From Simplicispira metamorpha (GTDB lineage: Bacteria; Pseudomonadota; Gammaproteobacteria; Burkholderiales; Burkholderiaceae_C): DNA of 64,000 nucleotides. The stretch spans positions 1 to 64,000 of the forward strand of contig NZ_SLXH01000027.1 of assembly GCF_004341365.1 (NCBI RefSeq), given 5' to 3'. The notes below the pieces were generated by a model, which saw only the letters and a program-made list of their open reading frames with translations, ran no database searches and was not told the origin of the DNA. A program made the translations under genes and the position numbers. Below, in pieces: positions 1-64,000 of this stretch (within the stretch, counting starts at the first letter, position 1; each line of letters opens with the position of its first letter).

Positions 1-1
1 T

Positions 2-97
2 GTGGAAGAACTGCGAGCGTTGGCTCAATACCAGTTTGCAATTCATCCATCTAGCATTCTTGGCGCTAATGCTCAAAAGACTTTGAACACGTTCTAA
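2..97 (+). CDS. possible 3' end of an upstream gene (partial)
   Basis: An open frame runs in from the left edge and stops at TAA 95-97, ending in residues such as AQYQFAIHPSSILGANAQ. The residue mix looks protein-like, but only 31 codons are visible and I do not recognise the family. The stop lies 11 bases before the pilM start, a typical intra-operon distance. It could also be non-coding leader of pilM. Confidence 0.3.
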   Translation: MEELRALAQYQFAIHPSSILGANAQKTLNTF

Positions 98-108
98 GGG
101 GAGTCATC

Positions 109-1188
109 TTGATTTCTGTGGGAACTTTGTTCAGCCGCCAGTCCGCGCCGTTGGTGGGCATTGACATCAGTTCCTCCAGTGTCAAGCTGGTCGAACTGGC
201 ACACGACAAGGCCGGAAACTTGGTTCTTGAGCGCTGCGCCATCGAGCCCTTGGAGCGGGGCTGGATTACGGACGGTAACATCGAAAAATTTGATGAAGTC
301 GCTGAAGCCTTGCGTCGTCTCATCAAGAAAAGTGGCACACGCACCAAAAACGTGGCGCTTGCACTGCCCCCTTCCGCAGTTATCACCAAAAAGATCAGCC
401 TGCCTGCTGGCATGACCGATCAGGAACTGGAGGTGCAGGTAGAGTCGGAGGCCAACCAGTACATCCCGTTCTCCCTGGACGAAGTGAGTCTGGATTTCTG
501 TGTCATTGGCCCGAACAAAGGCTCTCCTGGTGATGTGGATGTGTTGATTGCTGCCTCGCGCCGTGAGAAGGTGCAAGACCGTCAGGGGCTTGCAGAGGCT
601 GCGGGACTGAAGGCGGTGATTGTGGACATTGAGTCCCATGCTGCCCGCCTGGGTGCGAGTCGCTTGATTGCTGCGTTGCCCAACCAAGGGGTAGACGCCG
701 TGGTCGCCCTCTTTGAGGTGGGCGCACTGACCACCAGCATGCAGGTCATTCGCAATGATGAAGTGCTTTATGACCGCGACCAAGCCTTTGGTGGCGCCCA
801 ATTGACACAGTTGATCGTGCGGCAATATGGTTTTTCAGTAGAGGAAGCGGAAACCAAAAAACGCAATGGCGACTTGCCCGATGATTACTCTTCTGCGGTG
901 CTCAAGCCTTTCGTGGAGGTGATGGCCCAAGAAATTGGACGTGCCCTGCAGTTCTTTTTCACCAGTACGCCACACAACCGGGTTGACCACATATTGCTTG
1001 CGGGCGGCTCTGCGCCTTTGCCTGGTTTGACAGAGGCGGTCACCCAGCATGCAGGTTCTGCCTGTAGCGTTGTGAATCCTTTTGATGGCATGGAAATTGG
1101 AAATGCCGTACGCATGAAGAAAATGGTGCGCGAAGCGCCTTCTTACCTCACTTCATGCGGTCTTGCCATGCGGAGGTTTCTACAGTGA
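109..1188 (+). CDS. pilM: type IV pilus assembly protein PilM
   Basis: Cytoplasmic actin-like ATP-binding protein of the type IV pilus alignment subcomplex; it binds the short N-terminal tail of PilN. The 359 residues have the usual PilM length. The N-terminal phosphate-binding segment reads GIDISSSSVKLVEL (about residues 17-30), and a C-terminal nucleotide-binding segment LLAGGSAPLPGL lies near residue 300. The start is TTG 109, chosen because AAGGGGAG (96-103) sits just upstream. It is the first gene of pilMNOPQ, and its stop overlaps the pilN start (GTGA, 1185-1188). The family call is secure; the TTG start is slightly less so. Confidence 0.95.
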   Translation: MISVGTLFSRQSAPLVGIDISSSSVKLVELAHDKAGNLVLERCAIEPLERGWITDGNIEKFDEVAEALRRLIKKSGTRTKNVALALPPSAVITKKISLPAGMTDQELEVQVESEANQYIPFSLDEVSLDFCVIGPNKGSPGDVDVLIAASRREKVQDRQGLAEAAGLKAVIVDIESHAARLGASRLIAALPNQGVDAVVALFEVGALTTSMQVIRNDEVLYDRDQAFGGAQLTQLIVRQYGFSVEEAETKKRNGDLPDDYSSAVLKPFVEVMAQEIGRALQFFFTSTPHNRVDHILLAGGSAPLPGLTEAVTQHAGSACSVVNPFDGMEIGNAVRMKKMVREAPSYLTSCGLAMRRFLQ

Positions 1189-1814
1189 TTCTTATCAACC
1201 TGCTTCCACACCGGGAGGCCGCCCGCAAGCGCAGGCGTGAAGTTTTTCAGGCGACGATGTTTGCATCGTTACTGATTGGTTTGTTGATCGCTGGCGGCGT
1301 TTATTGGTGGCTTCAAAGCATGATCAATGCGCAACAAGAAAAGAATAATTTCTTGTTGCAAGAAACCAAAGTTCTGGAAAACCAGATCAAGGAAATTGCC
1401 ACCATTGAAGAAGAGATTGCGGCGCTGCGTGCACGCCAAAAAGCCGTAGAAGACTTGCAGTCTGACCGCAATCTGCCAGTGCACTTGCTCAGTGAGCTGG
1501 TCAAGCAGTTGCCTGATGGTGTCTATATCACGAGCCTCAAGCAAGCGGACAGGGTGGTAACCATGCAGGGCATGGCCCAGTCCAATGAACGTGTCTCAGA
1601 AATGCTGCGTAATCTTGCCAACAACACCCCTTGGTTGTCCAAGCCCGAGTTGGTGGAGATTGTTGCCAATAACGTGGCACTTACACCGCGTGACCAGCGG
1701 CGTGTGTCTGCGTTTAATTTGCGTTTTCAGTTGATGCGCTCCAGCGATGTGCAAAAAGCCATGGAAGCAGCCAGTGCGGCGGCACAGGGCGCAGCTACCC
1801 AGGCGGGAAAGTGA
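1185..1814 (+). CDS. pilN: type IV pilus assembly protein PilN
   Basis: Inner-membrane bitopic protein that links cytoplasmic PilM to periplasmic PilO. The short N-terminal tail carries the family signature INLLPHRE (residues 3-10), followed by a basic stretch, one transmembrane helix at about 25-45 and a heptad-like coiled coil at about 48-95. I start at GTG 1185 rather than the upstream in-frame ATG 1155. The tail signature then lies at the N-terminus, CGGAGG (1171-1176) is correctly spaced, and the GTG overlaps the pilM stop. The product is 209 residues, normal for PilN. Three bases separate it from pilO. Confidence 0.95.
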   Translation: MILINLLPHREAARKRRREVFQATMFASLLIGLLIAGGVYWWLQSMINAQQEKNNFLLQETKVLENQIKEIATIEEEIAALRARQKAVEDLQSDRNLPVHLLSELVKQLPDGVYITSLKQADRVVTMQGMAQSNERVSEMLRNLANNTPWLSKPELVEIVANNVALTPRDQRRVSAFNLRFQLMRSSDVQKAMEAASAAAQGAATQAGK

Positions 1815-1817
1815 CGC

Positions 1818-2492
1818 ATGGCAAAAAAACAAGCTCCCAAAATTGACCTGGCGGCCCTACAACAAGACCTCCAACGCCAATTCACCAACCTCGATTCCAA
1901 AGACCCGTCACTGTGGCCCATACTGCCACGCACGCTGTTGTGCGTTGCCATCGCTGTTGGCGTAGCTGTGTTTTTGTGGTTCATCAAGCTCACAGATTAC
2001 GAAGCCGAATTGGAGGCAGCACGGGCGCAAGAAGTGACTTTGCGCGAGGATTACCAACGAAAGCTCCTGAAAGCGGTCAGTCTTGACGCTCTCAAGAAGC
2101 AGCGAGAGCAGATTCAGCAGTATGTGCTTCAGTTGGAAAAGCAGTTGCCTAGCAAGGCCGAGATGGCGGCGTTGTTGTCTGATATCAACCAAGCAGGGCT
2201 TGGGCGTAGTTTGCAGTTTGAGCTGTTTCGGCCAGGGCAAGTGGTTGTGAGGGACTACTACGCTGAATTACCCATCGCCGTGCGTGTAACAGGCAAGTAC
2301 CACGACATAGGCGCTTTTGCAGCAGACATCGCGCACCTCTCGCGCATTGTCACCATGGACAACCTGTCCATCGTCCCGGGAACCAAAGACAGTGCCAGCC
2401 TCAGCATGGATGCCACCGCACGTACCTATCGTTACTTGGATCCTGAAGAAGTTCAGGCGCAGCGCAAGGCGACAGGGGGGGCAAAGAAATGA
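1818..2492 (+). CDS. pilO: type IV pilus assembly protein PilO
   Basis: Inner-membrane partner of PilN; the periplasmic PilN-PilO pair forms the alignment complex that contacts PilP. A cytoplasmic N-terminal tail of about 34 residues is followed by one transmembrane helix (about 35-58), a coiled coil (about 62-120) and a ferredoxin-like periplasmic domain containing the typical GLxxxxFxPG segment (GRSLQFELFRPGQ). The length of 224 residues is normal. It ends in an ATGA overlap with pilP (2489-2492), implying translational coupling. Confidence 0.95.
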   Translation: MAKKQAPKIDLAALQQDLQRQFTNLDSKDPSLWPILPRTLLCVAIAVGVAVFLWFIKLTDYEAELEAARAQEVTLREDYQRKLLKAVSLDALKKQREQIQQYVLQLEKQLPSKAEMAALLSDINQAGLGRSLQFELFRPGQVVVRDYYAELPIAVRVTGKYHDIGAFAADIAHLSRIVTMDNLSIVPGTKDSASLSMDATARTYRYLDPEEVQAQRKATGGAKK

Positions 2493-3034
2493 AGCCCATA
2501 CAGACTATTGCCATGGCCTTGTGCATTCTGCCGTTGCTGGGCTGTGGCTCGTCTGGTGAAGACGAGCTGCGCGAGTGGATGGCGCAAGAGCGGGCACAAA
2601 CCAAGCCACGTGTAACTCCACTGACCGAGCCTAAGCAATTTCAGCCGCAACCCTATACCGCAGATGCGGGCTTGGAGCCCTTTGATCGACTTAAATTGCT
2701 CCAGGCGCTGCGGCGTGATTCTGCGCAGGTTGCCGCTAACGCAGGGCTGATTGCGCCGGAGTTGGCGCGGCGAAAAGAACCTCTGGAGGCCTTCCCGTTA
2801 GACACCATGGCCATGGTGGGTAGCCTCAACAAGGTAGGAAAACCCACTGCTTTGCTCAAGGTGGATCAACTTTTGTACCAGGTTCAGGTTGGAAATTATT
2901 TGGGACAGAACTATGGCCGCATCACCGCTATTACGGAAACTGCCATTCAATTGCGTGAAATAGTGCAGGATGCCACGGGCGACTGGATAGAACGAACTGC
3001 ATCGCTGGAACTGCAAGAGGGAGCGAAAAAATGA
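2489..3034 (+). CDS. pilP: type IV pilus lipoprotein PilP
   Basis: Inner-membrane lipoprotein connecting PilN/PilO to the secretin PilQ. The signal peptide ends in the lipobox LLGC with lipidated Cys19. An unstructured linker follows, then a C-terminal beta domain (about 90-181) with GKPTALLKVDQLLYQVQVGN and a YLGQNYGRI segment typical of PilP. ATGA overlaps occur at both ends (with pilO and with pilQ at 3031-3034), so the five genes are tightly coupled. Confidence 0.95.
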   Translation: MKPIQTIAMALCILPLLGCGSSGEDELREWMAQERAQTKPRVTPLTEPKQFQPQPYTADAGLEPFDRLKLLQALRRDSAQVAANAGLIAPELARRKEPLEAFPLDTMAMVGSLNKVGKPTALLKVDQLLYQVQVGNYLGQNYGRITAITETAIQLREIVQDATGDWIERTASLELQEGAKK

Positions 3035-5175
3035 AACAGAAAAACGTCGCAATCGTGAAAGCACTCCGGCATGCTGCAGCCACTACAGTGGCTGTGTTGG
3101 TTTCCACCGCTGCCTGGGCACAAGGTGCCATTGAGGCCGTGACCGGCACCTTGCAAGGTGGCATGGAGGTGGTTCGTATTGATTTGACCGAGCCGTTGGC
3201 TGCTGTCCCGACCGGTTTTGCTACGCAGTCTCCCGCGCGCATCGCGCTGGACTTTCCTGGCACTGAAAACGCCACGGGCCGTTCTCTCGTCGAGGTGAAC
3301 CAAGGCAATCTGAAATCTGTCAATGTGGTACAGGCCCAGGGCCGTTCCCGCGTGGTTCTCAACCTCAAGCAAGCCACCGCTTACCGTGCTGAAATCCAGG
3401 GAAAGAGCCTGTTGGTGATGCTGGAATCGGTTCCTGCGCAACAGGGTGCCGCCCCGGCAGTTCAGAAGACTGTGTTTGCCGAGAGCTATAACCCTGACAT
3501 CCTGCCCATCAAGGATGTGGATTTCCGCCGCGGTGCCGATGGGGCCGGGCGCATCATTGTCGGCTTGGCCAGTAACCAAGTGGGCGTGGATTTGCGCCAG
3601 CAGGGCAAGGGCCTGACGATTGACTTTTTGCGCTCTTCCCTGCCAGAGGGCTTGCGCCGCCGCCTGGATGTGGCTGACTTCGGTACTCCCGTGCAGCTCA
3701 TCACCAGCACCGAGCAAGGCGAACGTGTGCGCATGGTGATTGAGCCTATTGGTGAGTGGGAGCACAGCGCCTATCAGAGTGACAATCAGTTCGTCATTGA
3801 AGTGCGCCAAAAAAAGGTGGACTTGAGCAAGCTCACGCAAGGCCCCGGTTACAGCGGCGAAAAGCTTTCCCTGAATTTCCAGAACATTGAAGTGCGCTCA
3901 CTGCTCCAGGTGATTGCCGACTTCACGAACTTCAATATCGTCACATCCGATACTGTCACTGGTGCACTGACCTTGCGTCTGAAGGATGTTCCTTGGGATC
4001 AGGCCTTGCAAATCATCATGGACGCCAAAGGACTTGGCATGCGCAAAACGGGCAGTGTGCTGTGGATTGCCCCCAAAGACGAGATTGACGACCGTACCAA
4101 GAAAGACTACGAAGCTGCCTTGGCTATCCAGAAGCTGGAGCCTCTGCGCACCCAGGCTTTCCAGCTGAACTACGCCAAGGCCGATGCCATCGTAGACCAA
4201 TTGACCAAGTCCAGCAGCGGTGGCGCTGCTGGTGGAAGCAGTACACGTTTTCTGTCGGAGCGCGGCAGCGCTATCTCCGAACCCCGTACCAACCAGATTT
4301 TTGTCTCTGACACCCAAGCCAAACTCGAGGAGGTGCGGGAATTGCTGGCACGTCTGGATGTGGCTGTACGCCAAGTGATGATTGAGGCGCGCATTGTGGA
4401 GGCATCTGACACCTTTGGTCGCTCCCTGGGTGTGCGTTTGGGAGGCACCGATTTGCGCGCCAACCGGGGCGGTGACGGTGGCTATGCTCTGGGCGGCAAT
4501 AACCGCGTGGGGTTTGGCACCAGCTATGGCAATGCGGTAGCTACCAGTGGCGCCGGAGGCCCGGTCAATAACCTGGGCCAATTTATCAATCTTCCTGCGC
4601 AAGCACTGGGCGGTTATGACCCTTCCAGCTTTGCCATTTCCATTTTCAACACCGCTGCAAACCGGTTCTTGAATCTGGAGATTTCGGCACTGGAAGCCGA
4701 TGGGAAGGGCAAAGTAGTATCCAGCCCGCGTGTGGTAACAGCAGACCAGACCAAAGCCCTGATTGAGCAGGGTACTGAATATCCCTATCCGGTCACTGCA
4801 CCCAATGGTGCCACCACGATTGCATTCAAAAAGGCGGTATTAAAGCTGGAAGTAATTCCACAAATAACACCTGAAGGCAACATCATTCTCGATCTGGACG
4901 TGAACAAAGACAGCCGTGGCGAGGGTACGACACAAGGTGTGGCGATCAATACCAAGCACATCAAGACACAGGTTTTGGTGGAGAACGGCGGCACCGTAGT
5001 GATTGGCGGTATCTTCGAATTGGAAGAAAAAACCGACGAAACCAAAACACCGTTTCTGGGGGATGTACCTGTGCTGGGTAATTTGTTCAAGACAAGAACC
5101 AAAGACTCCAGAAAAACGGAAATGCTGGTTTTCATTACCCCCAAGGTCATTACTGACCGGGCTGGGCAACGTTAA
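3031..5175 (+). CDS. pilQ: type IV pilus secretin PilQ
   Basis: Outer-membrane secretin through which the type IV pilus is extruded. A Sec signal peptide ends near residue 30 (AAWA-QG). Two AMIN peptidoglycan-binding domains follow (about 33-130 and 150-262), then a secretin N0/STN domain (about 285-350), an N1 domain (about 370-455) and the C-terminal secretin beta-barrel domain (about 500-710). The barrel contains VVTADQTKALIEQGTEYPY and a VPVLGNLFK motif near the end. The 714 residues match the family. The next gene begins 26 bases downstream, so co-transcription with the Ig-repeat lipoprotein is likely. Confidence 0.97.
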   Translation: MKQKNVAIVKALRHAAATTVAVLVSTAAWAQGAIEAVTGTLQGGMEVVRIDLTEPLAAVPTGFATQSPARIALDFPGTENATGRSLVEVNQGNLKSVNVVQAQGRSRVVLNLKQATAYRAEIQGKSLLVMLESVPAQQGAAPAVQKTVFAESYNPDILPIKDVDFRRGADGAGRIIVGLASNQVGVDLRQQGKGLTIDFLRSSLPEGLRRRLDVADFGTPVQLITSTEQGERVRMVIEPIGEWEHSAYQSDNQFVIEVRQKKVDLSKLTQGPGYSGEKLSLNFQNIEVRSLLQVIADFTNFNIVTSDTVTGALTLRLKDVPWDQALQIIMDAKGLGMRKTGSVLWIAPKDEIDDRTKKDYEAALAIQKLEPLRTQAFQLNYAKADAIVDQLTKSSSGGAAGGSSTRFLSERGSAISEPRTNQIFVSDTQAKLEEVRELLARLDVAVRQVMIEARIVEASDTFGRSLGVRLGGTDLRANRGGDGGYALGGNNRVGFGTSYGNAVATSGAGGPVNNLGQFINLPAQALGGYDPSSFAISIFNTAANRFLNLEISALEADGKGKVVSSPRVVTADQTKALIEQGTEYPYPVTAPNGATTIAFKKAVLKLEVIPQITPEGNIILDLDVNKDSRGEGTTQGVAINTKHIKTQVLVENGGTVVIGGIFELEEKTDETKTPFLGDVPVLGNLFKTRTKDSRKTEMLVFITPKVITDRAGQR

Positions 5176-5201
5176 GAATTTGTCATCGATAGGATAGGAA
5201 A

Positions 5202-7655
5202 ATGCAAAAAATATTCAGGGTATTAATGCTGATGCTGACAACAGCATTGCTGGCTTGTGGAGGGGGCGGTGGGTCTTCGGGTGGTAATCCCAACCAATCT
5301 ACATTGGTTACTACTGCTGGTTCTGAGGTCATTCTTCCTGTCGGTGCTGCTCGCAGTTACCAGATCAGTGGCGGTATCCCACCCTACCGTATCGGCAATA
5401 CCGACCAAGCGATTGCGATTGGTCAAATCACTGACAACACGTTGACTATCGGCACAGTATCTGCTGGTGCCACCAAGATCAACGTGCTGGACAACAGCGG
5501 TGCAACTATCTCGATTGAAGTCAAGGTGGGCTCCAGCATTCCGCTGTACACCACAGCACCTAGCGAACTCACCGTGGGTGTGGGCCCTGACGTGGCACGC
5601 ACTTTCTGGGTGGGTGGTGGTGGAGCTCCTTACACCGTCGAGGGCGGCGATAGCAATGTTGCGTTGGTGCAAATGCTGGGTGCTACCCAATGGCGTGTGA
5701 CCGGCGTTGCGATTGGCTCGACCACTATCAAGATCCGTGATGCTGCGGGCGAGGAAATCTCCATCGATTTGGAGGTTGGTTCACCCGAGTTACGTATCTC
5801 TCCTGATACGCTGGCCATGCCCGTAGGCTTGGATGCTGTAGCCAAGATCTCCGGTGGCCAGCCACCTTACCGTGTTGCGGGCGGTATCCCCGCTGCTATC
5901 ACCGCCACTATTGTTGGCGATGAGTTGCGCATCAAGGGTAATTTGGCTTCTAAGCTGGATGTCACCGTAGCCGACAGTGCAGGAAAAACCGTGAAGGTGG
6001 AGGTGGAAATTAATACTGCGACCACTTCTATCCGCTTGTCTCCGAGCGCTGTCTCTATCTCTGAAAGCGATACCCAGCCCATACAGTTCGGCATTTTTGG
6101 TGCTGTGGGCGCTACGTGTGTGTTTACGTCTGATCCCTCCTTCTTGCTACCAAGGGTGCCGGGCTGTGCTACTCGTAATACCGTGACACTAGACACTGGT
6201 ACTCGTGGCAGTCGCTGTGTGAATGGCACTACTGTCGTGGCGTTGACCGTCGTGGACGAGAACAAATCGGTGGGTACCGCAGAAATTACGATCGTGGACA
6301 ACGGTAGTTGCGGCAACCTGACGCTCTTGCCTGCCACTGCTCAAGTGCGCGTGGGCGCCACAATGCAACTGGCAATTGCTGGTGGTTCGGGCCAATACAT
6401 TGTGTCTTCCGACAATCCTGCCGTGGCTACAGCCACGGCCTCGGGTGTGGTGATGGTGGTCACTGCGGGTAGCCGTACCGGCAGTGCCATCATTACGCTG
6501 CGCGATCAGTCTGACACCTCCAAGGTAGTGACTCTGCCGGTGACCGTAGTCACTGACACCACGCCGGGTGTGCCAGCACTAGTAGCGTCGCCTCAATCCC
6601 TGAACCTTGGTTCGGGTGCTTCTGCCGATGTACTGCTCAGTGGTGGTTCGGGTAAGTTCGACTACGCTGTGAGCAACTCGGCGGTTGCCACAGCGGTTCT
6701 GGCTGGCAATAAGATGACTGTGACGGCGGGTGCAACCACAGGTGCAGCTACGGTGACGGTACGTGACCAAGCGGATGCGACCCGCACAGTGGTAATTCCT
6801 GTGACGGTGACAGCGGGTACTGCACCAGTCAAACCCATGACGGCATCGCCTTCGGCAGCGACGGGTTCGGTGCAGGAAACCTTGCAGTTCCTGTTGCAGA
6901 ACGGAACGGCACCTTACAGCGTGGTGGTATCCAACCCCAGTGTGGCCTCGGTCACGCTGCCTGTGGTTGCCAATCTGATCAATGTCAAACTGTTGCAAGC
7001 TGGCCAAACCACCTTGGTCGTGACCGATGCCAATAGCCAAACTCTGAATATCGAGGTGACTGCCAACCAAACACAGCAGGCTTCGCTGCGTTTTGCTCCA
7101 AGCGCATTTGAAATTGGCGAAGACTCTCTGTTGCCAGTTACGCTGACGGTATTTGGTGGTACGCCGCCGTACCGTGCCGTGACCAGCGACCTGACGCTTT
7201 CTGGTGTTCAAGTGAACAGCAATGAGTACACAGTCGGTTTGGGTACCCAGGGCAATCGTTGTATCAATCCTGTGGACTCCAGTGGTAAATACATTCCCAG
7301 TGGCTCCTATCCTGTGACACTGACAGTGATCGATTCCGGTGGTGCTTTTGCCACCAGCGTCATGACTATCCGTGATAACGGTTCCGGCATGCCTGGCGTT
7401 TGTCCAACTGGTTCTGTTTTCACCACTACAGCCGGTCCTGCAACGTCCGTGTTGCTCGGTAGCTCGCGTACCTACTCCATCAGTGGCGGCACTCAACCTT
7501 ACACGGTGGCGTCCAGCAACCCCGCTGTGGCAGCTGCGGCTTTGTCCAGTCAGAATGGTTTCAGCATCACTGGTTTGACGGTTGGCAACGCTACGGTCAC
7601 TATCCGTGATGCTGCTGCAGGAACCGTCACTATTGCTGTAACGGTCAGCCCGTAA
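5202..7655 (+). CDS. Ig-like repeat lipoprotein linked to the pil operon, function unknown
   Basis: An 817-residue predicted lipoprotein: the signal peptide ends in LLAC (Cys19), followed by a Gly/Ser-rich linker. The rest is about eight to nine degenerate repeats of roughly 80-90 residues. Their shared pattern is ISGGxxPYxV, then SNPAVA, then a G-x-ATVTIRD-x-AG turn and a VTIxVTV strand, resembling bacterial Ig-like (BIG2-type) domains. Two repeats (near residues 300-390 and 650-740) carry cysteines that could form disulfides. It starts 26 bases after pilQ with AGGATAGGAAA as ribosome-binding site. No catalytic motif is visible. A surface adhesin or pilus-associated role is inferred only from domain type and position. 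Confidence 0.8.
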   Translation: MQKIFRVLMLMLTTALLACGGGGGSSGGNPNQSTLVTTAGSEVILPVGAARSYQISGGIPPYRIGNTDQAIAIGQITDNTLTIGTVSAGATKINVLDNSGATISIEVKVGSSIPLYTTAPSELTVGVGPDVARTFWVGGGGAPYTVEGGDSNVALVQMLGATQWRVTGVAIGSTTIKIRDAAGEEISIDLEVGSPELRISPDTLAMPVGLDAVAKISGGQPPYRVAGGIPAAITATIVGDELRIKGNLASKLDVTVADSAGKTVKVEVEINTATTSIRLSPSAVSISESDTQPIQFGIFGAVGATCVFTSDPSFLLPRVPGCATRNTVTLDTGTRGSRCVNGTTVVALTVVDENKSVGTAEITIVDNGSCGNLTLLPATAQVRVGATMQLAIAGGSGQYIVSSDNPAVATATASGVVMVVTAGSRTGSAIITLRDQSDTSKVVTLPVTVVTDTTPGVPALVASPQSLNLGSGASADVLLSGGSGKFDYAVSNSAVATAVLAGNKMTVTAGATTGAATVTVRDQADATRTVVIPVTVTAGTAPVKPMTASPSAATGSVQETLQFLLQNGTAPYSVVVSNPSVASVTLPVVANLINVKLLQAGQTTLVVTDANSQTLNIEVTANQTQQASLRFAPSAFEIGEDSLLPVTLTVFGGTPPYRAVTSDLTLSGVQVNSNEYTVGLGTQGNRCINPVDSSGKYIPSGSYPVTLTVIDSGGAFATSVMTIRDNGSGMPGVCPTGSVFTTTAGPATSVLLGSSRTYSISGGTQPYTVASSNPAVAAAALSSQNGFSITGLTVGNATVTIRDAAAGTVTIAVTVSP

Positions 7656-7695
7656 TGCCAACTCCCCTCCCATGCCCAGCAGGGGATGAGGGCTG

Positions 7696-8244
7696 ATGCA
7701 AATCACCCTCATCGGCATGCCGGGTTGCGGCAAATCCACCGTCGGGCGGCAACTCGCCCGGCGGCTGGGGATAGCCTTTATCGACTCTGATCAGGTGATA
7801 GAGCGGCGCATCGGTTGCTCTATCCGTTTCTTTTTTGACCGCGAGGGCGAAGACGCTTTTCGTGACATCGAAGAGGCGGTTCTGGATGAACTTACCGCCG
7901 GCACTACGCCGGCGGTTCTGTCTACGGGTGGTGGCGCAGTGCTGCGTTCCGCCAACCGCCTGCGTTTGCGTGACCGAGGCCGGGTGATTTACCTGCACGC
8001 TGCGCCTGAAGATATTTACCGACGCCTGCGCCACGACACCACGCGCCCGCTGTTGCAGGTGCAAGACCCGTTGCAGCGGCTGCGTAGCCTGTATGTACAG
8101 CGCGATCCGCTCTACCGAGAGACGGCGCATTACGTTATTGAAACTGGCCGCCCTTCTGTAGCTACCCTGGTCAATATGGTGACCATGCAGCTGGAATTAG
8201 CGGGCGCACCTGTTGTTTTCGCCGCTCGTTCGGCGGCTCCTTGA
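7696..8244 (+). CDS. aroK: shikimate kinase AroK
   Basis: Phosphorylates shikimate to shikimate 3-phosphate in aromatic amino acid synthesis (cytoplasm). The 182 residues hold a Walker A loop GMPGCGKST (residues 7-15), the DSD substrate-binding segment, [13 protein letters not shown] and the shikimate-binding STGGGAVL loop. A purine-rich AGGGGATGAGGG lies before the ATG. It precedes aroB, as is usual in proteobacteria. Confidence 0.97.
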
Positions 8245-8285
8245 CCGGGGTGCAGCCGCGCTGCACCGCTCCTGTTTTTTACACC

Positions 8286-9422
8286 ATGCAGACTGAACTG
8301 ACTTCTTCCTCGTCTTTTGGGGCGCTCGGTGCTCAAACTGTCACTATCGACCTGGCCGAGCGCAGCTACCCCATCGTGATTGGTACCGATCTGCTGCCAG
8401 CCGCCGCGCTGTATGCGCATCTGCCCAAGGCTATGGCGGCGCTCATCGTGACCAACACCATGGTGGCGCCCTTGTACGCGCAGGCACTGCAAGGCGCGCT
8501 GGCGGGCCAATACGCCCAGGTGCACACCGTGGTGCTGCCCGATGGCGAGGAGCACAAAACTTGGCAGACCCTGAACCTGATTTTTGATGCCCTGTTACAG
8601 CATGGCTGTGACCGCAAAACCGTGTTGTTTGCCTTGGGCGGCGGCGTGGTAGGTGACATGACCGGCTTTGCCGCCGCCAGTTACATGCGCGGCGTGCCGT
8701 TTGTGCAGGTGCCGACCACGCTGTTGGCCCAGGTCGATTCGTCGGTGGGCGGCAAAACTGCCATCAACCACCCGCTGGGCAAAAACATGATTGGCGCTTT
8801 CTACCAGCCCCAGCTGGTGGTGTGTGACCTGGCCACGCTCGACACCCTGGCACCGCGCGAACTCAGCGCCGGGCTGGCAGAAATCATCAAATACGGGCCG
8901 ATTGCCGACATGGCCTTCATGGACTGGCTGGAGGCGAACATGGATGCCCTGCTGGCGCGCGATCGCACTGCGCTGGCCCACGCCGTGCGCCGCAGCTGTG
9001 AGATCAAAGCCTGGGTGGTGGGCCAGGACGAGCGTGAATCGGGCCTGCGCGCCATCCTGAACTTTGGCCACACCTTTGGCCACGCCATCGAGGCCGGCAT
9101 GGGCTATGGCGCCTGGCTGCACGGCGAGGGCGTGGGCGCTGGCATGGTGATGGCCACCGAGCTCTCGCGCCGTCTGGGCCTGGTCGATGGCGCGTTTGCC
9201 GCGCGCCTGCAAGCGCTGGTGCAGCGCGCCGGGTTGCCGGTGCGCGGCCCGGTGCTCGATGCCCAGGACAACGCAGGCCGCTATTTGGAGCTGATGCGTG
9301 TCGATAAAAAAGCCGAGGGCGGTGAAATCCGCTTTGTCGTCATCGACGGCCCCGGTCAGGCTGCCGTGCGCGCTGCCCCCGATGCGCTGGTGCGTGAAGT
9401 CATCGACGCCTGCTGCACCTGA
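8286..9422 (+). CDS. aroB: 3-dehydroquinate synthase AroB
   Basis: Converts DAHP to 3-dehydroquinate, the second step of the shikimate pathway, using NAD and a divalent metal. Seen are [14 protein letters not shown] (NAD-binding), the long conserved block around [15 protein letters not shown], the metal and catalytic segment [10 protein letters not shown], and [11 protein letters not shown] with the metal-binding histidines. I place the start at ATG 8286 (378 residues). A TTG at 8241 would overlap the aroK stop and add 15 residues unlike the family. The C-terminus is complete. Confidence 0.96.
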
Positions 9423-9494
9423 GCTGCGTGCGGGGCAGGGCGCACTGGGCCGCCGTGCTGTAGATTGGTGGGATGTGCTTTTATTGCTATTTTA

Positions 9495-9537
9495 ATGATA
9501 GCTGTTAGCGCCCGCTGTACGGGCTCTGGAGGCTAAT
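9495..9537. repeat. intergenic hairpin repeat, copy 1
   Basis: This copy of the dispersed element reads ATGATAGCTGTTAGCGCCC, then a small GCCCG/CGGGC hairpin, then CTGGAGGCTAATTT. It fills the gap between aroB and the dGTPase-like gene. Its GGAGG (9528-9532) sits at ribosome-binding distance from the TTG start at 9538. Confidence 0.8.
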
Positions 9538-10716
9538 TTGACCCAAAATATCGCTGCCCTGGCCCCCTGGGCCTGCGACCCGGCCCACACCCGGGGTCGG
9601 CGCCACCCCGAGCCGCCCGCGCCCACGCGAACCGACTTCCAGCGCGACCGCGACCGCATCGTGCATTCCTCGGCGTTTAGGCGGCTGGTGTACAAAACCC
9701 AGGTGTTTCTGAACCACGAGGGTGACATGTTCCGCACGCGGCTGACGCACTCGCTGGAGGTGGCGCAGCTGGCGCGCTCCATCGCTCGCTCGCTGCGCAT
9801 CAACGAGGATCTGGTCGAGGCCATCTCGCTGGCACACGATCTGGGCCATACCCCCTTTGGCCACGCCGGGCAGGATGCGCTCAACGCCTGCATGGCCGAC
9901 TACGGCGGCTTTGAGCACAACCTGCAAAGCCTGCGCGTGGTCGATGCGCTGGAAGAGCGCTACCCGCAGTACGACGGCCTGAACCTGACTTTCGAGACGC
10001 GCGAAGGCATCCTCAAGCACTGCGCGCGCGCCAACGCGCTCATCCTGGAAGCGCAAGAGCCCGGCGGCGTGGGCCAGCGCTTTGTGCTGCGCCAGCAGCC
10101 CAGCCTGGAGGCGCAGCTGTGCAACCTGGCCGATGCCATCGCCTACAACGCGCACGACATTGACGACGGCGTGCGCTCGGGCCTGATCACGCTGGCGCAG
10201 CTGGGCGAGGTGCCACTGTTCGAGCGCTACCGCGCCAGCGCCCAGGCCGAATACCCGCATCTGGCCGAACCTGCTGCACAACGGCGCCTGCTGTACGAGG
10301 CCATCCGCCGCATGTTGAGCGACCAGGTGTATGACGTGATTGCCGCCACCAGTGCCGCGCTGGAGCGTGTGCAGCCGCGCAGCGTGCAGGACGTGCGCTG
10401 CGCCCCGGCGCTGGTGGAGTTCAGCGATGGCATGCGGGCGCAATCGCAGCAGCTGCAACGGTTTTTGTTCCAGAACCTGTACCGCCACCCGCAGGTGGTG
10501 GAGCTGACTGGCCGGGCGCAGCAGGTGGTGCGCGACCTGTTTGCCGCCTACCTGGCCCAGCCGCAGGAGATGAAACCTGGCTTTGCCGCGCGCGCCCAGC
10601 AGGCCCCGCACGCAGCCCAGGCCGCGCGCGCCGTGGCCGATTTCATCGCCGGCATGACCGACCGCTACGCCGCCCGCGAGCACGAGCGCCTGACCGGCCA
10701 GCGCTTGCTGGGCTGA
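9538..10716 (+). CDS. dgt: deoxyguanosinetriphosphate triphosphohydrolase-like protein (HD domain)
   Basis: HD-superfamily dNTP triphosphohydrolase that splits dNTPs to deoxynucleosides and triphosphate. The 392 residues carry the metal-binding HD set: the H of LTHSLEVAQLARSIAR, the HD of LAHDLGHTPFGHAG, and a later Asp in LADAIAYNAHDIDDG. The start is TTG 9538, with GGAGG (9528-9532) lying inside the upstream repeat element. It corresponds to the shorter dGTPase-like group found next to aroB in Burkholderiales. Its substrate preference cannot be read from the sequence. Confidence 0.9.
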   Translation: MTQNIAALAPWACDPAHTRGRRHPEPPAPTRTDFQRDRDRIVHSSAFRRLVYKTQVFLNHEGDMFRTRLTHSLEVAQLARSIARSLRINEDLVEAISLAHDLGHTPFGHAGQDALNACMADYGGFEHNLQSLRVVDALEERYPQYDGLNLTFETREGILKHCARANALILEAQEPGGVGQRFVLRQQPSLEAQLCNLADAIAYNAHDIDDGVRSGLITLAQLGEVPLFERYRASAQAEYPHLAEPAAQRRLLYEAIRRMLSDQVYDVIAATSAALERVQPRSVQDVRCAPALVEFSDGMRAQSQQLQRFLFQNLYRHPQVVELTGRAQQVVRDLFAAYLAQPQEMKPGFAARAQQAPHAAQAARAVADFIAGMTDRYAAREHERLTGQRLLG

Positions 10717-10750
10717 GCAGGTGCTGGGGCAGGGCAGGGACGTTTTGATG

Positions 10751-10810
10751 GTCAAATCGGTCTCCAGCGCCCGCCCATAAAGCGCAAGCAGCTATTGAAA
10801 AAATAGCAAA
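10751..10810. repeat. intergenic hairpin repeat, copy 2 (reverse orientation)
   Basis: It reads GTCAAATCGGTCTCCAGCGC through AAGCGCAAGCAGCTATTG, the complement-orientation form of the element, followed by an A-rich tract. It lies between the dGTPase-like gene and the DUF1415 gene. The sequence GCGATAAAATCGC just downstream (10820-10832) holds a TAAAAT that could be a -10 box for the next gene; no good -35 is visible. Confidence 0.75.
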
Positions 10811-10861
10811 ACTGACCCCGCGATAAAATCGCGCCCCTTTGTTCACCCGCCCGCACTGCCC

Positions 10862-11542
10862 ATGTCCAGCTCCACCACCGCCGCCTCCGCCGCGCCGCAC
10901 AGCGCCGACCTGCCTGCCCCATCCGCCCGTCTGGATACCCCCACCGCCGCTGCCGATGCCGCTACCGACGCCATCGTGGTGCAAGACATGGTGCGCTGGC
11001 TGGAGCGCGCCGTCATCGGCCTGAACCTGTGCCCGTTTGCCAAGGGGGTACACACCAAGGGGCAAATCCACTATGCCGTCAGCGCCGCCACCGATGGCCG
11101 CGAGCTGCTGCAAGACCTGCAACGCGAGCTGGAAGCGCTGGCCGAGGCATCGCCCGAGAAGCGCGACACCACGCTGCTCATCGCCCCCCGGTGCATGGAA
11201 TATTTTCTGGATTTCAACGATTTCCTGGAGCTGGCCGACGAAATGCTGGATGTGCTGGACTTGGGCGGCATCCTGCAAATTGCCAGCTTTCACCCGCAAT
11301 TCCAGTTTGATGGCACCGAGGTGGACGACATCACCAACGCCACCAACCGCGCGCCGTACCCCACGCTGCACCTGATCCGCGAAGAGAGTCTGGATGCCGC
11401 CGTCGAGGCCTTTCCCGAGGCAGAAATGATCTACGAGCGCAACATGGAAGTGCTGCGTGAGCTGGGCGCGGTGGGCTGGCAGGCGCTGGACGTGGGCGCG
11501 CGCTGCCCGCACCACCCCAAACCCACGGAGGAGGGCGCGTGA
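10862..11542 (+). CDS. DUF1415 family protein
   Basis: A 226-residue cytoplasmic protein of the DUF1415 family. After a low-complexity Ala/Ser/Pro N-terminus of about 40 residues comes the family core, with VRWLERAVIGLNLCPFAKG, then TTLLIAPRCMEYFLDFNDFL and FHPQFQFDGT. These conserved Cys, Phe and His positions suggest an enzyme, but no activity is established. Its stop overlaps the following methyltransferase start (GTGA, 11539-11542), so the two are translated together. Confidence 0.85.
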   Translation: MSSSTTAASAAPHSADLPAPSARLDTPTAAADAATDAIVVQDMVRWLERAVIGLNLCPFAKGVHTKGQIHYAVSAATDGRELLQDLQRELEALAEASPEKRDTTLLIAPRCMEYFLDFNDFLELADEMLDVLDLGGILQIASFHPQFQFDGTEVDDITNATNRAPYPTLHLIREESLDAAVEAFPEAEMIYERNMEVLRELGAVGWQALDVGARCPHHPKPTEEGA

Positions 11543-12441
11543 GCCGCAAACCTGTCCCGGCCAGCGCCCGCACGGCGCCCGACGCCGCGCTGCTGGCCGA
11601 GCTGCGCCCTGGCCAGTCGGTGGAGCTGCTCAAGGCGCTGCACATCCTCACGCGCGAGGGCAAGCTCAACCAGGACTCGCGGCGCAAGCTCAAGCAGGTG
11701 TACCACCTGTTCCAGTTCATGGAGCCGCTGCTGCAAACGCTGTCGCAAGACGGCCACGCGCCCACGCTGGCCGACCACGGCGCGGGCAAGTCCTACTTGG
11801 GCTTCATCCTGTACGACCTGTATTTCAAGGCGCTGGGGCGGGGCCACATCTACGGCATCGAGTGGCGCGCCGAGTTGGTCGAAAAGTCCCGCCAGCTGGC
11901 CCAGGAGCTGGGGTTTGACCGCATGTCGTTCCTCAACCTGTCGGTGGCCGACAGTGCCGACGCCGCCGAGCTGCCCGAGCGCATCGACATGGTGACGGCC
12001 TTGCACGCCTGCGACACCGCCACCGACGATGCCATTGCCTTTGGTCTGCAAAAGCGTGCCCGCGCCATGGTGCTGGTGCCCTGCTGCCAGGCTGAAGTGG
12101 CTGCCTGCCTGCGCCAAGGCAAAGCGCTGCAACTGGCGCGCACACCGCTGGCCGAGCTGTGGCGCCACCCGCTGCACACGCGCGAGATGGGCAGCCAGAT
12201 CACCAACGTGTTGCGCTGTCTGCACCTGGAGGCCAGCGGCTACCAGGTCACGGTGACGGAGCTGGTCGGCTGGGAGCACAGCATGAAAAACGAGCTGATC
12301 ATCGCCCAGTACACCGGTCAGAAAAAACGCAGCGCACAAGAGCGTCTGCGCGCCATCCTGCAAGAGTTTGGTCTGGAGCAGGCGCTGGGCGCGCGCTTTG
12401 GGTTGGCGCCGGTGGGGTTGCAGGAGCCGCCGCCACTGTAG
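11539..12441 (+). CDS. predicted SAM-dependent methyltransferase
   Basis: A 300-residue cytoplasmic protein with a Rossmann-type methyltransferase core: SAM-binding loop ADHGAGKSYLGFILYDLYF (about residues 75-95), an acidic end of strand 2 (GIEWRAELV), MVTALHACDTATDDA and the VLVPCCQAEVA segment. The PCCQ motif is typical of a methyltransferase group whose substrate is not firmly known. GTG 11539 overlaps the DUF1415 stop. A 6-bp-stem hairpin (12450-12465) follows immediately after the stop but lacks a T tract. Confidence 0.8.
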   Translation: MSRKPVPASARTAPDAALLAELRPGQSVELLKALHILTREGKLNQDSRRKLKQVYHLFQFMEPLLQTLSQDGHAPTLADHGAGKSYLGFILYDLYFKALGRGHIYGIEWRAELVEKSRQLAQELGFDRMSFLNLSVADSADAAELPERIDMVTALHACDTATDDAIAFGLQKRARAMVLVPCCQAEVAACLRQGKALQLARTPLAELWRHPLHTREMGSQITNVLRCLHLEASGYQVTVTELVGWEHSMKNELIIAQYTGQKKRSAQERLRAILQEFGLEQALGARFGLAPVGLQEPPPL

Positions 12442-12613
12442 GCGTGGCAGGCCGCTGCTGCGGCCACAGGTGTTGGCAGAGTCGGTGGGCAGGGTCGGTG
12501 GCTGCGCCGATACTGCCCACTGCGCTTGGGGCAGCGCGCACACCGTGCTGGGAAAAACACGCCAATCCCGCTAGCATGCGCCGCCACGATCCGTGGTGAC
12601 CCGGAGACTCCCC

Positions 12614-13816
12614 ATGCGCCCCACACCACCCGGCACAGCCCCCTGCACACCGCACCGCCACCTGATCAAAACCGCTGGCGCCAGTGCCGTGCTGGCACTG
12701 CTGGCCGCTTGCGGCGGCAGCGATGCCCCGCCATCGCAGCAACTGACGCTGGAGCAGAAAGTGGGCCAGATGGTGATGATGGGCGTGGACGGCACCAGCG
12801 CCGACGCGCCCGGCGTGCAACAGGCGCTGGCGCAGGTGCGCGCAGGCCAGCTCGGCGGTGTGATCCTGTACCGCTACAACATCACTGACCCCACCCAGGT
12901 GCGTGCCCTCACGGGGGCCTTGCAGCAGGCCAACCCGCTGGAGCTGCCGCTCTTGATCGCGCTGGACCAAGAGGGCGGGCTGGTGCAGCGCCTGCGCGCC
13001 TCCAATGGCTTTGCCGACACCCCCTCGCACGAAGAAGTGGCCGCCACGCAAACCCCCGAGCAGGCCCGCGCCACCTACCGCACCATGGCGCAGATGGTGG
13101 CGGGCGCGGGCTTCAACTTCAACTTTGGCCCGGTGGTGGATTTGCGCGGCGACCCGCTCGACCCTGAGCACCGCGCCGTCTCGCCGGTCATCGGCCAGCT
13201 CAAACGCAGCTTCTCTGATGATCCGGCGCGCGTGGTGTTGTATGCCAGCCAATTCATCCTGGCCCACCGCGAGGCGGGCGTGCTCACCGCCCTCAAACAC
13301 TACCCCGGCCACGGCCTGGCCACCAGCGACAGCCACCTCGGGCTGGTCGATGTGACCCGCACCGCGCAGCCCATAGAGCAGTGGCCCTTCCAGCAGCTGG
13401 TGGCCGGTGGCATGGCCGACGCCATCATGACCGCGCACCTGGTCAACCGCAACGTCGATCCCGACTGGCCGGTCACGCTGTCGGAGAAGTTCATTGGCCC
13501 GCAATTGCGCACGCGCGACGGCTTTGACGGCGTGGTCGTCACCGACGACCTGCACATGGGCGCCATCCAGCAGCACCACAGCCTGCGTGAATCGGTGGTG
13601 CGCGCCATCGTGGCGGGCAACGATGTGCTGGTGTTTTCCAACAACCCCGGCGCTGCCAAAAACGCCCCCGGCTTTGTGCCGCGCTACGACATGGGCCAGC
13701 ACGCTGCCACCCTGGTGCGCGAGGCCATCGCCCGTGGCGAACTGACCACCGAGCAGGTGGACGCCGCCTGGCAGCGGCTGGCGCGGCTGCGTGGCAAGCT
13801 GGCAGCTGCCCACTGA
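12614..13816 (+). CDS. lipoprotein glycoside hydrolase family 3 (NagZ-like beta-N-acetylhexosaminidase)
   Basis: A 400-residue predicted lipoprotein (lipobox LLAAC, Cys33) with a complete GH3 N-terminal TIM barrel. Visible are KVGQMVMMGVDG at the start of the fold, ALDQEGGLVQRLR, NFNFGPVVDL, the catalytic-dyad segment KHYPGHGLATSDSH, and the nucleophile region VVTDDLHMGA. NagZ in E. coli is cytoplasmic and about 340 residues; this version is exported and lipid-anchored, so it should act on muropeptides or other GlcNAc glycans in the periplasm. The start ATG 12614 is preceded by GGAGA; GTG 12593 is a less likely alternative. Confidence 0.85.
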   Translation: MRPTPPGTAPCTPHRHLIKTAGASAVLALLAACGGSDAPPSQQLTLEQKVGQMVMMGVDGTSADAPGVQQALAQVRAGQLGGVILYRYNITDPTQVRALTGALQQANPLELPLLIALDQEGGLVQRLRASNGFADTPSHEEVAATQTPEQARATYRTMAQMVAGAGFNFNFGPVVDLRGDPLDPEHRAVSPVIGQLKRSFSDDPARVVLYASQFILAHREAGVLTALKHYPGHGLATSDSHLGLVDVTRTAQPIEQWPFQQLVAGGMADAIMTAHLVNRNVDPDWPVTLSEKFIGPQLRTRDGFDGVVVTDDLHMGAIQQHHSLRESVVRAIVAGNDVLVFSNNPGAAKNAPGFVPRYDMGQHAATLVREAIARGELTTEQVDAAWQRLARLRGKLAAAH

Positions 13817-13830
13817 GCTGGTGGGGAGCA

Positions 13831-13883
13831 TCCAATTTGATAGCTGCTGGCGCTTGCTGTGCGGGCGTTAGGGCCGGTTTTCG
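13831..13883. repeat. intergenic hairpin repeat, copy 3
   Basis: It reads TCCAATTTGATAGCTGCTGG, then a CGCTTGC/GCGGGCG arm pair and GGGCCGGTTTT. It follows the GH3 gene by 14 bases. An A-rich stretch and the left REP-like copy come next. Confidence 0.75.
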
Positions 13884-13923
13884 TTATCAAAAAAGAACGG
13901 GCCAACCTGGTGGGGCGCAAAGC

Positions 13924-13944
13924 TTAATTGGAATCTGACCCCCA
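13924..13944. repeat. REP-like element, left of the transposase
   Basis: TTAATTGGAATCTGACCCCC A here matches the right-hand copy at 14783-14807 over 19 bases (TTAATTGGAATCTGACCCC). The left copy has only a partial second arm (CCATTT). The two copies bracket the transposase gene in direct orientation. Confidence 0.75.
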
Positions 13945-13993
13945 TTTCCTCATTAAACTGCTCCCCTCCAACGCCACTTTGTATCCCCACCCC

Positions 13994-14695
13994 ATGGCCC
14001 GCCTTCCCCGCCTCACGGTGCCCGGCTACCCGCACCACATCATCCAGCGCGGTAACAACCGCCAGGCGATTTTTCTGGACGAGCAGGATTTCACGGCCAT
14101 GCACGCGCTGCTGGCCGAGAGCGCGCGCAAGTTCGGCGTGGCCGTCCACGCCTATGTGCTGATGGACAACCACTTCCACCTGCTGGCCACGCCGACCACC
14201 ACCGAGGCACTGCCGCTGATGATGCAGGCCGTGGGGCGCAGCTACGTGCGCAGCTTCAACCGCCGCCATGGCCGCACCGGCACGCTGTGGGAAGGGCGCT
14301 ACCGGGCCACGCTGATCCAGTCCGAGCGCTACCTGCTGGCCTGCATGGCCTATATCGACCTGAATCCGGTGCGCGCGGGCATGGTCGCGCAAGCGCAAGA
14401 CTGGCCGTGGTCGGGCGCTGCCTGCGCGCTGGGCCTGCGCCAGGATGCGCTCATCACGCCGCACGCGCTGTACTGGGCGCTGGGCAATACGCCGTTTGCC
14501 CGCGAGGCGGCTTACGCTGCGCTGCTCGATACCGGCATCGCCACCGCGCAGCAAACCGCACTGACCGACGCCACCTTGCACGGCTGGGCGCTGGGCGATG
14601 CGCAATTTGTGGACGAATTGCAAAAAAAATCCGCCCGCCGATTGCGCCCGGCGCGGCCTGGCAGGCCGGTGGGTAGGCCCAAGAAATCAGACTAA
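13994..14695 (+). CDS. REP-associated tyrosine transposase (RAYT, IS200-like Y1 family)
   Basis: A 233-residue Y1 HUH nuclease. The N-terminus RLPRLTVPGYPHHIIQRGNN is typical of RAYTs. The HUH metal-binding motif is in VLMDNHFHLLATP (about residues 55-67). The catalytic-Tyr helix is YLLACMAYIDLNPVRAGMV, and the C-terminus is basic. RAYTs are usually single-copy, domesticated relatives of IS200 transposases that act on flanking REP palindromes, and that arrangement is present here. I chose ATG 13994 because homologues begin MARLPR; the longer TTG frame would start inside the left repeat. No frameshift or truncation is seen. Confidence 0.9.
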   Translation: MARLPRLTVPGYPHHIIQRGNNRQAIFLDEQDFTAMHALLAESARKFGVAVHAYVLMDNHFHLLATPTTTEALPLMMQAVGRSYVRSFNRRHGRTGTLWEGRYRATLIQSERYLLACMAYIDLNPVRAGMVAQAQDWPWSGAACALGLRQDALITPHALYWALGNTPFAREAAYAALLDTGIATAQQTALTDATLHGWALGDAQFVDELQKKSARRLRPARPGRPVGRPKKSD

Positions 14696-14721
14696 AAGTG
14701 GCTCCAAGCCAATCCATACAT

Positions 14722-14747
14722 GCGCTAGTAGCTATTGTTTTTGATTT
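14722..14747. repeat. intergenic hairpin repeat, partial copy 4
   Basis: GCGCTAGTAGCTATTGTTTT resembles one arm of the dispersed element. It lies just after the transposase stop, in the gap that ends with the right REP-like copy. Confidence 0.45.
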
Positions 14748-14782
14748 GTCCCTAAATAATAAATCTGAAATAAATAGGTTAT

Positions 14783-14807
14783 TTAATTGGAATCTGACCC
14801 CAATTAA
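14783..14807. repeat. REP-like palindrome, right of the transposase
   Basis: TTAATTGG, a 9-base loop AATCTGACC, then CCAATTAA: perfect 8-bp arms. Nineteen bases match the left copy at 13924. It lies 69 bases upstream of the gltB start. Confidence 0.8.
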
Positions 14808-14875
14808 AGTGCTTGCGCGGATTTGCTGCAATGCACTACGCTAGGCGTCCCTGCGAAAACAATGAGGAATGCGCC

Positions 14876-19609
<4,734 letters not shown>

Positions 19610-19664
19610 GGCCCGATCAGGCCCGCCGCGCAGTTACCGCACACCAATCCACGAGAGAAATACC

Positions 19665-21149
19665 ATGGGAAAAACCACCGGCTTCATGGAATACGGGCGC
19701 CTCGAAGAGGGCTACAAGTCTGTGCCCGAGCGCCTCAAGCACTACCGCGAATTCGTCATCGGCCTCGATGGCGCGCAGGCCAAAGTGCAGGCCGCGCGCT
19801 GCATGGACTGCGGCACGCCGTTTTGCAACAACGGCTGCCCGGTCAACAACATCATTCCGGACTTCAACGATCTGGTGTACCAGAGCGACTGGAAGAGCGC
19901 GTTCACCGTGCTCAGCTCGACCAACAACTTCCCCGAGTTCACGGGCCGTATCTGCCCCGCGCCCTGCGAGGCCGCCTGCGTGCTCAACGTCAACGACGAC
20001 GCTGTGGGCATCAAGAGCATCGAGCACGCCATCATCGACAAGGCCTGGGAAAACGACTGGGTGCAACCCCAGCCCGCCGCCCAGCAGACGGGCAAAAAAG
20101 TGGCCGTGGTGGGCGCAGGCCCCGCAGGCCTGGCAGCGGCCCAGCAACTGGCGCGCGCAGGCCACAGCGTGACCGTGTTCGAGAAGAACGACCGCGTGGG
20201 CGGCCTGCTGCGCTACGGCATTCCTGACTTCAAGATGGAAAAGTCGCACATCGACCGCCGTGTGGCGCAGATGCAGGCCGAGGGCGTGAGCTTCCGCACC
20301 GGCGTGCTGGTGGCGGCCAAGGATGGCCTGGGCGCCAACTCCAAGGTCACCAACTGGGCCAAGGAAACCGTCACGCCCGAGCAGCTCAGCGCCGAGTTCG
20401 ATGCCGTGCTGCTGTCGGGCGGCGCCGAGCAATCGCGCGACCTGCCCGTGCCGGGGCGCGACCTGGACGGTGTTCACTTTGCGATGGAGTTTCTGCCGCA
20501 ACAAAACAAGGTCAACGCAGGCGACAAGCTCAAGAGCCAGCTGCGCGCCGATGGCAAGCACGTCATCGTCATTGGCGGCGGCGACACCGGCAGCGACTGC
20601 GTGGGCACCAGCAACCGCCACGGCGCCGCCAGCGTCACGCAGTTTGAGCTGATGCCCCAGCCGCCCGAAGTGGAAGACCGCCCGCTGACCTGGCCGTACT
20701 GGCCCATCAAGCTGCGCACCAGCTCCAGCCACGACGAGGGCTGCACCCGCGAGTTCGCCATTGCCACCAAAGAGTTCATCGCTGGCACGGGCAAGAACAA
20801 GGGCCGCGTGGTGGGCGTCAAAACCGTGCGCCTGCAATGGGAAGGCGGCAAGATGACCGAGGTGCCCGGCTCCGAGCAAACCTTGCAAGCCGACCTGGTG
20901 CTGCTGGCCATGGGCTTTGTCAGCCCCGTAGCGCCGGTGCTGGATGCGTTTGGTGTGGACAAAGACGCCCGGGGCAACGCCCGCGCCAGCACCGACGAGG
21001 GCGGCTACGCCACCAACGTGGCCAAGGTGTTTGCCGCTGGTGACATGCGCCGGGGCCAGTCGCTGGTGGTGTGGGCCATTCGCGAAGGCCGCCAGGCCGC
21101 GCGCGCCATCGACCAGTTCTTGATGGGCAGTTCCGAACTGCCGCGTTAA
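19665..21149 (+). CDS. gltD: glutamate synthase small subunit GltD
   Basis: Beta subunit supplying electrons from NADPH via FAD and Fe-S clusters to GltB. The 494 residues carry the N-terminal Fe-S cysteines [16 protein letters not shown] and [12 protein letters not shown]. The FAD-binding motif is [19 protein letters not shown] (about 147-165), the NADPH-binding motif is [15 protein letters not shown] (about 304-318), and the C-terminal FAD segment is [18 protein letters not shown]. It lies 55 bases after gltB in the usual gltBD order and is followed by a strong hairpin terminator. Confidence 0.97.
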
Positions 21150-21194
21150 AGCCTGCGCCGGGCACGGCCATGGGTGCCGGCCCGGGTTAATGGT

Positions 21195-21247
21195 AAAAAT
21201 AGCTGCTAACGCCCGCCAAATGGGCGCAAGCAGCTATTTTTTTAGTA
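21195..21247 (+). terminator. hairpin terminator formed by the intergenic repeat (copy 6)
   Basis: AAAAATAGCTGCT (21195-21207) pairs perfectly with AGCAGCTATTTTT (21229-21241), and an inner CGCCC/GGGCG pair (21210-21214 with 21222-21226) extends the stem; a run of seven T residues ends at 21243. It is the most symmetric copy of the dispersed element in the window and is well placed to end gltBD transcription. The A/T symmetry would allow action on both strands. Confidence 0.75.
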
Positions 21248-21337
21248 GCATTTTGGCCGGGCGCAGGGTTGCGCTGTCGCCACTGGCGCGCGGTCGGGGA
21301 CAATACGCCCCTTCTTTGTGATTCTGGAAACTTCCCC

Positions 21338-22138
21338 ATGAAAAAACGCACCGTTGTTTTGCTCTTGTCCTTGGGCGCTGTGCTGGCGGGCTGCGGCAAG
21401 CAAGAACCTGCACCCCAGGCGGCGGCACCTGCACCCGCACCTGTCGCCATCACCAAAATCGTGGTGGGCCTGGACGACAACTTCCCGCCCATGGGCTTTC
21501 GGGACGAGAAAAACGAGCTGATCGGCTTTGACATCGACATGGCCCGCGAAGCCAGCAAGCGGCTGGGCGTGGAGGTGGAGTTCAAGCCCATCGACTGGAG
21601 CGCCAAAGAGGCGGAACTGTCTGGCAAGCGCGTCGATGTGCTCTGGAACGGTCTGACCATCACCGAAGAGCGCAAGAAGAACATCGACTTCACCGCGCCC
21701 TACATGGAAAACCACCAGATCATCGTGGTGGCCGCCAGCTCCCCCATCAAGACCAAGGCCGATCTGGCAGGCAAGGTGGTGGGCGCCCAAGAGGGCTCCA
21801 GCGCCGTGGATGCCGTGAAAAAAGACGCCCCTGTTTTTGGCACCTTCAAGGAATTCAAGACCTTTGGCGACAACGTGACCGCGCTGATGGACTTGTCCAC
21901 CGGTCGCCTCGAAGCCGTGGTGGTCGATGAAGTGGTGGGCCGCTACTACGTGGCCAAAAAGCCCGCCGATTACATTGTTCTGGACGAGCACTTCGGCACC
22001 GAAGACTACGGCGTGGGCGTGCGCAAGGGCGACGCCGACCTGCTGGGCAAGCTCGATAAAGCCCTGACCGACATGAAGCAAGACGGCACCGCCGCCAAGA
22101 TCGCCACGCAGTGGTTTGGCAAGAACATCATCAAATAA
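21338..22138 (+). CDS. polar amino-acid ABC transporter, substrate-binding lipoprotein
   Basis: Periplasmic solute-binding protein of family 3 (SBP_bac_3). The 266 residues have a signal peptide with lipobox LAGC (Cys19), an Ala/Pro-rich tether, then VGLDDNFPPMGFRDEKN and IGFDIDMAREASKRLG, typical of polar amino-acid binding proteins. GLTITEERKKNIDFTAPY and VGAQEGSSAVDAV follow. The start ATG 21338 fits the signal peptide. It heads a three-gene transporter operon; the substrate (glutamine, cystine or similar) cannot be settled from sequence. Confidence 0.9.
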   Translation: MKKRTVVLLLSLGAVLAGCGKQEPAPQAAAPAPAPVAITKIVVGLDDNFPPMGFRDEKNELIGFDIDMAREASKRLGVEVEFKPIDWSAKEAELSGKRVDVLWNGLTITEERKKNIDFTAPYMENHQIIVVAASSPIKTKADLAGKVVGAQEGSSAVDAVKKDAPVFGTFKEFKTFGDNVTALMDLSTGRLEAVVVDEVVGRYYVAKKPADYIVLDEHFGTEDYGVGVRKGDADLLGKLDKALTDMKQDGTAAKIATQWFGKNIIK

Positions 22139-22220
22139 CCTGCGCAACCTGTTGAGCACACCGGCGTGACCGCTTCGCTGCGGCCAGCCGGTGTTTTGCA
22201 TTTTTTGATTGCCACTACCC

Positions 22221-22874
22221 ATGGACTACGCGCTTTCCATGCTGGGGCCGCTGTGGCAAGGCGCCACCGTTACCCTCAAGCTTTTCTTCATCACGCTGGC
22301 GCTGGCCGTGCCCCTGGGGCTGGTGCTGGCGCTGGCGCGCACCTCGCGCTGGGCGGCGCTGAGCGCGGCCGTGAACGGCTACATCTGGCTCATGCGCGGC
22401 ACGCCGCTGATGCTGCAAATGCTGTTCATCTACTTTGCGCTGCCGTTTGTGCCGGTGATTGGCGTGCGCCTGCCCGATTTTCCGGCGGCAGTGCTGGCCT
22501 TTGCGCTGAACTACGCGGCCTACTTTGCCGAGATTTTTCGCGCGGGCATCCAGTCGATTGACCGGGGCCAGTACGAGGCCGCCAAGGTGCTGGGTATGAC
22601 CTACGGCCAGACCATGCGCCGCATCGTGCTGCCGCAGATGGTGCGGCGCATTCTGCCGCCCATGAGCAACGAGACCATCACCCTGGTCAAAGACACCTCG
22701 CTCATCTACGTGCTGGCCCTGAACGACCTGCTGCGCGCTGCGCGCGGCATCGTGCAGCGCGACTTCACGACCACGCCGTTCATCGTGGCGGCAGCCTTTT
22801 ACCTGCTGATGACCCTGGTGCTGACCTGGGGCTTCCAGCGCCTGGAGAAACGATATGCCAAACAAGACCAGTGA
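22221..22874 (+). CDS. polar amino-acid ABC transporter permease
   Basis: Inner-membrane permease of the HisM/GlnP type, 217 residues with about five transmembrane helices. The N-terminal GATVTLKLFFITLALAVPLG and the EAA loop EAAKVLGMTYGQTMRRIVLP (cytoplasmic coupling helix) are typical. The start ATG 22221 is preferred over TTG 22209. It overlaps the ATPase start by 20 bases. Confidence 0.92.
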   Translation: MDYALSMLGPLWQGATVTLKLFFITLALAVPLGLVLALARTSRWAALSAAVNGYIWLMRGTPLMLQMLFIYFALPFVPVIGVRLPDFPAAVLAFALNYAAYFAEIFRAGIQSIDRGQYEAAKVLGMTYGQTMRRIVLPQMVRRILPPMSNETITLVKDTSLIYVLALNDLLRAARGIVQRDFTTTPFIVAAAFYLLMTLVLTWGFQRLEKRYAKQDQ

Positions 22875-23652
22875 CGCTGGCGACCATGCTGGCGCGCCCA
22901 TGATTGAAGCGCAGGGCCTGCACAAGCGCTTTGGCGCCACGCCGGTGCTGAAAAACGTCTCGCTCACGCTGCGCCAGGGTGAGGTGGTGGCGGTGATTGG
23001 CCCCTCGGGTTCGGGCAAGAGCACCTTTTTGCGCTGCCTCAACCACCTGGAAACCATCGACAGCGGCCGCATCGCCATTGAGGGCGAGGTGCTGGCGCAG
23101 ACCGATGCCCAGGGCCGCTGCCACTACGCCAGCGAGCGCGAGGTGCGCCGCATCTGCCGCAAGATGGGCATGGTGTTCCAGCACTTCAATCTGTTCCCGC
23201 ACCTGACGGTGCTGGAGAACGTGATCGAGGCGCCCCTGCGCGTCAAGGGCCTGGCCAGCGCCGACATCACCCCCAAAGCCGAGGCTTTGCTGGCCAAGGT
23301 GGGGCTGCTGGACAAGCGCCACAACTACCCGGCGCGCCTGTCGGGTGGGCAAAAGCAGCGCGTGGCCATCGCCCGTGCGCTGGCCATGGAGCCCGACATC
23401 ATGCTGTTTGACGAGCCCACCTCTGCCCTCGATCCCGAGCTGACGGGCGAGGTGCTGCGCACCATGCGCCAGCTGGCCGACGAGCACATGACCATGCTGG
23501 TGGTGACGCACGAAATGGGCTTTGCCCGCGAGGTGGCCAGCAGCGTGGTCTTCATGGACGCGGGCGAGCTGATCGAGGCCCAGCCAGCGCAAGCCTTCTT
23601 TGCCAACCCGCAGCACGCGCGCACGCGGGCTTTTCTGAACCACATGCTTTGA
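22855..23652 (+). CDS. polar amino-acid ABC transporter ATP-binding protein
   Basis: ATPase of the GlnQ/HisP type, 265 residues: Walker A GPSGSGKST, Q-loop in MGMVFQHFNLFPHLTVLENV, signature LSGGQKQRVAIARAL, Walker B IMLFDEPTSALDPEL, and the switch His in VVTHEMGFAREVA. It overlaps the permease gene by 20 bases, indicating coupled translation. An internal ATG at 22900 (MIEAQGLHKRFG) would also give a family-like N-terminus. Confidence 0.93.
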   Translation: MPNKTSDAGDHAGAPMIEAQGLHKRFGATPVLKNVSLTLRQGEVVAVIGPSGSGKSTFLRCLNHLETIDSGRIAIEGEVLAQTDAQGRCHYASEREVRRICRKMGMVFQHFNLFPHLTVLENVIEAPLRVKGLASADITPKAEALLAKVGLLDKRHNYPARLSGGQKQRVAIARALAMEPDIMLFDEPTSALDPELTGEVLRTMRQLADEHMTMLVVTHEMGFAREVASSVVFMDAGELIEAQPAQAFFANPQHARTRAFLNHML

Positions 23653-23686
23653 TCCGCAGGCGGTGCCGTGACCTGTCGGGAACTTC

Positions 23687-23741
23687 AAAAATGATAGCTG
23701 ATAGCGCCCACTGTCCGGGCGCTGGAGGCTGTTTTGATACT
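23687..23741. terminator. intergenic repeat copy 7, probable bidirectional terminator
   Basis: Contains ATGATAGCTGATAGCGCCC and CTGGAGGCTGTTTTGATA; AGCGCCC (23703-23709) pairs with GGGCGCT (23717-23723). It sits between the convergent transporter ATPase gene and speD, where a terminator for both is expected. Confidence 0.6.
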
Positions 23742-23745
23742 TGAA

Positions 23746-24156
23746 TTATCCGCGCTCCACGCGCTGCACCTGCGGCTGGGCTGGGGCAAAGGCGGCTTGC
23801 AGCTCGGTAAACAGCTGTTCGGCTTTGGGGCGGTTGTTGGCCGAGTAGTTGCATACATACACGTCCAGCGTGACGTAGCCCGCCTCGGGCCAGGTGTGGA
23901 TGCTCAGGTGCGATTCGGCCAGCACCACCACGCCGGTCACGCCGCTGCCCTCGCCAAAGCGGTGGAACAGGCTGCCCACGGCGGTCAGGCCCGCTGCGGC
24001 CACACGGTCTTGGCAAAAATCTTGCAGATGGGTGGCATCGAGCATCAGGCGGGGGTCGCACCGGCAGCCGTGCAAGTCACCGATCAGGTGCAGGCCTGCC
24101 GTCTGGCGTGCTATGCCATAAGCGGACGTAGGGGCGCTGTGGTGCGGGTGGTTCAT
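23746..24156 (-). CDS. speD: S-adenosylmethionine decarboxylase proenzyme (short SpeH-type)
   Basis: Pyruvoyl enzyme that makes decarboxylated AdoMet for spermidine synthesis. At 136 residues it belongs to the short prokaryotic class, not the about 264-residue E. coli class. The self-processing site is in ESHLSIHTWPE: by family precedent cleavage occurs before Ser82, which becomes the pyruvoyl group. His87 and Cys102 (in LDVYVCNY) match the other processing and catalytic residues. It is divergent from mlaF with only 85 bases between the starts, and no spermidine synthase gene is adjacent. Confidence 0.93.
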   Translation of the reverse strand: MNHPHHSAPTSAYGIARQTAGLHLIGDLHGCRCDPRLMLDATHLQDFCQDRVAAAGLTAVGSLFHRFGEGSGVTGVVVLAESHLSIHTWPEAGYVTLDVYVCNYSANNRPKAEQLFTELQAAFAPAQPQVQRVERG

Positions 24157-24241
24157 CGTTATGGTTTACCCCATATCATTGCGGGTTGGCGTTGCGCTCC
24201 CCCTTTGCTGGTCGCTGGCAAGCGTTGCCGCCTATTCCACC

Positions 24242-25078
24242 ATGCCCTCATCCTCTCCTGCAACTTCTCCTGGCGCGCTGGTCGAGCTGCGCGACGTCCA
24301 CTTCAGCTACGGCGACAGGCCCGTGCTGCGTGGGCTGTCGCTGGCGGTGCCGCGTGGCAAGGTCACGGCCATCATGGGCGCTTCGGGCGGGGGTAAAACC
24401 ACCGTGCTGCGCCTGATTGGCGGCCAGCACAAGGCGCAACAGGGCCAGGTGCTGTTCGATGGCCAGGACGTGGGCCGCATGGACATGGCGCAGCTGTATG
24501 CCGCGCGCCGGCGCATGGGCATGTTGTTCCAGTTTGGCGCGCTGTTTACCGACATGAGCGTGCTCGACAACGTGGCGTTTCCGCTGCGCGAGCACACCGA
24601 CCTGCCCGAGGCCCTGGTGCGCGACATCGTGCTGATGAAGCTGCACGCCGTGGGCCTGCGCGGTGCGCGCGACCTGATGCCGGGGCAAATCTCGGGCGGC
24701 ATGGCCCGGCGCGTGGCGCTGGCGCGCTCGATTGCCCTGGACCCCGAGCTGGTGATGTACGACGAGCCCTTTGCCGGGCTAGACCCGATCTCGCTGGGCA
24801 CGGCGGCGCAATTGATCCGCCAGCTCAACGATGCCATGGGGCTGACCACCATCTTGGTGTCGCACGACGTGGACGCCACGTTTGCGCTGGCCGACCATGT
24901 GATCGTTCTGGGGCCCGGCACCATTGCGGCCCAGGGCACGCCCGAGGCCGTGCGCCACAGCACGGACCCGCTGGTGCACCAGTTTGTCAACGCGCTGCCC
25001 ACGGGGCCGGTGCCCTTCCATTACCCGGGCCCTGACGTGGCACAAGACTTTGGCCCTGCGCCCGGGGGGCGGCCATGA
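24242..25078 (+). CDS. mlaF: phospholipid ABC transporter ATP-binding protein MlaF
   Basis: ATPase of the Mla system, which moves phospholipids between the outer and inner membranes. The 278 residues show Walker [30 protein letters not shown] (the MlaF-specific Q-loop region), signature [15 protein letters not shown], Walker [14 protein letters not shown] and the switch His in LVSHDVD. I start at ATG 24242; the frame is open further upstream to 24161, but homologues begin near this Met. It overlaps mlaE by an ATGA. Confidence 0.94.
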
Positions 25079-25857
25079 GCTGGTATCGCCCGGCAGACGT
25101 GGGTTTTGCGGTGCGTTGCAAACTGGCAGATGTGGGCCAGGGTGCGCGGCTGTTTGTGCGGCTGCTGTGGCTGTTGGGCGCTGCGCTGCGCCGCCCCGGC
25201 CTGGTGCGCGACCAGGTGCATTTTTTGGGCAACTATTCGCTGTCCATCATTGCCGTGTCGGGCCTGTTTGTCGGCTTTGTGCTGGCCTTGCAGGGCTTTT
25301 ATACGTTGCAGGATTTTGGCTCCACCGAGGCACTGGGCCAGCTGGTGGCGCTGAGCCTGCTGCGCGAGCTGGGGCCAGTGGTCACGGCGCTGTTGTTTGC
25401 CGGGCGCGCGGGCACGGCGCTGACAGCCGAGATCGGCCTGATGCGCGCGGGCGAGCAGCTCAGCGCCATGGAAATGATGGCCGTGGACCCGGTGCGCCGC
25501 ATTCTGGCGCCGCGCTTCTGGGGTGGCGTGATCGCCATGCCCGTGTTGGCAGCGGTGTTCAATGCGGTGGGTGTGATTGGCGGCTGGATCGTGGCCGTGG
25601 GCCTGATCGGCGTCGATGCAGGCTCGTTCTGGAGCCAGATGCAGGGCGGCGTCGATGTGTTCAGCGACGTGGGCAATGGCGTCATCAAGAGCGTGGTGTT
25701 TGGCTTTGCGGTGACGTTTGTGGCGCTGCTCCAGGGCTACACCGCCCGGCCCACGCCCGAGGGCGTGTCGCGCGCCACCACGCGCACCGTGGTGGTGGCC
25801 TCGTTGGCGGTGCTGGGGCTGGACTTTGTCCTCACGGCCCTGATGTTCAGTATCTGA
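25075..25857 (+). CDS. mlaE: phospholipid ABC transporter permease MlaE
   Basis: Inner-membrane permease subunit, 260 residues with five to six hydrophobic helices. Family landmarks are the interfacial N-terminal helix, [58 protein letters not shown] (the coupling segment) and the C-terminal [21 protein letters not shown]. It partners MlaF and MlaD and begins in an ATGA overlap with mlaF. Confidence 0.95.
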
Positions 25858-25895
25858 CGCTGGCAGCGGCCAGCGCGACACAAGGAAAAATCACA

Positions 25896-26381
25896 ATGCA
25901 GCAATCCAAGAACGATGTCTGGGTGGGCCTGTTTGTCTTGATTGGCGCAGCGGCGCTGGTGTTTCTGGCCTTGCAGGCCGCCAATTTGCTGAACCTGAAC
26001 TTTGAATCGGGCTACCGCATCACGGCCCGCTTTGACAACATTGGCGGCTTGAAGCCCCAGGCGGCAGTGCGCAGCGCCGGGGTGGTAGTGGGCCGCGTCG
26101 AATCCATCGAGTTTGATGACAAAACCTACCAGGCCCGCGTGACGCTGGCGTTGCAAGAGCGCTACGTGTTTCCCAAAGACAGCTCGCTCAAAATTCTCAC
26201 CAGCGGCCTGCTGGGCGAGCAGTACATCGGCATCGAGGCCGGTGCCGACGAAGCCAACCTGGCCAACGGCGATGTGGTCACGGCCACCCAATCTGCCGTG
26301 GTGCTGGAAAATCTGATCAGCCAGTTTCTTTTTAGCAAGGCGGCCGAGGCTGAACCGGCTGCTACAGGTAAACCCAAATGA
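25896..26381 (+). CDS. mlaD: MCE-domain phospholipid transport protein MlaD
   Basis: A 161-residue inner-membrane-anchored periplasmic protein that forms the hexameric MCE ring on MlaFE. It has one N-terminal transmembrane helix (about 9-30), then the MCE domain with ARFDNIGGLKPQAAVRSAGVVVGRV and ILTSGLLGEQYIGIEAG. The start ATG 25896 follows a CAAGGAAAAA ribosome-binding site (25881-25890). It ends in an ATGA overlap with mlaA. Confidence 0.95.
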   Translation: MQQSKNDVWVGLFVLIGAAALVFLALQAANLLNLNFESGYRITARFDNIGGLKPQAAVRSAGVVVGRVESIEFDDKTYQARVTLALQERYVFPKDSSLKILTSGLLGEQYIGIEAGADEANLANGDVVTATQSAVVLENLISQFLFSKAAEAEPAATGKPK

Positions 26382-27178
26382 CCCACTCCTTACCCGCAGG
26401 CCCGGCCTGTAACCGCATGGTGGGCCGCCGCCTCGCGCCCGCGTTGGCGTTGTGCGTCCTGGCCTTGGCAGGCTGTGCCAGTGGCCCCAACGCCGATCCA
26501 CGCGATCCGCTGGAGCCTTACAACCGCAGCATGACGCGCTTTAACGATGGCGTGGACGCAGCGGTGCTCAAGCCCGTGGCCACCGCCTACCAGCAGGCCG
26601 TGCCCGCCATGGCGCGCACTGGCGTGAGCAACTTTTTTGCCAACCTGGGCGATGCCTGGTCGTTTGTCAATAACACCCTGCAACTGCGTGCTGAAGGGGC
26701 CTTGGCCAGCTTTTTCCGCTTCAGCACCAACACGTTCTTGGGCCTGGGCGGTGTACTGGACGTGGCCAGCGAGATGGGCATTGAGCGCCACAAACAAGAC
26801 TTCGGCCTGACCTTGGGGCACTGGGGCGTACCGCCCGGCCCCTACCTGGTGCTGCCCATCCTCGGGCCATCGACGGTGCGCGACACGCTGGCCCTGCCGG
26901 TGGACGCCAAGGGCAATTTGCTGCGCGAAGTCACGCCCGACGCCCCGCGCAACGCGTTGTATGTGCTGCGCGCGGTGGATGTGCGCTCGAACCTGCTGCG
27001 CGCTGGCGAGGTGCTGGACTCGGCCGCGCTGGACAAATACAGCTTTACCCGCGATGTATTCCTGCAAGTGCGCAGCCAGCGTGCGGCCGGGCCGGGCCGC
27101 AGCGGTGACGGCACCGTCCGTGACGACGATGATGCCAGCCGCAGCGACGGCATGCTGCCCCCCGAACCCGCACAGTGA
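26378..27178 (+). CDS. mlaA: outer-membrane lipoprotein MlaA (VacJ)
   Basis: Outer-membrane lipoprotein that removes mislocalised phospholipids from the outer leaflet. Lipobox LAGC gives Cys33 from this start, or Cys20 if the internal ATG 26417 is used. The family block follows: DPLEPYNRSMTRFNDGVDAAVLKP, LGDAWSFVNN, FRFSTNTFLGLGGVLDVASEMG, DFGLTLGHWGVPPGPYLVLP and LGPSTVRD. In E. coli this gene is unlinked; here it sits inside the operon between mlaD and mlaC. The C-terminus has a polar tail rich in Gly, Asp and Arg. Confidence 0.95.
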   Translation: MTHSLPAGPACNRMVGRRLAPALALCVLALAGCASGPNADPRDPLEPYNRSMTRFNDGVDAAVLKPVATAYQQAVPAMARTGVSNFFANLGDAWSFVNNTLQLRAEGALASFFRFSTNTFLGLGGVLDVASEMGIERHKQDFGLTLGHWGVPPGPYLVLPILGPSTVRDTLALPVDAKGNLLREVTPDAPRNALYVLRAVDVRSNLLRAGEVLDSAALDKYSFTRDVFLQVRSQRAAGPGRSGDGTVRDDDDASRSDGMLPPEPAQ

Positions 27179-27206
27179 CTGGCCCCGCCATCCAAGGACT
27201 GAACCG

Positions 27207-27851
27207 ATGAACCGACGTTTTCTGGGCCGCCTGGCGGCCACCCTGGCCGCTGCACTGGCACTGGGCATGGGCACCGCGCTGCCCGCCCACGCTGCCGATG
27301 AGGCCCCCGATGTGCTGGTGCAGCGCCTGTCCACCGAAGTGCTGGATGCGCTGCGCGCGGACAAGGCGATCAAGGCGGGCGATATCGACAAAATCATTGT
27401 GCTGGTGGACAAAACCATCATGCCCAACGTGAACTTTCGCCGCATGACCGCCGCCGCCGTGGGCCCGGGCTGGCGCCAGGCCAGCACCGAGCAGCAAAAG
27501 CGCCTGCAAGACGAGTTCAAAACCCTGCTGGTGCGCACCTACGCGGGCGCGCTGGCCCAGGTCAATGACCAGACCATCATCGTCAAGCCGCTGCGCGCTG
27601 CGCCCGAAGACAAAGACGTGCTGGTACGCACCGAAGTGCGTGGCCGTGGCGACCCCATTCAGCTGGACTACCGCCTGGAAAAAACCCCCGGCGTGGGCGC
27701 AGGCTGGAAGATTTACAACCTCAACGTGCTCGGCGTGTGGCTGGTCGAGACCTACCGCAGCCAGTTTGCCCAGGAGATCAACGCCAAAGGCATTGACGGC
27801 CTGATCAGCACCCTGGCCGCGCGCAACAAAGCCAATGCAGGCCGGGGCTGA
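27207..27851 (+). CDS. mlaC: periplasmic phospholipid-binding protein MlaC
   Basis: Soluble periplasmic shuttle carrying phospholipid between MlaA and MlaFED. The 214 residues begin with a Sec signal peptide cut near AHA-AD (residue 29). The lipid-binding fold follows: PNVNFRRMTAAAVGPGWRQAS, FKTLLVRTYAGALAQ, and the C-terminal WKIYNLNVLGVWLVETYRSQF. The start ATG 27207 fits the signal peptide; the frame is open upstream but overlaps mlaA. It overlaps mlaB by 17 bases. Confidence 0.94.
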   Translation: MNRRFLGRLAATLAAALALGMGTALPAHAADEAPDVLVQRLSTEVLDALRADKAIKAGDIDKIIVLVDKTIMPNVNFRRMTAAAVGPGWRQASTEQQKRLQDEFKTLLVRTYAGALAQVNDQTIIVKPLRAAPEDKDVLVRTEVRGRGDPIQLDYRLEKTPGVGAGWKIYNLNVLGVWLVETYRSQFAQEINAKGIDGLISTLAARNKANAGRG

Positions 27852-28149
27852 CGCGCCCTTGCCGCCCCCTGCCATGCTGGTGCTGCCCGCTGAACTCACC
27901 CACCGCCAGGCCCGCGCCGTGCTGCAGGTGCTGCGCCGGGGCGTGCTAGCACTGCCGCCCGGCGCCCGCGCTGTGGTCGATGCGCGTGCGCTGACCCAGT
28001 TCGATACCTCCGCGCTGGCCGTGCTGCTGGAGTGCCGTCGCACGGCGCTGGAGCGAGGCCAGACCTTTGCCGTGCAGTGCCTGGCCCCTGCGCTGGCCAG
28101 CATGGCCGTGCTGTACGGCGTGCAAGACCTGCTGCCCGCCGCCGACTGA
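27835..28149 (+). CDS. mlaB: STAS-domain protein MlaB
   Basis: A 104-residue cytoplasmic STAS protein that binds and stabilises MlaF. The STAS fold is recognisable from LPPGARAVVDARALTQFDTSALAVLLECRR, where the Thr/Ser loop at the start of the central helix corresponds to the functional site in MlaB. The ATG at 27835 overlaps mlaC by 17 bases; ATG 27874 is an alternative that would remove the overlap. Confidence 0.85.
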   Translation: MQAGADAPLPPPAMLVLPAELTHRQARAVLQVLRRGVLALPPGARAVVDARALTQFDTSALAVLLECRRTALERGQTFAVQCLAPALASMAVLYGVQDLLPAAD

Positions 28150-28188
28150 CTCTCCCGTGCTCCCCTGGCCCTAAAATGGCCCGCTTCC

Positions 28189-29105
<917 letters not shown>

Positions 29106-29109
<4 letters not shown>

Positions 29110-29861
29110 CCGGCTGGCAAATGCTGTTTTACAAAGAGGTGCTGCGCTTCTGGAAGGTGGGCTTCCAGACCGTTGCCGCTCCCGTGCTCACGGCGGCGCT
29201 GTACCTGCTGATTTTTGGCCACGTCATGCAAGACCACGTCAAGGTCTATGACCGCATCGACTACGCCACGTTTCTGGTGCCCGGGCTGGTGATGATGAGC
29301 GTGCTGCAAAACGCCTTTGCCAACAGCTCGTCCAGCATGGTGCAGAGCAAGATCATGGGCAACCTGGTGTTTTTGCTGCTCACGCCGCTGTCGCACTGGG
29401 CCTGGTTTGTGGCCTATGTGGGCTCCTCGGTGGTGCGCGGGCTGGTGGTGGGGTTGGGCGTGTTTCTGGTTACGCTGGGTTTTTCTACGCCCGAATTTGC
29501 CGCACCGTTGTGGATTGTGGTGTTTGCCCTGCTGGGCGCGGCGCTCTTGGGCGCGCTGGGGCTGATTGCCGGTCTGTGGGCCGACAAGTTTGACCAGATG
29601 GCCGCCTTCCAGAACTTCCTCATCATGCCCATGACGTTTTTGTCGGGCGTGTTCTATTCGATCAACTCGCTGCCCTCGTTCTGGCAGACGCTGAGCCACC
29701 TGAACCCGTTTTTCTACATGATCGACGGTTTTCGCTACGGCTTTTTTGGCCAGAGCGATGTCTCGCCCTGGCTGAGTCTGGCCATCGTCGGCACGGCACT
29801 GGTGTGCGTCAGTGCACTGGCGCTGCACCTGCTGCGCACGGGTTACAAGATCCGCTCCTGA
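29106..29861 (+). CDS. ABC-2 type transporter permease (YadH-like)
   Basis: A 251-residue membrane protein with six hydrophobic segments, matching ABC-2 exporter permeases: FLVPGLVMMSVLQNAFANSS, LVFLLLTPLSHW and the conserved FLIMPMTFLSGVFYSINSLP before the penultimate helix. It works with the preceding ATPase. The substrate is not deducible. Confidence 0.88.
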
Positions 29862-29912
29862 ACATTGCCAGCGCTTTTGCTGTGTTTTTACCGCCTCCCC
29901 TGAGCTTTTGAC

Positions 29913-30158
29913 ATGAACGCCGAACAACTCCAGCAACTCATCAGCGCGGGCCTGCCCTGTGACCACCTCACCGTCGAAGGCGATGGCCGCCACTGGTATG
30001 CCACCATCGTCTCGCCCGCCTTCGAGGGCCTGCGCGCCATCGCGCGCCACCAGCGCGTGTACGCCACCCTGGGCAGCCGCATGCAGACCGACGAAGTCCA
30101 TGCCCTGTCGATGAAAACCTTCACCCCAGCCGAGTGGGCTGTGCAAGTGCAGGGCTGA
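29913..30158 (+). CDS. BolA family protein (IbaG-like)
   Basis: An 81-residue BolA/IbaG-type protein with the short KH-like fold: VEGDGRHWYATIVSPAFEGL, then RHQRVYATLG and the C-terminal VHALSMKTFTPAEW. BolA proteins bind [2Fe-2S] clusters with monothiol glutaredoxins. In many proteobacteria the ibaG-type member lies directly before murA, as here. Confidence 0.9.
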   Translation: MNAEQLQQLISAGLPCDHLTVEGDGRHWYATIVSPAFEGLRAIARHQRVYATLGSRMQTDEVHALSMKTFTPAEWAVQVQG

Positions 30159-30175
30159 GGCCCGCGCAGGGTGGC

Positions 30176-30250
30176 TAAATTGCTATTAATTTAATAGCTG
30201 TAAGCGCCCATCCCGCAAGCCTTGAAGGCCAATTTCTTTCTTTTTTGATA
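30176..30250. repeat. intergenic hairpin repeat, copy 8
   Basis: ATTGCTATTAATTTAATAGC forms an AT hairpin and continues into TGTAAGCGCCC, a CGCAAGCC arm and TTGAAGGCCAATTT. It lies between the BolA gene and murA. Confidence 0.75.
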
Positions 30251-30267
30251 TTTCCGGGTTTTCAGCC

Positions 30268-31551
30268 ATGGACAAACTCCTTATCCGCGGTGGCAGGCCC
30301 CTGCACGGCGAAGTGCTCGTCTCGGGCGCCAAAAATGCGGCCCTGCCCGAGCTGTGCGCGGCCCTGCTGACGCCCGAGCCGGTGCTGCTGGCCAACGTGC
30401 CGCACCTGCAAGACGTGGCCACCATGCTCAAGCTCATTCGCAACATGGGCGTGTCGGCTGAGCGTGCAGACGACGGCAGCGTGCGCATTGATGCCAGCGC
30501 GCTGTCCACCCCCGAGGCCCCCTACGACCTGGTCAAGACCATGCGCGCTTCGGTGCTGGCGCTGGGGCCGCTGCTGGCGCGCTTTGGCGAGGCCACGGTG
30601 TCGCTGCCCGGCGGCTGCGCGATTGGCTCGCGCCCGGTAGACCAGCACATCAAGGGCCTGCAAGCCATGGGCGCGCACATCGTGGTCGAGCACGGCTACA
30701 TGATTGCCCGCCTGCCCGAGGGCTGGACGCGGCTCAAGGGCGCGCGCATCACCACCGACATGGTCACCGTCACCGGCACCGAGAACCTGCTCATGGCCGC
30801 CACGCTGGCCGAGGGCGAAACCGTGCTGGAAAACGCCGCCCAGGAGCCCGAAATCACCGACCTGGCCGAGATGCTCATCAAGATGGGCGCGCGCATCGAG
30901 GGCCACGGCACCAGCCGCATCCGCATCCAGGGCGTGGAACGCTTGCACGGCTGCCAGCACGCCGTGGTGGCCGACCGCATTGAGGCGGGCACCTTTTTGT
31001 GCGCCGTGGCAGCCACGGGCGGCGATGTGTTCCTGCGCCATGCCCGTGCCGACCACCTGGACGCCGTCACGGAAAAGCTGCGCGAAGCGGGCGCCGATGT
31101 GCAGGCCGAAGACGGCGGCATCCGCGTGCGCAGCGCAGGCGCCAGCCAGCTCAAGGCACAGGGCTTTCGCACCACGGAATACCCCGGTTTCCCCACCGAC
31201 ATGCAGGCGCAGTTCATGGCACTGAACTGCGTGGCCCAGGGCACGGCAGCGGTCACTGAAACCATTTTTGAAAACCGCTTCATGCACGTCAACGAGCTGC
31301 TGCGGCTGGGCGCGCGCATCCAGGTGGATGGCCGCGTGGCCGTGGTCGAGGGGCTGGGCGGCGCAGCGGGCGCGGGCCTGTCGGGCGCCGCCGTGATGGC
31401 CACCGATTTGCGCGCATCGGCCAGCCTGGTCATTGCGGCCCTGGTGGCCGATGGCCAAACCGTGGTCGATCGCATTTACCACCTCGACCGGGGCTATGAC
31501 CGCATGGAAGCCAAGCTGCGCGGCATTGGTGCCGACATTGAAAGAATCTAG
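30268..31551 (+). CDS. murA: UDP-N-acetylglucosamine 1-carboxyvinyltransferase MurA
   Basis: First committed step of peptidoglycan synthesis: transfers enolpyruvate from PEP to UDP-GlcNAc. The 427 residues have the two-domain EPSP-synthase fold. Seen are [15 protein letters not shown], the loop [19 protein letters not shown] with the fosfomycin-target Cys (Cys117), [14 protein letters not shown] and the C-terminal [15 protein letters not shown]. The cysteine is intact, so this form should be fosfomycin-sensitive. Its stop abuts the hisG start with no gap. Confidence 0.97.
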
Positions 31552-32241
31552 ATGAGCCACACCCCACCTGCTGCCACCATCACGCTGGCCCTGTCCAAGG
31601 GTCGCATCTTCGATGAAATCATGCCGCTGCTGGCCGCCGCTGGCATCGAGGTGCTGGAAGACCCGGAAAAGTCCCGCAAGCTCATCCTGCCCACCAACCG
31701 CCCTGAAGTGCGCGTGGTGCTGGTGCGCGCCAGCGATGTGCCCACCTATGTGCAGTACGGCGGCGCCGACATGGGCGTGTGCGGCAAAGACACGTTGATC
31801 GAGCACAGCGCCGAGTGGGGCGGGGCGGCCCGTTCGGGCCTGTACCTGCCGCTGGATTTGCAGATTGCCAAATGCCGCGTGAGCGTGGCCGTGCGCACCG
31901 ATTTTGACTATGCCCAGGCGGTCAAGAAGGGCTCGCGTTTGAAGGTGGCCACCAAATACACCGCCATTGCCCGCGAGTTTTTTGCCAGCAAGGGCGTGCA
32001 CGTTGATTTGATCAAGCTCTACGGCAGCATGGAGCTGGCGCCCCTGACGGGCATGGCCGACGCCATTGTCGATCTGGTCTCCACGGGCAACACGCTCAAG
32101 GCCAACCACCTGATGGAGGTCGAGCGCATCATGGACATCAGCTCGCACCTGGTGGTCAACCAGGCCGCGCTCAAGCTCAAGATGGCCCCCCTGCGTCGCA
32201 TCATTGATGCGTTTGCGTCGGCCATTCCGGCTGCGTCTTGA
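31552..32241 (+). CDS. hisG: ATP phosphoribosyltransferase, short form HisG
   Basis: Catalyses the first step of histidine synthesis (ATP + PRPP). The 229 residues represent the short form lacking the C-terminal regulatory domain. Visible are [27 protein letters not shown] and the PRPP-binding [18 protein letters not shown]. Short HisG works with the regulatory subunit HisZ, which is not encoded here and must be elsewhere. It starts on the base after the murA stop. Confidence 0.96.
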
Positions 32242-32357
32242 TCTGCTGTGCCCGCTCCCACAGCGTGCTTGCCAGTGTGCCGGGGCAGGAACACAATCGC
32301 GCCCGCGCGGATACGGTATCTGCGCGTAACAATTCCTTCGATGGATCAAAGGCACGT

Positions 32358-32711
32358 ATGTTGAAGAAAGCAGTTTTGCTGGGATTTTTGGCCCTGAGCG
32401 GTATGTCCCACGCCGCAGACGCGGATTTCACCCTGGTCAACCGCACCGGGTATGCGATCAATGAGGTCTTTATTTCGCCCACGAAAAAAGACAACTGGGG
32501 CAAAGACCGCCTGGGCAGCAACCAGTTGCTCAACGGCCAGGCCCGCAAGTTCAAGTTTGGTGATACCAAAAACTGTGTTCAGGACATCCAGGTGGTGTTC
32601 GCTGACGATGATTCCGAAGTCGAATGGGAAGGCTTCAACCTGTGCGAACTGAACAAAATCACCCTGCGCTACAACCGCAAGACGCGTGAAGTGTCTGCCG
32701 ATTCCGAATAA
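32358..32711 (+). CDS. small secreted protein of unknown function between hisG and hisD
   Basis: A 117-residue protein with a clear Sec signal peptide (cut near SHA-AD, residue 19), giving a mature domain of about 98 residues. Conserved-looking blocks are FTLVNRTGYAINEVFISP, WGKDRLGSNQLLNGQ and two cysteines (KNCVQDI and FNLCEL) that could form one disulfide. I recall similar small exported proteins in Burkholderiales without known function. ATG 32358 is chosen for the signal peptide; upstream codons to 32238 look non-coding. Its place inside the his cluster is odd. Confidence 0.75.
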   Translation: MLKKAVLLGFLALSGMSHAADADFTLVNRTGYAINEVFISPTKKDNWGKDRLGSNQLLNGQARKFKFGDTKNCVQDIQVVFADDDSEVEWEGFNLCELNKITLRYNRKTREVSADSE

Positions 32712-32744
32712 GCCTCCGCCTTTTTCCTACTGCGATAGAAAGCC

Positions 32745-34061
32745 ATGAAAGCCACGCCTGCCCGTTTGCGCACCGACAGCGCCTGTTTTGAAGCCGACTT
32801 CCAGGCACGTCTGCATTGGTCGGCCGACCAGGACGCAGCCATCGAGCAGCGCGTGGCCGACATCCTGGCCGATGTGCGAAAGCGGGGCGATGCTGCTGTG
32901 CTGGACTACACCGCCCGTTTTGACAACTTGCAGGTGCCCACCCTGCAAGCCCTGGAGTTGACGCAGGCCGAGCTGAAAGCCGCTTTTGACGCTATCCCCT
33001 CTGCCCAGCGCGAGGCACTGCAAGCTGCGGCTGCGCGGGTGCGCAGCTACCACGAGGCACAGAAAAAAGCCTGCGGCGAGAGCTGGAGCTACCGTGACGA
33101 AGACGGCAGCCTGCTGGGCCAGAAGGTGACGCCACTCGACCGCGTGGGCATCTATGTACCCGGCGGCAAGGCAGCCTACCCCAGCAGCGTGCTGATGAAT
33201 GCCATCCCCGCACACGTGGCCGGGGTGCCCGAGATCATCATGGTGGTGCCCACACCACGCGGCGAGAAGAACCTGCTGGTGCTGGCCGCCGCCTATGTGG
33301 CGGGTGTGACGCGCGCCTTCACCATCGGCGGCGCACAGGCCGTGGCCGCGCTGGCCTATGGCACGCAGACGGTGCCGAAGGTGGACAAAATCACCGGCCC
33401 TGGCAACGCTTACGTGGCCAGCGCCAAAAAGCATGTGTTTGGCACCGTGGGCATCGACATGATTGCCGGCCCGAGCGAGATTCTGGTGCTGGCCGACGGC
33501 ACCACGCCCCCCGACTGGGTGGCCATGGATTTGTTCAGCCAGGCCGAGCACGACGAGCTGGCGCAGTCCATCCTCCTGTGTCCCGACGCCGCCTACATCG
33601 ATGCCGTGCAGGCCGCCATCGACCGCCTGCTGCCCACCATGCCGCGCGCCGAGATCATCGCCAAGAGCCTCACGGGCCGGGGCGCGCTGATCCACACGCG
33701 CAGCATGGAAGAGGCCTGCGCCATCAGCAACCGCATCGCCCCCGAGCACCTGGAAGTGTCCAGCCACGAGCCGCACCGCTGGGAGCCGCTGCTGCGCCAT
33801 GCGGGCGCCATTTTTCTGGGCGCCTACACCAGCGAATCGCTGGGGGATTACTGCGCGGGCCCCAACCACGTGCTGCCCACCAGCGGCACGGCGCGTTTTT
33901 CTTCGCCACTGGGCGTGTACGACTTCCAGAAGCGCAGCAGCATCATCGAAGTGAGCGCGCAGGGCGCGCAGAAACTCGGCCCCATCGCCGCCACCCTGGC
34001 CTACGGCGAGGGCTTGCAAGCCCACGCACAGGCCGCTGAAATGCGCTTGAAAGACCGTTGA
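32745..34061 (+). CDS. hisD: histidinol dehydrogenase HisD
   Basis: Zinc-dependent NAD enzyme for the last two steps of histidine synthesis. The 438 residues contain the signature block from [15 protein letters not shown] to [14 protein letters not shown] with zinc and catalytic residues, [30 protein letters not shown] and the C-terminal [20 protein letters not shown]. One base separates its stop from the hisC start. Confidence 0.97.
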
Positions 34062-34062
34062 C

Positions 34063-35178
34063 ATGACCGCACCGCTGAACCCTCTGAACCGCATCCGCCC
34101 CGACGTGCGCGCCATGCACGCCTACACCGTGCAAAGCGCCGACGGCCTGCTGAAGATGGATGCCATGGAAAACCCCTTCGGCCTGCCGCCGCATTTGCAG
34201 GCTGCGCTGGGCCAGCGCCTGGGTGCCCTGGAGCTGAACCGTTACCCCGGCCCCCGCAACGACGATTTGCGCGCCGCGCTGGCGCAGTACGTTGGCCTGC
34301 CCGAAGGCTGCGCGCTCATCCTGGGCAATGGCTCTGACGAGCTGATCAGCCTGGTGACGCTGGCCTGCGCGCTGCCGCCCGGTGCCGATGGCCAGCGCCC
34401 GGTGGTGCTGGCGCCGGTGCCCGGCTTTGTCATGTACGCCATGAGCGCACAGTTGCAGGGGCTGGATTTTGTCGGCGTGCCGCTCACCCCCGACTTTGCG
34501 CTGGATGAGGCCGCCATGCTGGCCGCCATCGCTCAGCACCGCCCAGCCATCACCTACATCGCTTACCCCAACAACCCCACGGCCACGCTGTGGGATGCGG
34601 CGGTGGTGCAGCGCACCGTGGATGCCGTGGCGGCAGTGGGTGGCATCGCCGTCATGGACGAGGCCTACCAGCCCTTTGCCAGCCGCACCTGGCTGGACGC
34701 CATGCGCGCTGAGCCTGCGCGCAACAGCCATGTGCTGCTCATGCGCACGCTCTCCAAGTTTGGCCTGGCCGGGGTGCGCCTGGGTTATCTCATCGGCCCG
34801 GCTGCGCTGGTGGGCGAGATCGACAAGGTGCGCCCACCCTACAACGTGAGCGTGCTCAATTGCGAGGCCGCTTTGTTCGCCCTGGAGCATGCCGACGTGT
34901 TTGCCGCCCAGGCCGCCGAGCTGCGCGTCCAGCGCACGCGCCTGATTGCCGCCCTGCGCGCCATGCCCGGCGTGGAGCACGTCTGGGACAGCGAGGCCAA
35001 CATGGTGCTGGTGCGCGTGCCCGACGCCGCCCGCGCCTTCGCTGGCATGCGCGAGCGCAAGGTTCTCGTCAAGAACGTTTCTACAATGCACCCCTTGCTG
35101 GCCCGCTGCCTGCGCCTGACCGTAGGCAGTGACTCCGAGAATGCGCGCATGCTGGACGCGCTCCAGGCTTCGATATGA
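34063..35178 (+). CDS. hisC: histidinol-phosphate aminotransferase HisC
   Basis: PLP-dependent transaminase of histidine synthesis, 371 residues. Visible are [54 protein letters not shown] and the PLP-lysine segment [18 protein letters not shown]. It overlaps hisB by an ATGA (35175-35178). Confidence 0.96.
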
Positions 35179-35798
35179 CCTCTTCTGCCCTGATCCCCTC
35201 CACCTCCACCGACCGCATCGCTGAAGTCAGCCGCAATACCGCCGAGACGCGCATCACTGTGCGCATCAACCTCGACGGCACGGGCCAGTCCAGCCTGCAC
35301 ACGGGCATTGGTTTTTTTGACCACATGCTGGAGCAAATCGCCCGCCACGGCCTGATTGACCTCGAAGTACACGCTGATGGCGACCTGCACATCGACGGCC
35401 ACCACACCGTGGAGGACGTGGGCATTACCTTCGGCCAGGCCGTGGCCCGCGCCGTGGGCGACAAAAAGGGCCTGCGCCGCTACGGCCACGCCTATGTGCC
35501 GCTGGACGAGGCGCTGACGCGCGTGGTGATCGACCTCTCGGGCCGCCCCGGCCTGGTGCAGAACATCCCGTTCACCAGCGGCATGATTGGCGCCTTCGAC
35601 ACGCAGCTGACGCATGAGTTCTTTCAGGGCTTTGTCAACCACGCGGGCGCCACGCTGCACATTGACAACCTGCGCGGCGTCAACGCCCACCACCAGTGCG
35701 AAACCGCTTTCAAGGCCTTTGCCCGCGCCCTGCGCTTTGCCGTGGAGCGCGATGCGCGCGCGGCGGGCACCATTCCCTCGACCAAGGGCTTGCTCTAA
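35175..35798 (+). CDS. hisB: imidazoleglycerol-phosphate dehydratase HisB
   Basis: Monofunctional IGP dehydratase of 207 residues, without the N-terminal phosphatase domain of the E. coli bifunctional protein. Metal-binding His-rich motifs are present: [31 protein letters not shown], and [18 protein letters not shown] with [14 protein letters not shown]. It is translationally coupled to hisC. Confidence 0.97.
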
Positions 35799-35850
35799 TT
35801 TCAAGCCAAATCGGCCTCAAACGCTTGCCAGGCAAGCGCAACCAGCTATG
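35799..35850. repeat. intergenic hairpin repeat, copy 9, containing the hisH start codon
   Basis: It reads TTTCAAGCCAAATCGGCCTC, an AAACGCTTGCC/GGCAAGCG hairpin, then CAACCAGCTATG. The final ATG of the AGCTAT core is the hisH start (35848). Confidence 0.7.
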
Positions 35851-36516
35851 AATACAGAAGCAAAAATCGTCGCGGTCGTGGACTACGGCATGGGCAATCT
35901 GCGCTCGGTGGCACAGGCCGTGATGGCGGCTGCCGAGGGCTCGGGCTGGACGGTGCGCGTCACCGCCCAGCCTGACGAAGTGCGCGCGGCCCACCGCATC
36001 GTGCTGCCCGGTCAGGGCGCCATGCCCGACTGCATGCACGAGTTGCAGGCCTCGGGGTTGCGCGAGTCGGTGCTGGAAGCCGCTGCCAGCAAACCATTGT
36101 TTGGCGTCTGCGTGGGCATGCAAATGCTGCTCGACCACAGCGCCGAGGGCGATACCCCCGGCCTGGGCCTGATTCCGGGCGAGGTGCTCAAATTCGATCT
36201 GGCTTGCAAGCTGCAAAGCGATGGCAGCCGCTACAAGGTGCCGCAAATGGGCTGGAACACCGTGCGCCAGGTGGCACACGGCGGCGCCGTGCACCCGGTC
36301 TGGGCCGGGGTGCCGGACAACAGCTATTTCTACTTCGTCCACAGCTTCTACGCCCGGCCACAGGACGCGCGCCACTGCGCGGGCGAGGCCGATTACGGTG
36401 GCCCGTTTGCCGCTGCCATCGCCCGTGACAATATTTTTGCCACCCAATTCCACCCGGAAAAAAGTGCGGACCAGGGCCTGGCGCTGTACCGTAACTTTTT
36501 GCACTGGAACCCCTGA
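35848..36516 (+). CDS. hisH: imidazole glycerol phosphate synthase glutaminase subunit HisH
   Basis: Class I glutamine amidotransferase that feeds ammonia to HisF. The 222 residues have [11 protein letters not shown], the oxyanion segment [10 protein letters not shown], nucleophile Cys88 in [11 protein letters not shown], and the His-Glu pair in ATQFHPEKS. The start ATG 35848 coincides with the end of the repeat core AGCTATG. No strong ribosome-binding site is visible, but the N-terminus matches the family. Its partner hisF lies about 15.7 kb away beyond the cellulose cluster. Confidence 0.95.
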
Positions 36517-36609
36517 GCGCTTGCCTTTGTGCCGCTCTGCCGTTACAAAGCCGATTCATCCTGTTCGGGCCCAACCTGTGAAGGCCCTTTTCTCTCCCGT
36601 AAATCCACC

Positions 36610-37350
36610 ATGCTGCTCATTCCCGCCATCGACCTCAAGGACGGCCACTGCGTTCGCCTCAAGCAAGGCGATATGGACCAATCGACCACCTTTGGTGAAG
36701 ACCCGGCCGCCATGGCGCGCAAGTGGGTGGATGCGGGCGCGCGCCGCCTGCACCTGGTCGATTTGAACGGTGCCTTTGCTGGCAAACCCAAAAACTACGC
36801 TGCCATCCAGGCCATCCTGAAAGAGGTGGGCGACGATATTCCGGTGCAGCTCGGTGGTGGTATCCGCGACCTGGACACGATCGAGAAATACATCGACGGT
36901 GGCCTGCGCTACGTCATCATTGGCACGGCAGCGGTGAAGAACCCCGGCTTCCTCAAAGACGCCTGTACTGCGTTTGGGGGTCACATCATCGTGGGTCTGG
37001 ACGCCAAGGACGGCAAAGTGGCCACCGACGGCTGGAGCAAGCTCACCGGCCACGAGGTGGCCGACCTGGGCAAGAAGTTCCAGGACTGGGGCGTGGAGTC
37101 CATCATCTACACCGACATTGGCCGCGACGGCATGCTCTCGGGCATCAACATCGATGCCACCGTCAAGCTGGCGCAGGCGCTGACCATTCCGGTGATTGCC
37201 TCGGGCGGCTTGGGCAGCATGCAAGACATCGAACGGCTCTGCGCCGTCGAGAGCGAGGGTGTGGAAGGTGTGATTTGCGGCCGGGCCATCTATTCGGGCG
37301 ATCTGGACTTTGCCGCCGCCCAAGCGCGCGCCGACGCCCTGGCGGCCTGA
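36610..37350 (+). CDS. hisA: phosphoribosylformimino-5-aminoimidazole carboxamide ribotide isomerase HisA
   Basis: TIM-barrel isomerase of histidine synthesis, 246 residues. Catalytic Asp8 lies in [18 protein letters not shown]; the phosphate-binding segments are [10 protein letters not shown] and IASGGLGSM, and the second catalytic Asp is in [16 protein letters not shown]. The start ATG 36610 fits the family N-terminus. It is the last his gene before the inserted minus-strand cellulose cluster. A GGCGGC/GCCGCC hairpin (37341-37358) spans the stop codon. Confidence 0.96.
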
Positions 37351-37380
37351 TAGCCGCCGGTAAAGCACCACCACCGGTGC
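37341..37380 (+). terminator. tandem short hairpins at the hisA/bcsG convergent junction
   Basis: GGCGGC (37341-37346) pairs with GCCGCC (37353-37358), and GCACC (37365-37369) pairs with GGTGC (37376-37380). There is no T tract, so intrinsic termination is uncertain, but the position between convergent hisA and bcsG is where a terminator is needed. Confidence 0.35.
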
Positions 37381-37419
37381 CCTGCTTCCCGCCCTTGGCG
37401 CGCCACGATGGAGGCGCCG

Positions 37420-39012
37420 TCAGGGCGCGTATTTGATCCACGGGTCGTTGCCCGACTTCAGAAAGTATTGGCCCGCGTCGTTGCGCAGCGTGACCACGTC
37501 CGCGTTTTCGGAAATGAAGCGCGTGCCGGGGAGTTTGGCGATGCGTTCGGCCAGGGTTTGCAGGGGCTGGGGCGCAAAAGGGTTGTCGGTGAACCAGTCG
37601 TTCAACAGGGCAAACAGATCCAGGTAGCTCATGGGCTGGTTGACCACCAGCGGCGCGGTGGGCGTGTTGTTGGCCGGTGTGCCGACAGGGGCGGCTGGCA
37701 GCGGCAGGCCAATCAGCTTGACGGCGGTGGGCACCACCGTGATGCGCGGGCTGGGGATTTCACGCATCCCTGAAATTTGCATTTTGTCGCCGCGCAAAGC
37801 GGCGCCATGCTCGGGCACCAGAATCAGTGCCACGGGGCGTTTGCTCTTTTCAAGATCATTGATGAAGCGGTCGAAGTCGGCCAGCAGCTGTACCAGGCGC
37901 GGCTTGTAGGTGTCCAGGCTGCTGCGCGAGGTGATGCCGGGAACCCGGTTGCCATCGTGCAGCGATACGGTGTTGTAGTACAGCGCGGTGGGCGATCGGC
38001 CTTGCGCAGTGTGTTTTTTCCACCACTGCGACAGCAGAGCGTAATCGTTGTAGATGGGCGAGCCATCAAAGTTTTGCATGTGGACTGGCGCACTCTGGTT
38101 GGGCAGCAGCTTGCCCTGGAGGCCCCCTTTTTGTTCCAGCATGGTGGCAAAATTTTCATACACACCGTCATGGTTCAGCAGGGCGCCGGTTTGGTAGCCT
38201 ATTTTTTCCAGGCTGGGAAATACATAGCAGGCTGGGTCTTCGCCTTCGTAGATTTGCTGGTGGCGCTGTTGGCCGCAGGTGCCATGCAGCACGCGCAGCG
38301 AGGCCGGGCCGCTGTAGCTGGCAGCGCTGTTGAAATCGGTGAACACCACGTCAAAGCGCTGTAGCAGCGGGTGGTCGCGCATTCCGACAAACTCCATGTC
38401 GTCCCATGACAGCGAGCACACATGCAGCAAGATGATGTCAAACGGCGGTGGAGTGGTACTGGCGCTGAACTGTATGCGCCGCTGGCTTTGCTCGGCATAA
38501 AAGGCCCGCACCAGCTCGTCGGGGGTGCCGGGCTGCTGGGTGGCTGCGCTGGCGTTGGCATCGCCCAGACCGGCCACGCTGGTGTGGGGGTCGGCTGCAT
38601 CGGTTTGCAGGAACTGCACCATGGGCACGCTCAAAATACCTGCCAGCGCCAGCGTGGCAAAACGGATGCGCCGCGCCAGGAGGCTGTAGCTGCCGATGAT
38701 GACCACTAGGCCCATCGCCAGTGTGGGGCTGAAGACACGCTGTAGCAACTCCAGCCAGTAGTCGGCACTGAAGCCGAGCAATGCCTTGGCCTGCGAGAGC
38801 ACGCGCCCTGGCGGGGGCAAATAGGAGTCGCTGTAGAGCAGTGCCAGCGCTGCTGGCCAGGCCAGGACGCTGCGCAACCGACGCCAACGGCCCTGTGGCA
38901 TGGGCCATGCCAAAGCGGTGCCCAAGGCCAGGTTCAGTACCCAATCAAAGCCCGTGTAGCCGCGATAAAACAGGCCAGTCTTGAGCAAAAAGTAAAGATT
39001 CCAGTAGTGCAT
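37420..39012 (-). CDS. bcsG: cellulose phosphoethanolamine transferase BcsG
   Basis: Inner-membrane enzyme that adds phosphoethanolamine from phospholipid to cellulose. Of the 530 residues (E. coli form about 559), the first ~135 hold several transmembrane helices and the rest is a periplasmic alkaline-phosphatase-fold domain. Candidate nucleophile Ser234 lies in AASYSGPASLRVLHG; metal-ligand segments LLHVCSLSWDD and LVPEHGAAL correspond to the zinc site known from E. coli BcsG. It is the last gene of the bcs operon, 11 bases after bcsA. Confidence 0.93.
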   Translation of the reverse strand: MHYWNLYFLLKTGLFYRGYTGFDWVLNLALGTALAWPMPQGRWRRLRSVLAWPAALALLYSDSYLPPPGRVLSQAKALLGFSADYWLELLQRVFSPTLAMGLVVIIGSYSLLARRIRFATLALAGILSVPMVQFLQTDAADPHTSVAGLGDANASAATQQPGTPDELVRAFYAEQSQRRIQFSASTTPPPFDIILLHVCSLSWDDMEFVGMRDHPLLQRFDVVFTDFNSAASYSGPASLRVLHGTCGQQRHQQIYEGEDPACYVFPSLEKIGYQTGALLNHDGVYENFATMLEQKGGLQGKLLPNQSAPVHMQNFDGSPIYNDYALLSQWWKKHTAQGRSPTALYYNTVSLHDGNRVPGITSRSSLDTYKPRLVQLLADFDRFINDLEKSKRPVALILVPEHGAALRGDKMQISGMREIPSPRITVVPTAVKLIGLPLPAAPVGTPANNTPTAPLVVNQPMSYLDLFALLNDWFTDNPFAPQPLQTLAERIAKLPGTRFISENADVVTLRNDAGQYFLKSGNDPWIKYAP

Positions 39013-39023
39013 GGAATCTCGAT

Positions 39024-41492
39024 TCAGAGCGTGCGTGAACGCGGCATGAGGCGTGTGAGAAAGCTGCGCGCATCGGTGGCCAAGGTGTGCCCGAAGGTGC
39101 GGTAGCCGCGTACGCCCAGTTCGGCAATCTCTTGCAGGCCTTGCAGTGGGCGGTCGGTGTCATGGCTCTCGTTCCAGTCACGCCACACGTCCTTGCGGGC
39201 AAAGGTGCATTGCACCAGGTCGATTTGCTGCTGGGTATCCAGCGGGTCGAATTCCAGACCGACTTCACCGCTGTGGCGTTGCAGTGCCACGGTGGCAGGA
39301 AAGACGCATTCCATCTGGCCACGCCATAAACCGAGATGGACTTTTTGTCCTGCAACCAGGGGCGTACCGGCGGCCATGTGCAGGCCCACGCCGGTCATCG
39401 AGAAATCCACACATTGGGCGCGCAGCACCTGTCCGTCATCCAGAAACAGGGTGGCGGGCATGCGGGTATTGACCCGGTGCATGCGCCGCACCTGGCGCGA
39501 CTCGGCTGCCACGCCCAAGGCAGCGCCCAGAATCAGGATGCTGTAGGCCGTCCACAGCAGGTTGAGCAGCACGGTGGCGGTTTCGTGGGTATTCCAGAAG
39601 AACAAGCGCCCCAAACCTACGCCAAAAGCCAGGAAGTTCAGTAACACCAGGATGGTGTAGGGGCGTGAAATACCCCAGTCAAAGTACGGCTGCGCCACCA
39701 AACCGCCTTTGGCCGTGACGTTGAACGTGCCAATGCGCGGGTTGATCAGTGCCACCGTCGTAGGCCAGGCCACGTACCAGGCCAGCACGGTTTCATACAC
39801 CTCGGCCCAGAAGCTGTGGCGGTATTCGCCTTGTACGTGGGCGTTGGCAATGTTGGACTGCAAGATGTAGGGAAACACATACAGGGCAATCATGATGGCG
39901 CCAGCGTTGATGATGTGCCACTCGAAAAACAGAAACGCCATCGGCGCCGTCAAGAACACCAGGCGCGGTAGTCCGAAGAAAAAGTGCAGCATGGCGTTGC
40001 TGTAGCAAATGCGCTGCCACAGCGTCAGCCCCTTGCCCAGAAAGGGGTTGTCGGTGCGGAAAATCTGCGCCATACCGCGCGCCCAGCGAATGCGCTGGCC
40101 CACATGGGCCGACAGGCTCTCGGTTGCCAGGCCAGCGGCCAAGGTGCGGTTCATGTAGGCCGTGGTGTAGCCCCGGCGGTGCAGCTTGAGGGCGGTGTGC
40201 GCGTCTTCGGTCACGGTTTCGACGGCAATGCCGCCCACTTCCATCAGCGGAGCGCGCCGGATCACGGCACAGGAGCCGCAAAAGAAGGTGGCGTTCCAGA
40301 AGTCGTTGCCGTCCTGGATCAGGCCGTAAAAAAGTGCCCCTTCGTTGGGCACGCGCCGGAAGGTGCCCAGGTTGCGCTCGAACGGGTCGGGCGAGAAAAA
40401 ATGGTGCGGCGTTTGCAGCATGGCGCACTTCGGGTCGTGCTGGAACCAGCCTACGGCGCTGGTCAGAAAAGACTCGGTGGGGATGTGGTCGCAGTCAAAA
40501 ATGGCGATCAGTTCGCCGTGGGTGATTTCCAGGGCGTGGTTCAGATTGCCTGCTTTGGCATGCCGGTTGTTGGTGCGGGTGATGTGCCGCACGCCCACCG
40601 ACTCGGCAAACTCTCGAAACTCCTCGCGTTTGCCATCGTCCAGAATGAATACATTGAGTTTGTCGGCGGGCCAGTCGAGTGCCAGCGCTGCCAGCACGGT
40701 GGCGCGCACCACGCTCAGGGGTTCGTTGTAGGTGGGAATGAACACATCCACGCTGGGCCATTCTTGTGGCGTGCCGACCAGTGGTGCCGTGGGGCGCTGT
40801 AGCGGCCAGGCCGTCTGGATAAAACCAAACACCACCACCAGCCAGGTGTAGGCCTCGGCCAGCAGCAGGCCGTAGCCCAGGAGGTACTCCATGGGCGATT
40901 CAAATTCCAGCGAGGACGTCAGGCGCCACCAGGCATACCGGCCCATGGCCAGCAGGCTCAGGGTGGCCAGCATGAGTGTGGGGTACTGCCCCGGCAGGCG
41001 CCGCAGCACCATGGCCAGTGCCCACGCCAGCACCATGAACAAGGTCTGGCCAAACCACGTGAAGGGCGTGGTCATGACCAGGATCGCCGCCAAAGTGCCC
41101 AGTCCCAGAGCGATCCACCGGGCGCCGGGCAAGGCCAGCACGGGCCCCAGATAGCGATCGGCCAAACGCCCTGACGCGGTAACGTTGATGTGCGGTGCCA
41201 GCTTGTCCAGCCAGCGCATGGCCAAACGCACGGGCCAGGCGGCGGCATACAGCAACCTGGCCGTCAGCTTGATGGAGCTGGTCAGCAGCCACGCTACAGC
41301 ACCCAGCAGGCGGTAGGCGCCGGAGGCCAGACTGGCCCAAATACTGTCGCCCGGCACGGCTGGACGCACCAACAGGCGCCACAGCCACAGTCGCAGGGGC
41401 GCATCGCTGGGTACTTCCAGCAAGTGGGCCCACCAGGCTTGCAGGCGGCGCAGGAAACTGGTGGGGGTGGTTGGCAAGGGCGCTGGTGTCAT
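39024..41492 (-). CDS. bcsA: cellulose synthase catalytic subunit BcsA (c-di-GMP regulated)
   Basis: Processive family 2 glycosyltransferase polymerising UDP-glucose and threading glucan through its own channel. The 822 residues carry all catalytic landmarks: ILDDGKR (D285-286), FDCD (333-335), TED (428-430) and QRIRW (466-470). The C-terminal PilZ domain has RxxxR (R669/R673) and DFSMTG (696-701), so c-di-GMP activation should be intact. The start is ATG 41492, which overlaps the bcsQ stop (ATGA); the frame is open 40 codons further but those lie inside bcsQ. BcsA is here far from bcsB. Confidence 0.96.
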   Translation of the reverse strand: MTPAPLPTTPTSFLRRLQAWWAHLLEVPSDAPLRLWLWRLLVRPAVPGDSIWASLASGAYRLLGAVAWLLTSSIKLTARLLYAAAWPVRLAMRWLDKLAPHINVTASGRLADRYLGPVLALPGARWIALGLGTLAAILVMTTPFTWFGQTLFMVLAWALAMVLRRLPGQYPTLMLATLSLLAMGRYAWWRLTSSLEFESPMEYLLGYGLLLAEAYTWLVVVFGFIQTAWPLQRPTAPLVGTPQEWPSVDVFIPTYNEPLSVVRATVLAALALDWPADKLNVFILDDGKREEFREFAESVGVRHITRTNNRHAKAGNLNHALEITHGELIAIFDCDHIPTESFLTSAVGWFQHDPKCAMLQTPHHFFSPDPFERNLGTFRRVPNEGALFYGLIQDGNDFWNATFFCGSCAVIRRAPLMEVGGIAVETVTEDAHTALKLHRRGYTTAYMNRTLAAGLATESLSAHVGQRIRWARGMAQIFRTDNPFLGKGLTLWQRICYSNAMLHFFFGLPRLVFLTAPMAFLFFEWHIINAGAIMIALYVFPYILQSNIANAHVQGEYRHSFWAEVYETVLAWYVAWPTTVALINPRIGTFNVTAKGGLVAQPYFDWGISRPYTILVLLNFLAFGVGLGRLFFWNTHETATVLLNLLWTAYSILILGAALGVAAESRQVRRMHRVNTRMPATLFLDDGQVLRAQCVDFSMTGVGLHMAAGTPLVAGQKVHLGLWRGQMECVFPATVALQRHSGEVGLEFDPLDTQQQIDLVQCTFARKDVWRDWNESHDTDRPLQGLQEIAELGVRGYRTFGHTLATDARSFLTRLMPRSRTL

Positions 41493-42295
41493 GCGGGTTG
41501 CACCAGTGGGGTGTGGGGTGTGGCCTGCGGGGCTGTCGGCAGGTGGTTCATCAGCCACTGGCTGATGCCTTGCAAGTCGTGCGAGGACTGGGCTTGCGGT
41601 GCCCAAGCACACACATTGGCAGCCTGCCCGCAGGCCTGGGCGATGTTTTCATCTTCGTGTACGGAGTAGGGCAGCAGCACGTCGCCCCATTGCGCGCGCA
41701 GCGTTTGCAGCGCCGTGCGTTGGGAGGGGCGGCGCGGGTCGATGCGATTGATGGCAATGGCGTATGGCACACCGGCCGGTGCTTGCGCCAGAGCCTGCTC
41801 CACCAGCGCTTGCGCATGACAAGCGCGGTCCGATGCTTCCAGCACGATCAACACCACACTGGCCACTGCCATGGCCTGACAGGACAGTGGCGCAGGCCAG
41901 GTAGGTGTATCTAAAAAGATAGCGCTATCCGCAGGTACATCAAGGTCTTGAAGCCGATTTTGCAACCAATCTGGACTCAGTGCCCATGCGTGCTGCAAAG
42001 CGGCCAGTTCCGGCAGGCTGACCGCCCCAAAGGGCAGCCAGCCCACCGCGTCCGAGTTGCTCAGGGCAGCGCCGCCCCACCACTGCCCTTGTGCGGCCAG
42101 TGTGGCCCAGCCTGTTTGGTTGCTTTCTGGTGCGCCCAAATGCCGCCCCAGCGTGTTTTGCCTGCACAAGTCAATCGCCAGGCAGGGCCTGCCTTGCATC
42201 GCCACCAAGGTGGCCAGATGTGCTGTCAGGGTGGTGCGCCCGGCGCCACCCAGTGGCGAGACGATGGCAATCGGGGCGGCTGTAGTGGCCATCAT
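41489..42295 (-). CDS. bcsQ: cellulose biosynthesis ParA-like ATPase BcsQ
   Basis: MinD/ParA-like protein of the cellulose secretion machine, 268 residues. A P-loop-like SPLGGAGRTTLTAHLATLVA (about residues 11-30) has Arg where the canonical GKT lysine would be. CLAIDLCRQNTLGRHLG and IFLDTPTWPAPL correspond to Walker A' and B-like strands. ATG 42295 overlaps the bcsF stop by ATGA, and its stop overlaps bcsA likewise. In E. coli BcsQ (with BcsR and BcsE) is needed for assembly and polar placement of cellulose synthase. No bcsR is visible here. Confidence 0.88.
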   Translation of the reverse strand: MMATTAAPIAIVSPLGGAGRTTLTAHLATLVAMQGRPCLAIDLCRQNTLGRHLGAPESNQTGWATLAAQGQWWGGAALSNSDAVGWLPFGAVSLPELAALQHAWALSPDWLQNRLQDLDVPADSAIFLDTPTWPAPLSCQAMAVASVVLIVLEASDRACHAQALVEQALAQAPAGVPYAIAINRIDPRRPSQRTALQTLRAQWGDVLLPYSVHEDENIAQACGQAANVCAWAPQAQSSHDLQGISQWLMNHLPTAPQATPHTPLVQPA

Positions 42296-42456
42296 GGGCT
42301 GTGCTCCGGCGGTACTGGGCGCTGTGCAGCGGACGCATAGGGCACGATGCAGCGCAAGGCACGCGTACGTTGGTGCCTGCGCTGCAGCCAGGCGATGCAT
42401 ACCCAGGCCAACGCGGCGCCCACAGTGACAGAAACGAACAAGAGGAAGAAATTCAT
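42292..42456 (-). CDS. bcsF: small membrane protein BcsF
   Basis: A 54-residue protein with a single transmembrane helix (MNFFLLFVSVTVGAALAWVC) followed by a basic tail (LQRRHQRTR). The size, topology and position directly after bcsE match BcsF, which recruits BcsE to the membrane in E. coli. The start ATG 42456 lies 16 bases after the bcsE stop; a weaker in-frame start is at 42486. Sequence identity in this family is low, so the call relies on context. Confidence 0.8.
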   Translation of the reverse strand: MNFFLLFVSVTVGAALAWVCIAWLQRRHQRTRALRCIVPYASAAQRPVPPEHSP

Positions 42457-42472
42457 AACGGGTGTTGGCTGC

Positions 42473-44317
42473 TCAAGGCGCAGCAAGATCGCGGCGGCGT
42501 TGGGCTATGGGCTTGGCGCAGATGCTGGGCCGTTTTGCGGGCGATGCGGTGGGTGTGGGCGCCTGCGTAGAGTCGAGGCTGGAGGGCACGGCTGGCGGCA
42601 GCGCGGGCACGGTGGCCATGGATGTTGGGTTGGCAGTGGCCGGTACCGTCGGTGTGGCCAAGCCAGCAGGCGATGTGGGCACCAGTGGTGCGAGCAGGTT
42701 GCTGTAGTCGGGCAGGCCCTGGCGTGCGGCGTGGTCTAGCCCCTTGAGCATTTGCAGCATGCCTGTGTGCGAGCAGTCGGTGCTTTGGGCCGTAAAAAGC
42801 TGTGCCACGGGCACGTCAAACAGGCGCTCCAGGGCCGATTCAATATCGGGCTCGCGGCAGGCAAACAAAAACACATACACCGCGCTGTGGCTGGCAGTGA
42901 CCAGGTCGCCATCGCGCGTCATCTTGCACGCGCGCAAAGCGGTGATGTGGGCAATTTGGGGGGCGATGTCCAAACGCACCATGCTGTGGCCCAGGCCAAT
43001 GCTGTGCGTGCGCTCCAGCATGCCCTGCACCAGACGGCAAAACTCGGGTGCTGGTTGGTAGCCGCGTGCCAGCGCTGGCATGAAGGCGTTCAATGCCTGC
43101 GCGTAATCGGGATTGACGGGGCGGTGGTAGCTTTGGCTGCGGATGTCTTGCAGCAATTGCAGCAAACGGGAAAAACCCAGTTCACGGTAAAAAACCGCGT
43201 TGGCGCCCAGCTGCAGCAGGGCTTGTTCGTTGTGCGCGCGCAGTTTGCCGGTGCTCTCACGCACCACGATTTTCAGGGTGGGCGGGCGCGTCAAGCGCAA
43301 GTGGTGTACCAGGCGCGCACGCTCTTCAAACCCGTCGCTGTTGCCCGCGTCGATCAGTACGGTGGCGCCAATGCTATGGGCAGCGGCCGTTGCCACGCCG
43401 TCCAGCGCGTCCACGATTTGCCAGTGCGGTGGCACGCCGTGCTGCTGGGCTACCGCAGCACGGGTGGCAATCACTGCGCGCTGGTCTGGCGCCTCCACCA
43501 AGACCTGGCCTCGGCCCTGGGTGCGGCTGCCGTCGTAGCGCAGCTGCTGCGTCTGTGCGTCCAGCGTGAGGCCAAAACCCGTTTGGAAGACGGCACCGCT
43601 GTCGCTGTTCCAACGCTCAAAGTGCAAAGTGCTGTGGTCTGCACCGGTACACAGGGTGGCGATGTGCATGGTCATGCCGCACAGTTCGCGCAGCATGGGC
43701 AGTACATCGGTCGGTGGTGCCATGGTGGGCGGGCAAAAACCCAAGACAACTGGCTGCTGGCGCTCCAGGCAGCGCAGGCGCAGTTGTTCGCCCACGCGCA
43801 CCAAGGCCTGCATATCCAGCCCCGTGAACAGGGGCTGGGCATCCATGACGTACACCGCATGCTCAGGCCGCAGGCCAACGCTTTGCAGTTCGGTCCACAG
43901 GGGGCGCAGCCCTTGAGTGCGCAATACAGACGGCAGGTTTGGCGCCATCGTCCAGATGACCAGCTGCCCTTGTGCATGGGCAGTGTGCAGTGCGGGGTAG
44001 GACAGCAGGCGGTCAATCCATTCCGGGTCGTGTGCCAGCAAAAATACGCTGCCAGCCGACACCGCATCGGTCAGCAGAGCGGGCAGCCACAGTTCTGCAC
44101 TGGGCATGTCGCGCGCTACCAGCGCTACGGGGGTGCCGTGCGGCAGCCGCCCCATGCCATCGGGCAAGGCGCCGACACCCAGCCCCATGGGCAGGGCCGT
44201 GCTTGGCTGGTGTGCAGAGGTGCGTCGCCATGGGCGGGCGAGCGTACGCAGCACACCCCCCCAATTCAGTGGAGGCTTGGATGGGCGGGAAGACCGCAGC
44301 ATGGAAGACGCAGACAT
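42473..44317 (-). CDS. bcsE: c-di-GMP-binding cellulose regulator BcsE
   Basis: A 614-residue cytoplasmic protein of the BcsE family. The N-terminal part resembles the degenerate ATPase/REC region (VALVARDMPSAELWLPALL, LLAHDPEWIDRLL). The C-terminal GGDEF-like (GIL) domain contains RDGD at residues 468-471, matching the RxGD c-di-GMP-binding motif. A Pro/Thr/Ala-rich tail follows the folded region. The ATG lies one base after the bcsC stop. BcsE is expected to enhance BcsA output in response to c-di-GMP. Confidence 0.9.
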   Translation of the reverse strand: MSASSMLRSSRPSKPPLNWGGVLRTLARPWRRTSAHQPSTALPMGLGVGALPDGMGRLPHGTPVALVARDMPSAELWLPALLTDAVSAGSVFLLAHDPEWIDRLLSYPALHTAHAQGQLVIWTMAPNLPSVLRTQGLRPLWTELQSVGLRPEHAVYVMDAQPLFTGLDMQALVRVGEQLRLRCLERQQPVVLGFCPPTMAPPTDVLPMLRELCGMTMHIATLCTGADHSTLHFERWNSDSGAVFQTGFGLTLDAQTQQLRYDGSRTQGRGQVLVEAPDQRAVIATRAAVAQQHGVPPHWQIVDALDGVATAAAHSIGATVLIDAGNSDGFEERARLVHHLRLTRPPTLKIVVRESTGKLRAHNEQALLQLGANAVFYRELGFSRLLQLLQDIRSQSYHRPVNPDYAQALNAFMPALARGYQPAPEFCRLVQGMLERTHSIGLGHSMVRLDIAPQIAHITALRACKMTRDGDLVTASHSAVYVFLFACREPDIESALERLFDVPVAQLFTAQSTDCSHTGMLQMLKGLDHAARQGLPDYSNLLAPLVPTSPAGLATPTVPATANPTSMATVPALPPAVPSSLDSTQAPTPTASPAKRPSICAKPIAQRRRDLAAP

Positions 44318-44318
44318 C

Positions 44319-47300
44319 TCAGAAACTGGAATAGGTTTGCACGGGGCGCGGGCGGTTTTCTGGCGGTACCAGGACGGGGTGAAAGCGGTAGCGGGCGTAA
44401 AACAGCAGGCTGGTGGGTGCGTAGTAGGCAGAGCGGTCGAGGTCGAGTTGCGCGCCCAGGGTCAGTTGCTGTGACAGGTCGTATTCGATGGCTGCGCGAA
44501 AAGACCGCCCCAGGCCGGTGCTGCGCCCTCCCAGGTAAACAGGCTGTCCCCCCAGGTCGCTGGCCTGGGCTTGCAATGCCGGGTTGGTCGGGAAAAAGTT
44601 GGAGTCCCTGCTGGAGCTGCGCGAGGCCGATACGGCGCCGCGCACCAGCCAGGTCAAGGCGCCATTGCGGCCACTCCACTCCAGCGGCAGCGCCAGCGAC
44701 AGGTAGTTGCGTGGGCTGTAGTAGCCGCCATGCCCCCAACTGAACTCCGACAGATCGTGGCCGTAACGCCAGGCCGACACCGCCAGTGACAAGTTGACGG
44801 TGCTGTGGCTGGACTGCCAGACATCGCGGTCTGCCGCCCAGCGCAGTTGCAGGCGCGTATTGCGGCGCACATTTTTGCCGGTGAGCAGGGCGTAGCTGGC
44901 ACTCAACGAGGTGCTGTACGGGCCGATGTCGGTGGACACCCGGGTGGATAGGCCTGTAGCAACGACGCCTCCCCACACCGCTCCGGTGATGGGGTCGTGC
45001 GCGCCAGCGTAGGTCATCAGGTTGCCGGTGAGAGGGCGGCGCGATACGCCAAACCGGTAGTTGAAGCCGTCGGTGCTGTCGCTGTGCGACACGCCGCCCA
45101 CCAGGTTGGTGACTGGAAAGCCGATGCCCGTCGCCCCAATGTCCCACTCCAGGTTGTCGCCCACAAAGCCAAAACCGACGTTGGTGCCGGTGCTGCGCTG
45201 GCGCGTCCCGCCCAGGCGGTAGTCGCCCTCGGGCCATGCCGCGACCTGGCCATAGTTGCGTGCACTGTCCCTTTGCAGCGGCAGCTCACCTGCGTCCAAC
45301 TGGACTTGGTCGACGTGCAGCACATAGTGCCCGTCGTAGCCCCGGGGCATCCAGGCCACCATCGGGCGTTCCCAGCCGTGCAGGCTGGAGATGCCCTCGG
45401 TGGCATTTTTTTCCAGTGTTTGTTGCCCGCCTTCGATCCAGACCTGCCGACGCGCTTCAATGGTGCGTACTTCGGTGGCAATCTTGTCCAGGGCTTCATG
45501 GCCGGTGTGGGCCGTGGCGTGGATGGGCGCAGAGGCGTTCAGGGTGTATGTCAGCGCCAGAGGCATGCCCGGTAGTGCGTCAGTCTGGCCAGATGTGTTC
45601 GGGGTGGCAGCGGGTGTGCTGGCGGGCAAGGGCCATTGCAGACTGTAGGTCAAGGCCAGTGGCTTGCCCTGCGGTGTATCGGCGGTATCGGGTGTGCCGG
45701 GCGTGTTGGCGGTCCCCGTCAGTGCCATGCCGGCGCTGTGCGCTTCCCGTGCCCACGCGCGTTGAAACAGCCCAATGGCCTGTGCGTACTGGCGTCCGGC
45801 GCGCTCCAGCCGCGCGGCGTGCAGCAGTACATCGGTATCAGCGGGGGCCGATTGCAGTAGCTGTAGCGACAAAGCCCGTGCCTCTGCCATGTCGCCAGCG
45901 CGCTGCCACAGGCGCAGCAGTGCCAGCTGCTGGTTGGTATCGGTGGGGGGCAGGTGCTGCGCCAGCCAGCGCGCTTGTTCCATAGCTTCTTCACTGCGTC
46001 CCTGGCGCGACAGGGCGTCGCCCAGCGCCATGCGCAGCGCTGCGTCGTCCGGCAACTCGGCTACCAGTGCTTGCAGCACGGTGGTGGCGTCGGCGTATTC
46101 ACCGGCGGCGGCCAGCAGCTGTGCCTGCACCCGGCGGCGCTGCTGCTGGGTGGGGGCTGCATGGCTGCGTGTGTGGATGTCTGGCAGCGGGGCGTGTGCC
46201 AGTTCGAGCGCTTGACCTGGTTGGCCAGCGGCGCGCTGGCGCTCAATCTGGCGCTCTTGGTGGTTGCCGTACAAGGCCAACAGCTGCGCCTCTTGTGCGC
46301 TACTCCATTGCAAATGCGCCAGCAAAAGGGGCAGGCGCTGTGCCACAGCGGCATCGTTTTGTGCACGGTGCAGCAAGGCGGTGTGGTCGAGTTGCACTGG
46401 CACAGGCAACGGGCCAGCGCGCTCTTGCAGCCGGTCAAATACCGCCACGCCCGAGTGGGGTTGGCCGCGCTTGAACCAGGCATTGGCCACGGCATACAGC
46501 AAGTCGGCATCGTTTTTGGCCAGTGCCTCGGCGCGCTCCAGCAGGCTGTGGGTGTCGGTGTCGCTGGCGGGTGTGGCGCTGTTGGTGGCTTGTGCGATCA
46601 GCTGGTTCACTGAAGCGCGTTGCACCAGTTCCTGCATGCCTTCAGTGCGATCAGCGGGAGCGATGTGCGCCATGTCGGCCAATGCGCCAGATTCATCGTC
46701 CAGGGCGCTGCGGATCAGCGCCCGCGCATAGCGCATGGGCGCTGCCCCAGGGGCCAGAGCTACGCCTTCGTCCATGGCGTGGAGGGCTTCCTGGGGCAGG
46801 CGCAGTCGCACATACAGTTGCGCCAGGCTGTGGCGTACCCAGGGGTTATCTGGCTCCAGTGCTACAGCGGTTTCCAGTGCGCGCAGTGCCGCACCGGGGC
46901 GTTGTGCCTGGACAAATGCTTTGGCCTGCTCTTGCAGCAGGTCGGCGCGCGGGCCGGCCAGTTTGCCAGCCAGATCGGCATGGCTGGCAACCGCTTTTTC
47001 CAGCAGTGCCAGCCCTTGGTCTGGTTGGCCTTGGCGTGCGTACACACGGGCCAGACCCTTCAGAGCGTCACTGTTGTCAGCGTCGTGTTGCAGGGCCTGC
47101 TCATACAGCATTTGTGCTTCGGGCAGCGCGTTTTGCAGGGTGCGGATGCCGGCCAGGGTATTGAGTGCCTCCGGGCTGGCGGGTTGCAGGGCCAGCGCCT
47201 TGCGTGCCAGACCCTCAGCGGTATCGATCTCGTTTTGGTCTAACGCCAACTCGGTTTGGCGCAGCAGCCCCCAAAAGCGGGCCGTACTTTGCAGCTTAGC

Positions 47301-48362
47301 CCATTTCTCCTGGCCCGACAGGGCATAGGCTTGGCCCAACAGTTCCTGCGCTTGGGCGTGCTGTCCTTGGCGCAGACGAATCAGGCCCAGATTGCCAATG
47401 CTGTCTGCATCGCGCGGGCGCAATGCCAAAACCAGTTGCAGTTTTTCTTCGGCCAATGCGGCGTTGCCTTGTTCCAGTGCCTGCAAGGCGGCATTGCGCG
47501 CCACTTGGGCAGGGTCTTGGGCCCGCTGCTGCACGCGCTCTTGGGCTTGTTGCAGGGCGGCCAGGCGCTCCACCATGGCCGTATCGCCCGGAAAAAGACG
47601 CAGGAAGCGCTGCGCTGAACGCGCAGCGGCGGCGTTGTCGCCTTGCTGGGCCAGTGCCCGGCGCCACAGCGCTTGTAGTGCCAAGGTGTCCACATCGGCT
47701 TGCCCGGCCAGCGCTTCAATGGCGGACAGCAGCGTGTGTGCCCGCGTGCCTTGCGCCAGTTGCATGTCCAGCAGTGCCAGTTGGTAGCGCGATTCGCCGG
47801 TTTGCTGGTAGAGGCGCTGGAGGTGGCGCTGTGCATACGCACCCTGGCCTGTAGCCCCACCGACGATCTGAAAATACTCCAGCGCCAGGCTGCCAATGGT
47901 GGGCGGGCCTGCCGGAAACAGTGTGCGCGCCATCTGCGCTGCCTCGTCCATGCGACCAGCGCGTGCCATGAGGCGCATCTGTGCCAGTTTTTCACGCTCA
48001 GGCCCGTACACCTGCACCAGCATCTCCAGCTCTTTGGTGAAGGGACTTTGCGGGTGCTGTGCGCGCAAGGTGGCCAAAATGCGCTGTGCTTCTTCGGTCT
48101 TGTTTTCACGCAGGGCCAGTTCACCCAAAGAGGCCAAACCAACGGGTGAATAACGGTCGGCCAGCAGCAGTTTTTCGATCAGCTGGCGTGCCAGATCGGC
48201 ACGGTTTTTGGCCGACCACATCTGCGCTCCCCGCAGCAGCTCGACTTGGGTGCTGGAGGGTGTGGATGCTTTGGTCTGGGCAAGCGCCTGCACCGGCACA
48301 CTGGCCACGCAGGCCGCCACCACCACGCACCAGCCGTGGCTGGAGAAAGGGGCGCCACGCAT
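44319..48362 (-). CDS. bcsC: cellulose export protein BcsC (TPR + outer-membrane barrel)
   Basis: Periplasmic TPR scaffold and outer-membrane exit pore for cellulose. The 1347 residues comprise a signal peptide (cut near ALA-QT), about 850 residues of TPR repeats (for example ADSIGNLGLIRLRQGQHAQA and NSDALKGLARVYARQGQPDQ), a Pro/Thr-rich linker with two similar PLALTY segments, and the C-terminal BCSC barrel (from about 980), ending in Phe as outer-membrane barrels do. ATG 48362 is chosen over GTG 48374 because it overlaps the bcsZ stop (ATGA). Confidence 0.94.
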   Translation of the reverse strand: MRGAPFSSHGWCVVVAACVASVPVQALAQTKASTPSSTQVELLRGAQMWSAKNRADLARQLIEKLLLADRYSPVGLASLGELALRENKTEEAQRILATLRAQHPQSPFTKELEMLVQVYGPEREKLAQMRLMARAGRMDEAAQMARTLFPAGPPTIGSLALEYFQIVGGATGQGAYAQRHLQRLYQQTGESRYQLALLDMQLAQGTRAHTLLSAIEALAGQADVDTLALQALWRRALAQQGDNAAAARSAQRFLRLFPGDTAMVERLAALQQAQERVQQRAQDPAQVARNAALQALEQGNAALAEEKLQLVLALRPRDADSIGNLGLIRLRQGQHAQAQELLGQAYALSGQEKWAKLQSTARFWGLLRQTELALDQNEIDTAEGLARKALALQPASPEALNTLAGIRTLQNALPEAQMLYEQALQHDADNSDALKGLARVYARQGQPDQGLALLEKAVASHADLAGKLAGPRADLLQEQAKAFVQAQRPGAALRALETAVALEPDNPWVRHSLAQLYVRLRLPQEALHAMDEGVALAPGAAPMRYARALIRSALDDESGALADMAHIAPADRTEGMQELVQRASVNQLIAQATNSATPASDTDTHSLLERAEALAKNDADLLYAVANAWFKRGQPHSGVAVFDRLQERAGPLPVPVQLDHTALLHRAQNDAAVAQRLPLLLAHLQWSSAQEAQLLALYGNHQERQIERQRAAGQPGQALELAHAPLPDIHTRSHAAPTQQQRRRVQAQLLAAAGEYADATTVLQALVAELPDDAALRMALGDALSRQGRSEEAMEQARWLAQHLPPTDTNQQLALLRLWQRAGDMAEARALSLQLLQSAPADTDVLLHAARLERAGRQYAQAIGLFQRAWAREAHSAGMALTGTANTPGTPDTADTPQGKPLALTYSLQWPLPASTPAATPNTSGQTDALPGMPLALTYTLNASAPIHATAHTGHEALDKIATEVRTIEARRQVWIEGGQQTLEKNATEGISSLHGWERPMVAWMPRGYDGHYVLHVDQVQLDAGELPLQRDSARNYGQVAAWPEGDYRLGGTRQRSTGTNVGFGFVGDNLEWDIGATGIGFPVTNLVGGVSHSDSTDGFNYRFGVSRRPLTGNLMTYAGAHDPITGAVWGGVVATGLSTRVSTDIGPYSTSLSASYALLTGKNVRRNTRLQLRWAADRDVWQSSHSTVNLSLAVSAWRYGHDLSEFSWGHGGYYSPRNYLSLALPLEWSGRNGALTWLVRGAVSASRSSSRDSNFFPTNPALQAQASDLGGQPVYLGGRSTGLGRSFRAAIEYDLSQQLTLGAQLDLDRSAYYAPTSLLFYARYRFHPVLVPPENRPRPVQTYSSF

Positions 48363-49573
48363 CAGCGCTGCCACCGCACCTGGAGCTGTCCAGAGGCCGT
48401 GAATTGGTAAAAATTGTCGTCCCAGCCCATGCCAAACAAGGCCAGTGCCTGTTCGTAGTAGGCGTTCTTGCGGACAGGGCGTGCTTGCAGGCGCGTGCGC
48501 TGTTCTTGCAGCGCGGTGCTTTCCTGGGTGGCCCGCAAAAAGGGCAGCATGGCCGCCGAAAAGCCCGAGGCAGCTGCGCCGCTGTGCTTTCCACTGAGGA
48601 TGTCAATGGTTTCTGGCGGGTAGCCGTGCTGGCGGACAAAACGCGCCATGGGTGCCAGCGCGTCCAGCACGGATTGGCGGTCGGGGGCATCGGGGTGCAC
48701 CATGCCGGCCCATAAATACACGCGAATCGCGTTGTAGCCACCCTGGCCTTTTTCTGCGCCTTCGGTATCTTGCAGGAAGCCTTGTTGGGCGTCGTACAGC
48801 GTCCAGTCGGGTGTAAACCCTTTGGGCGACGCGCCAATGATGATGTTGCGCGAGCTGTTGGCCAGCGCACGCCACTCGGGCTGGGGTTGGGTGCGCGCCA
48901 GCCACTCCATGACTTGCAGGGGCATGTAGCTGGGGTTCAAGCGCCAACGCTGATCGCCTTGGGTAAAGCCCTTGGGCGCAGGCAGCAGGCTGCGGCCCAG
49001 ACCGGGCAGATCGGCAGTTTCCTCACGCAGGATGCGCGCCGCCAGCAGGGTTGACAGCGCGCGGTAACGGCGCTCGTTCCACAGACGCCCGGCTTCGCCC
49101 AGCGCGTACGCGATCCAGATGTCGGCGTCTGAGGCGGGGTTGCTGTCCATCACGTCCCAGGTGCCATCCGGGCGTTTGCCCCACAGCCAGGCGGGCAAGC
49201 GGGTGGTCATGTCGCCTGCGCACAGGTTGTTTTCTGTCCACGCCAGAATTTTCTCGAAAGATGCGCGGTCGTTGGCCACCAGGGCGAAGAACAGGGCATA
49301 GGCCTGTGCTTCGGAGTAGGTCTGCCCGGTGCCCTCGGCGCCCGAAAGAATGCGCCCGCCTTCGTTCATGAATTGCGTGCGAAACGACTCCCACGCTGGC
49401 CATATTGGTGTGTTGGCTGCCGCTGGGCTGGGTGTCTTGGCGGTGGTGTCGGTTGGCTTGCCCGATGGTGGCGGCACACTGGCGGGCGCTTGGGCTGCCA
49501 GACTGGGCAACGGCAGCAACAGGGAGCACAGCCCGGCATACAGCATGTTGCGACGCAGTGATAAATCAGCCAT
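48362..49573 (-). CDS. bcsZ: periplasmic endo-1,4-beta-glucanase BcsZ (GH8)
   Basis: Family 8 glycoside hydrolase that trims cellulose in the periplasm and influences fibre properties. The 403 residues have a signal peptide (cut near SLA-AQ). The GH8 motif TYSEAQAYALFFALVANDRA has predicted general-acid Glu88, and the conserved SDADIWIAYALGEAGRLW lies near 149-165. The start ATG 49573 has AGAGGTG upstream and overlaps the bcsB 3' end by 8 bases; the longer frame to 49627 lacks a signal peptide at its N-terminus. Confidence 0.94.
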   Translation of the reverse strand: MADLSLRRNMLYAGLCSLLLPLPSLAAQAPASVPPPSGKPTDTTAKTPSPAAANTPIWPAWESFRTQFMNEGGRILSGAEGTGQTYSEAQAYALFFALVANDRASFEKILAWTENNLCAGDMTTRLPAWLWGKRPDGTWDVMDSNPASDADIWIAYALGEAGRLWNERRYRALSTLLAARILREETADLPGLGRSLLPAPKGFTQGDQRWRLNPSYMPLQVMEWLARTQPQPEWRALANSSRNIIIGASPKGFTPDWTLYDAQQGFLQDTEGAEKGQGGYNAIRVYLWAGMVHPDAPDRQSVLDALAPMARFVRQHGYPPETIDILSGKHSGAAASGFSAAMLPFLRATQESTALQEQRTRLQARPVRKNAYYEQALALFGMGWDDNFYQFTASGQLQVRWQR

Positions 49574-51911
49574 GTTCACCTCTGAGGCGGCGTGCTGCCA
49601 TGGCGCGCAGTGCACCGTACACGACAAAAGTCACCAACAAGCCAGCGCCAATGCCCAGCAAAGCCAGCAGCAGCGGGTGGCTGTGCAAATGGAACCACAG
49701 CCATTGCCACCATGGCAGGCTGCCTACGTAATAAATCGGGTTGATGCGAAAGCTGTCGATCGTTTCAGCGCGCAGCAAAACCAGGTCGCCGCGCATTTGC
49801 TGGATTTTTCCTGAGTCGTTCAGTCCGGCGCTGACCCGCTCCATGGCGGCGCTGTCATTGGCCGTCAGGGCCACCACGCTGCGCCCGCTGTGCAGGGGCG
49901 ACTCAAACCCGACCAGGGCCGCCAAGGCGCCTTCTCCTTCCAGGGTGGTGCGGCCGCCCGAAGGCGAGCGTTCCAGGGCCGGGTCGGGCTGGAACCAGTG
50001 GGTCAGGGCGCTCATGGCCCGCTCCAGTGGTGCTACGGAGCGTGTTCCGGCCGCGACCAGTGCGGGCAAGTGCTGCTTCCACTGGGCCAGCAGGCCGTCG
50101 CGATCGCCCTGCGCTACCAGCAGAATGTCTGTGTCGCGCGCCTGTTCTACCTGTGCTGCCGACAGCAACTTGAAGCGTGTGCCCGGGTAGCCCGTCGATG
50201 CGCTCATGCGACTGATGGCCGTCAAGAACACTTGCACATCGGCCGCCGTCGGCTGGTTGGGCAGCACCACGGAGGTTTGCGCCAGATCAGGCACGCGGGT
50301 AAACGGAAAGCCGCTGTTGGCATAGGCCGCCAAACTCGGCATGGCGATGTAGTGGTGAAAGCCCGTCAGGTCAATGGTCGATTGTGGGTCAATGGCGGCG
50401 ATGCGCTCCACGGGCTGCAACGACCGGCATTGGCCCAGATCGTTGGGTGGAATGTAGAAACCAAACTGCAGCCGGTTGTTGCTGCCCAGCATGAAGGCGG
50501 GCACTTTCAAGCCGGCATGGGAAGGCAGGCTGCTTTCGTCAAACAGCGGCAGCAGCACCTTGTTTTTGCTGTCGCTGCGTTCACTGCGCGAAGCCAGCGC
50601 ATAGCTTTCAATGAACTGGTCGTTGATGGACACGTTCAGTGTGCCGGGGTCAGCGTCGTTGCCGGGGGTGTGGCGGTATTTCAAGTCCAGCGGTATGCCC
50701 TTGGCATTCCAGGTGAACAAGTCGGGGGCCATGCGGGTGGAGATGCTGATGGTTTCGTTCAGCACCGTGCCGCGCACTTGCAAATCCCGGGGGTTGGGCA
50801 CCAGTTCGGCCAAGCGCACCGGGCGCTCGCTGGTAACCCAGTTGGGTGCGTCATAGGGGCGCGTGGGTGGTGGATACTCCAGCGCTGTGATAGCCATGCT
50901 GGAGCCCGTCAGGGCGGCCCGGTCAAGGGCCAGGGCGTCGGCGGCAATTTGCAGCTGTGCCGCATCCTGGCCCAGCACCAGCAGCAGCTTGGCGCCGGGG
51001 GTGTTGGGGTGGGGCAAGAGGGTCAGCGTCGGCTGCTTCACGGGGGGCAGATCGTGCAAAAACGCCGGGCGCTGGGCGTTGGTGGCAAACACCACGGCGT
51101 GGCGCTCTGGCAATTGGTCTTCAAACGCCGTGAAGTCGTTGCCCCGGTAGCCAGCCAACATGCCCAGCCAGCTGGCCACGGAGCCCGATGCCTTCAGCAC
51201 TGCCATGTCCGGCTGCTTGGGGTACACAAAAGCCAGCTGAACCGGGCGGTTGTCGCGCGCATCAAAAAAGGGTGCGGGCAACAAAGCCAGATCGTCGCGC
51301 TGGGGCAGTTGGCGCAGCGACAGCGACAGGGTGCTGTCATTGCTCACGCTGGCCCACAGGCTGCTGTGGTTGGGGTTCTCGCACTCGGTGGTGTAGTGGC
51401 CGATGAACTGGAAGCGAAACCGGTTGTAGTCGGTGAAGTAGCGCGGATCAATGTCCAGCTCCACCGTTTGCGGCGTACCCAGTTGTTCTTTGTTCAGTAC
51501 GACGGTTTGTAACAGTTCGTCGTTCAGCATCACCTTCAGGTGCGACAGCCCCGGCAGCAGGGCGGGCGACAGGGTGAATGTCAGGCGCAGTCTGGCTGCC
51601 TCCACCAACTCATCGCGGCGCACGCTCACGCCGATGCTGCCCTCGCTCTCGACGCCGCGCAGCGTCAGGGGGTTGCCCAGTCCCAGCTGCTTGAAGCTGT
51701 TTTTCCACTGGCGCAGCGGCAGCCGCTCCTGGGTGGTTTCCTCCACGGCCATAGCCACCGTGGCGGTGTCTTTGTTTCTGGTGGGTTTTTCCTTGGCGCC
51801 AGCAAATGGGGTGACGGCTACGCCACAAGCGAAAAGCGCTGCCAGCCAAGGCTTGGCGGTGAATGGGTTACTGGTCGTCACTGGAGGAGTCTTGAAAGAC
51901 GCATGGAACAT
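49566..51911 (-). CDS. bcsB: cellulose synthase periplasmic subunit BcsB
   Basis: Periplasmic subunit whose C-terminal anchor packs against BcsA and activates it; carbohydrate-binding and flavodoxin-like domains guide the polymer. The 781 residues contain a signal peptide, LRGVESEGSIGVSVRRDELV, IGHYTTECENPNHSSLWASV, and a C-terminal transmembrane helix (LLALLGIGAGLLVTFVVYGA). ATG 51911 is used; GTG 51917 (two more codons) is equally possible, and neither has a clear ribosome-binding site. It is the first gene of the bcs operon. Confidence 0.94.
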   Translation of the reverse strand: MFHASFKTPPVTTSNPFTAKPWLAALFACGVAVTPFAGAKEKPTRNKDTATVAMAVEETTQERLPLRQWKNSFKQLGLGNPLTLRGVESEGSIGVSVRRDELVEAARLRLTFTLSPALLPGLSHLKVMLNDELLQTVVLNKEQLGTPQTVELDIDPRYFTDYNRFRFQFIGHYTTECENPNHSSLWASVSNDSTLSLSLRQLPQRDDLALLPAPFFDARDNRPVQLAFVYPKQPDMAVLKASGSVASWLGMLAGYRGNDFTAFEDQLPERHAVVFATNAQRPAFLHDLPPVKQPTLTLLPHPNTPGAKLLLVLGQDAAQLQIAADALALDRAALTGSSMAITALEYPPPTRPYDAPNWVTSERPVRLAELVPNPRDLQVRGTVLNETISISTRMAPDLFTWNAKGIPLDLKYRHTPGNDADPGTLNVSINDQFIESYALASRSERSDSKNKVLLPLFDESSLPSHAGLKVPAFMLGSNNRLQFGFYIPPNDLGQCRSLQPVERIAAIDPQSTIDLTGFHHYIAMPSLAAYANSGFPFTRVPDLAQTSVVLPNQPTAADVQVFLTAISRMSASTGYPGTRFKLLSAAQVEQARDTDILLVAQGDRDGLLAQWKQHLPALVAAGTRSVAPLERAMSALTHWFQPDPALERSPSGGRTTLEGEGALAALVGFESPLHSGRSVVALTANDSAAMERVSAGLNDSGKIQQMRGDLVLLRAETIDSFRINPIYYVGSLPWWQWLWFHLHSHPLLLALLGIGAGLLVTFVVYGALRAMAARRLRGEHG

Positions 51912-52175
51912 AGTCACGCAAATGCAACAAAATGATGCTTGTCGATGTGAGCGTAAATTTTATGGAGGGATTGATTGCTTTCATCTATTACGTTTTGAAA
52001 GCAAATAGTCCATTCAAATTCTTGCGTTGGCGCGAAATTTTCCCCTTAATCCTTGTCGCGCAGGGTACCGGTTTTTGTCAGCGCGGGTGTTGCCTGTCTG
52101 GTTAGGTCGGCCATGGCGCCGCTGCCTGCGTGGTATCTTGCGGGCCTTCTTTTGAACTGCCAGATTTACAGCGCC
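51912..52175. other. AT-richer divergent control region between bcsB and hisF
   Basis: This 264-base gap is visibly more AT-rich (especially 51930-52050) than its surroundings. It must hold the promoters of both the bcs operon and the separated hisF block. It contains the inverted repeat at 51975-52004. I see no convincing full -35/-10 pair in either direction and no short gene. Confidence 0.6.
51975..52004. promoter_or_regulatory. perfect 9-bp inverted repeat upstream of bcsB, candidate operator
   Basis: TTGCTTTCA (51975-51983) and TGAAAGCAA (51996-52004) are perfect complements separated by 12 bases, 64-93 bases upstream of the bcsB start. The AT-rich symmetric shape suits a dimeric regulator. 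The binding factor is unknown, and a transcript hairpin is the alternative reading. Confidence 0.4.
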
Positions 52176-52976
52176 ATGCTTGCCAAACGCATCATTCCTT
52201 GCCTTGACGTGACCGGTGGCCGGGTCGTCAAGGGCGTCAATTTTGTTGAACTGCGCGACGCGGGCGACCCGGTCGAAATCGCGGCGCGCTACAACGCGCA
52301 AGGAGCCGACGAGCTCACCTTCCTCGACATCACTGCCACCAGCGACGGGCGCGACCTGATCCTGCACATCATCGAGGCCGTGGCCAGCCAGGTCTTTATT
52401 CCGCTCACGGTGGGCGGTGGTGTGCGCACCGTGGAAGACGTGCGCCGCCTGCTCAATGCGGGCGCGGACAAAACCAGCTTCAATTCGGCGGCACTGGCCA
52501 ATCCCGACATCATCAACGCCGTCTCCAGCAAGTACGGTGCGCAGTGCATTGTGGTGGCCATCGATGCCAAACGCCGCACGCCCGAAGACGCGCAGCGCCT
52601 GGGCCCGGATGGCCAGCCCGTGGGTGCTGGCTGGGACGTATACAGCCACGGCGGGCGCAAAAACACCGGCCTGGATGCGGTGCAGTGGGCTGCCAACATG
52701 GCGCAGCGCGGCGCGGGCGAGATTTTGCTCACCAGCATGGACCGCGACGGCACCAAGGCCGGGTTTGACCTGGAGCTGACGCGCGCCGTGAGCGACGCGG
52801 TGAGCGTGCCCGTGATCGCCTCGGGGGGCGTGGGCAATCTGGATCACCTGGCCGACGGCATACAGCTGGGCGGTGCCGACGCGGTGCTGGCGGCCAGCAT
52901 CTTTCACTATGGTGAATACACCGTGCAGCAGGCCAAACAGCACATGGCGGCGCGCGGCATTCCGGTGCGTCTGTAA
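52176..52976 (+). CDS. hisF: imidazole glycerol phosphate synthase cyclase subunit HisF
   Basis: TIM-barrel cyclase that combines HisH-derived ammonia with PRFAR to give IGP and AICAR. The 266 residues have catalytic Asp11 in [19 protein letters not shown], phosphate-binding [11 protein letters not shown] and [12 protein letters not shown], and the second catalytic Asp in [17 protein letters not shown]. The start ATG 52176 matches homologues; the frame is open to 52053. It resumes the his pathway order (F-I-E) after the bcs block. Confidence 0.96.
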
Positions 52977-53027
52977 GCACCAGGCGGCGTTTGGCTGCGG
53001 TCTGCGGCGGTGTCTTTTTTGAATGAA

Positions 53028-53081
53028 ATTCACCTCAGAAGCCCGCCAGATAAGCGCAAGCAGCTATCATTTTCATATCAA
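53028..53081. repeat. intergenic hairpin repeat, copy 10 (reverse orientation)
   Basis: AGAAGCCCGCCAGATAAGCG and CAAGCAGCTATCATTTTCAT match the complement-orientation element. It lies between hisF and hisI. Confidence 0.75.
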
Positions 53082-53126
53082 CTGCGGGCCATGCCGCAGT
53101 GCAGCAAATCACCGACAATGGGCGCC

Positions 53127-53516
53127 ATGAACTGGATTAACCAAGTGAAGTGGGATGCGCAGGGCCTGGTGCCCGTGATTGCGCAAGAGCAGGGCACGGG
53201 CGATGTGCTGATGTTTGCCTGGATGGACCGCGAGGCCCTGCAAAAAACAGCCGAACTGGGGCGCGCCGTGTACTTCAGCCGCTCGCGCGGCAAGCTGTGG
53301 TTCAAGGGCGAAGAGTCCGGCCATGTGCAAACCGTGCATGAAATCCGCCTCGACTGCGACAACGACGTGGTGCTGCTCAAGGTCACGCAGCAGGGCCACG
53401 AGCCGGGCATTGCCTGCCACACGGGGCGCCACAGCTGCTTTTTCAGCGTGCTCAAAGAAGGCGCCTGGCACAGCGTCGATCCGGTCTTGAAAGACCCGCA
53501 AACCATCTACAAGTGA
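53127..53516 (+). CDS. hisI: phosphoribosyl-AMP cyclohydrolase HisI
   Basis: Zinc-dependent cyclohydrolase, third step of histidine synthesis, 129 residues and separate from HisE. The motifs are [17 protein letters not shown] and the Asp/Cys zinc and magnesium cluster [11 protein letters not shown] with [14 protein letters not shown] 53127 matches homologues ([13 protein letters not shown]); earlier Met codons at 53091 and 53118 are less likely. No ribosome-binding site is present, and GACAAT lies 7 bases upstream. Confidence 0.95.
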
Positions 53517-53929
53517 TGCCCATGAGCACAGCCCCTGACTCCACACCCCACACCGCTGAAGAAGGCGCCCTGGCGCGCCTGGCCGCCATCATTGAAAGCC
53601 GCAAAAGCGCCAACGGCGGCGACCCGCAAGCCAGCTACGTGGCGCGCCTGCTGCACAAAGGGCCGGACGCTTTTCTGAAAAAAATCGGCGAAGAGGCCAC
53701 CGAGGTGGTCATGGCCGCCAAGGACGCTGACCACGGCGGTGATGCTTCCAAGATCATCTATGAAGTGGCCGATTTGTGGTTTCACTCCATGGTGGCGTTG
53801 GCGCACTACGGGTTCTCGCCCGCTGACGTGGTGGCAGAACTGGTGCGCCGCGAAGGCACCAGCGGCATCGAAGAAAAAGCGCTGCGCAAAGCGGTTGCGC
53901 GCGCCGAGCAGGAGGGCAGTTCCCCATGA
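53516..53929 (+). CDS. hisE: phosphoribosyl-ATP pyrophosphatase HisE
   Basis: Hydrolyses PR-ATP to PR-AMP, step two of histidine synthesis. The 137 residues have the MazG-like all-helical fold with [15 protein letters not shown] and [15 protein letters not shown] metal-binding acidic motifs. Start at ATG 53516, overlapping the hisI stop (TGATG); ATG 53522 is possible. It ends in an ATGA overlap with the next gene. Confidence 0.94.
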
Positions 53930-54312
53930 GCGACATCATTGACGTCAAAACCGAGGCCGAAAAAGCCGAGGGCCTCAAAGCCTGGGGCTGGGTCAGCTAT
54001 GTGCTGCACCTGATCGTGGCGGTGGGTGCGGTGGTTCCGGGCGCACAGCCCGGTGCAGCGCTGCTGCTGATCGCTTTGGTGATTGACTTGGTCAAGCGCG
54101 GTGATGCCGAGGGTTCCTGGCAGGCCAGCCATTTTTCGTGGCGCATCCGTACTGTGTTGTGGGCGGGTGTGTTGTACCTGGTGACAGCGCCGTTGTGGCT
54201 GCTGTTTTTGTTTCCGGGCTGGGTGGCCTGGGCACTGATCTCGCTGTGGTTTCTCTACCGCATCGTGCGTGGCATGGTGGCCATGAACAAAGACCAGGCG
54301 CTGGATGTCTGA
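53926..54312 (+). CDS. DUF4870-like small membrane protein
   Basis: A 128-residue protein with three predicted transmembrane helices (about 22-52, 75-95 and 98-115). The N-terminus is cytoplasmic and acidic. The pattern of a Gly/Trp-containing first helix ([15 protein letters not shown]) and the [13 protein letters not shown] segment resembles the DUF4870/YrhC-type membrane family. Its function is unknown. It is coupled to hisE (ATGA) and overlaps the patatin gene by 8 bases. Confidence 0.75.
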
Positions 54313-55333
54313 GCCCGATACCCGGCGCAGCATCAATCTGGCGTTGCAAGGCGGTGGGCCGCACGGTGCGCTCACCTGGGGGGTGCTGGACGCGCTGCTG
54401 GAAGACGGGGAGATAGCGTTTGACAGCATCAGCGGCGCCAGCGCAGGCGCCATGAATGCGGTGGCTGTGGCGCACGGGTTTGCCCAAGCCGCGCAGCGGT
54501 ACCACGATCCCGATGATGTGCGCCAAGCCGGTGCCGATTTGGCGCGGGCCACGCTCACGCGGCTCTGGGAGGGCACTGGTGCCATGGGCAACATGGCCTG
54601 GAGTGCGCCGTTGTCACAGGTGTTTCCGGGACTGGCGATGATGACGCCTTGGCTGGCGCCCGCGCAGGTCAATCCGCTGGACATCAACCCGCTGCGCGAC
54701 TTGCTTGAGCGCGAGGTCGATTTTGACGTGCTGGCCGCTTCCAGCGCCGCCCCCAAGGTGTTTGTCTGTGCCACCAATGTGCGCACCGGGCACGGCGAAA
54801 TCTTCTCGGGAGCGCGCCTGACGGCAGATGCCGTCATGGCCTCGGCCTGCCTGCCGCTGGTGTTCAAGGCGGTGGAGATCGGCGGCGACGCTTACTGGGA
54901 TGGCTGCTATTCGGGCAACCCGCCGCTGTACCCGCTGATTTACGCCGCACAAAGCAGCGACATTTTGCTGGTGCAGATCAACCCGGTCGAGCACCTGCGG
55001 GTGCCTGCCACCGTTGCCGAAATCACCGACCGCGTCAACGAAATCACCTTCAACGCTGGCTTGCTGGCCGAGCTGCGCTCCATCGAGTTTGTGCGCCGCC
55101 TGCGCGATGAAGGCAAGATAGAAATGGACCACTACAAAGAGGTGCGCATGCACCGCATTGATGGTGGCGCAGCGCTGGCAGATTTTGGCGCTGCCAGCAA
55201 AACCCGTACCGACCTGGCTTTCATGCGACAGTTGTTTGCGCTGGGCCGTACGGTAGGCCAGCAATGGCTGCAAGCGCACCGCCAGGATGTGGGCGTGCGC
55301 TCCAGTTTTAACCTTGCGCACTGCGGTGCGTGA
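54305..55333 (+). CDS. patatin-like phospholipase
   Basis: A 342-residue serine lipase of the patatin/RssA-like family without a signal peptide. The oxyanion loop is LQGGGPHGALTWG (residues 14-26), the nucleophile Ser46 lies in SGASAGAMNA, and the dyad Asp is in AYWDGCYSGNPPLYPL. These form a complete Ser-Asp catalytic dyad, so an active acyl hydrolase on phospholipids is likely. The start ATG 54305 overlaps the upstream membrane-protein gene. Confidence 0.88.
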   Translation: MSEPDTRRSINLALQGGGPHGALTWGVLDALLEDGEIAFDSISGASAGAMNAVAVAHGFAQAAQRYHDPDDVRQAGADLARATLTRLWEGTGAMGNMAWSAPLSQVFPGLAMMTPWLAPAQVNPLDINPLRDLLEREVDFDVLAASSAAPKVFVCATNVRTGHGEIFSGARLTADAVMASACLPLVFKAVEIGGDAYWDGCYSGNPPLYPLIYAAQSSDILLVQINPVEHLRVPATVAEITDRVNEITFNAGLLAELRSIEFVRRLRDEGKIEMDHYKEVRMHRIDGGAALADFGAASKTRTDLAFMRQLFALGRTVGQQWLQAHRQDVGVRSSFNLAHCGA

Positions 55334-55348
55334 ACTTGCGTTCTCACC

Positions 55349-55705
55349 ATGCACGACCCCCACTGCCTTTTCTGCAAAATCATTGTCGGCCAGATTCCGT
55401 CCCGCAAAGTCTATGAAGACGACGAGATTTTTGCCTTCCATGACATCCACCCGTGGGCACCAGTCCACTTTCTGATGGTGCCGCGCCTGCACCTGCCATC
55501 GCTGGCCCATGCCCAGTCCGAGCATGCGGCCCTGCTGGGGCGCATGATGGCGCTGGCACCGCGCCTGGCGCTGGAGCAAGGCTGCAAGCCCTACCCTGAA
55601 GGGGGTTTCCGCGTCGTGGTAAACACCGGGCTTGAAGGTGGCCAGGAAATCCACCACCTGCATGTTCACGTCATGGGCGGGCCGCGCCCCTGGCTTAAGG
55701 GCTGA
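55349..55705 (+). CDS. HIT family nucleotide-binding protein (HinT-like)
   Basis: A 118-residue histidine-triad hydrolase. It has CLFCKIIVGQIPSRKVYEDD at the N-terminus (Cys-x2-Cys as in many bacterial HinT proteins) and the triad HHLHVHVMGG near the C-terminus. HinT proteins hydrolyse AMP-lysine and related phosphoramidates. It lies between the patatin gene and tatA, a common position in Burkholderiales his-tat clusters. Confidence 0.93.
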   Translation: MHDPHCLFCKIIVGQIPSRKVYEDDEIFAFHDIHPWAPVHFLMVPRLHLPSLAHAQSEHAALLGRMMALAPRLALEQGCKPYPEGGFRVVVNTGLEGGQEIHHLHVHVMGGPRPWLKG

Positions 55706-55732
55706 CGCTGCGGCCAGCAAGGGGATATGCCC

Positions 55733-55761
55733 TTGGGGTTGTCATACCCCCCGTCTAAAAT
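55733..55761 (+). promoter_or_regulatory. candidate sigma-70 promoter for tatABC
   Basis: TTGGGG (55733-55738), 17 bases, then TAAAAT (55756-55761), 25 bases before the tatA start. Spacing is ideal and the -10 is good; the -35 matches three of six consensus bases. Confidence 0.4.
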
Positions 55762-55786
55762 CCACCGTATTCCTTAGGAGATATTC

Positions 55787-56026
55787 ATGGGCTCGTTTTC
55801 CATTTGGCACTGGCTGATTGTGCTGTTGATCGTTGTCATGGTGTTTGGCACCAAAAAGCTCAAGAACATGGGCTCTGACCTCGGTGGCGCTGTCAAAGGC
55901 TTCAAAGACGGCATGAAAGACGGCAGCACGCCCGACAGCGCTGCCACGCCGCCCAATGGCCAGGTGGCCAGCCCCGCAGTGGCCGACAAGACCACCATCG
56001 ACGTCGAAGCCAAGCACAAGAGCTGA
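55787..56026 (+). CDS. tatA: Sec-independent protein translocase TatA
   Basis: A 79-residue pore-forming Tat component: short N-terminal transmembrane helix ([16 protein letters not shown]), the hinge [23 protein letters not shown] amphipathic helix, and a polar tail. AGGAG (55776-55780) precedes the ATG. It is the first gene of tatABC. Confidence 0.96.
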
Positions 56027-56048
56027 AGCACCTTGAGCGCGTGCAGGC

Positions 56049-56519
56049 ATGATTGACATTGGTTTTTCCAAACTGGCGCTGATCGGCGCGGTGGCGCTCA
56101 TCGTCATCGGCCCCGAAAAGCTGCCGCGCGTGGCGCGCACCGTGGGCACTTTGTTGGGCAAGGCACAGCGCTATGTGGCCGATGTCAAATCGGAGGTCAA
56201 CCGCTCCATGGAGCTCGACGAGCTCAAAAAAATGAAAGAGACCATGGAGGGCGCTGCCCGCGACGTGGAGCAGTCCATACAGACCAGCGCCAGCGAGTTC
56301 GAAAAAGACTGGGCGCAGGCCACCGATTTCAACACCACCCCTGCGCTGGACGCACCGGCCAGCAGCACGGTGGTGCCAGCCTACCGCCATCCGGGCAAGA
56401 ACTGGCGTCTCAAACGCGGTGCCATGCCGCAGTGGTACAAGTCGCGCAATGGCGTGCGCACCAAGGCACAGTCGGGCGCCGCACGCATGGCGCGCCACCG
56501 GCCTCCCAAATTCCATTGA
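56049..56519 (+). CDS. tatB: Sec-independent protein translocase TatB
   Basis: A 156-residue Tat receptor component: N-terminal [20 protein letters not shown] with the conserved Glu in [13 protein letters not shown], a long amphipathic/coiled-coil region (to about 105) and a basic C-terminal tail. It lies 22 bases after tatA. Confidence 0.95.
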
Positions 56520-56572
56520 TGCTGCGGCGCATTGCACGGCATCGGCGGGTGTAAAACCCGCAGCACTTCACC

Positions 56573-57367
56573 ATGTCCGACAAATCTTCCCAAGACGACG
56601 AACTCGCTGGCACCGAGCAGCCCTTTGTGCAGCACCTCATGGAGTTGCGCGACCGCCTGGTCAAAGCCTTGATTGCCGTGGGCATTGCGGCGGCGCTGCT
56701 GTTCTTTTTTCCAGGGCCGGGCACGCTGTACGACTGGCTGGCTGCGCCGCTGGTGGCGCACCTGCCCAAGGGCGCCACGCTGATTGCCACTTCGGTGATC
56801 TCGCCTTTCATGGTGCCGCTGAAGATTTTGCTGATGGCCGCCTTTTTGCTGGCCCTGCCGTTTGTGCTCTGGCAGGTGTGGGCCTTTGTGGCGCCGGGCC
56901 TGTATTCGCACGAGAAAAAACTGGTGCTGCCGCTGGTGGTGTCCAGCACGTTGCTGTTTTTTGTCGGCGTGTGCTTTTGCTATTTCTTCGTGTTCGGCCA
57001 GGTGTTCAGCTTCATCCAGAGCTTTGCCCCCAAAAGCATCACTGCCGCCCCTGACATCGAGGCTTATCTGGGCTTTGTGCTGACCATGTTCCTGGCGTTT
57101 GGTCTGGCCTTTGAGGTGCCCATCGTGGTCATCGTGCTGGCGCGCATGGGCATTGTGAGCGTGGCCAAGCTGCGCGAGTTTCGCGGCTATTTCATCGTGC
57201 TGGCGTTTGTGATTGCCGCCATCGTCACGCCGCCCGATGTGGTGTCGCAACTGGCGCTGGCCATTCCCATGTGCCTGCTGTATGAGCTGGGCATCTGGGC
57301 AGCGCAGATTTTCATCAAGCACACCCAGGCACCGGAAGAGGCTGATCAGCCCGCATCGTCTTCCTGA
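56573..57367 (+). CDS. tatC: Sec-independent protein translocase TatC
   Basis: A 264-residue polytopic protein with six transmembrane helices that recognises twin-arginine signals together with TatB. The cytoplasmic N-terminus FVQHLMELRDRLVKAL contains the conserved LRxR-type segment; later markers are PFVLWQVWAFVAPGLY, FGLAFEVPIVVIVLARMGIV and IAAIVTPPDVVSQ. It ends tatABC. Confidence 0.96.
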   Translation: MSDKSSQDDELAGTEQPFVQHLMELRDRLVKALIAVGIAAALLFFFPGPGTLYDWLAAPLVAHLPKGATLIATSVISPFMVPLKILLMAAFLLALPFVLWQVWAFVAPGLYSHEKKLVLPLVVSSTLLFFVGVCFCYFFVFGQVFSFIQSFAPKSITAAPDIEAYLGFVLTMFLAFGLAFEVPIVVIVLARMGIVSVAKLREFRGYFIVLAFVIAAIVTPPDVVSQLALAIPMCLLYELGIWAAQIFIKHTQAPEEADQPASSS

Positions 57368-57382
57368 TTTTTCCTGATTTTG

Positions 57383-57446
57383 GGTAAAAACAGCTGCCAG
57401 CCCAATAGGGGTGAGCGCTGGTAGCTATTATTTTGATAGTATTTTT
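57383..57446. terminator. intergenic repeat copy 11, probable tatC/degS bidirectional terminator
   Basis: AGCTGCCAGC (57392-57401) pairs with GCTGGTAGCT (57417-57426) apart from one central mismatch; a T-rich tract follows to 57446 and an A tract precedes. It sits between convergent tatC and the protease gene. Confidence 0.6.
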
Positions 57447-57534
57447 CGGCTGACCGGCTGACCGGCTGACCGGCTGACCGGCTGACCGGCTGACCGGCTG
57501 ACCGGCTGACCGGCTGACCGGCTGACCGGCTGAC
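57447..57534. repeat. perfect 8-bp tandem repeat, 11 copies
   Basis: CGGCTGAC repeated exactly eleven times without a mismatch, followed by CGCTAC. It lies in the gap between convergent tatC and the DegS-like gene, 12 bases from the latter's stop. A perfect array of this kind is expected to vary in copy number by strand slippage. Confidence 0.97.
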
Positions 57535-57545
57535 CGCTACCGCGC

Positions 57546-58694
<1,149 letters not shown>

Positions 58695-58805
58695 AAGAAT
58701 AAGGCGAAGTGGGCACTAGGGCAGGGCGCCATTGTCCCTCAGCTGCCTGCGCCATGCCGGGTGGCACACCGGCTGGGCAAAGCCGTCGGCACGACAATAG
58801 CGCGC

Positions 58806-59558
58806 ATGAGCATTTCCAGAGACACCCTGCTGCAGTCGTTCGATGCACTGCTGCAACCCGAACGTTTCAAAGATTACGGCCCCAACGGCTTGCAAGTGGA
58901 GGGCAAGGCGCAGATTGCGCGCATCGTCAGCGGCGTGACCGCCAGCCGGGCGCTGATCGATGCGGCCATTGCCCAGCAGGCCGATGCCATTTTTGTCCAC
59001 CACGGCCTGTTCTGGCGCGGGCAGGACGGACGCATTACCGGCTGGATGAAGCAGCGCCTGCAACGCCTGTTGGCGCACGACATCAGCCTGTTTGCCTACC
59101 ACCTGCCGCTGGATGCGCATCCCCAATGGGGCAACAACGCCTGCTTGGGACAAGCGCTGGGCTGGGCTGCTGATGCGCGTTTTGGCGAGCAGGAACTGGG
59201 CTGCGTGGCCAGTGTGGACTACCCCAGCGCCCAGGCCCTGGCAGCGCACATCGAGCGCGTACTGGGCCGCAGCGCCACGCTGGTGGTGCCACCCGGCGCA
59301 GCGCCCATCCGGCGCGTGGCCTGGTGCAGCGGCGGTGCGCAAGGCTACTTTGAGGCCGCCATCGCCGCCGGTGCCGATGCCTTTGTGACTGGCGAAATCT
59401 CCGAGCCACAGGCGCACCTGGCGCGTGAAATGGGCGTGGCCTTCATCGCAGCAGGCCACCACGCCACCGAGCGCTACGGCGCCCCCGCCGTGGCTGCGCA
59501 TGTGGCGGCCCTGCACGGCCTGGAGCATGTGTTCATCGATATCGACAACCCGGCCTGA
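58806..59558 (+). CDS. NIF3-like dinuclear metal-centre protein (YbgI family)
   Basis: A 250-residue protein of the NIF3/YbgI family, often labelled GTP cyclohydrolase I type 2-like, with no settled function. Metal-ligand segments are FVHHGLFWRGQ and DISLFAYHLPLDAHPQWGNN near the N-terminus and AAGHHATERYG near the C-terminus. The start ATG 58806 matches homologues; no ribosome-binding site is visible, and GACAAT lies 7 bases upstream. Confidence 0.92.
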   Translation: MSISRDTLLQSFDALLQPERFKDYGPNGLQVEGKAQIARIVSGVTASRALIDAAIAQQADAIFVHHGLFWRGQDGRITGWMKQRLQRLLAHDISLFAYHLPLDAHPQWGNNACLGQALGWAADARFGEQELGCVASVDYPSAQALAAHIERVLGRSATLVVPPGAAPIRRVAWCSGGAQGYFEAAIAAGADAFVTGEISEPQAHLAREMGVAFIAAGHHATERYGAPAVAAHVAALHGLEHVFIDIDNPA

Positions 59559-59587
59559 ACGCCCAGCCGATCCATGGCGCCATCAAC

Positions 59588-59656
59588 AGCTAATTTGCTC
59601 CTTTTTGTATAGCTGTTAGCGCAATATTGGTGAGCCTTGGAGCCCAATTTTGCTTG
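59588..59656. repeat. intergenic hairpin repeat, copy 12
   Basis: TATAGCTGTTAGCGCAATAT then TGAGCCTTGGAGCCCAATTT; the central arm differs from other copies. It fills the gap between the NIF3 gene and pdxA, and a GGAG follows close to the pdxA start. Confidence 0.7.
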
Positions 59657-59669
59657 GAGTTAATCACCC

Positions 59670-60713
59670 ATGACTGCCCCCACCCCGCCGAAACTCTTGG
59701 CCATCACCCAAGGCGATCCTGCCGGTATCGGCCCCGAAACCATCGCCAAGGCCTTCCGCGATGCGCCCGATGATCTGCGCGGCTGCTTCGTGGTGGGTGA
59801 CTTGGCCACGTTGCGCCGCGCTGCGCAGTGCGTGCAGCGGCCCGGAGAGCCATCGCTGCCCGTGGCCTTGCTGACCGAGCCTGCGCAGGCTTTGTCGGTG
59901 CCGCCGCGCTGCCTGCCGGTGTGGCAGCTGCCGGGTGTACCGGGGCCGCAGCCGTTTGGCCAGATCAGCGCAGAGGCGGGCCGCGCCGCCGCCGATTGTG
60001 TGGTGTGGGCGGCGCGCTCGGCGCTGCGCGGCGACATCGCCGGGCTGGTCACTGCGCCACTGCACAAAGAGGCGCTGCACGCCGCAGGCGTTGATTACCC
60101 TGGCCACACCGAGCTGCTACAGGCCGAGGCGGCAGCACATGCCGGTGTGGCGCTGGCCGACATGCCCGTGCGCATGATGCTGGCCAGCGATGAGCTGCGC
60201 ACCGTGCTGGTGAGCATCCACGTGTCGTTGCGCCAGGCGCTGGACGCGGTGACGTTCGATAACGTGCTGCAAACGCTACGCATCACCCATGCGGCGCTTT
60301 TGCGCAGCCTGGGCCGTGCGCCGCACATTGCTGTAGCGGGCCTCAATCCCCATGCAGGCGAGGGCGGGCTGTTCGGGCGCGAGGAGATTGAGTACATCGC
60401 CCCGGCCATTGCTGCGGCCCGTGCGCAGGGCTTGCAGGTCAGTGGCCCGCTGGCGCCCGATACGGTGTTCATGCGCGCGCGCCATGCGCCAGGGCACCCC
60501 GGCGAGTTCGATGTGGTGGTGGCCATGTACCACGACCAGGGGCTGATTCCGGTCAAGTACCTGGGCGTGGACAAAGGCGTGAACGTGACGCTGGGCCTGC
60601 CGCTGGTGCGCACCAGCCCCGACCACGGCACCGCATTTGACATCGCAGGCCAGGGCGTGGCCGATGCCTCCAGCCTGATCGAGGCTGTACGCATGGCCCA
60701 AAAATTGGCATAA
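59670..60713 (+). CDS. pdxA: 4-hydroxythreonine-4-phosphate dehydrogenase PdxA
   Basis: NAD-dependent step of the DXP-dependent pyridoxal phosphate pathway. The 347 residues have the N-terminal AITQGDPAGIGPETIAKAF, metal-binding histidines in YPGHTELLQ, LNPHAGEGGLFG and MYHDQGLIPVKYLG, and the C-terminal TSPDHGTAFDIAGQG. TTGGAG precedes the start. Confidence 0.96.
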   Translation: MTAPTPPKLLAITQGDPAGIGPETIAKAFRDAPDDLRGCFVVGDLATLRRAAQCVQRPGEPSLPVALLTEPAQALSVPPRCLPVWQLPGVPGPQPFGQISAEAGRAAADCVVWAARSALRGDIAGLVTAPLHKEALHAAGVDYPGHTELLQAEAAAHAGVALADMPVRMMLASDELRTVLVSIHVSLRQALDAVTFDNVLQTLRITHAALLRSLGRAPHIAVAGLNPHAGEGGLFGREEIEYIAPAIAAARAQGLQVSGPLAPDTVFMRARHAPGHPGEFDVVVAMYHDQGLIPVKYLGVDKGVNVTLGLPLVRTSPDHGTAFDIAGQGVADASSLIEAVRMAQKLA

Positions 60714-60776
60714 AAAATGCCTGTAAGGCAGGTGTAGCAAGCGCGAATAGCTACCAAAAAAGTAGCATTCGTGCGC
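60714..60776. terminator. intergenic repeat copy 13, bidirectional terminator between pdxA and mscL
   Basis: GCGCGAATAGCTAC (60741-60754) and GTAGCATTCGTGCGC (60762-60776) pair as two runs, GCTAC/GTAGC and CGAAT/ATTCG, with small bulges. A second small hairpin GCCTGTAAGGC lies at 60719-60729. It occupies the whole gap between convergent pdxA and mscL. Confidence 0.6.
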
Positions 60777-60779
60777 GCT

Positions 60780-61208
60780 TCAGTGCTTGAGGCTGTCGCG
60801 GATCTCGCGCAGCAGCACGATGTCTTCAGGGGTGGCCACCGGGGCGGGCGGCGCGACCGGGGTTTCGCGCTTGAGCCGGTTGATCTGCTTGATCATCAAA
60901 AAGATGATGAACGCCAGAATGAAAAAATTCACCGCCACCGTGATGAAGCTGCCGTAAGCAAACACCGGCACGCCCGCCTTTTTGAGTGCATCCAGCGTCA
61001 TGGCCGTGCCCTCTGGGGCGCTGCCCAGCACCAGAAAGAGATTGGAAAAATCGAGCTTGCCAAATATCAAGCCCACCACCGGCATGATGAGGTCGCTGAC
61101 GACCGAGTCCACGATCTTGCCGAAGGCACCGCCAATGATCACGCCCACCGCCAGATCAATCACATTGCCCTTGATAGCAAATTCTCTGAATTCCTGCACC
61201 ATTCCCAT
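60780..61208 (-). CDS. mscL: large-conductance mechanosensitive channel MscL
   Basis: Inner-membrane osmotic-shock safety valve. The 142 residues have the conserved [20 protein letters not shown] amphipathic start and first transmembrane helix with [17 protein letters not shown], a periplasmic loop, the second helix [20 protein letters not shown] and a cytoplasmic C-terminal helix. ATG 61208 is chosen because AAGGAG lies 7 bases upstream; the frame extends upstream without support. Confidence 0.96.
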
Positions 61209-61304
61209 AAAAAACTCCTTGCTGGGATCAAAGCGTGCAGTATCACCGGCCCCCAAGCGCTGTCAACGCAGGCAGACGGGTGGCGGGGCCCTTTTTCACT
61301 CCGC

Positions 61305-61310
61305 TACAAT
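61305..61310 (+). promoter_or_regulatory. possible -10 box upstream of petA
   Basis: TACAAT within GCTACAATTTGAG, 43 bases before the petA start. The hexamer is a good -10 match, but there is no recognisable -35 at the right distance. Confidence 0.25.
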
Positions 61311-61353
61311 TTGAGGCTAACCCCCAATATAGCGATGTTCATCGAGGATTCCC

Positions 61354-61953
61354 ATGAGTGACACTCCAATCGACTCCAGCAAGCGGACGTGGCTGATTGC
61401 GTCCGGCTGTGCGGGTGCGGTGGGCGGCGTGGCAACCGCCGTTCCTTTCGTGAGTACTTTCCAGCCCTCCGAAAAAGCCAAAGCTGCCGGCGCTGCCGTC
61501 GAGGTGGACATCTCCGCCCTCAAGCCCGGTGAAAAAATGACCGCCGAATGGCGTGGCAAGCCGGTCTGGATCGTCAGACGCACCCCCGAGCAGCTGGCCG
61601 ACTTGTCCGGGCTCAATGACCAGCTGGCCGATCCCAAATCCGAGCGCAAGCCCGACGAGTTCACGCCCGCGTACGCCCGCAACGAGGGCCGTTCCATCAA
61701 GCCTGAAATTTTCGTCGCTGTGGGCATTTGCACCCACCTGGGTTGCTCGCCTTCCGACAAGTTCACGCCTGGCGCACAGCCTTCGTTGCCCGCTGACTGG
61801 AAGGGCGGCTTCTTGTGCCCCTGCCACGGTTCGACGTTCGATATGGCTGGCCGCGTTTTCAAGAACAAGCCTGCACCCGATAACCTCGAAGTGCCACCCC
61901 ACATGTACCTCTCAGAGACCAAGCTCCTGATTGGTGACGACAAGAAGGCCTGA
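61354..61953 (+). CDS. petA: ubiquinol-cytochrome c reductase Rieske iron-sulfur subunit PetA
   Basis: High-potential 2Fe-2S subunit of cytochrome bc1. The 199 residues have an N-terminal helix (about 12-36) that anchors the protein and also acts as a targeting signal. Rieske boxes are CTHLGC (C126, H128, C131) and CPCHGS (C155, C157, H158), with C131-C157 as the expected disulfide. GAGGA precedes the ATG. Rieske proteins are usually Tat substrates, and tatABC lies about 4 kb upstream, though no perfect RR motif is present (SSKRTW). Confidence 0.97.
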   Translation: MSDTPIDSSKRTWLIASGCAGAVGGVATAVPFVSTFQPSEKAKAAGAAVEVDISALKPGEKMTAEWRGKPVWIVRRTPEQLADLSGLNDQLADPKSERKPDEFTPAYARNEGRSIKPEIFVAVGICTHLGCSPSDKFTPGAQPSLPADWKGGFLCPCHGSTFDMAGRVFKNKPAPDNLEVPPHMYLSETKLLIGDDKKA

Positions 61954-61964
61954 GGGAGAAAAAA

Positions 61965-63380
61965 ATGGCTCACGAATTCAAGGAAATCTCTCCCAACGCC
62001 TCGGGCGGTGCCAAACTCACCAACTGGTTTGAGAACCGCTTCCCGACTGCGTTTGACGCCTACCGCGTCCACATGTCCGAATACTACGCGCCGAAGAACT
62101 TCAACTTCTGGTACATCTTCGGTTCGCTGTCCCTGCTGGTGCTGGTGATCCAGATCGTCACCGGTATCTTCCTGGTGATGCACTACAAGCCCGATGCGGC
62201 CAAGGCTTTCGAGTCGGTCGAGTACATCATGCGCGATGTGCCTTGGGGCTGGTTGATCCGCTACATGCACTCCACGGGAGCCTCGGCCTTCTTTGTCGTG
62301 GTGTACCTGCACATGTTCCGTGGTCTGATTTACGGCAGCTACCGCAAGCCCCGCGAGCTGGTCTGGATTTTTGGCTGCGCCATCTTCCTGGCACTCATGG
62401 CCGAGGCTTTCATGGGCTACCTGCTGCCCTGGGGCCAGATGTCGTATTGGGGCGCCCAGGTGATCGTGAACCTGTTTGCCGCTGTGCCTTTTGTCGGCCC
62501 TGATCTGGCGCTGTTGATCCGTGGTGACTACGTGGTGTCGGACGCCACGCTCAACCGCTTCTTCAGCTTCCACGTGATTGCTGTACCGCTGGTGCTGCTG
62601 GGCTTGGTGGTAGCGCACTTGCTGGCGTTGCACGATGTGGGCTCGAACAACCCCGACGGTATCGAAATCAAGGGCCCCAAGGCCCCCAAGGATGCCAAGG
62701 GCAATCCGCTGGATGGCATTCCCTTCCATCCTTTCTACACCGTCCATGACATTCTGGGTGTCTGCTTGTTCCTGATGGCTTTCACGGCGGTGATCTTCTT
62801 TGCCCCCGAGTTTGGTGGCTACTTCCTGGAATACAACAACTTCATCCCGGCGGATCCGCTGCAAACACCTCTGCACATTGCCCCGGTGTGGTATTTCACG
62901 CCCTTCTATTCCATGCTGCGTGCCATTACCAGCGAGATGATGTACGTGCTGATTGCCTGCGTTTTGCTGGGTGCCGTACTGGCGGTGGTCAAGATCAAGC
63001 TGCCCGCTTTCATCAAGGCTGGTGTGGTCGGTGCTGCGGTGGTGGTTTCGGTGCTGATGCTGTCGATTGATGCCAAGTTCTGGGGTGTTGTGGTGATGGG
63101 GGGCGCTGTGGTCATCCTGTTTGGTCTGCCTTGGTTTGACCAAAGCCCGGTCAAGTCGATCCGCTACCGTCCGAGCTGGCACAAGTATGTGTACGCTGTC
63201 TTCGTGGTCAACTTTGTGGTGCTGGCTTACCTGGGTGTGCAGCCACCATCGCCTGTTGGCGAGCGTGTGTCGCAGGTTGGTACGCTGTTTTATTTCGGAT
63301 TTTTCCTGTTGATGCCATGGTGGAGTCGCCTGGGTGAGCCCAAGCCAGTGCCCGACCGTGTGACCTTTGCTGCGCATTGA
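61965..63380 (+). CDS. petB: ubiquinol-cytochrome c reductase cytochrome b subunit PetB
   Basis: Membrane subunit carrying both b hemes and the quinone sites. The 471 residues span eight or more helices. Heme-ligand histidines lie in MHSTGASAFFVVVYLHMFRG and SFHVIAVPLVLLGLVVAHLL. The Qo-site motif reads PVWY (residues 307-310) instead of PEWY, a variant known from beta- and gammaproteobacteria. Hydrophobic helices beyond the core extend the C-terminus. GGGAGAAAAAA precedes the start, 11 bases after petA. Confidence 0.97.
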   Translation: MAHEFKEISPNASGGAKLTNWFENRFPTAFDAYRVHMSEYYAPKNFNFWYIFGSLSLLVLVIQIVTGIFLVMHYKPDAAKAFESVEYIMRDVPWGWLIRYMHSTGASAFFVVVYLHMFRGLIYGSYRKPRELVWIFGCAIFLALMAEAFMGYLLPWGQMSYWGAQVIVNLFAAVPFVGPDLALLIRGDYVVSDATLNRFFSFHVIAVPLVLLGLVVAHLLALHDVGSNNPDGIEIKGPKAPKDAKGNPLDGIPFHPFYTVHDILGVCLFLMAFTAVIFFAPEFGGYFLEYNNFIPADPLQTPLHIAPVWYFTPFYSMLRAITSEMMYVLIACVLLGAVLAVVKIKLPAFIKAGVVGAAVVVSVLMLSIDAKFWGVVVMGGAVVILFGLPWFDQSPVKSIRYRPSWHKYVYAVFVVNFVVLAYLGVQPPSPVGERVSQVGTLFYFGFFLLMPWWSRLGEPKPVPDRVTFAAH

Positions 63381-63396
63381 GCTGGAGACGAACACC

Positions 63397-64000
63397 ATGA
63401 AAAAAATCATTCTCTCGTTCATTGCTGCGCTCGGCCTGCTGGCGGGTACAGCGCACGCCGCAGGTGGCGGCATGCCCTTGGACAAGGCGCCCAATAAGGT
63501 CAATGACCTGGGTGCGTTGCAAAACGGGGCCAAGCTGTTCGTCAACTATTGCGTGGGTTGCCATTCGGCCGCTTTCATGCGCTACAACCGTTTGACCGAT
63601 ATTGGCCTGACCAATGAGCAGATCAAGGACAACCTCTTGTTCACCACCGACAAGATCGGTGAAACCATGAAGGCCACCATTGATCCCAAGCAGGCCAAAG
63701 AGTGGTTTGGGGCCAACCCACCCGACCTGACCGTGATTGCACGTTCGCGTGCAGGTGCTGGTGGTACCGGTGCAGACTACCTGTACACGTTCTTGCGCAC
63801 CTTCTACCGCGATGAGGCCAAGGCTACCGGTTGGAACAACCTGGTCTTCCCGAACGTGGGTATGCCCCATGCACTGTGGCAGTTGCAAGGCCAGCGCCAT
63901 GCCATTTTTGAAGAGCAGCAAAGCCACGGGCAAACCACCCATGTCTTCAAGGGCTGGGAAACCATCAGTCCTGGCGCCATGACAGAGCAGCAGTACGACG
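63397..64000 (+). CDS. petC: cytochrome c1 PetC (partial, runs off the window)
   Basis: Membrane-anchored c-type cytochrome of the bc1 complex. The 201 codons visible from ATG 63397 show a signal peptide (cut near AHA-AG), heme-binding CVGCH (C52, C55, H56) in LFVNYCVGCHSAAFMRYNRL, and the later VGMPHALWQ segment that carries the Met region typical of c1. No stop is reached; the C-terminal membrane anchor lies beyond base 64000. It starts 16 bases after the petB stop. Confidence 0.95.
   Translation, partial: MKKIILSFIAALGLLAGTAHAAGGGMPLDKAPNKVNDLGALQNGAKLFVNYCVGCHSAAFMRYNRLTDIGLTNEQIKDNLLFTTDKIGETMKATIDPKQAKEWFGANPPDLTVIARSRAGAGGTGADYLYTFLRTFYRDEAKATGWNNLVFPNVGMPHALWQLQGQRHAIFEEQQSHGQTTHVFKGWETISPGAMTEQQYD

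Follow-up and report, generated by a model that had tools for sequence, protein, structure and literature searches.

The hisA-hisF interval as a likely exchange site for c-di-GMP-linked exopolysaccharide operons in part of the Comamonadaceae

Related bacteria carry different exopolysaccharide operons between hisA and hisF. In this part of the Comamonadaceae the interval is likely a hotspot at which c-di-GMP-linked operons of this kind are exchanged, with hisF on its own promoter. In the window (the whole 64,000-nucleotide stretch of Simplicispira metamorpha analysed here), the interval is filled by a bcs operon. Two sister species differ in having bcs or pel at one position, the pel phylogeny conflicts with that of the species, and a short motif before hisF is associated with foreign upstream DNA. 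The polymers named below are the predicted products of these operons.

The bcs operon within the his operon

A preliminary description of this DNA stated that a bcs block splits the his operon between hisA and hisF. This was confirmed: seven bcs genes occupy 37.4–51.9 kb of the minus strand in the order bcsB-Z-C-E-Q-A-G (Table 1). In a profile search of the window, murA, hisG, hisD, hisB, hisH, hisA, hisF, hisI and hisE scored above the NCBIfam cut-offs, and hisC was the best match at 272.7 bits, just below its cut-off of 276.55. The hisA stop is at 37350, and its start is uncertain (36529 or 36610). The hisA/bcsG junction contains a weak terminator-like hairpin at 37414-37428. All seven bcs products exceed the Pfam cut-offs, and all except BcsC the NCBIfam cut-offs. 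The core genes bcsA (GT2 and PilZ domains), bcsB, bcsZ and bcsC were found together with the accessory genes bcsE, bcsQ and bcsG, which we take as the mark of a class II operon. The operon had been called complete, which is fair for bcsA, B, C, Z, Q, E and G, but bcsF and bcsR were not recognised in the profile search. The small 64-codon frame is a possible candidate for a bcsF/bcsR-like gene.

Table 1. Features of the split his operon and the bcs block in the window
Feature	Coordinates	Strand	Support or remark
hisG-D-C-B-H-A, upstream half of his operon	31552..37350	+	NCBIfam, hisC just below cut-off
hisA/bcsG junction, convergent genes	37351..37419	.	
bcsG	37420..39012	-	Pfam CBP_BcsG 575 bits and TIGR03368
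bcsA, cellulose synthase with PilZ domain	39024..41477	-	Pfam and NCBIfam; alternative start 41612
bcsQ	41489..42292	-	Pfam and NCBIfam
Small 64-codon frame, one hydrophobic stretch (by eye)	42292..42486	-	No family above any cut-off
bcsE	42473..44188	-	Pfam and NCBIfam
bcsC, TPR and outer-membrane domain	44319..48326	-	Pfam BCSC_C; below NCBIfam cut-off
bcsZ, GH8 endoglucanase	48362..49573	-	Pfam and NCBIfam
bcsB, first gene of the operon	49566..51911	-	Pfam and NCBIfam
bcsB/hisF intergenic region, divergent	51912..52175	.	
CGTGGTATCTTGCG, conserved extended -10-like element, candidate hisF-I-E promoter	52129..52142	+	Putative promoter function
TGGTATCTT (TG-N-TATCTT core)	52131-52139	+	
hisF-hisI-hisE, detached downstream half of his operon	52176..53929	+	NCBIfam

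G004, a genome of the same genus, has the identical hisA-bcs-hisF arrangement on a single contig of 452,864 bases, so a misassembly in a single genome does not account for it. The GC content of the bcs genes (0.61–0.65) overlaps that of the his genes. The third-codon GC of each bcs gene (0.69–0.80) is below that of each measured his gene (0.81–0.86), a slight difference that is not decisive, and composition was rejected as a sign of foreign DNA. Remnants of pel, galE or his genes were searched for at the bcs junctions of the window and none was found; no breakpoint was mapped within the window.

Different operons at one site

In Burkholderiales, 591 stretches were matched and 587 confirmed, and the best 80 were used as a sample rather than as the nearest relatives (the closest HisF among these best 80 of 587 is from Acidovorax delafieldii, 93%). 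Some records recur in the genome survey (L102 = G412; L068 = G202). hisA and hisF lie at most 400 bp apart in 42/80 of these loci, and another 20/80 have an aldose epimerase gene between them within 1200 bp. The statement that hisA-hisF adjacency is usual is therefore upheld. Because the closed order is usual, the gap is derived, and the ancestral order was probably hisA-(aldose epimerase)-hisF in a single operon.

The content of the interval was readable in 21 of 26 genomes of the window's genus (g1; the window genome is G000). It is pel in 11 of the 21 (G001, G005, G008, G010, G015, G018, G019, G020, G022, G023 and G025), with an additional NGR-like operon in G018 and G025, and bcs in three (G000, G004 and G011), joined in G011 by a galE-like gene and an NGR-like operon. 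The NGR-like operon stands alone in two (G003 and G006), and one genome each has genes for an acyl-CoA ligase, an enoyl-CoA hydratase and a sigma-54 activator (G002), a GalE/PelX-like epimerase gene only (G009) or an empty interval (G016). Two have the aldose epimerase only (G007 and G021). Contigs break within the interval in G010, G011, G018, G019, G022 and G023, where we infer contiguity. The genes pelA, pelC, pelE and pelF were named by position and by family links, as Pfam names only PelB, PelD and PelG. The NGR-like operon consists of nfrB, nfrA, wecB, a bcsB-like gene and O-acetylation genes, of which wecB to algF are co-directional with the his genes. In each of the three operon types, one of the encoded proteins has a domain known, or likely, to bind c-di-GMP (PilZ in BcsA, GGDEF in PelD and an MshE-related domain in the NfrB-type synthase).

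Different gene blocks thus lie between one conserved gene pair in relatives, which is the pattern of a hotspot, and the occupancy in g1 requires a minimum of 8 state changes across 18 genomes. A gap of more than 600 bp separates hisA and hisF in 12/13 stretches (two of the 12 hold the aldose epimerase alone), and such a gap was found in 0/21 stretches for hisH-hisA, 0/16 for hisB-hisH and 3/4 for hisD-hisC. hisC-hisB is closed in 7/7 stretches, and hisI is absent after hisF in 10.

The sister species G011 and G025 (SH-aLRT 100) carry hisA-bcs-galE-NGR and hisA-pel-galE-NGR, respectively. bcs and pel occupy the same position, from hisA to the galE-like gene, and the same NGR operon follows in both. 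Between bcsB and galE, G011 has a decayed hisH fragment of 258 bp (76–77% to hisH of G011 and G025), which is possibly a recombination scar. Replacement may have run either way.

Among 299 genomes of the family, PelG was found in 42. With at least 68% identity, 17/18 PelG genes, from six genera, lie at a distance of 11–30 kb from hisF and on the strand opposite to it; at 59% or less (n=24), 0/11 are near hisF, counting those with hisF among the matches listed (about 150 in the family HisF search; hisA distances were taken from genomic stretches). pel occupies the hisA-hisF interval in g1 and five other genera; the stretches of G296, G230, G273 and G158 stop short of hisA. In g85 and g20 the insertion point precedes the aldose epimerase gene; in G005, G010, G020, G137 and G145 it follows that gene. 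BcsB was found in 35/299 genomes, and among the 24 with known hisF position, bcs is in the interval only in the window; bcs at this site is found only in g1. Outside g1, NGR genes at the site are seen only in part (G164, where the contig breaks, and L105, whose genes are distantly related), and most of the 19 carriers of the NGR BcsB-like protein have that protein encoded elsewhere.

The hisF and hisHA trees largely follow the species clades, and the pel phylogeny differs from those of the flanks and the species; a single g1 pel clade was rejected (AU p 5e-7). The tree of seven bcs proteins from the window, G004 and G011 is congruent with the species tree (support for G000+G004, 96/97), with no conflict among these three carriers. 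This tree resolves G000+G004 and replaced a star-like tree of five proteins, so no lateral transfer of bcs from clade to clade is proposed. Third-codon identity between the window and G004 is 52–67% for bcs, 69–71% for rpoB/gyrB and 63–64% for hisH/hisA/hisF; the bcs genes have diverged to a degree similar to core genes.

A candidate promoter before hisF

The preliminary description placed a promoter for hisF-I-E in the bcsB/hisF intergenic region, and a candidate was found there. TG-N-TATCTT stands 36–46 bp before the hisF ATG (79 bp in G004). From 151 hisF loci, 16 without a resolved hisF start were left out (135 remaining) and five dropped (four repeats, one too short), giving 130. The motif, also present in G020, precedes 38/48 hisF genes with other DNA upstream and 0/82 directly behind hisA or the aldose epimerase. 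The ten motif-less loci counted as having other DNA upstream are named loci of other genera; nine have gaps of 605–2585 bp and the tenth has too little sequence. The motif is also absent from six pel or NGR loci of g85/g20, which have the aldose epimerase directly before hisF. L297 of G298, left out of the count, carries the motif. A pattern search matched 26/399 genomes, and as a test of prediction, hisA or the aldose epimerase was directly upstream of hisF in 0/13 newly examined pattern-bearing genomes.

TG-N-TAT..T near the start codon, conserved under unrelated upstream DNA, is the pattern of an extended -10 element, and this short sequence is probably the own promoter of hisF. A sigma-70 scan of the bcsB/hisF gap did not report the element, because it has no -35 match. 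This result would also suit a terminator, attenuator or regulator site, and the TATCTT element of the window is spanned by a hairpin of 7 pairs with a T-rich tail. However, homologues keep TG-N-TATCTT but differ in the stem bases on either side of it, a terminator immediately ahead of the hisF start would be odd, and hisF of G005, which lies far from hisA, also has the element upstream. Such a non-promoter role, itself compatible with the hotspot, is rather improbable.

Histories of the interval and known exchange loci

We propose that the interval opened in several lineages and that hisF gained its own promoter, as the conserved TG-N-TATCTT suggests. Whole opposite-strand operons (pel, NGR-like or, in the window, bcs) would then have been gained, lost, stacked or replaced with hisF transcription intact, and exchange may have proceeded by homologous recombination through the conserved his (and galE) flanks. 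The window lineage may itself have taken part in such a swap.

The preliminary description took insertion of the bcs block as the simplest reading. That the gap is derived agrees with it, and a recent single insertion into an intact hisA-hisF junction in the window's own lineage would fit the usual closed order, the lack of traces of other cargo in the window and the lower third-codon GC of bcs. However, G004 shares the arrangement with bcs diverged about as core genes are, G011 of another clade also has bcs there, other cargo interrupts the his operon in most of the readable relatives, and pel-bearing relatives have the hisF motif too. A recent insertion is therefore very unlikely. The outcome proposed as refuting it, bcs at this site in all close relatives and a bcs tree matching the species tree, was mixed: 3/21 readable genomes carry bcs and most are split by other cargo, mainly pel, but the tree of the three carriers matches. 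A mobile element with site-specific integration would explain repeated use of one interval, but its probability is minimal. As had been described for the edges, the window has no tRNA in a tRNA search, and the repeats at the edges, among the families listed, are short, imperfect, chance-like matches (for example a 24-nt inverted pair, 37236-37259 / 51640-51663, 88%, within hisA and bcsB). No integrase family occurs among the cargo genes tested, and two different insertion points were used.

Alternatively, bcs may have entered early in g1 and descended vertically, with pel, NGR and empty states as later replacement or loss, so that the hotspot exists and the window lineage never swapped. Vertical descent with loss elsewhere is compatible with the congruent bcs tree and the core-like bcs divergence. 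On the other hand, pel at the site in five other genera suggests that its presence there predates g1, the galE-like gene beside bcs in G011 accompanies pel elsewhere, and bcs is in few of the readable genomes. This history is unlikely, with an appreciable chance left to it, and exchange at the hotspot is preferred.

The classic sites of such swaps are capsule and O-antigen loci, and the Klebsiella/E. coli galF-gnd region (beside his) and pneumococcal dexB-aliA are exchange loci with fixed flanks. Like them, the hisA-hisF interval has alternative surface-polymer blocks between conserved housekeeping genes, probably exchanged among lineages. Unlike them, it carries biofilm operons of the synthase-dependent, c-di-GMP-linked kind, most of which run on the strand opposite to the his genes, it interrupts an operon for amino-acid synthesis, and the variation is seen between species and genera. 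The gene content matches known bcs, pel and NGR (nfrAB-wecB) operons, and the difference here is that they share one insertion site within the his operon.

In Achromobacter xylosoxidans, PMC8669472 describes an NGR-like cluster that includes O-acetyltransferases and a homologue of BcsB, and PMC7112194 treats whole-operon duplication and transfer for synthase-dependent exopolysaccharide operons. Movement as units is common to the latter and our case, but its accessible text mentions no shared chromosomal site, and 'genomic locus', Comamonadaceae and Acidovorax are absent from its main text. Split his operons and their need for new promoters are treated in PMC10138114; the his operon is likewise divided into separate transcription units, whereas here the detached hisF has one conserved promoter-like element across genera. 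As with PelX, the UDP-GlcNAc C4-epimerase of Pseudomonas protegens (PMC9135694), an epimerase gene adjoins pel, but the gene here is above GalE cut-offs and also occurs in intervals that lack pel (G009, G236, G298, G152 and G042). Nothing on exopolysaccharide operons at hisA-hisF was found in the open-licence PMC literature.

Through its cargo, this site would dictate the c-di-GMP-controlled matrix polymer available to the cell. More tentatively, and with real doubt, the interval may be a matrix-polymer 'type locus', where species and perhaps strains swap c-di-GMP-controlled operons (cellulose, Pel, NGR-like) through flank recombination under diversifying selection, e.g. from phages with surface-glycan receptors, the hisF promoter being the enabling step. 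If so, the gene pair hisA/hisF would show which matrix polymer a species of the group may make. The interval would also be a replicated natural experiment on the breakage of a textbook operon, with a promoter-like element in front of most of the hisF genes preceded by foreign DNA.

The split his operon and the contents of its gap

The preliminary description placed a block of cellulose genes (bcs) inside the his operon between hisA and hisF, and it was right; the identities of the his genes were checked by NCBIfam. All seven bcs genes locate on the minus strand, so the transcription order is bcsB-Z-C-E-Q-A-G. No tRNA was found in the window, nor were there convincing repeats flanking the block. 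The GC content falls to 0.53–0.60 at positions 1–8000 and 61000–64000 and is roughly 0.60–0.68 in the remaining window. HisB of the window has 92–96% identity to that of the congeners G005, G007, G009 and G019 but 75–80% to that of G001 and G016, the two with the highest RpoB identity to the window (96%). This pattern may reflect recombination upstream of the hisA-hisF site, though G009 is also the nearest row to the window in the species tree.

Features of the window and of the compared loci
Feature	Sequence	Position	Strand
hisB	window	35175–35798	
hisA stop	window	37350	
bcsG, bcsA, bcsQ, bcsE, bcsC, bcsZ, bcsB (by coordinate)	window	between hisA and hisF	minus, all seven
conserved extended -10-like element containing TG-N-TATCTT	window	52129–52142	
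hisF start	window	52176	
bcs operon of G016	L048	3065–17287	
hisA-hisF gap, genus g91	L102	8541–9884	
hisA-hisF gap of G344	L300	9516–17645	
hisA to galE-like gene, G233	L299	13877–16146	
hisF without hisI behind it (genus g1)	L037, L041, L043, L045, L050, L052, L053, L055, L057, L059		

HisF and BcsB were located in 26 genomes of the window's genus (g1), including the window, and the surrounding stretches were annotated. The hisA-hisF junction was readable in 21 of them. It holds a Pel operon (pel) in 11, bcs in three, an NGR-like operon (nfrA/nfrB/wecB with O-acetylation genes) alone in two, an acyl-CoA ligase set in one, only a GalE/PelX-like epimerase in one and only an aldose epimerase in two, and it is empty in one. 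Three of these genomes, two with pel and one with bcs, carry the NGR-like operon in the interval as well. The pel operon is bordered towards hisA by a Spherulin4-domain gene and towards hisF, where this end was seen, by the GalE/PelX-like epimerase. The site was not readable in G012, G013 and G024, and G014 and G017 reach a contig edge after hisA-aldose epimerase; owing to contig breaks, contiguity across the interval was inferred in G010, G011, G018, G019, G022 and G023. In G005 (L053, L054), hisA-pel-galE is intact, but hisF, which retains the TATCTT element, is 2.4 Mb distant by contig coordinates. BcsB is present in four of the 26 genomes, three times at hisA-hisF and once elsewhere: G016 carries a distinct bcs operon on another contig, with 46–68% protein identity to that of the window, and its hisA-hisF junction is closed.

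The pel operon encodes a PelB barrel, a PelD GGDEF protein and PelG, together with GH114/deacetylase, DUF3492-glycosyltransferase and TPR proteins, which we take to occupy the places of PelA, PelF and PelE. On the his strand, the NGR-like operon encodes WecB, an NfrB-type synthase, an NfrA C-terminal domain with TPRs, a weak BcsB match, two AlgX-like proteins, MBOAT and AlgF; DUF4434, acyl-CoA dehydrogenase, acyl carrier and AMP-ligase genes lie on the opposite strand. The synthase has an MshE-related c-di-GMP domain and scores above the PRK15489 cut-off and below that of NfrB. A protein with a domain of c-di-GMP-binding type is present in each of the three operon types, and we infer the identity of the polymers that they make. 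An Achromobacter cluster of such NGR type, with BcsB and O-acetyltransferase homologues, is described in PMC8669472.

Descent of the bcs and pel operons

In the tree of seven concatenated Bcs proteins, the window and G004 group together (96/97) and G011 joins them next; G016 falls outside, and a topology that places it with the window and G004 was rejected (p 0.0002). Third-codon identity between the window and G004 is 52–67% in the bcs genes, 69–71% in rpoB/gyrB and 63–64% in hisH, hisA and hisF. Therefore, bcs at the site looks roughly as old as the divergence of the genomes that carry it. The ancestor of the window and G004 may have swapped pel for bcs, or bcs may be older in the genus.

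The rpoB+gyrB tree makes G011 and G025 sisters (SH-aLRT 100). Their DNA identity is 90–93% in rpoB, gyrB, hisH, hisA and hisF and 85–86% in the common galE-like and NGR genes compared. The order is hisA-pel-galE-NGR-hisF in G025; that of G011, read from two contigs, is hisA-bcs-galE-NGR-hisF. G011 also carries, between bcsB and galE, a hisH fragment that is decayed, keeps the operon orientation and has 76–77% identity to hisH of G011 and G025; it is probably the scar of a recombination involving his sequence. The g1 Pel proteins form three groups interleaved with other genera. In these quick trees under a simple model, a single g1 Pel clade was rejected (AU p 5e-7), as was joining the G008 group with the copies of G005/G010 (p 0.001) or G020 (p 6e-58). 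The species clades of g1 are largely preserved in the trees of hisF and of hisH-hisA; in the latter, G155, of another genus, falls inside g1. On the species tree, 18 g1 genomes require a minimum of 8 state changes, and the coded genomes a minimum of 9 when only presence or absence of any exopolysaccharide (EPS) operon is scored.

The site in other genera and the neighbouring junctions

PelG was found in 42 of 299 family genomes. Eighteen of these copies are 68% or more identical to that of G001, and 17 of the 18 belong to a pel operon 11–30 kb away from hisF, on the opposite strand; in the remaining genome, G278, pel is elsewhere. The genera with pel near hisF are six (g1, g5, g20, g85, g113 and g121), each with hisA on the other side of pel in at least one inspected stretch. 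PelG has at most 59% identity in 24 genomes, and pel is near hisF in none of the 11 with a listed hisF position. BcsB is present in 35 of 299 genomes; among the 24 with a known hisF position, bcs is in the interval only in the window; G190 has a BcsB of 41% identity on the far side of hisF, about 27 kb away. Of the 299 genomes, 19 have the BcsB-like protein found in the NGR operon, two of the matches being barely significant. Where hisF is listed, this protein is encoded elsewhere except in G025 and G164, and the hisF contig of G164 begins inside the NGR genes.

Among the best 80 of 587 confirmed Burkholderiales matches, hisA-hisF is closed in 42, interrupted by an aldose epimerase and otherwise closed in 20, and carries extra genes before the aldose epimerase in four; 11 have a gap of 605–2585 bp, and hisA is not shown in three. 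In this sample, distant NGR-type genes stand upstream of hisF in Comamonas sp. RQ_Bin_4, and Comamonas sp. Sulfur_bin.21 carries a gene for an HD-domain protein there on the opposite strand.

The gap in genus g91 is about 1.4–1.5 kb (L102, similar in size in L291–L295). In L102, the one stretch annotated at this gap, it contains a single gene on the opposite strand, for an HD-domain protein that may be linked to c-di-GMP turnover. The G344 gap contains HlyD-like and outer-membrane efflux-like genes, three frames without assignment and a galE-like gene, and that of G034 (L296) is similar in layout. Between hisA and its galE-like gene, G233 has a GT2 glycosyltransferase and a 318-aa frame without assignment, perhaps a further polysaccharide type at the site.

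Gaps above 600 bp occur in 0 of 21 stretches at hisH-hisA, 0 of 16 at hisB-hisH, 12 of 13 at hisA-hisF (two being the aldose epimerase alone) and three of four at hisD-hisC. Ten g1 stretches with at least 1.3 kb behind hisF lack hisI there. Because of the hisD-hisC gaps and the missing hisI, this control is not clean. A LytTR response regulator follows hisF in L043, L045, L052 and L057; hisF-hisI is retained in the window, G001, G015, G016 and G022.

A conserved motif before hisF and proposed exchange at the site

In cargo-bearing loci, CGTGGTATCTTGCG or a variant precedes hisF, 36–46 bp before the ATG (79 bp in G004). The DNA further upstream differs, being the galE end, the divergent start of bcsB or of the DUF4434 gene, or other sequence. 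The collected loci (2.64 Mb) contain TG-N-TATCTT 33 times, 28 of them before hisF (G020 included). We compared 130 distinct regions upstream of hisF. Where other DNA precedes the gene, 38 of 48 carry the motif; none of the 42 directly after hisA and none of the 40 after the aldose epimerase does (Fisher p 7e-24, a statistic that ignores shared ancestry). The last 40 comprise 28 loci otherwise closed to hisA and 12 with further genes or no hisA before the aldose epimerase; the 10 of the 48 that lack the motif are named loci of other genera. As a test of prediction, 399 family genomes were screened for the pattern, and 26 matched. Neither hisA nor the aldose epimerase lies directly upstream of hisF in any of the 13 newly examined (one, G412, already included as L102; in G367 and G376 hisA is absent from the stretch covered). 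Five motif-free comparison genomes have hisA (G264, G093, G131) or the aldose epimerase (G306, G042) before hisF. The pel loci of g85 and g20, and likewise G164, also have the aldose epimerase before hisF and no motif, which shows two insertion points, before and after this gene.

The simplest reading is that the motif would be an extended -10 promoter of hisF. Two observations speak against this reading: the element was not among the hits of a sigma-70 scan, and in the window it is overlapped by a hairpin with a T-rich tail, although the stem of this hairpin is not conserved.

We consider it likely that hisA-hisF is an exchange hotspot for EPS operons with conserved flanking genes; the unclean junction control, and NGR at the site outside g1 being seen only in part, weaken this view slightly. 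Capsule loci are exchange hotspots flanked by conserved genes, and hisA-hisF resembles them in anatomy. Our searches of open-licence PMC literature found no paper on EPS operons at this site. If hisF has a promoter of its own, the interval would be able to hold large operons, and the homologous flanks (his genes, galE) could permit exchange between related species. NGR serves as a phage receptor in E. coli, according to PMC8669472; phage use of NGR might be a selective force at hisA-hisF, which is only a suggestion. Selection may be for alternative matrix polymers.
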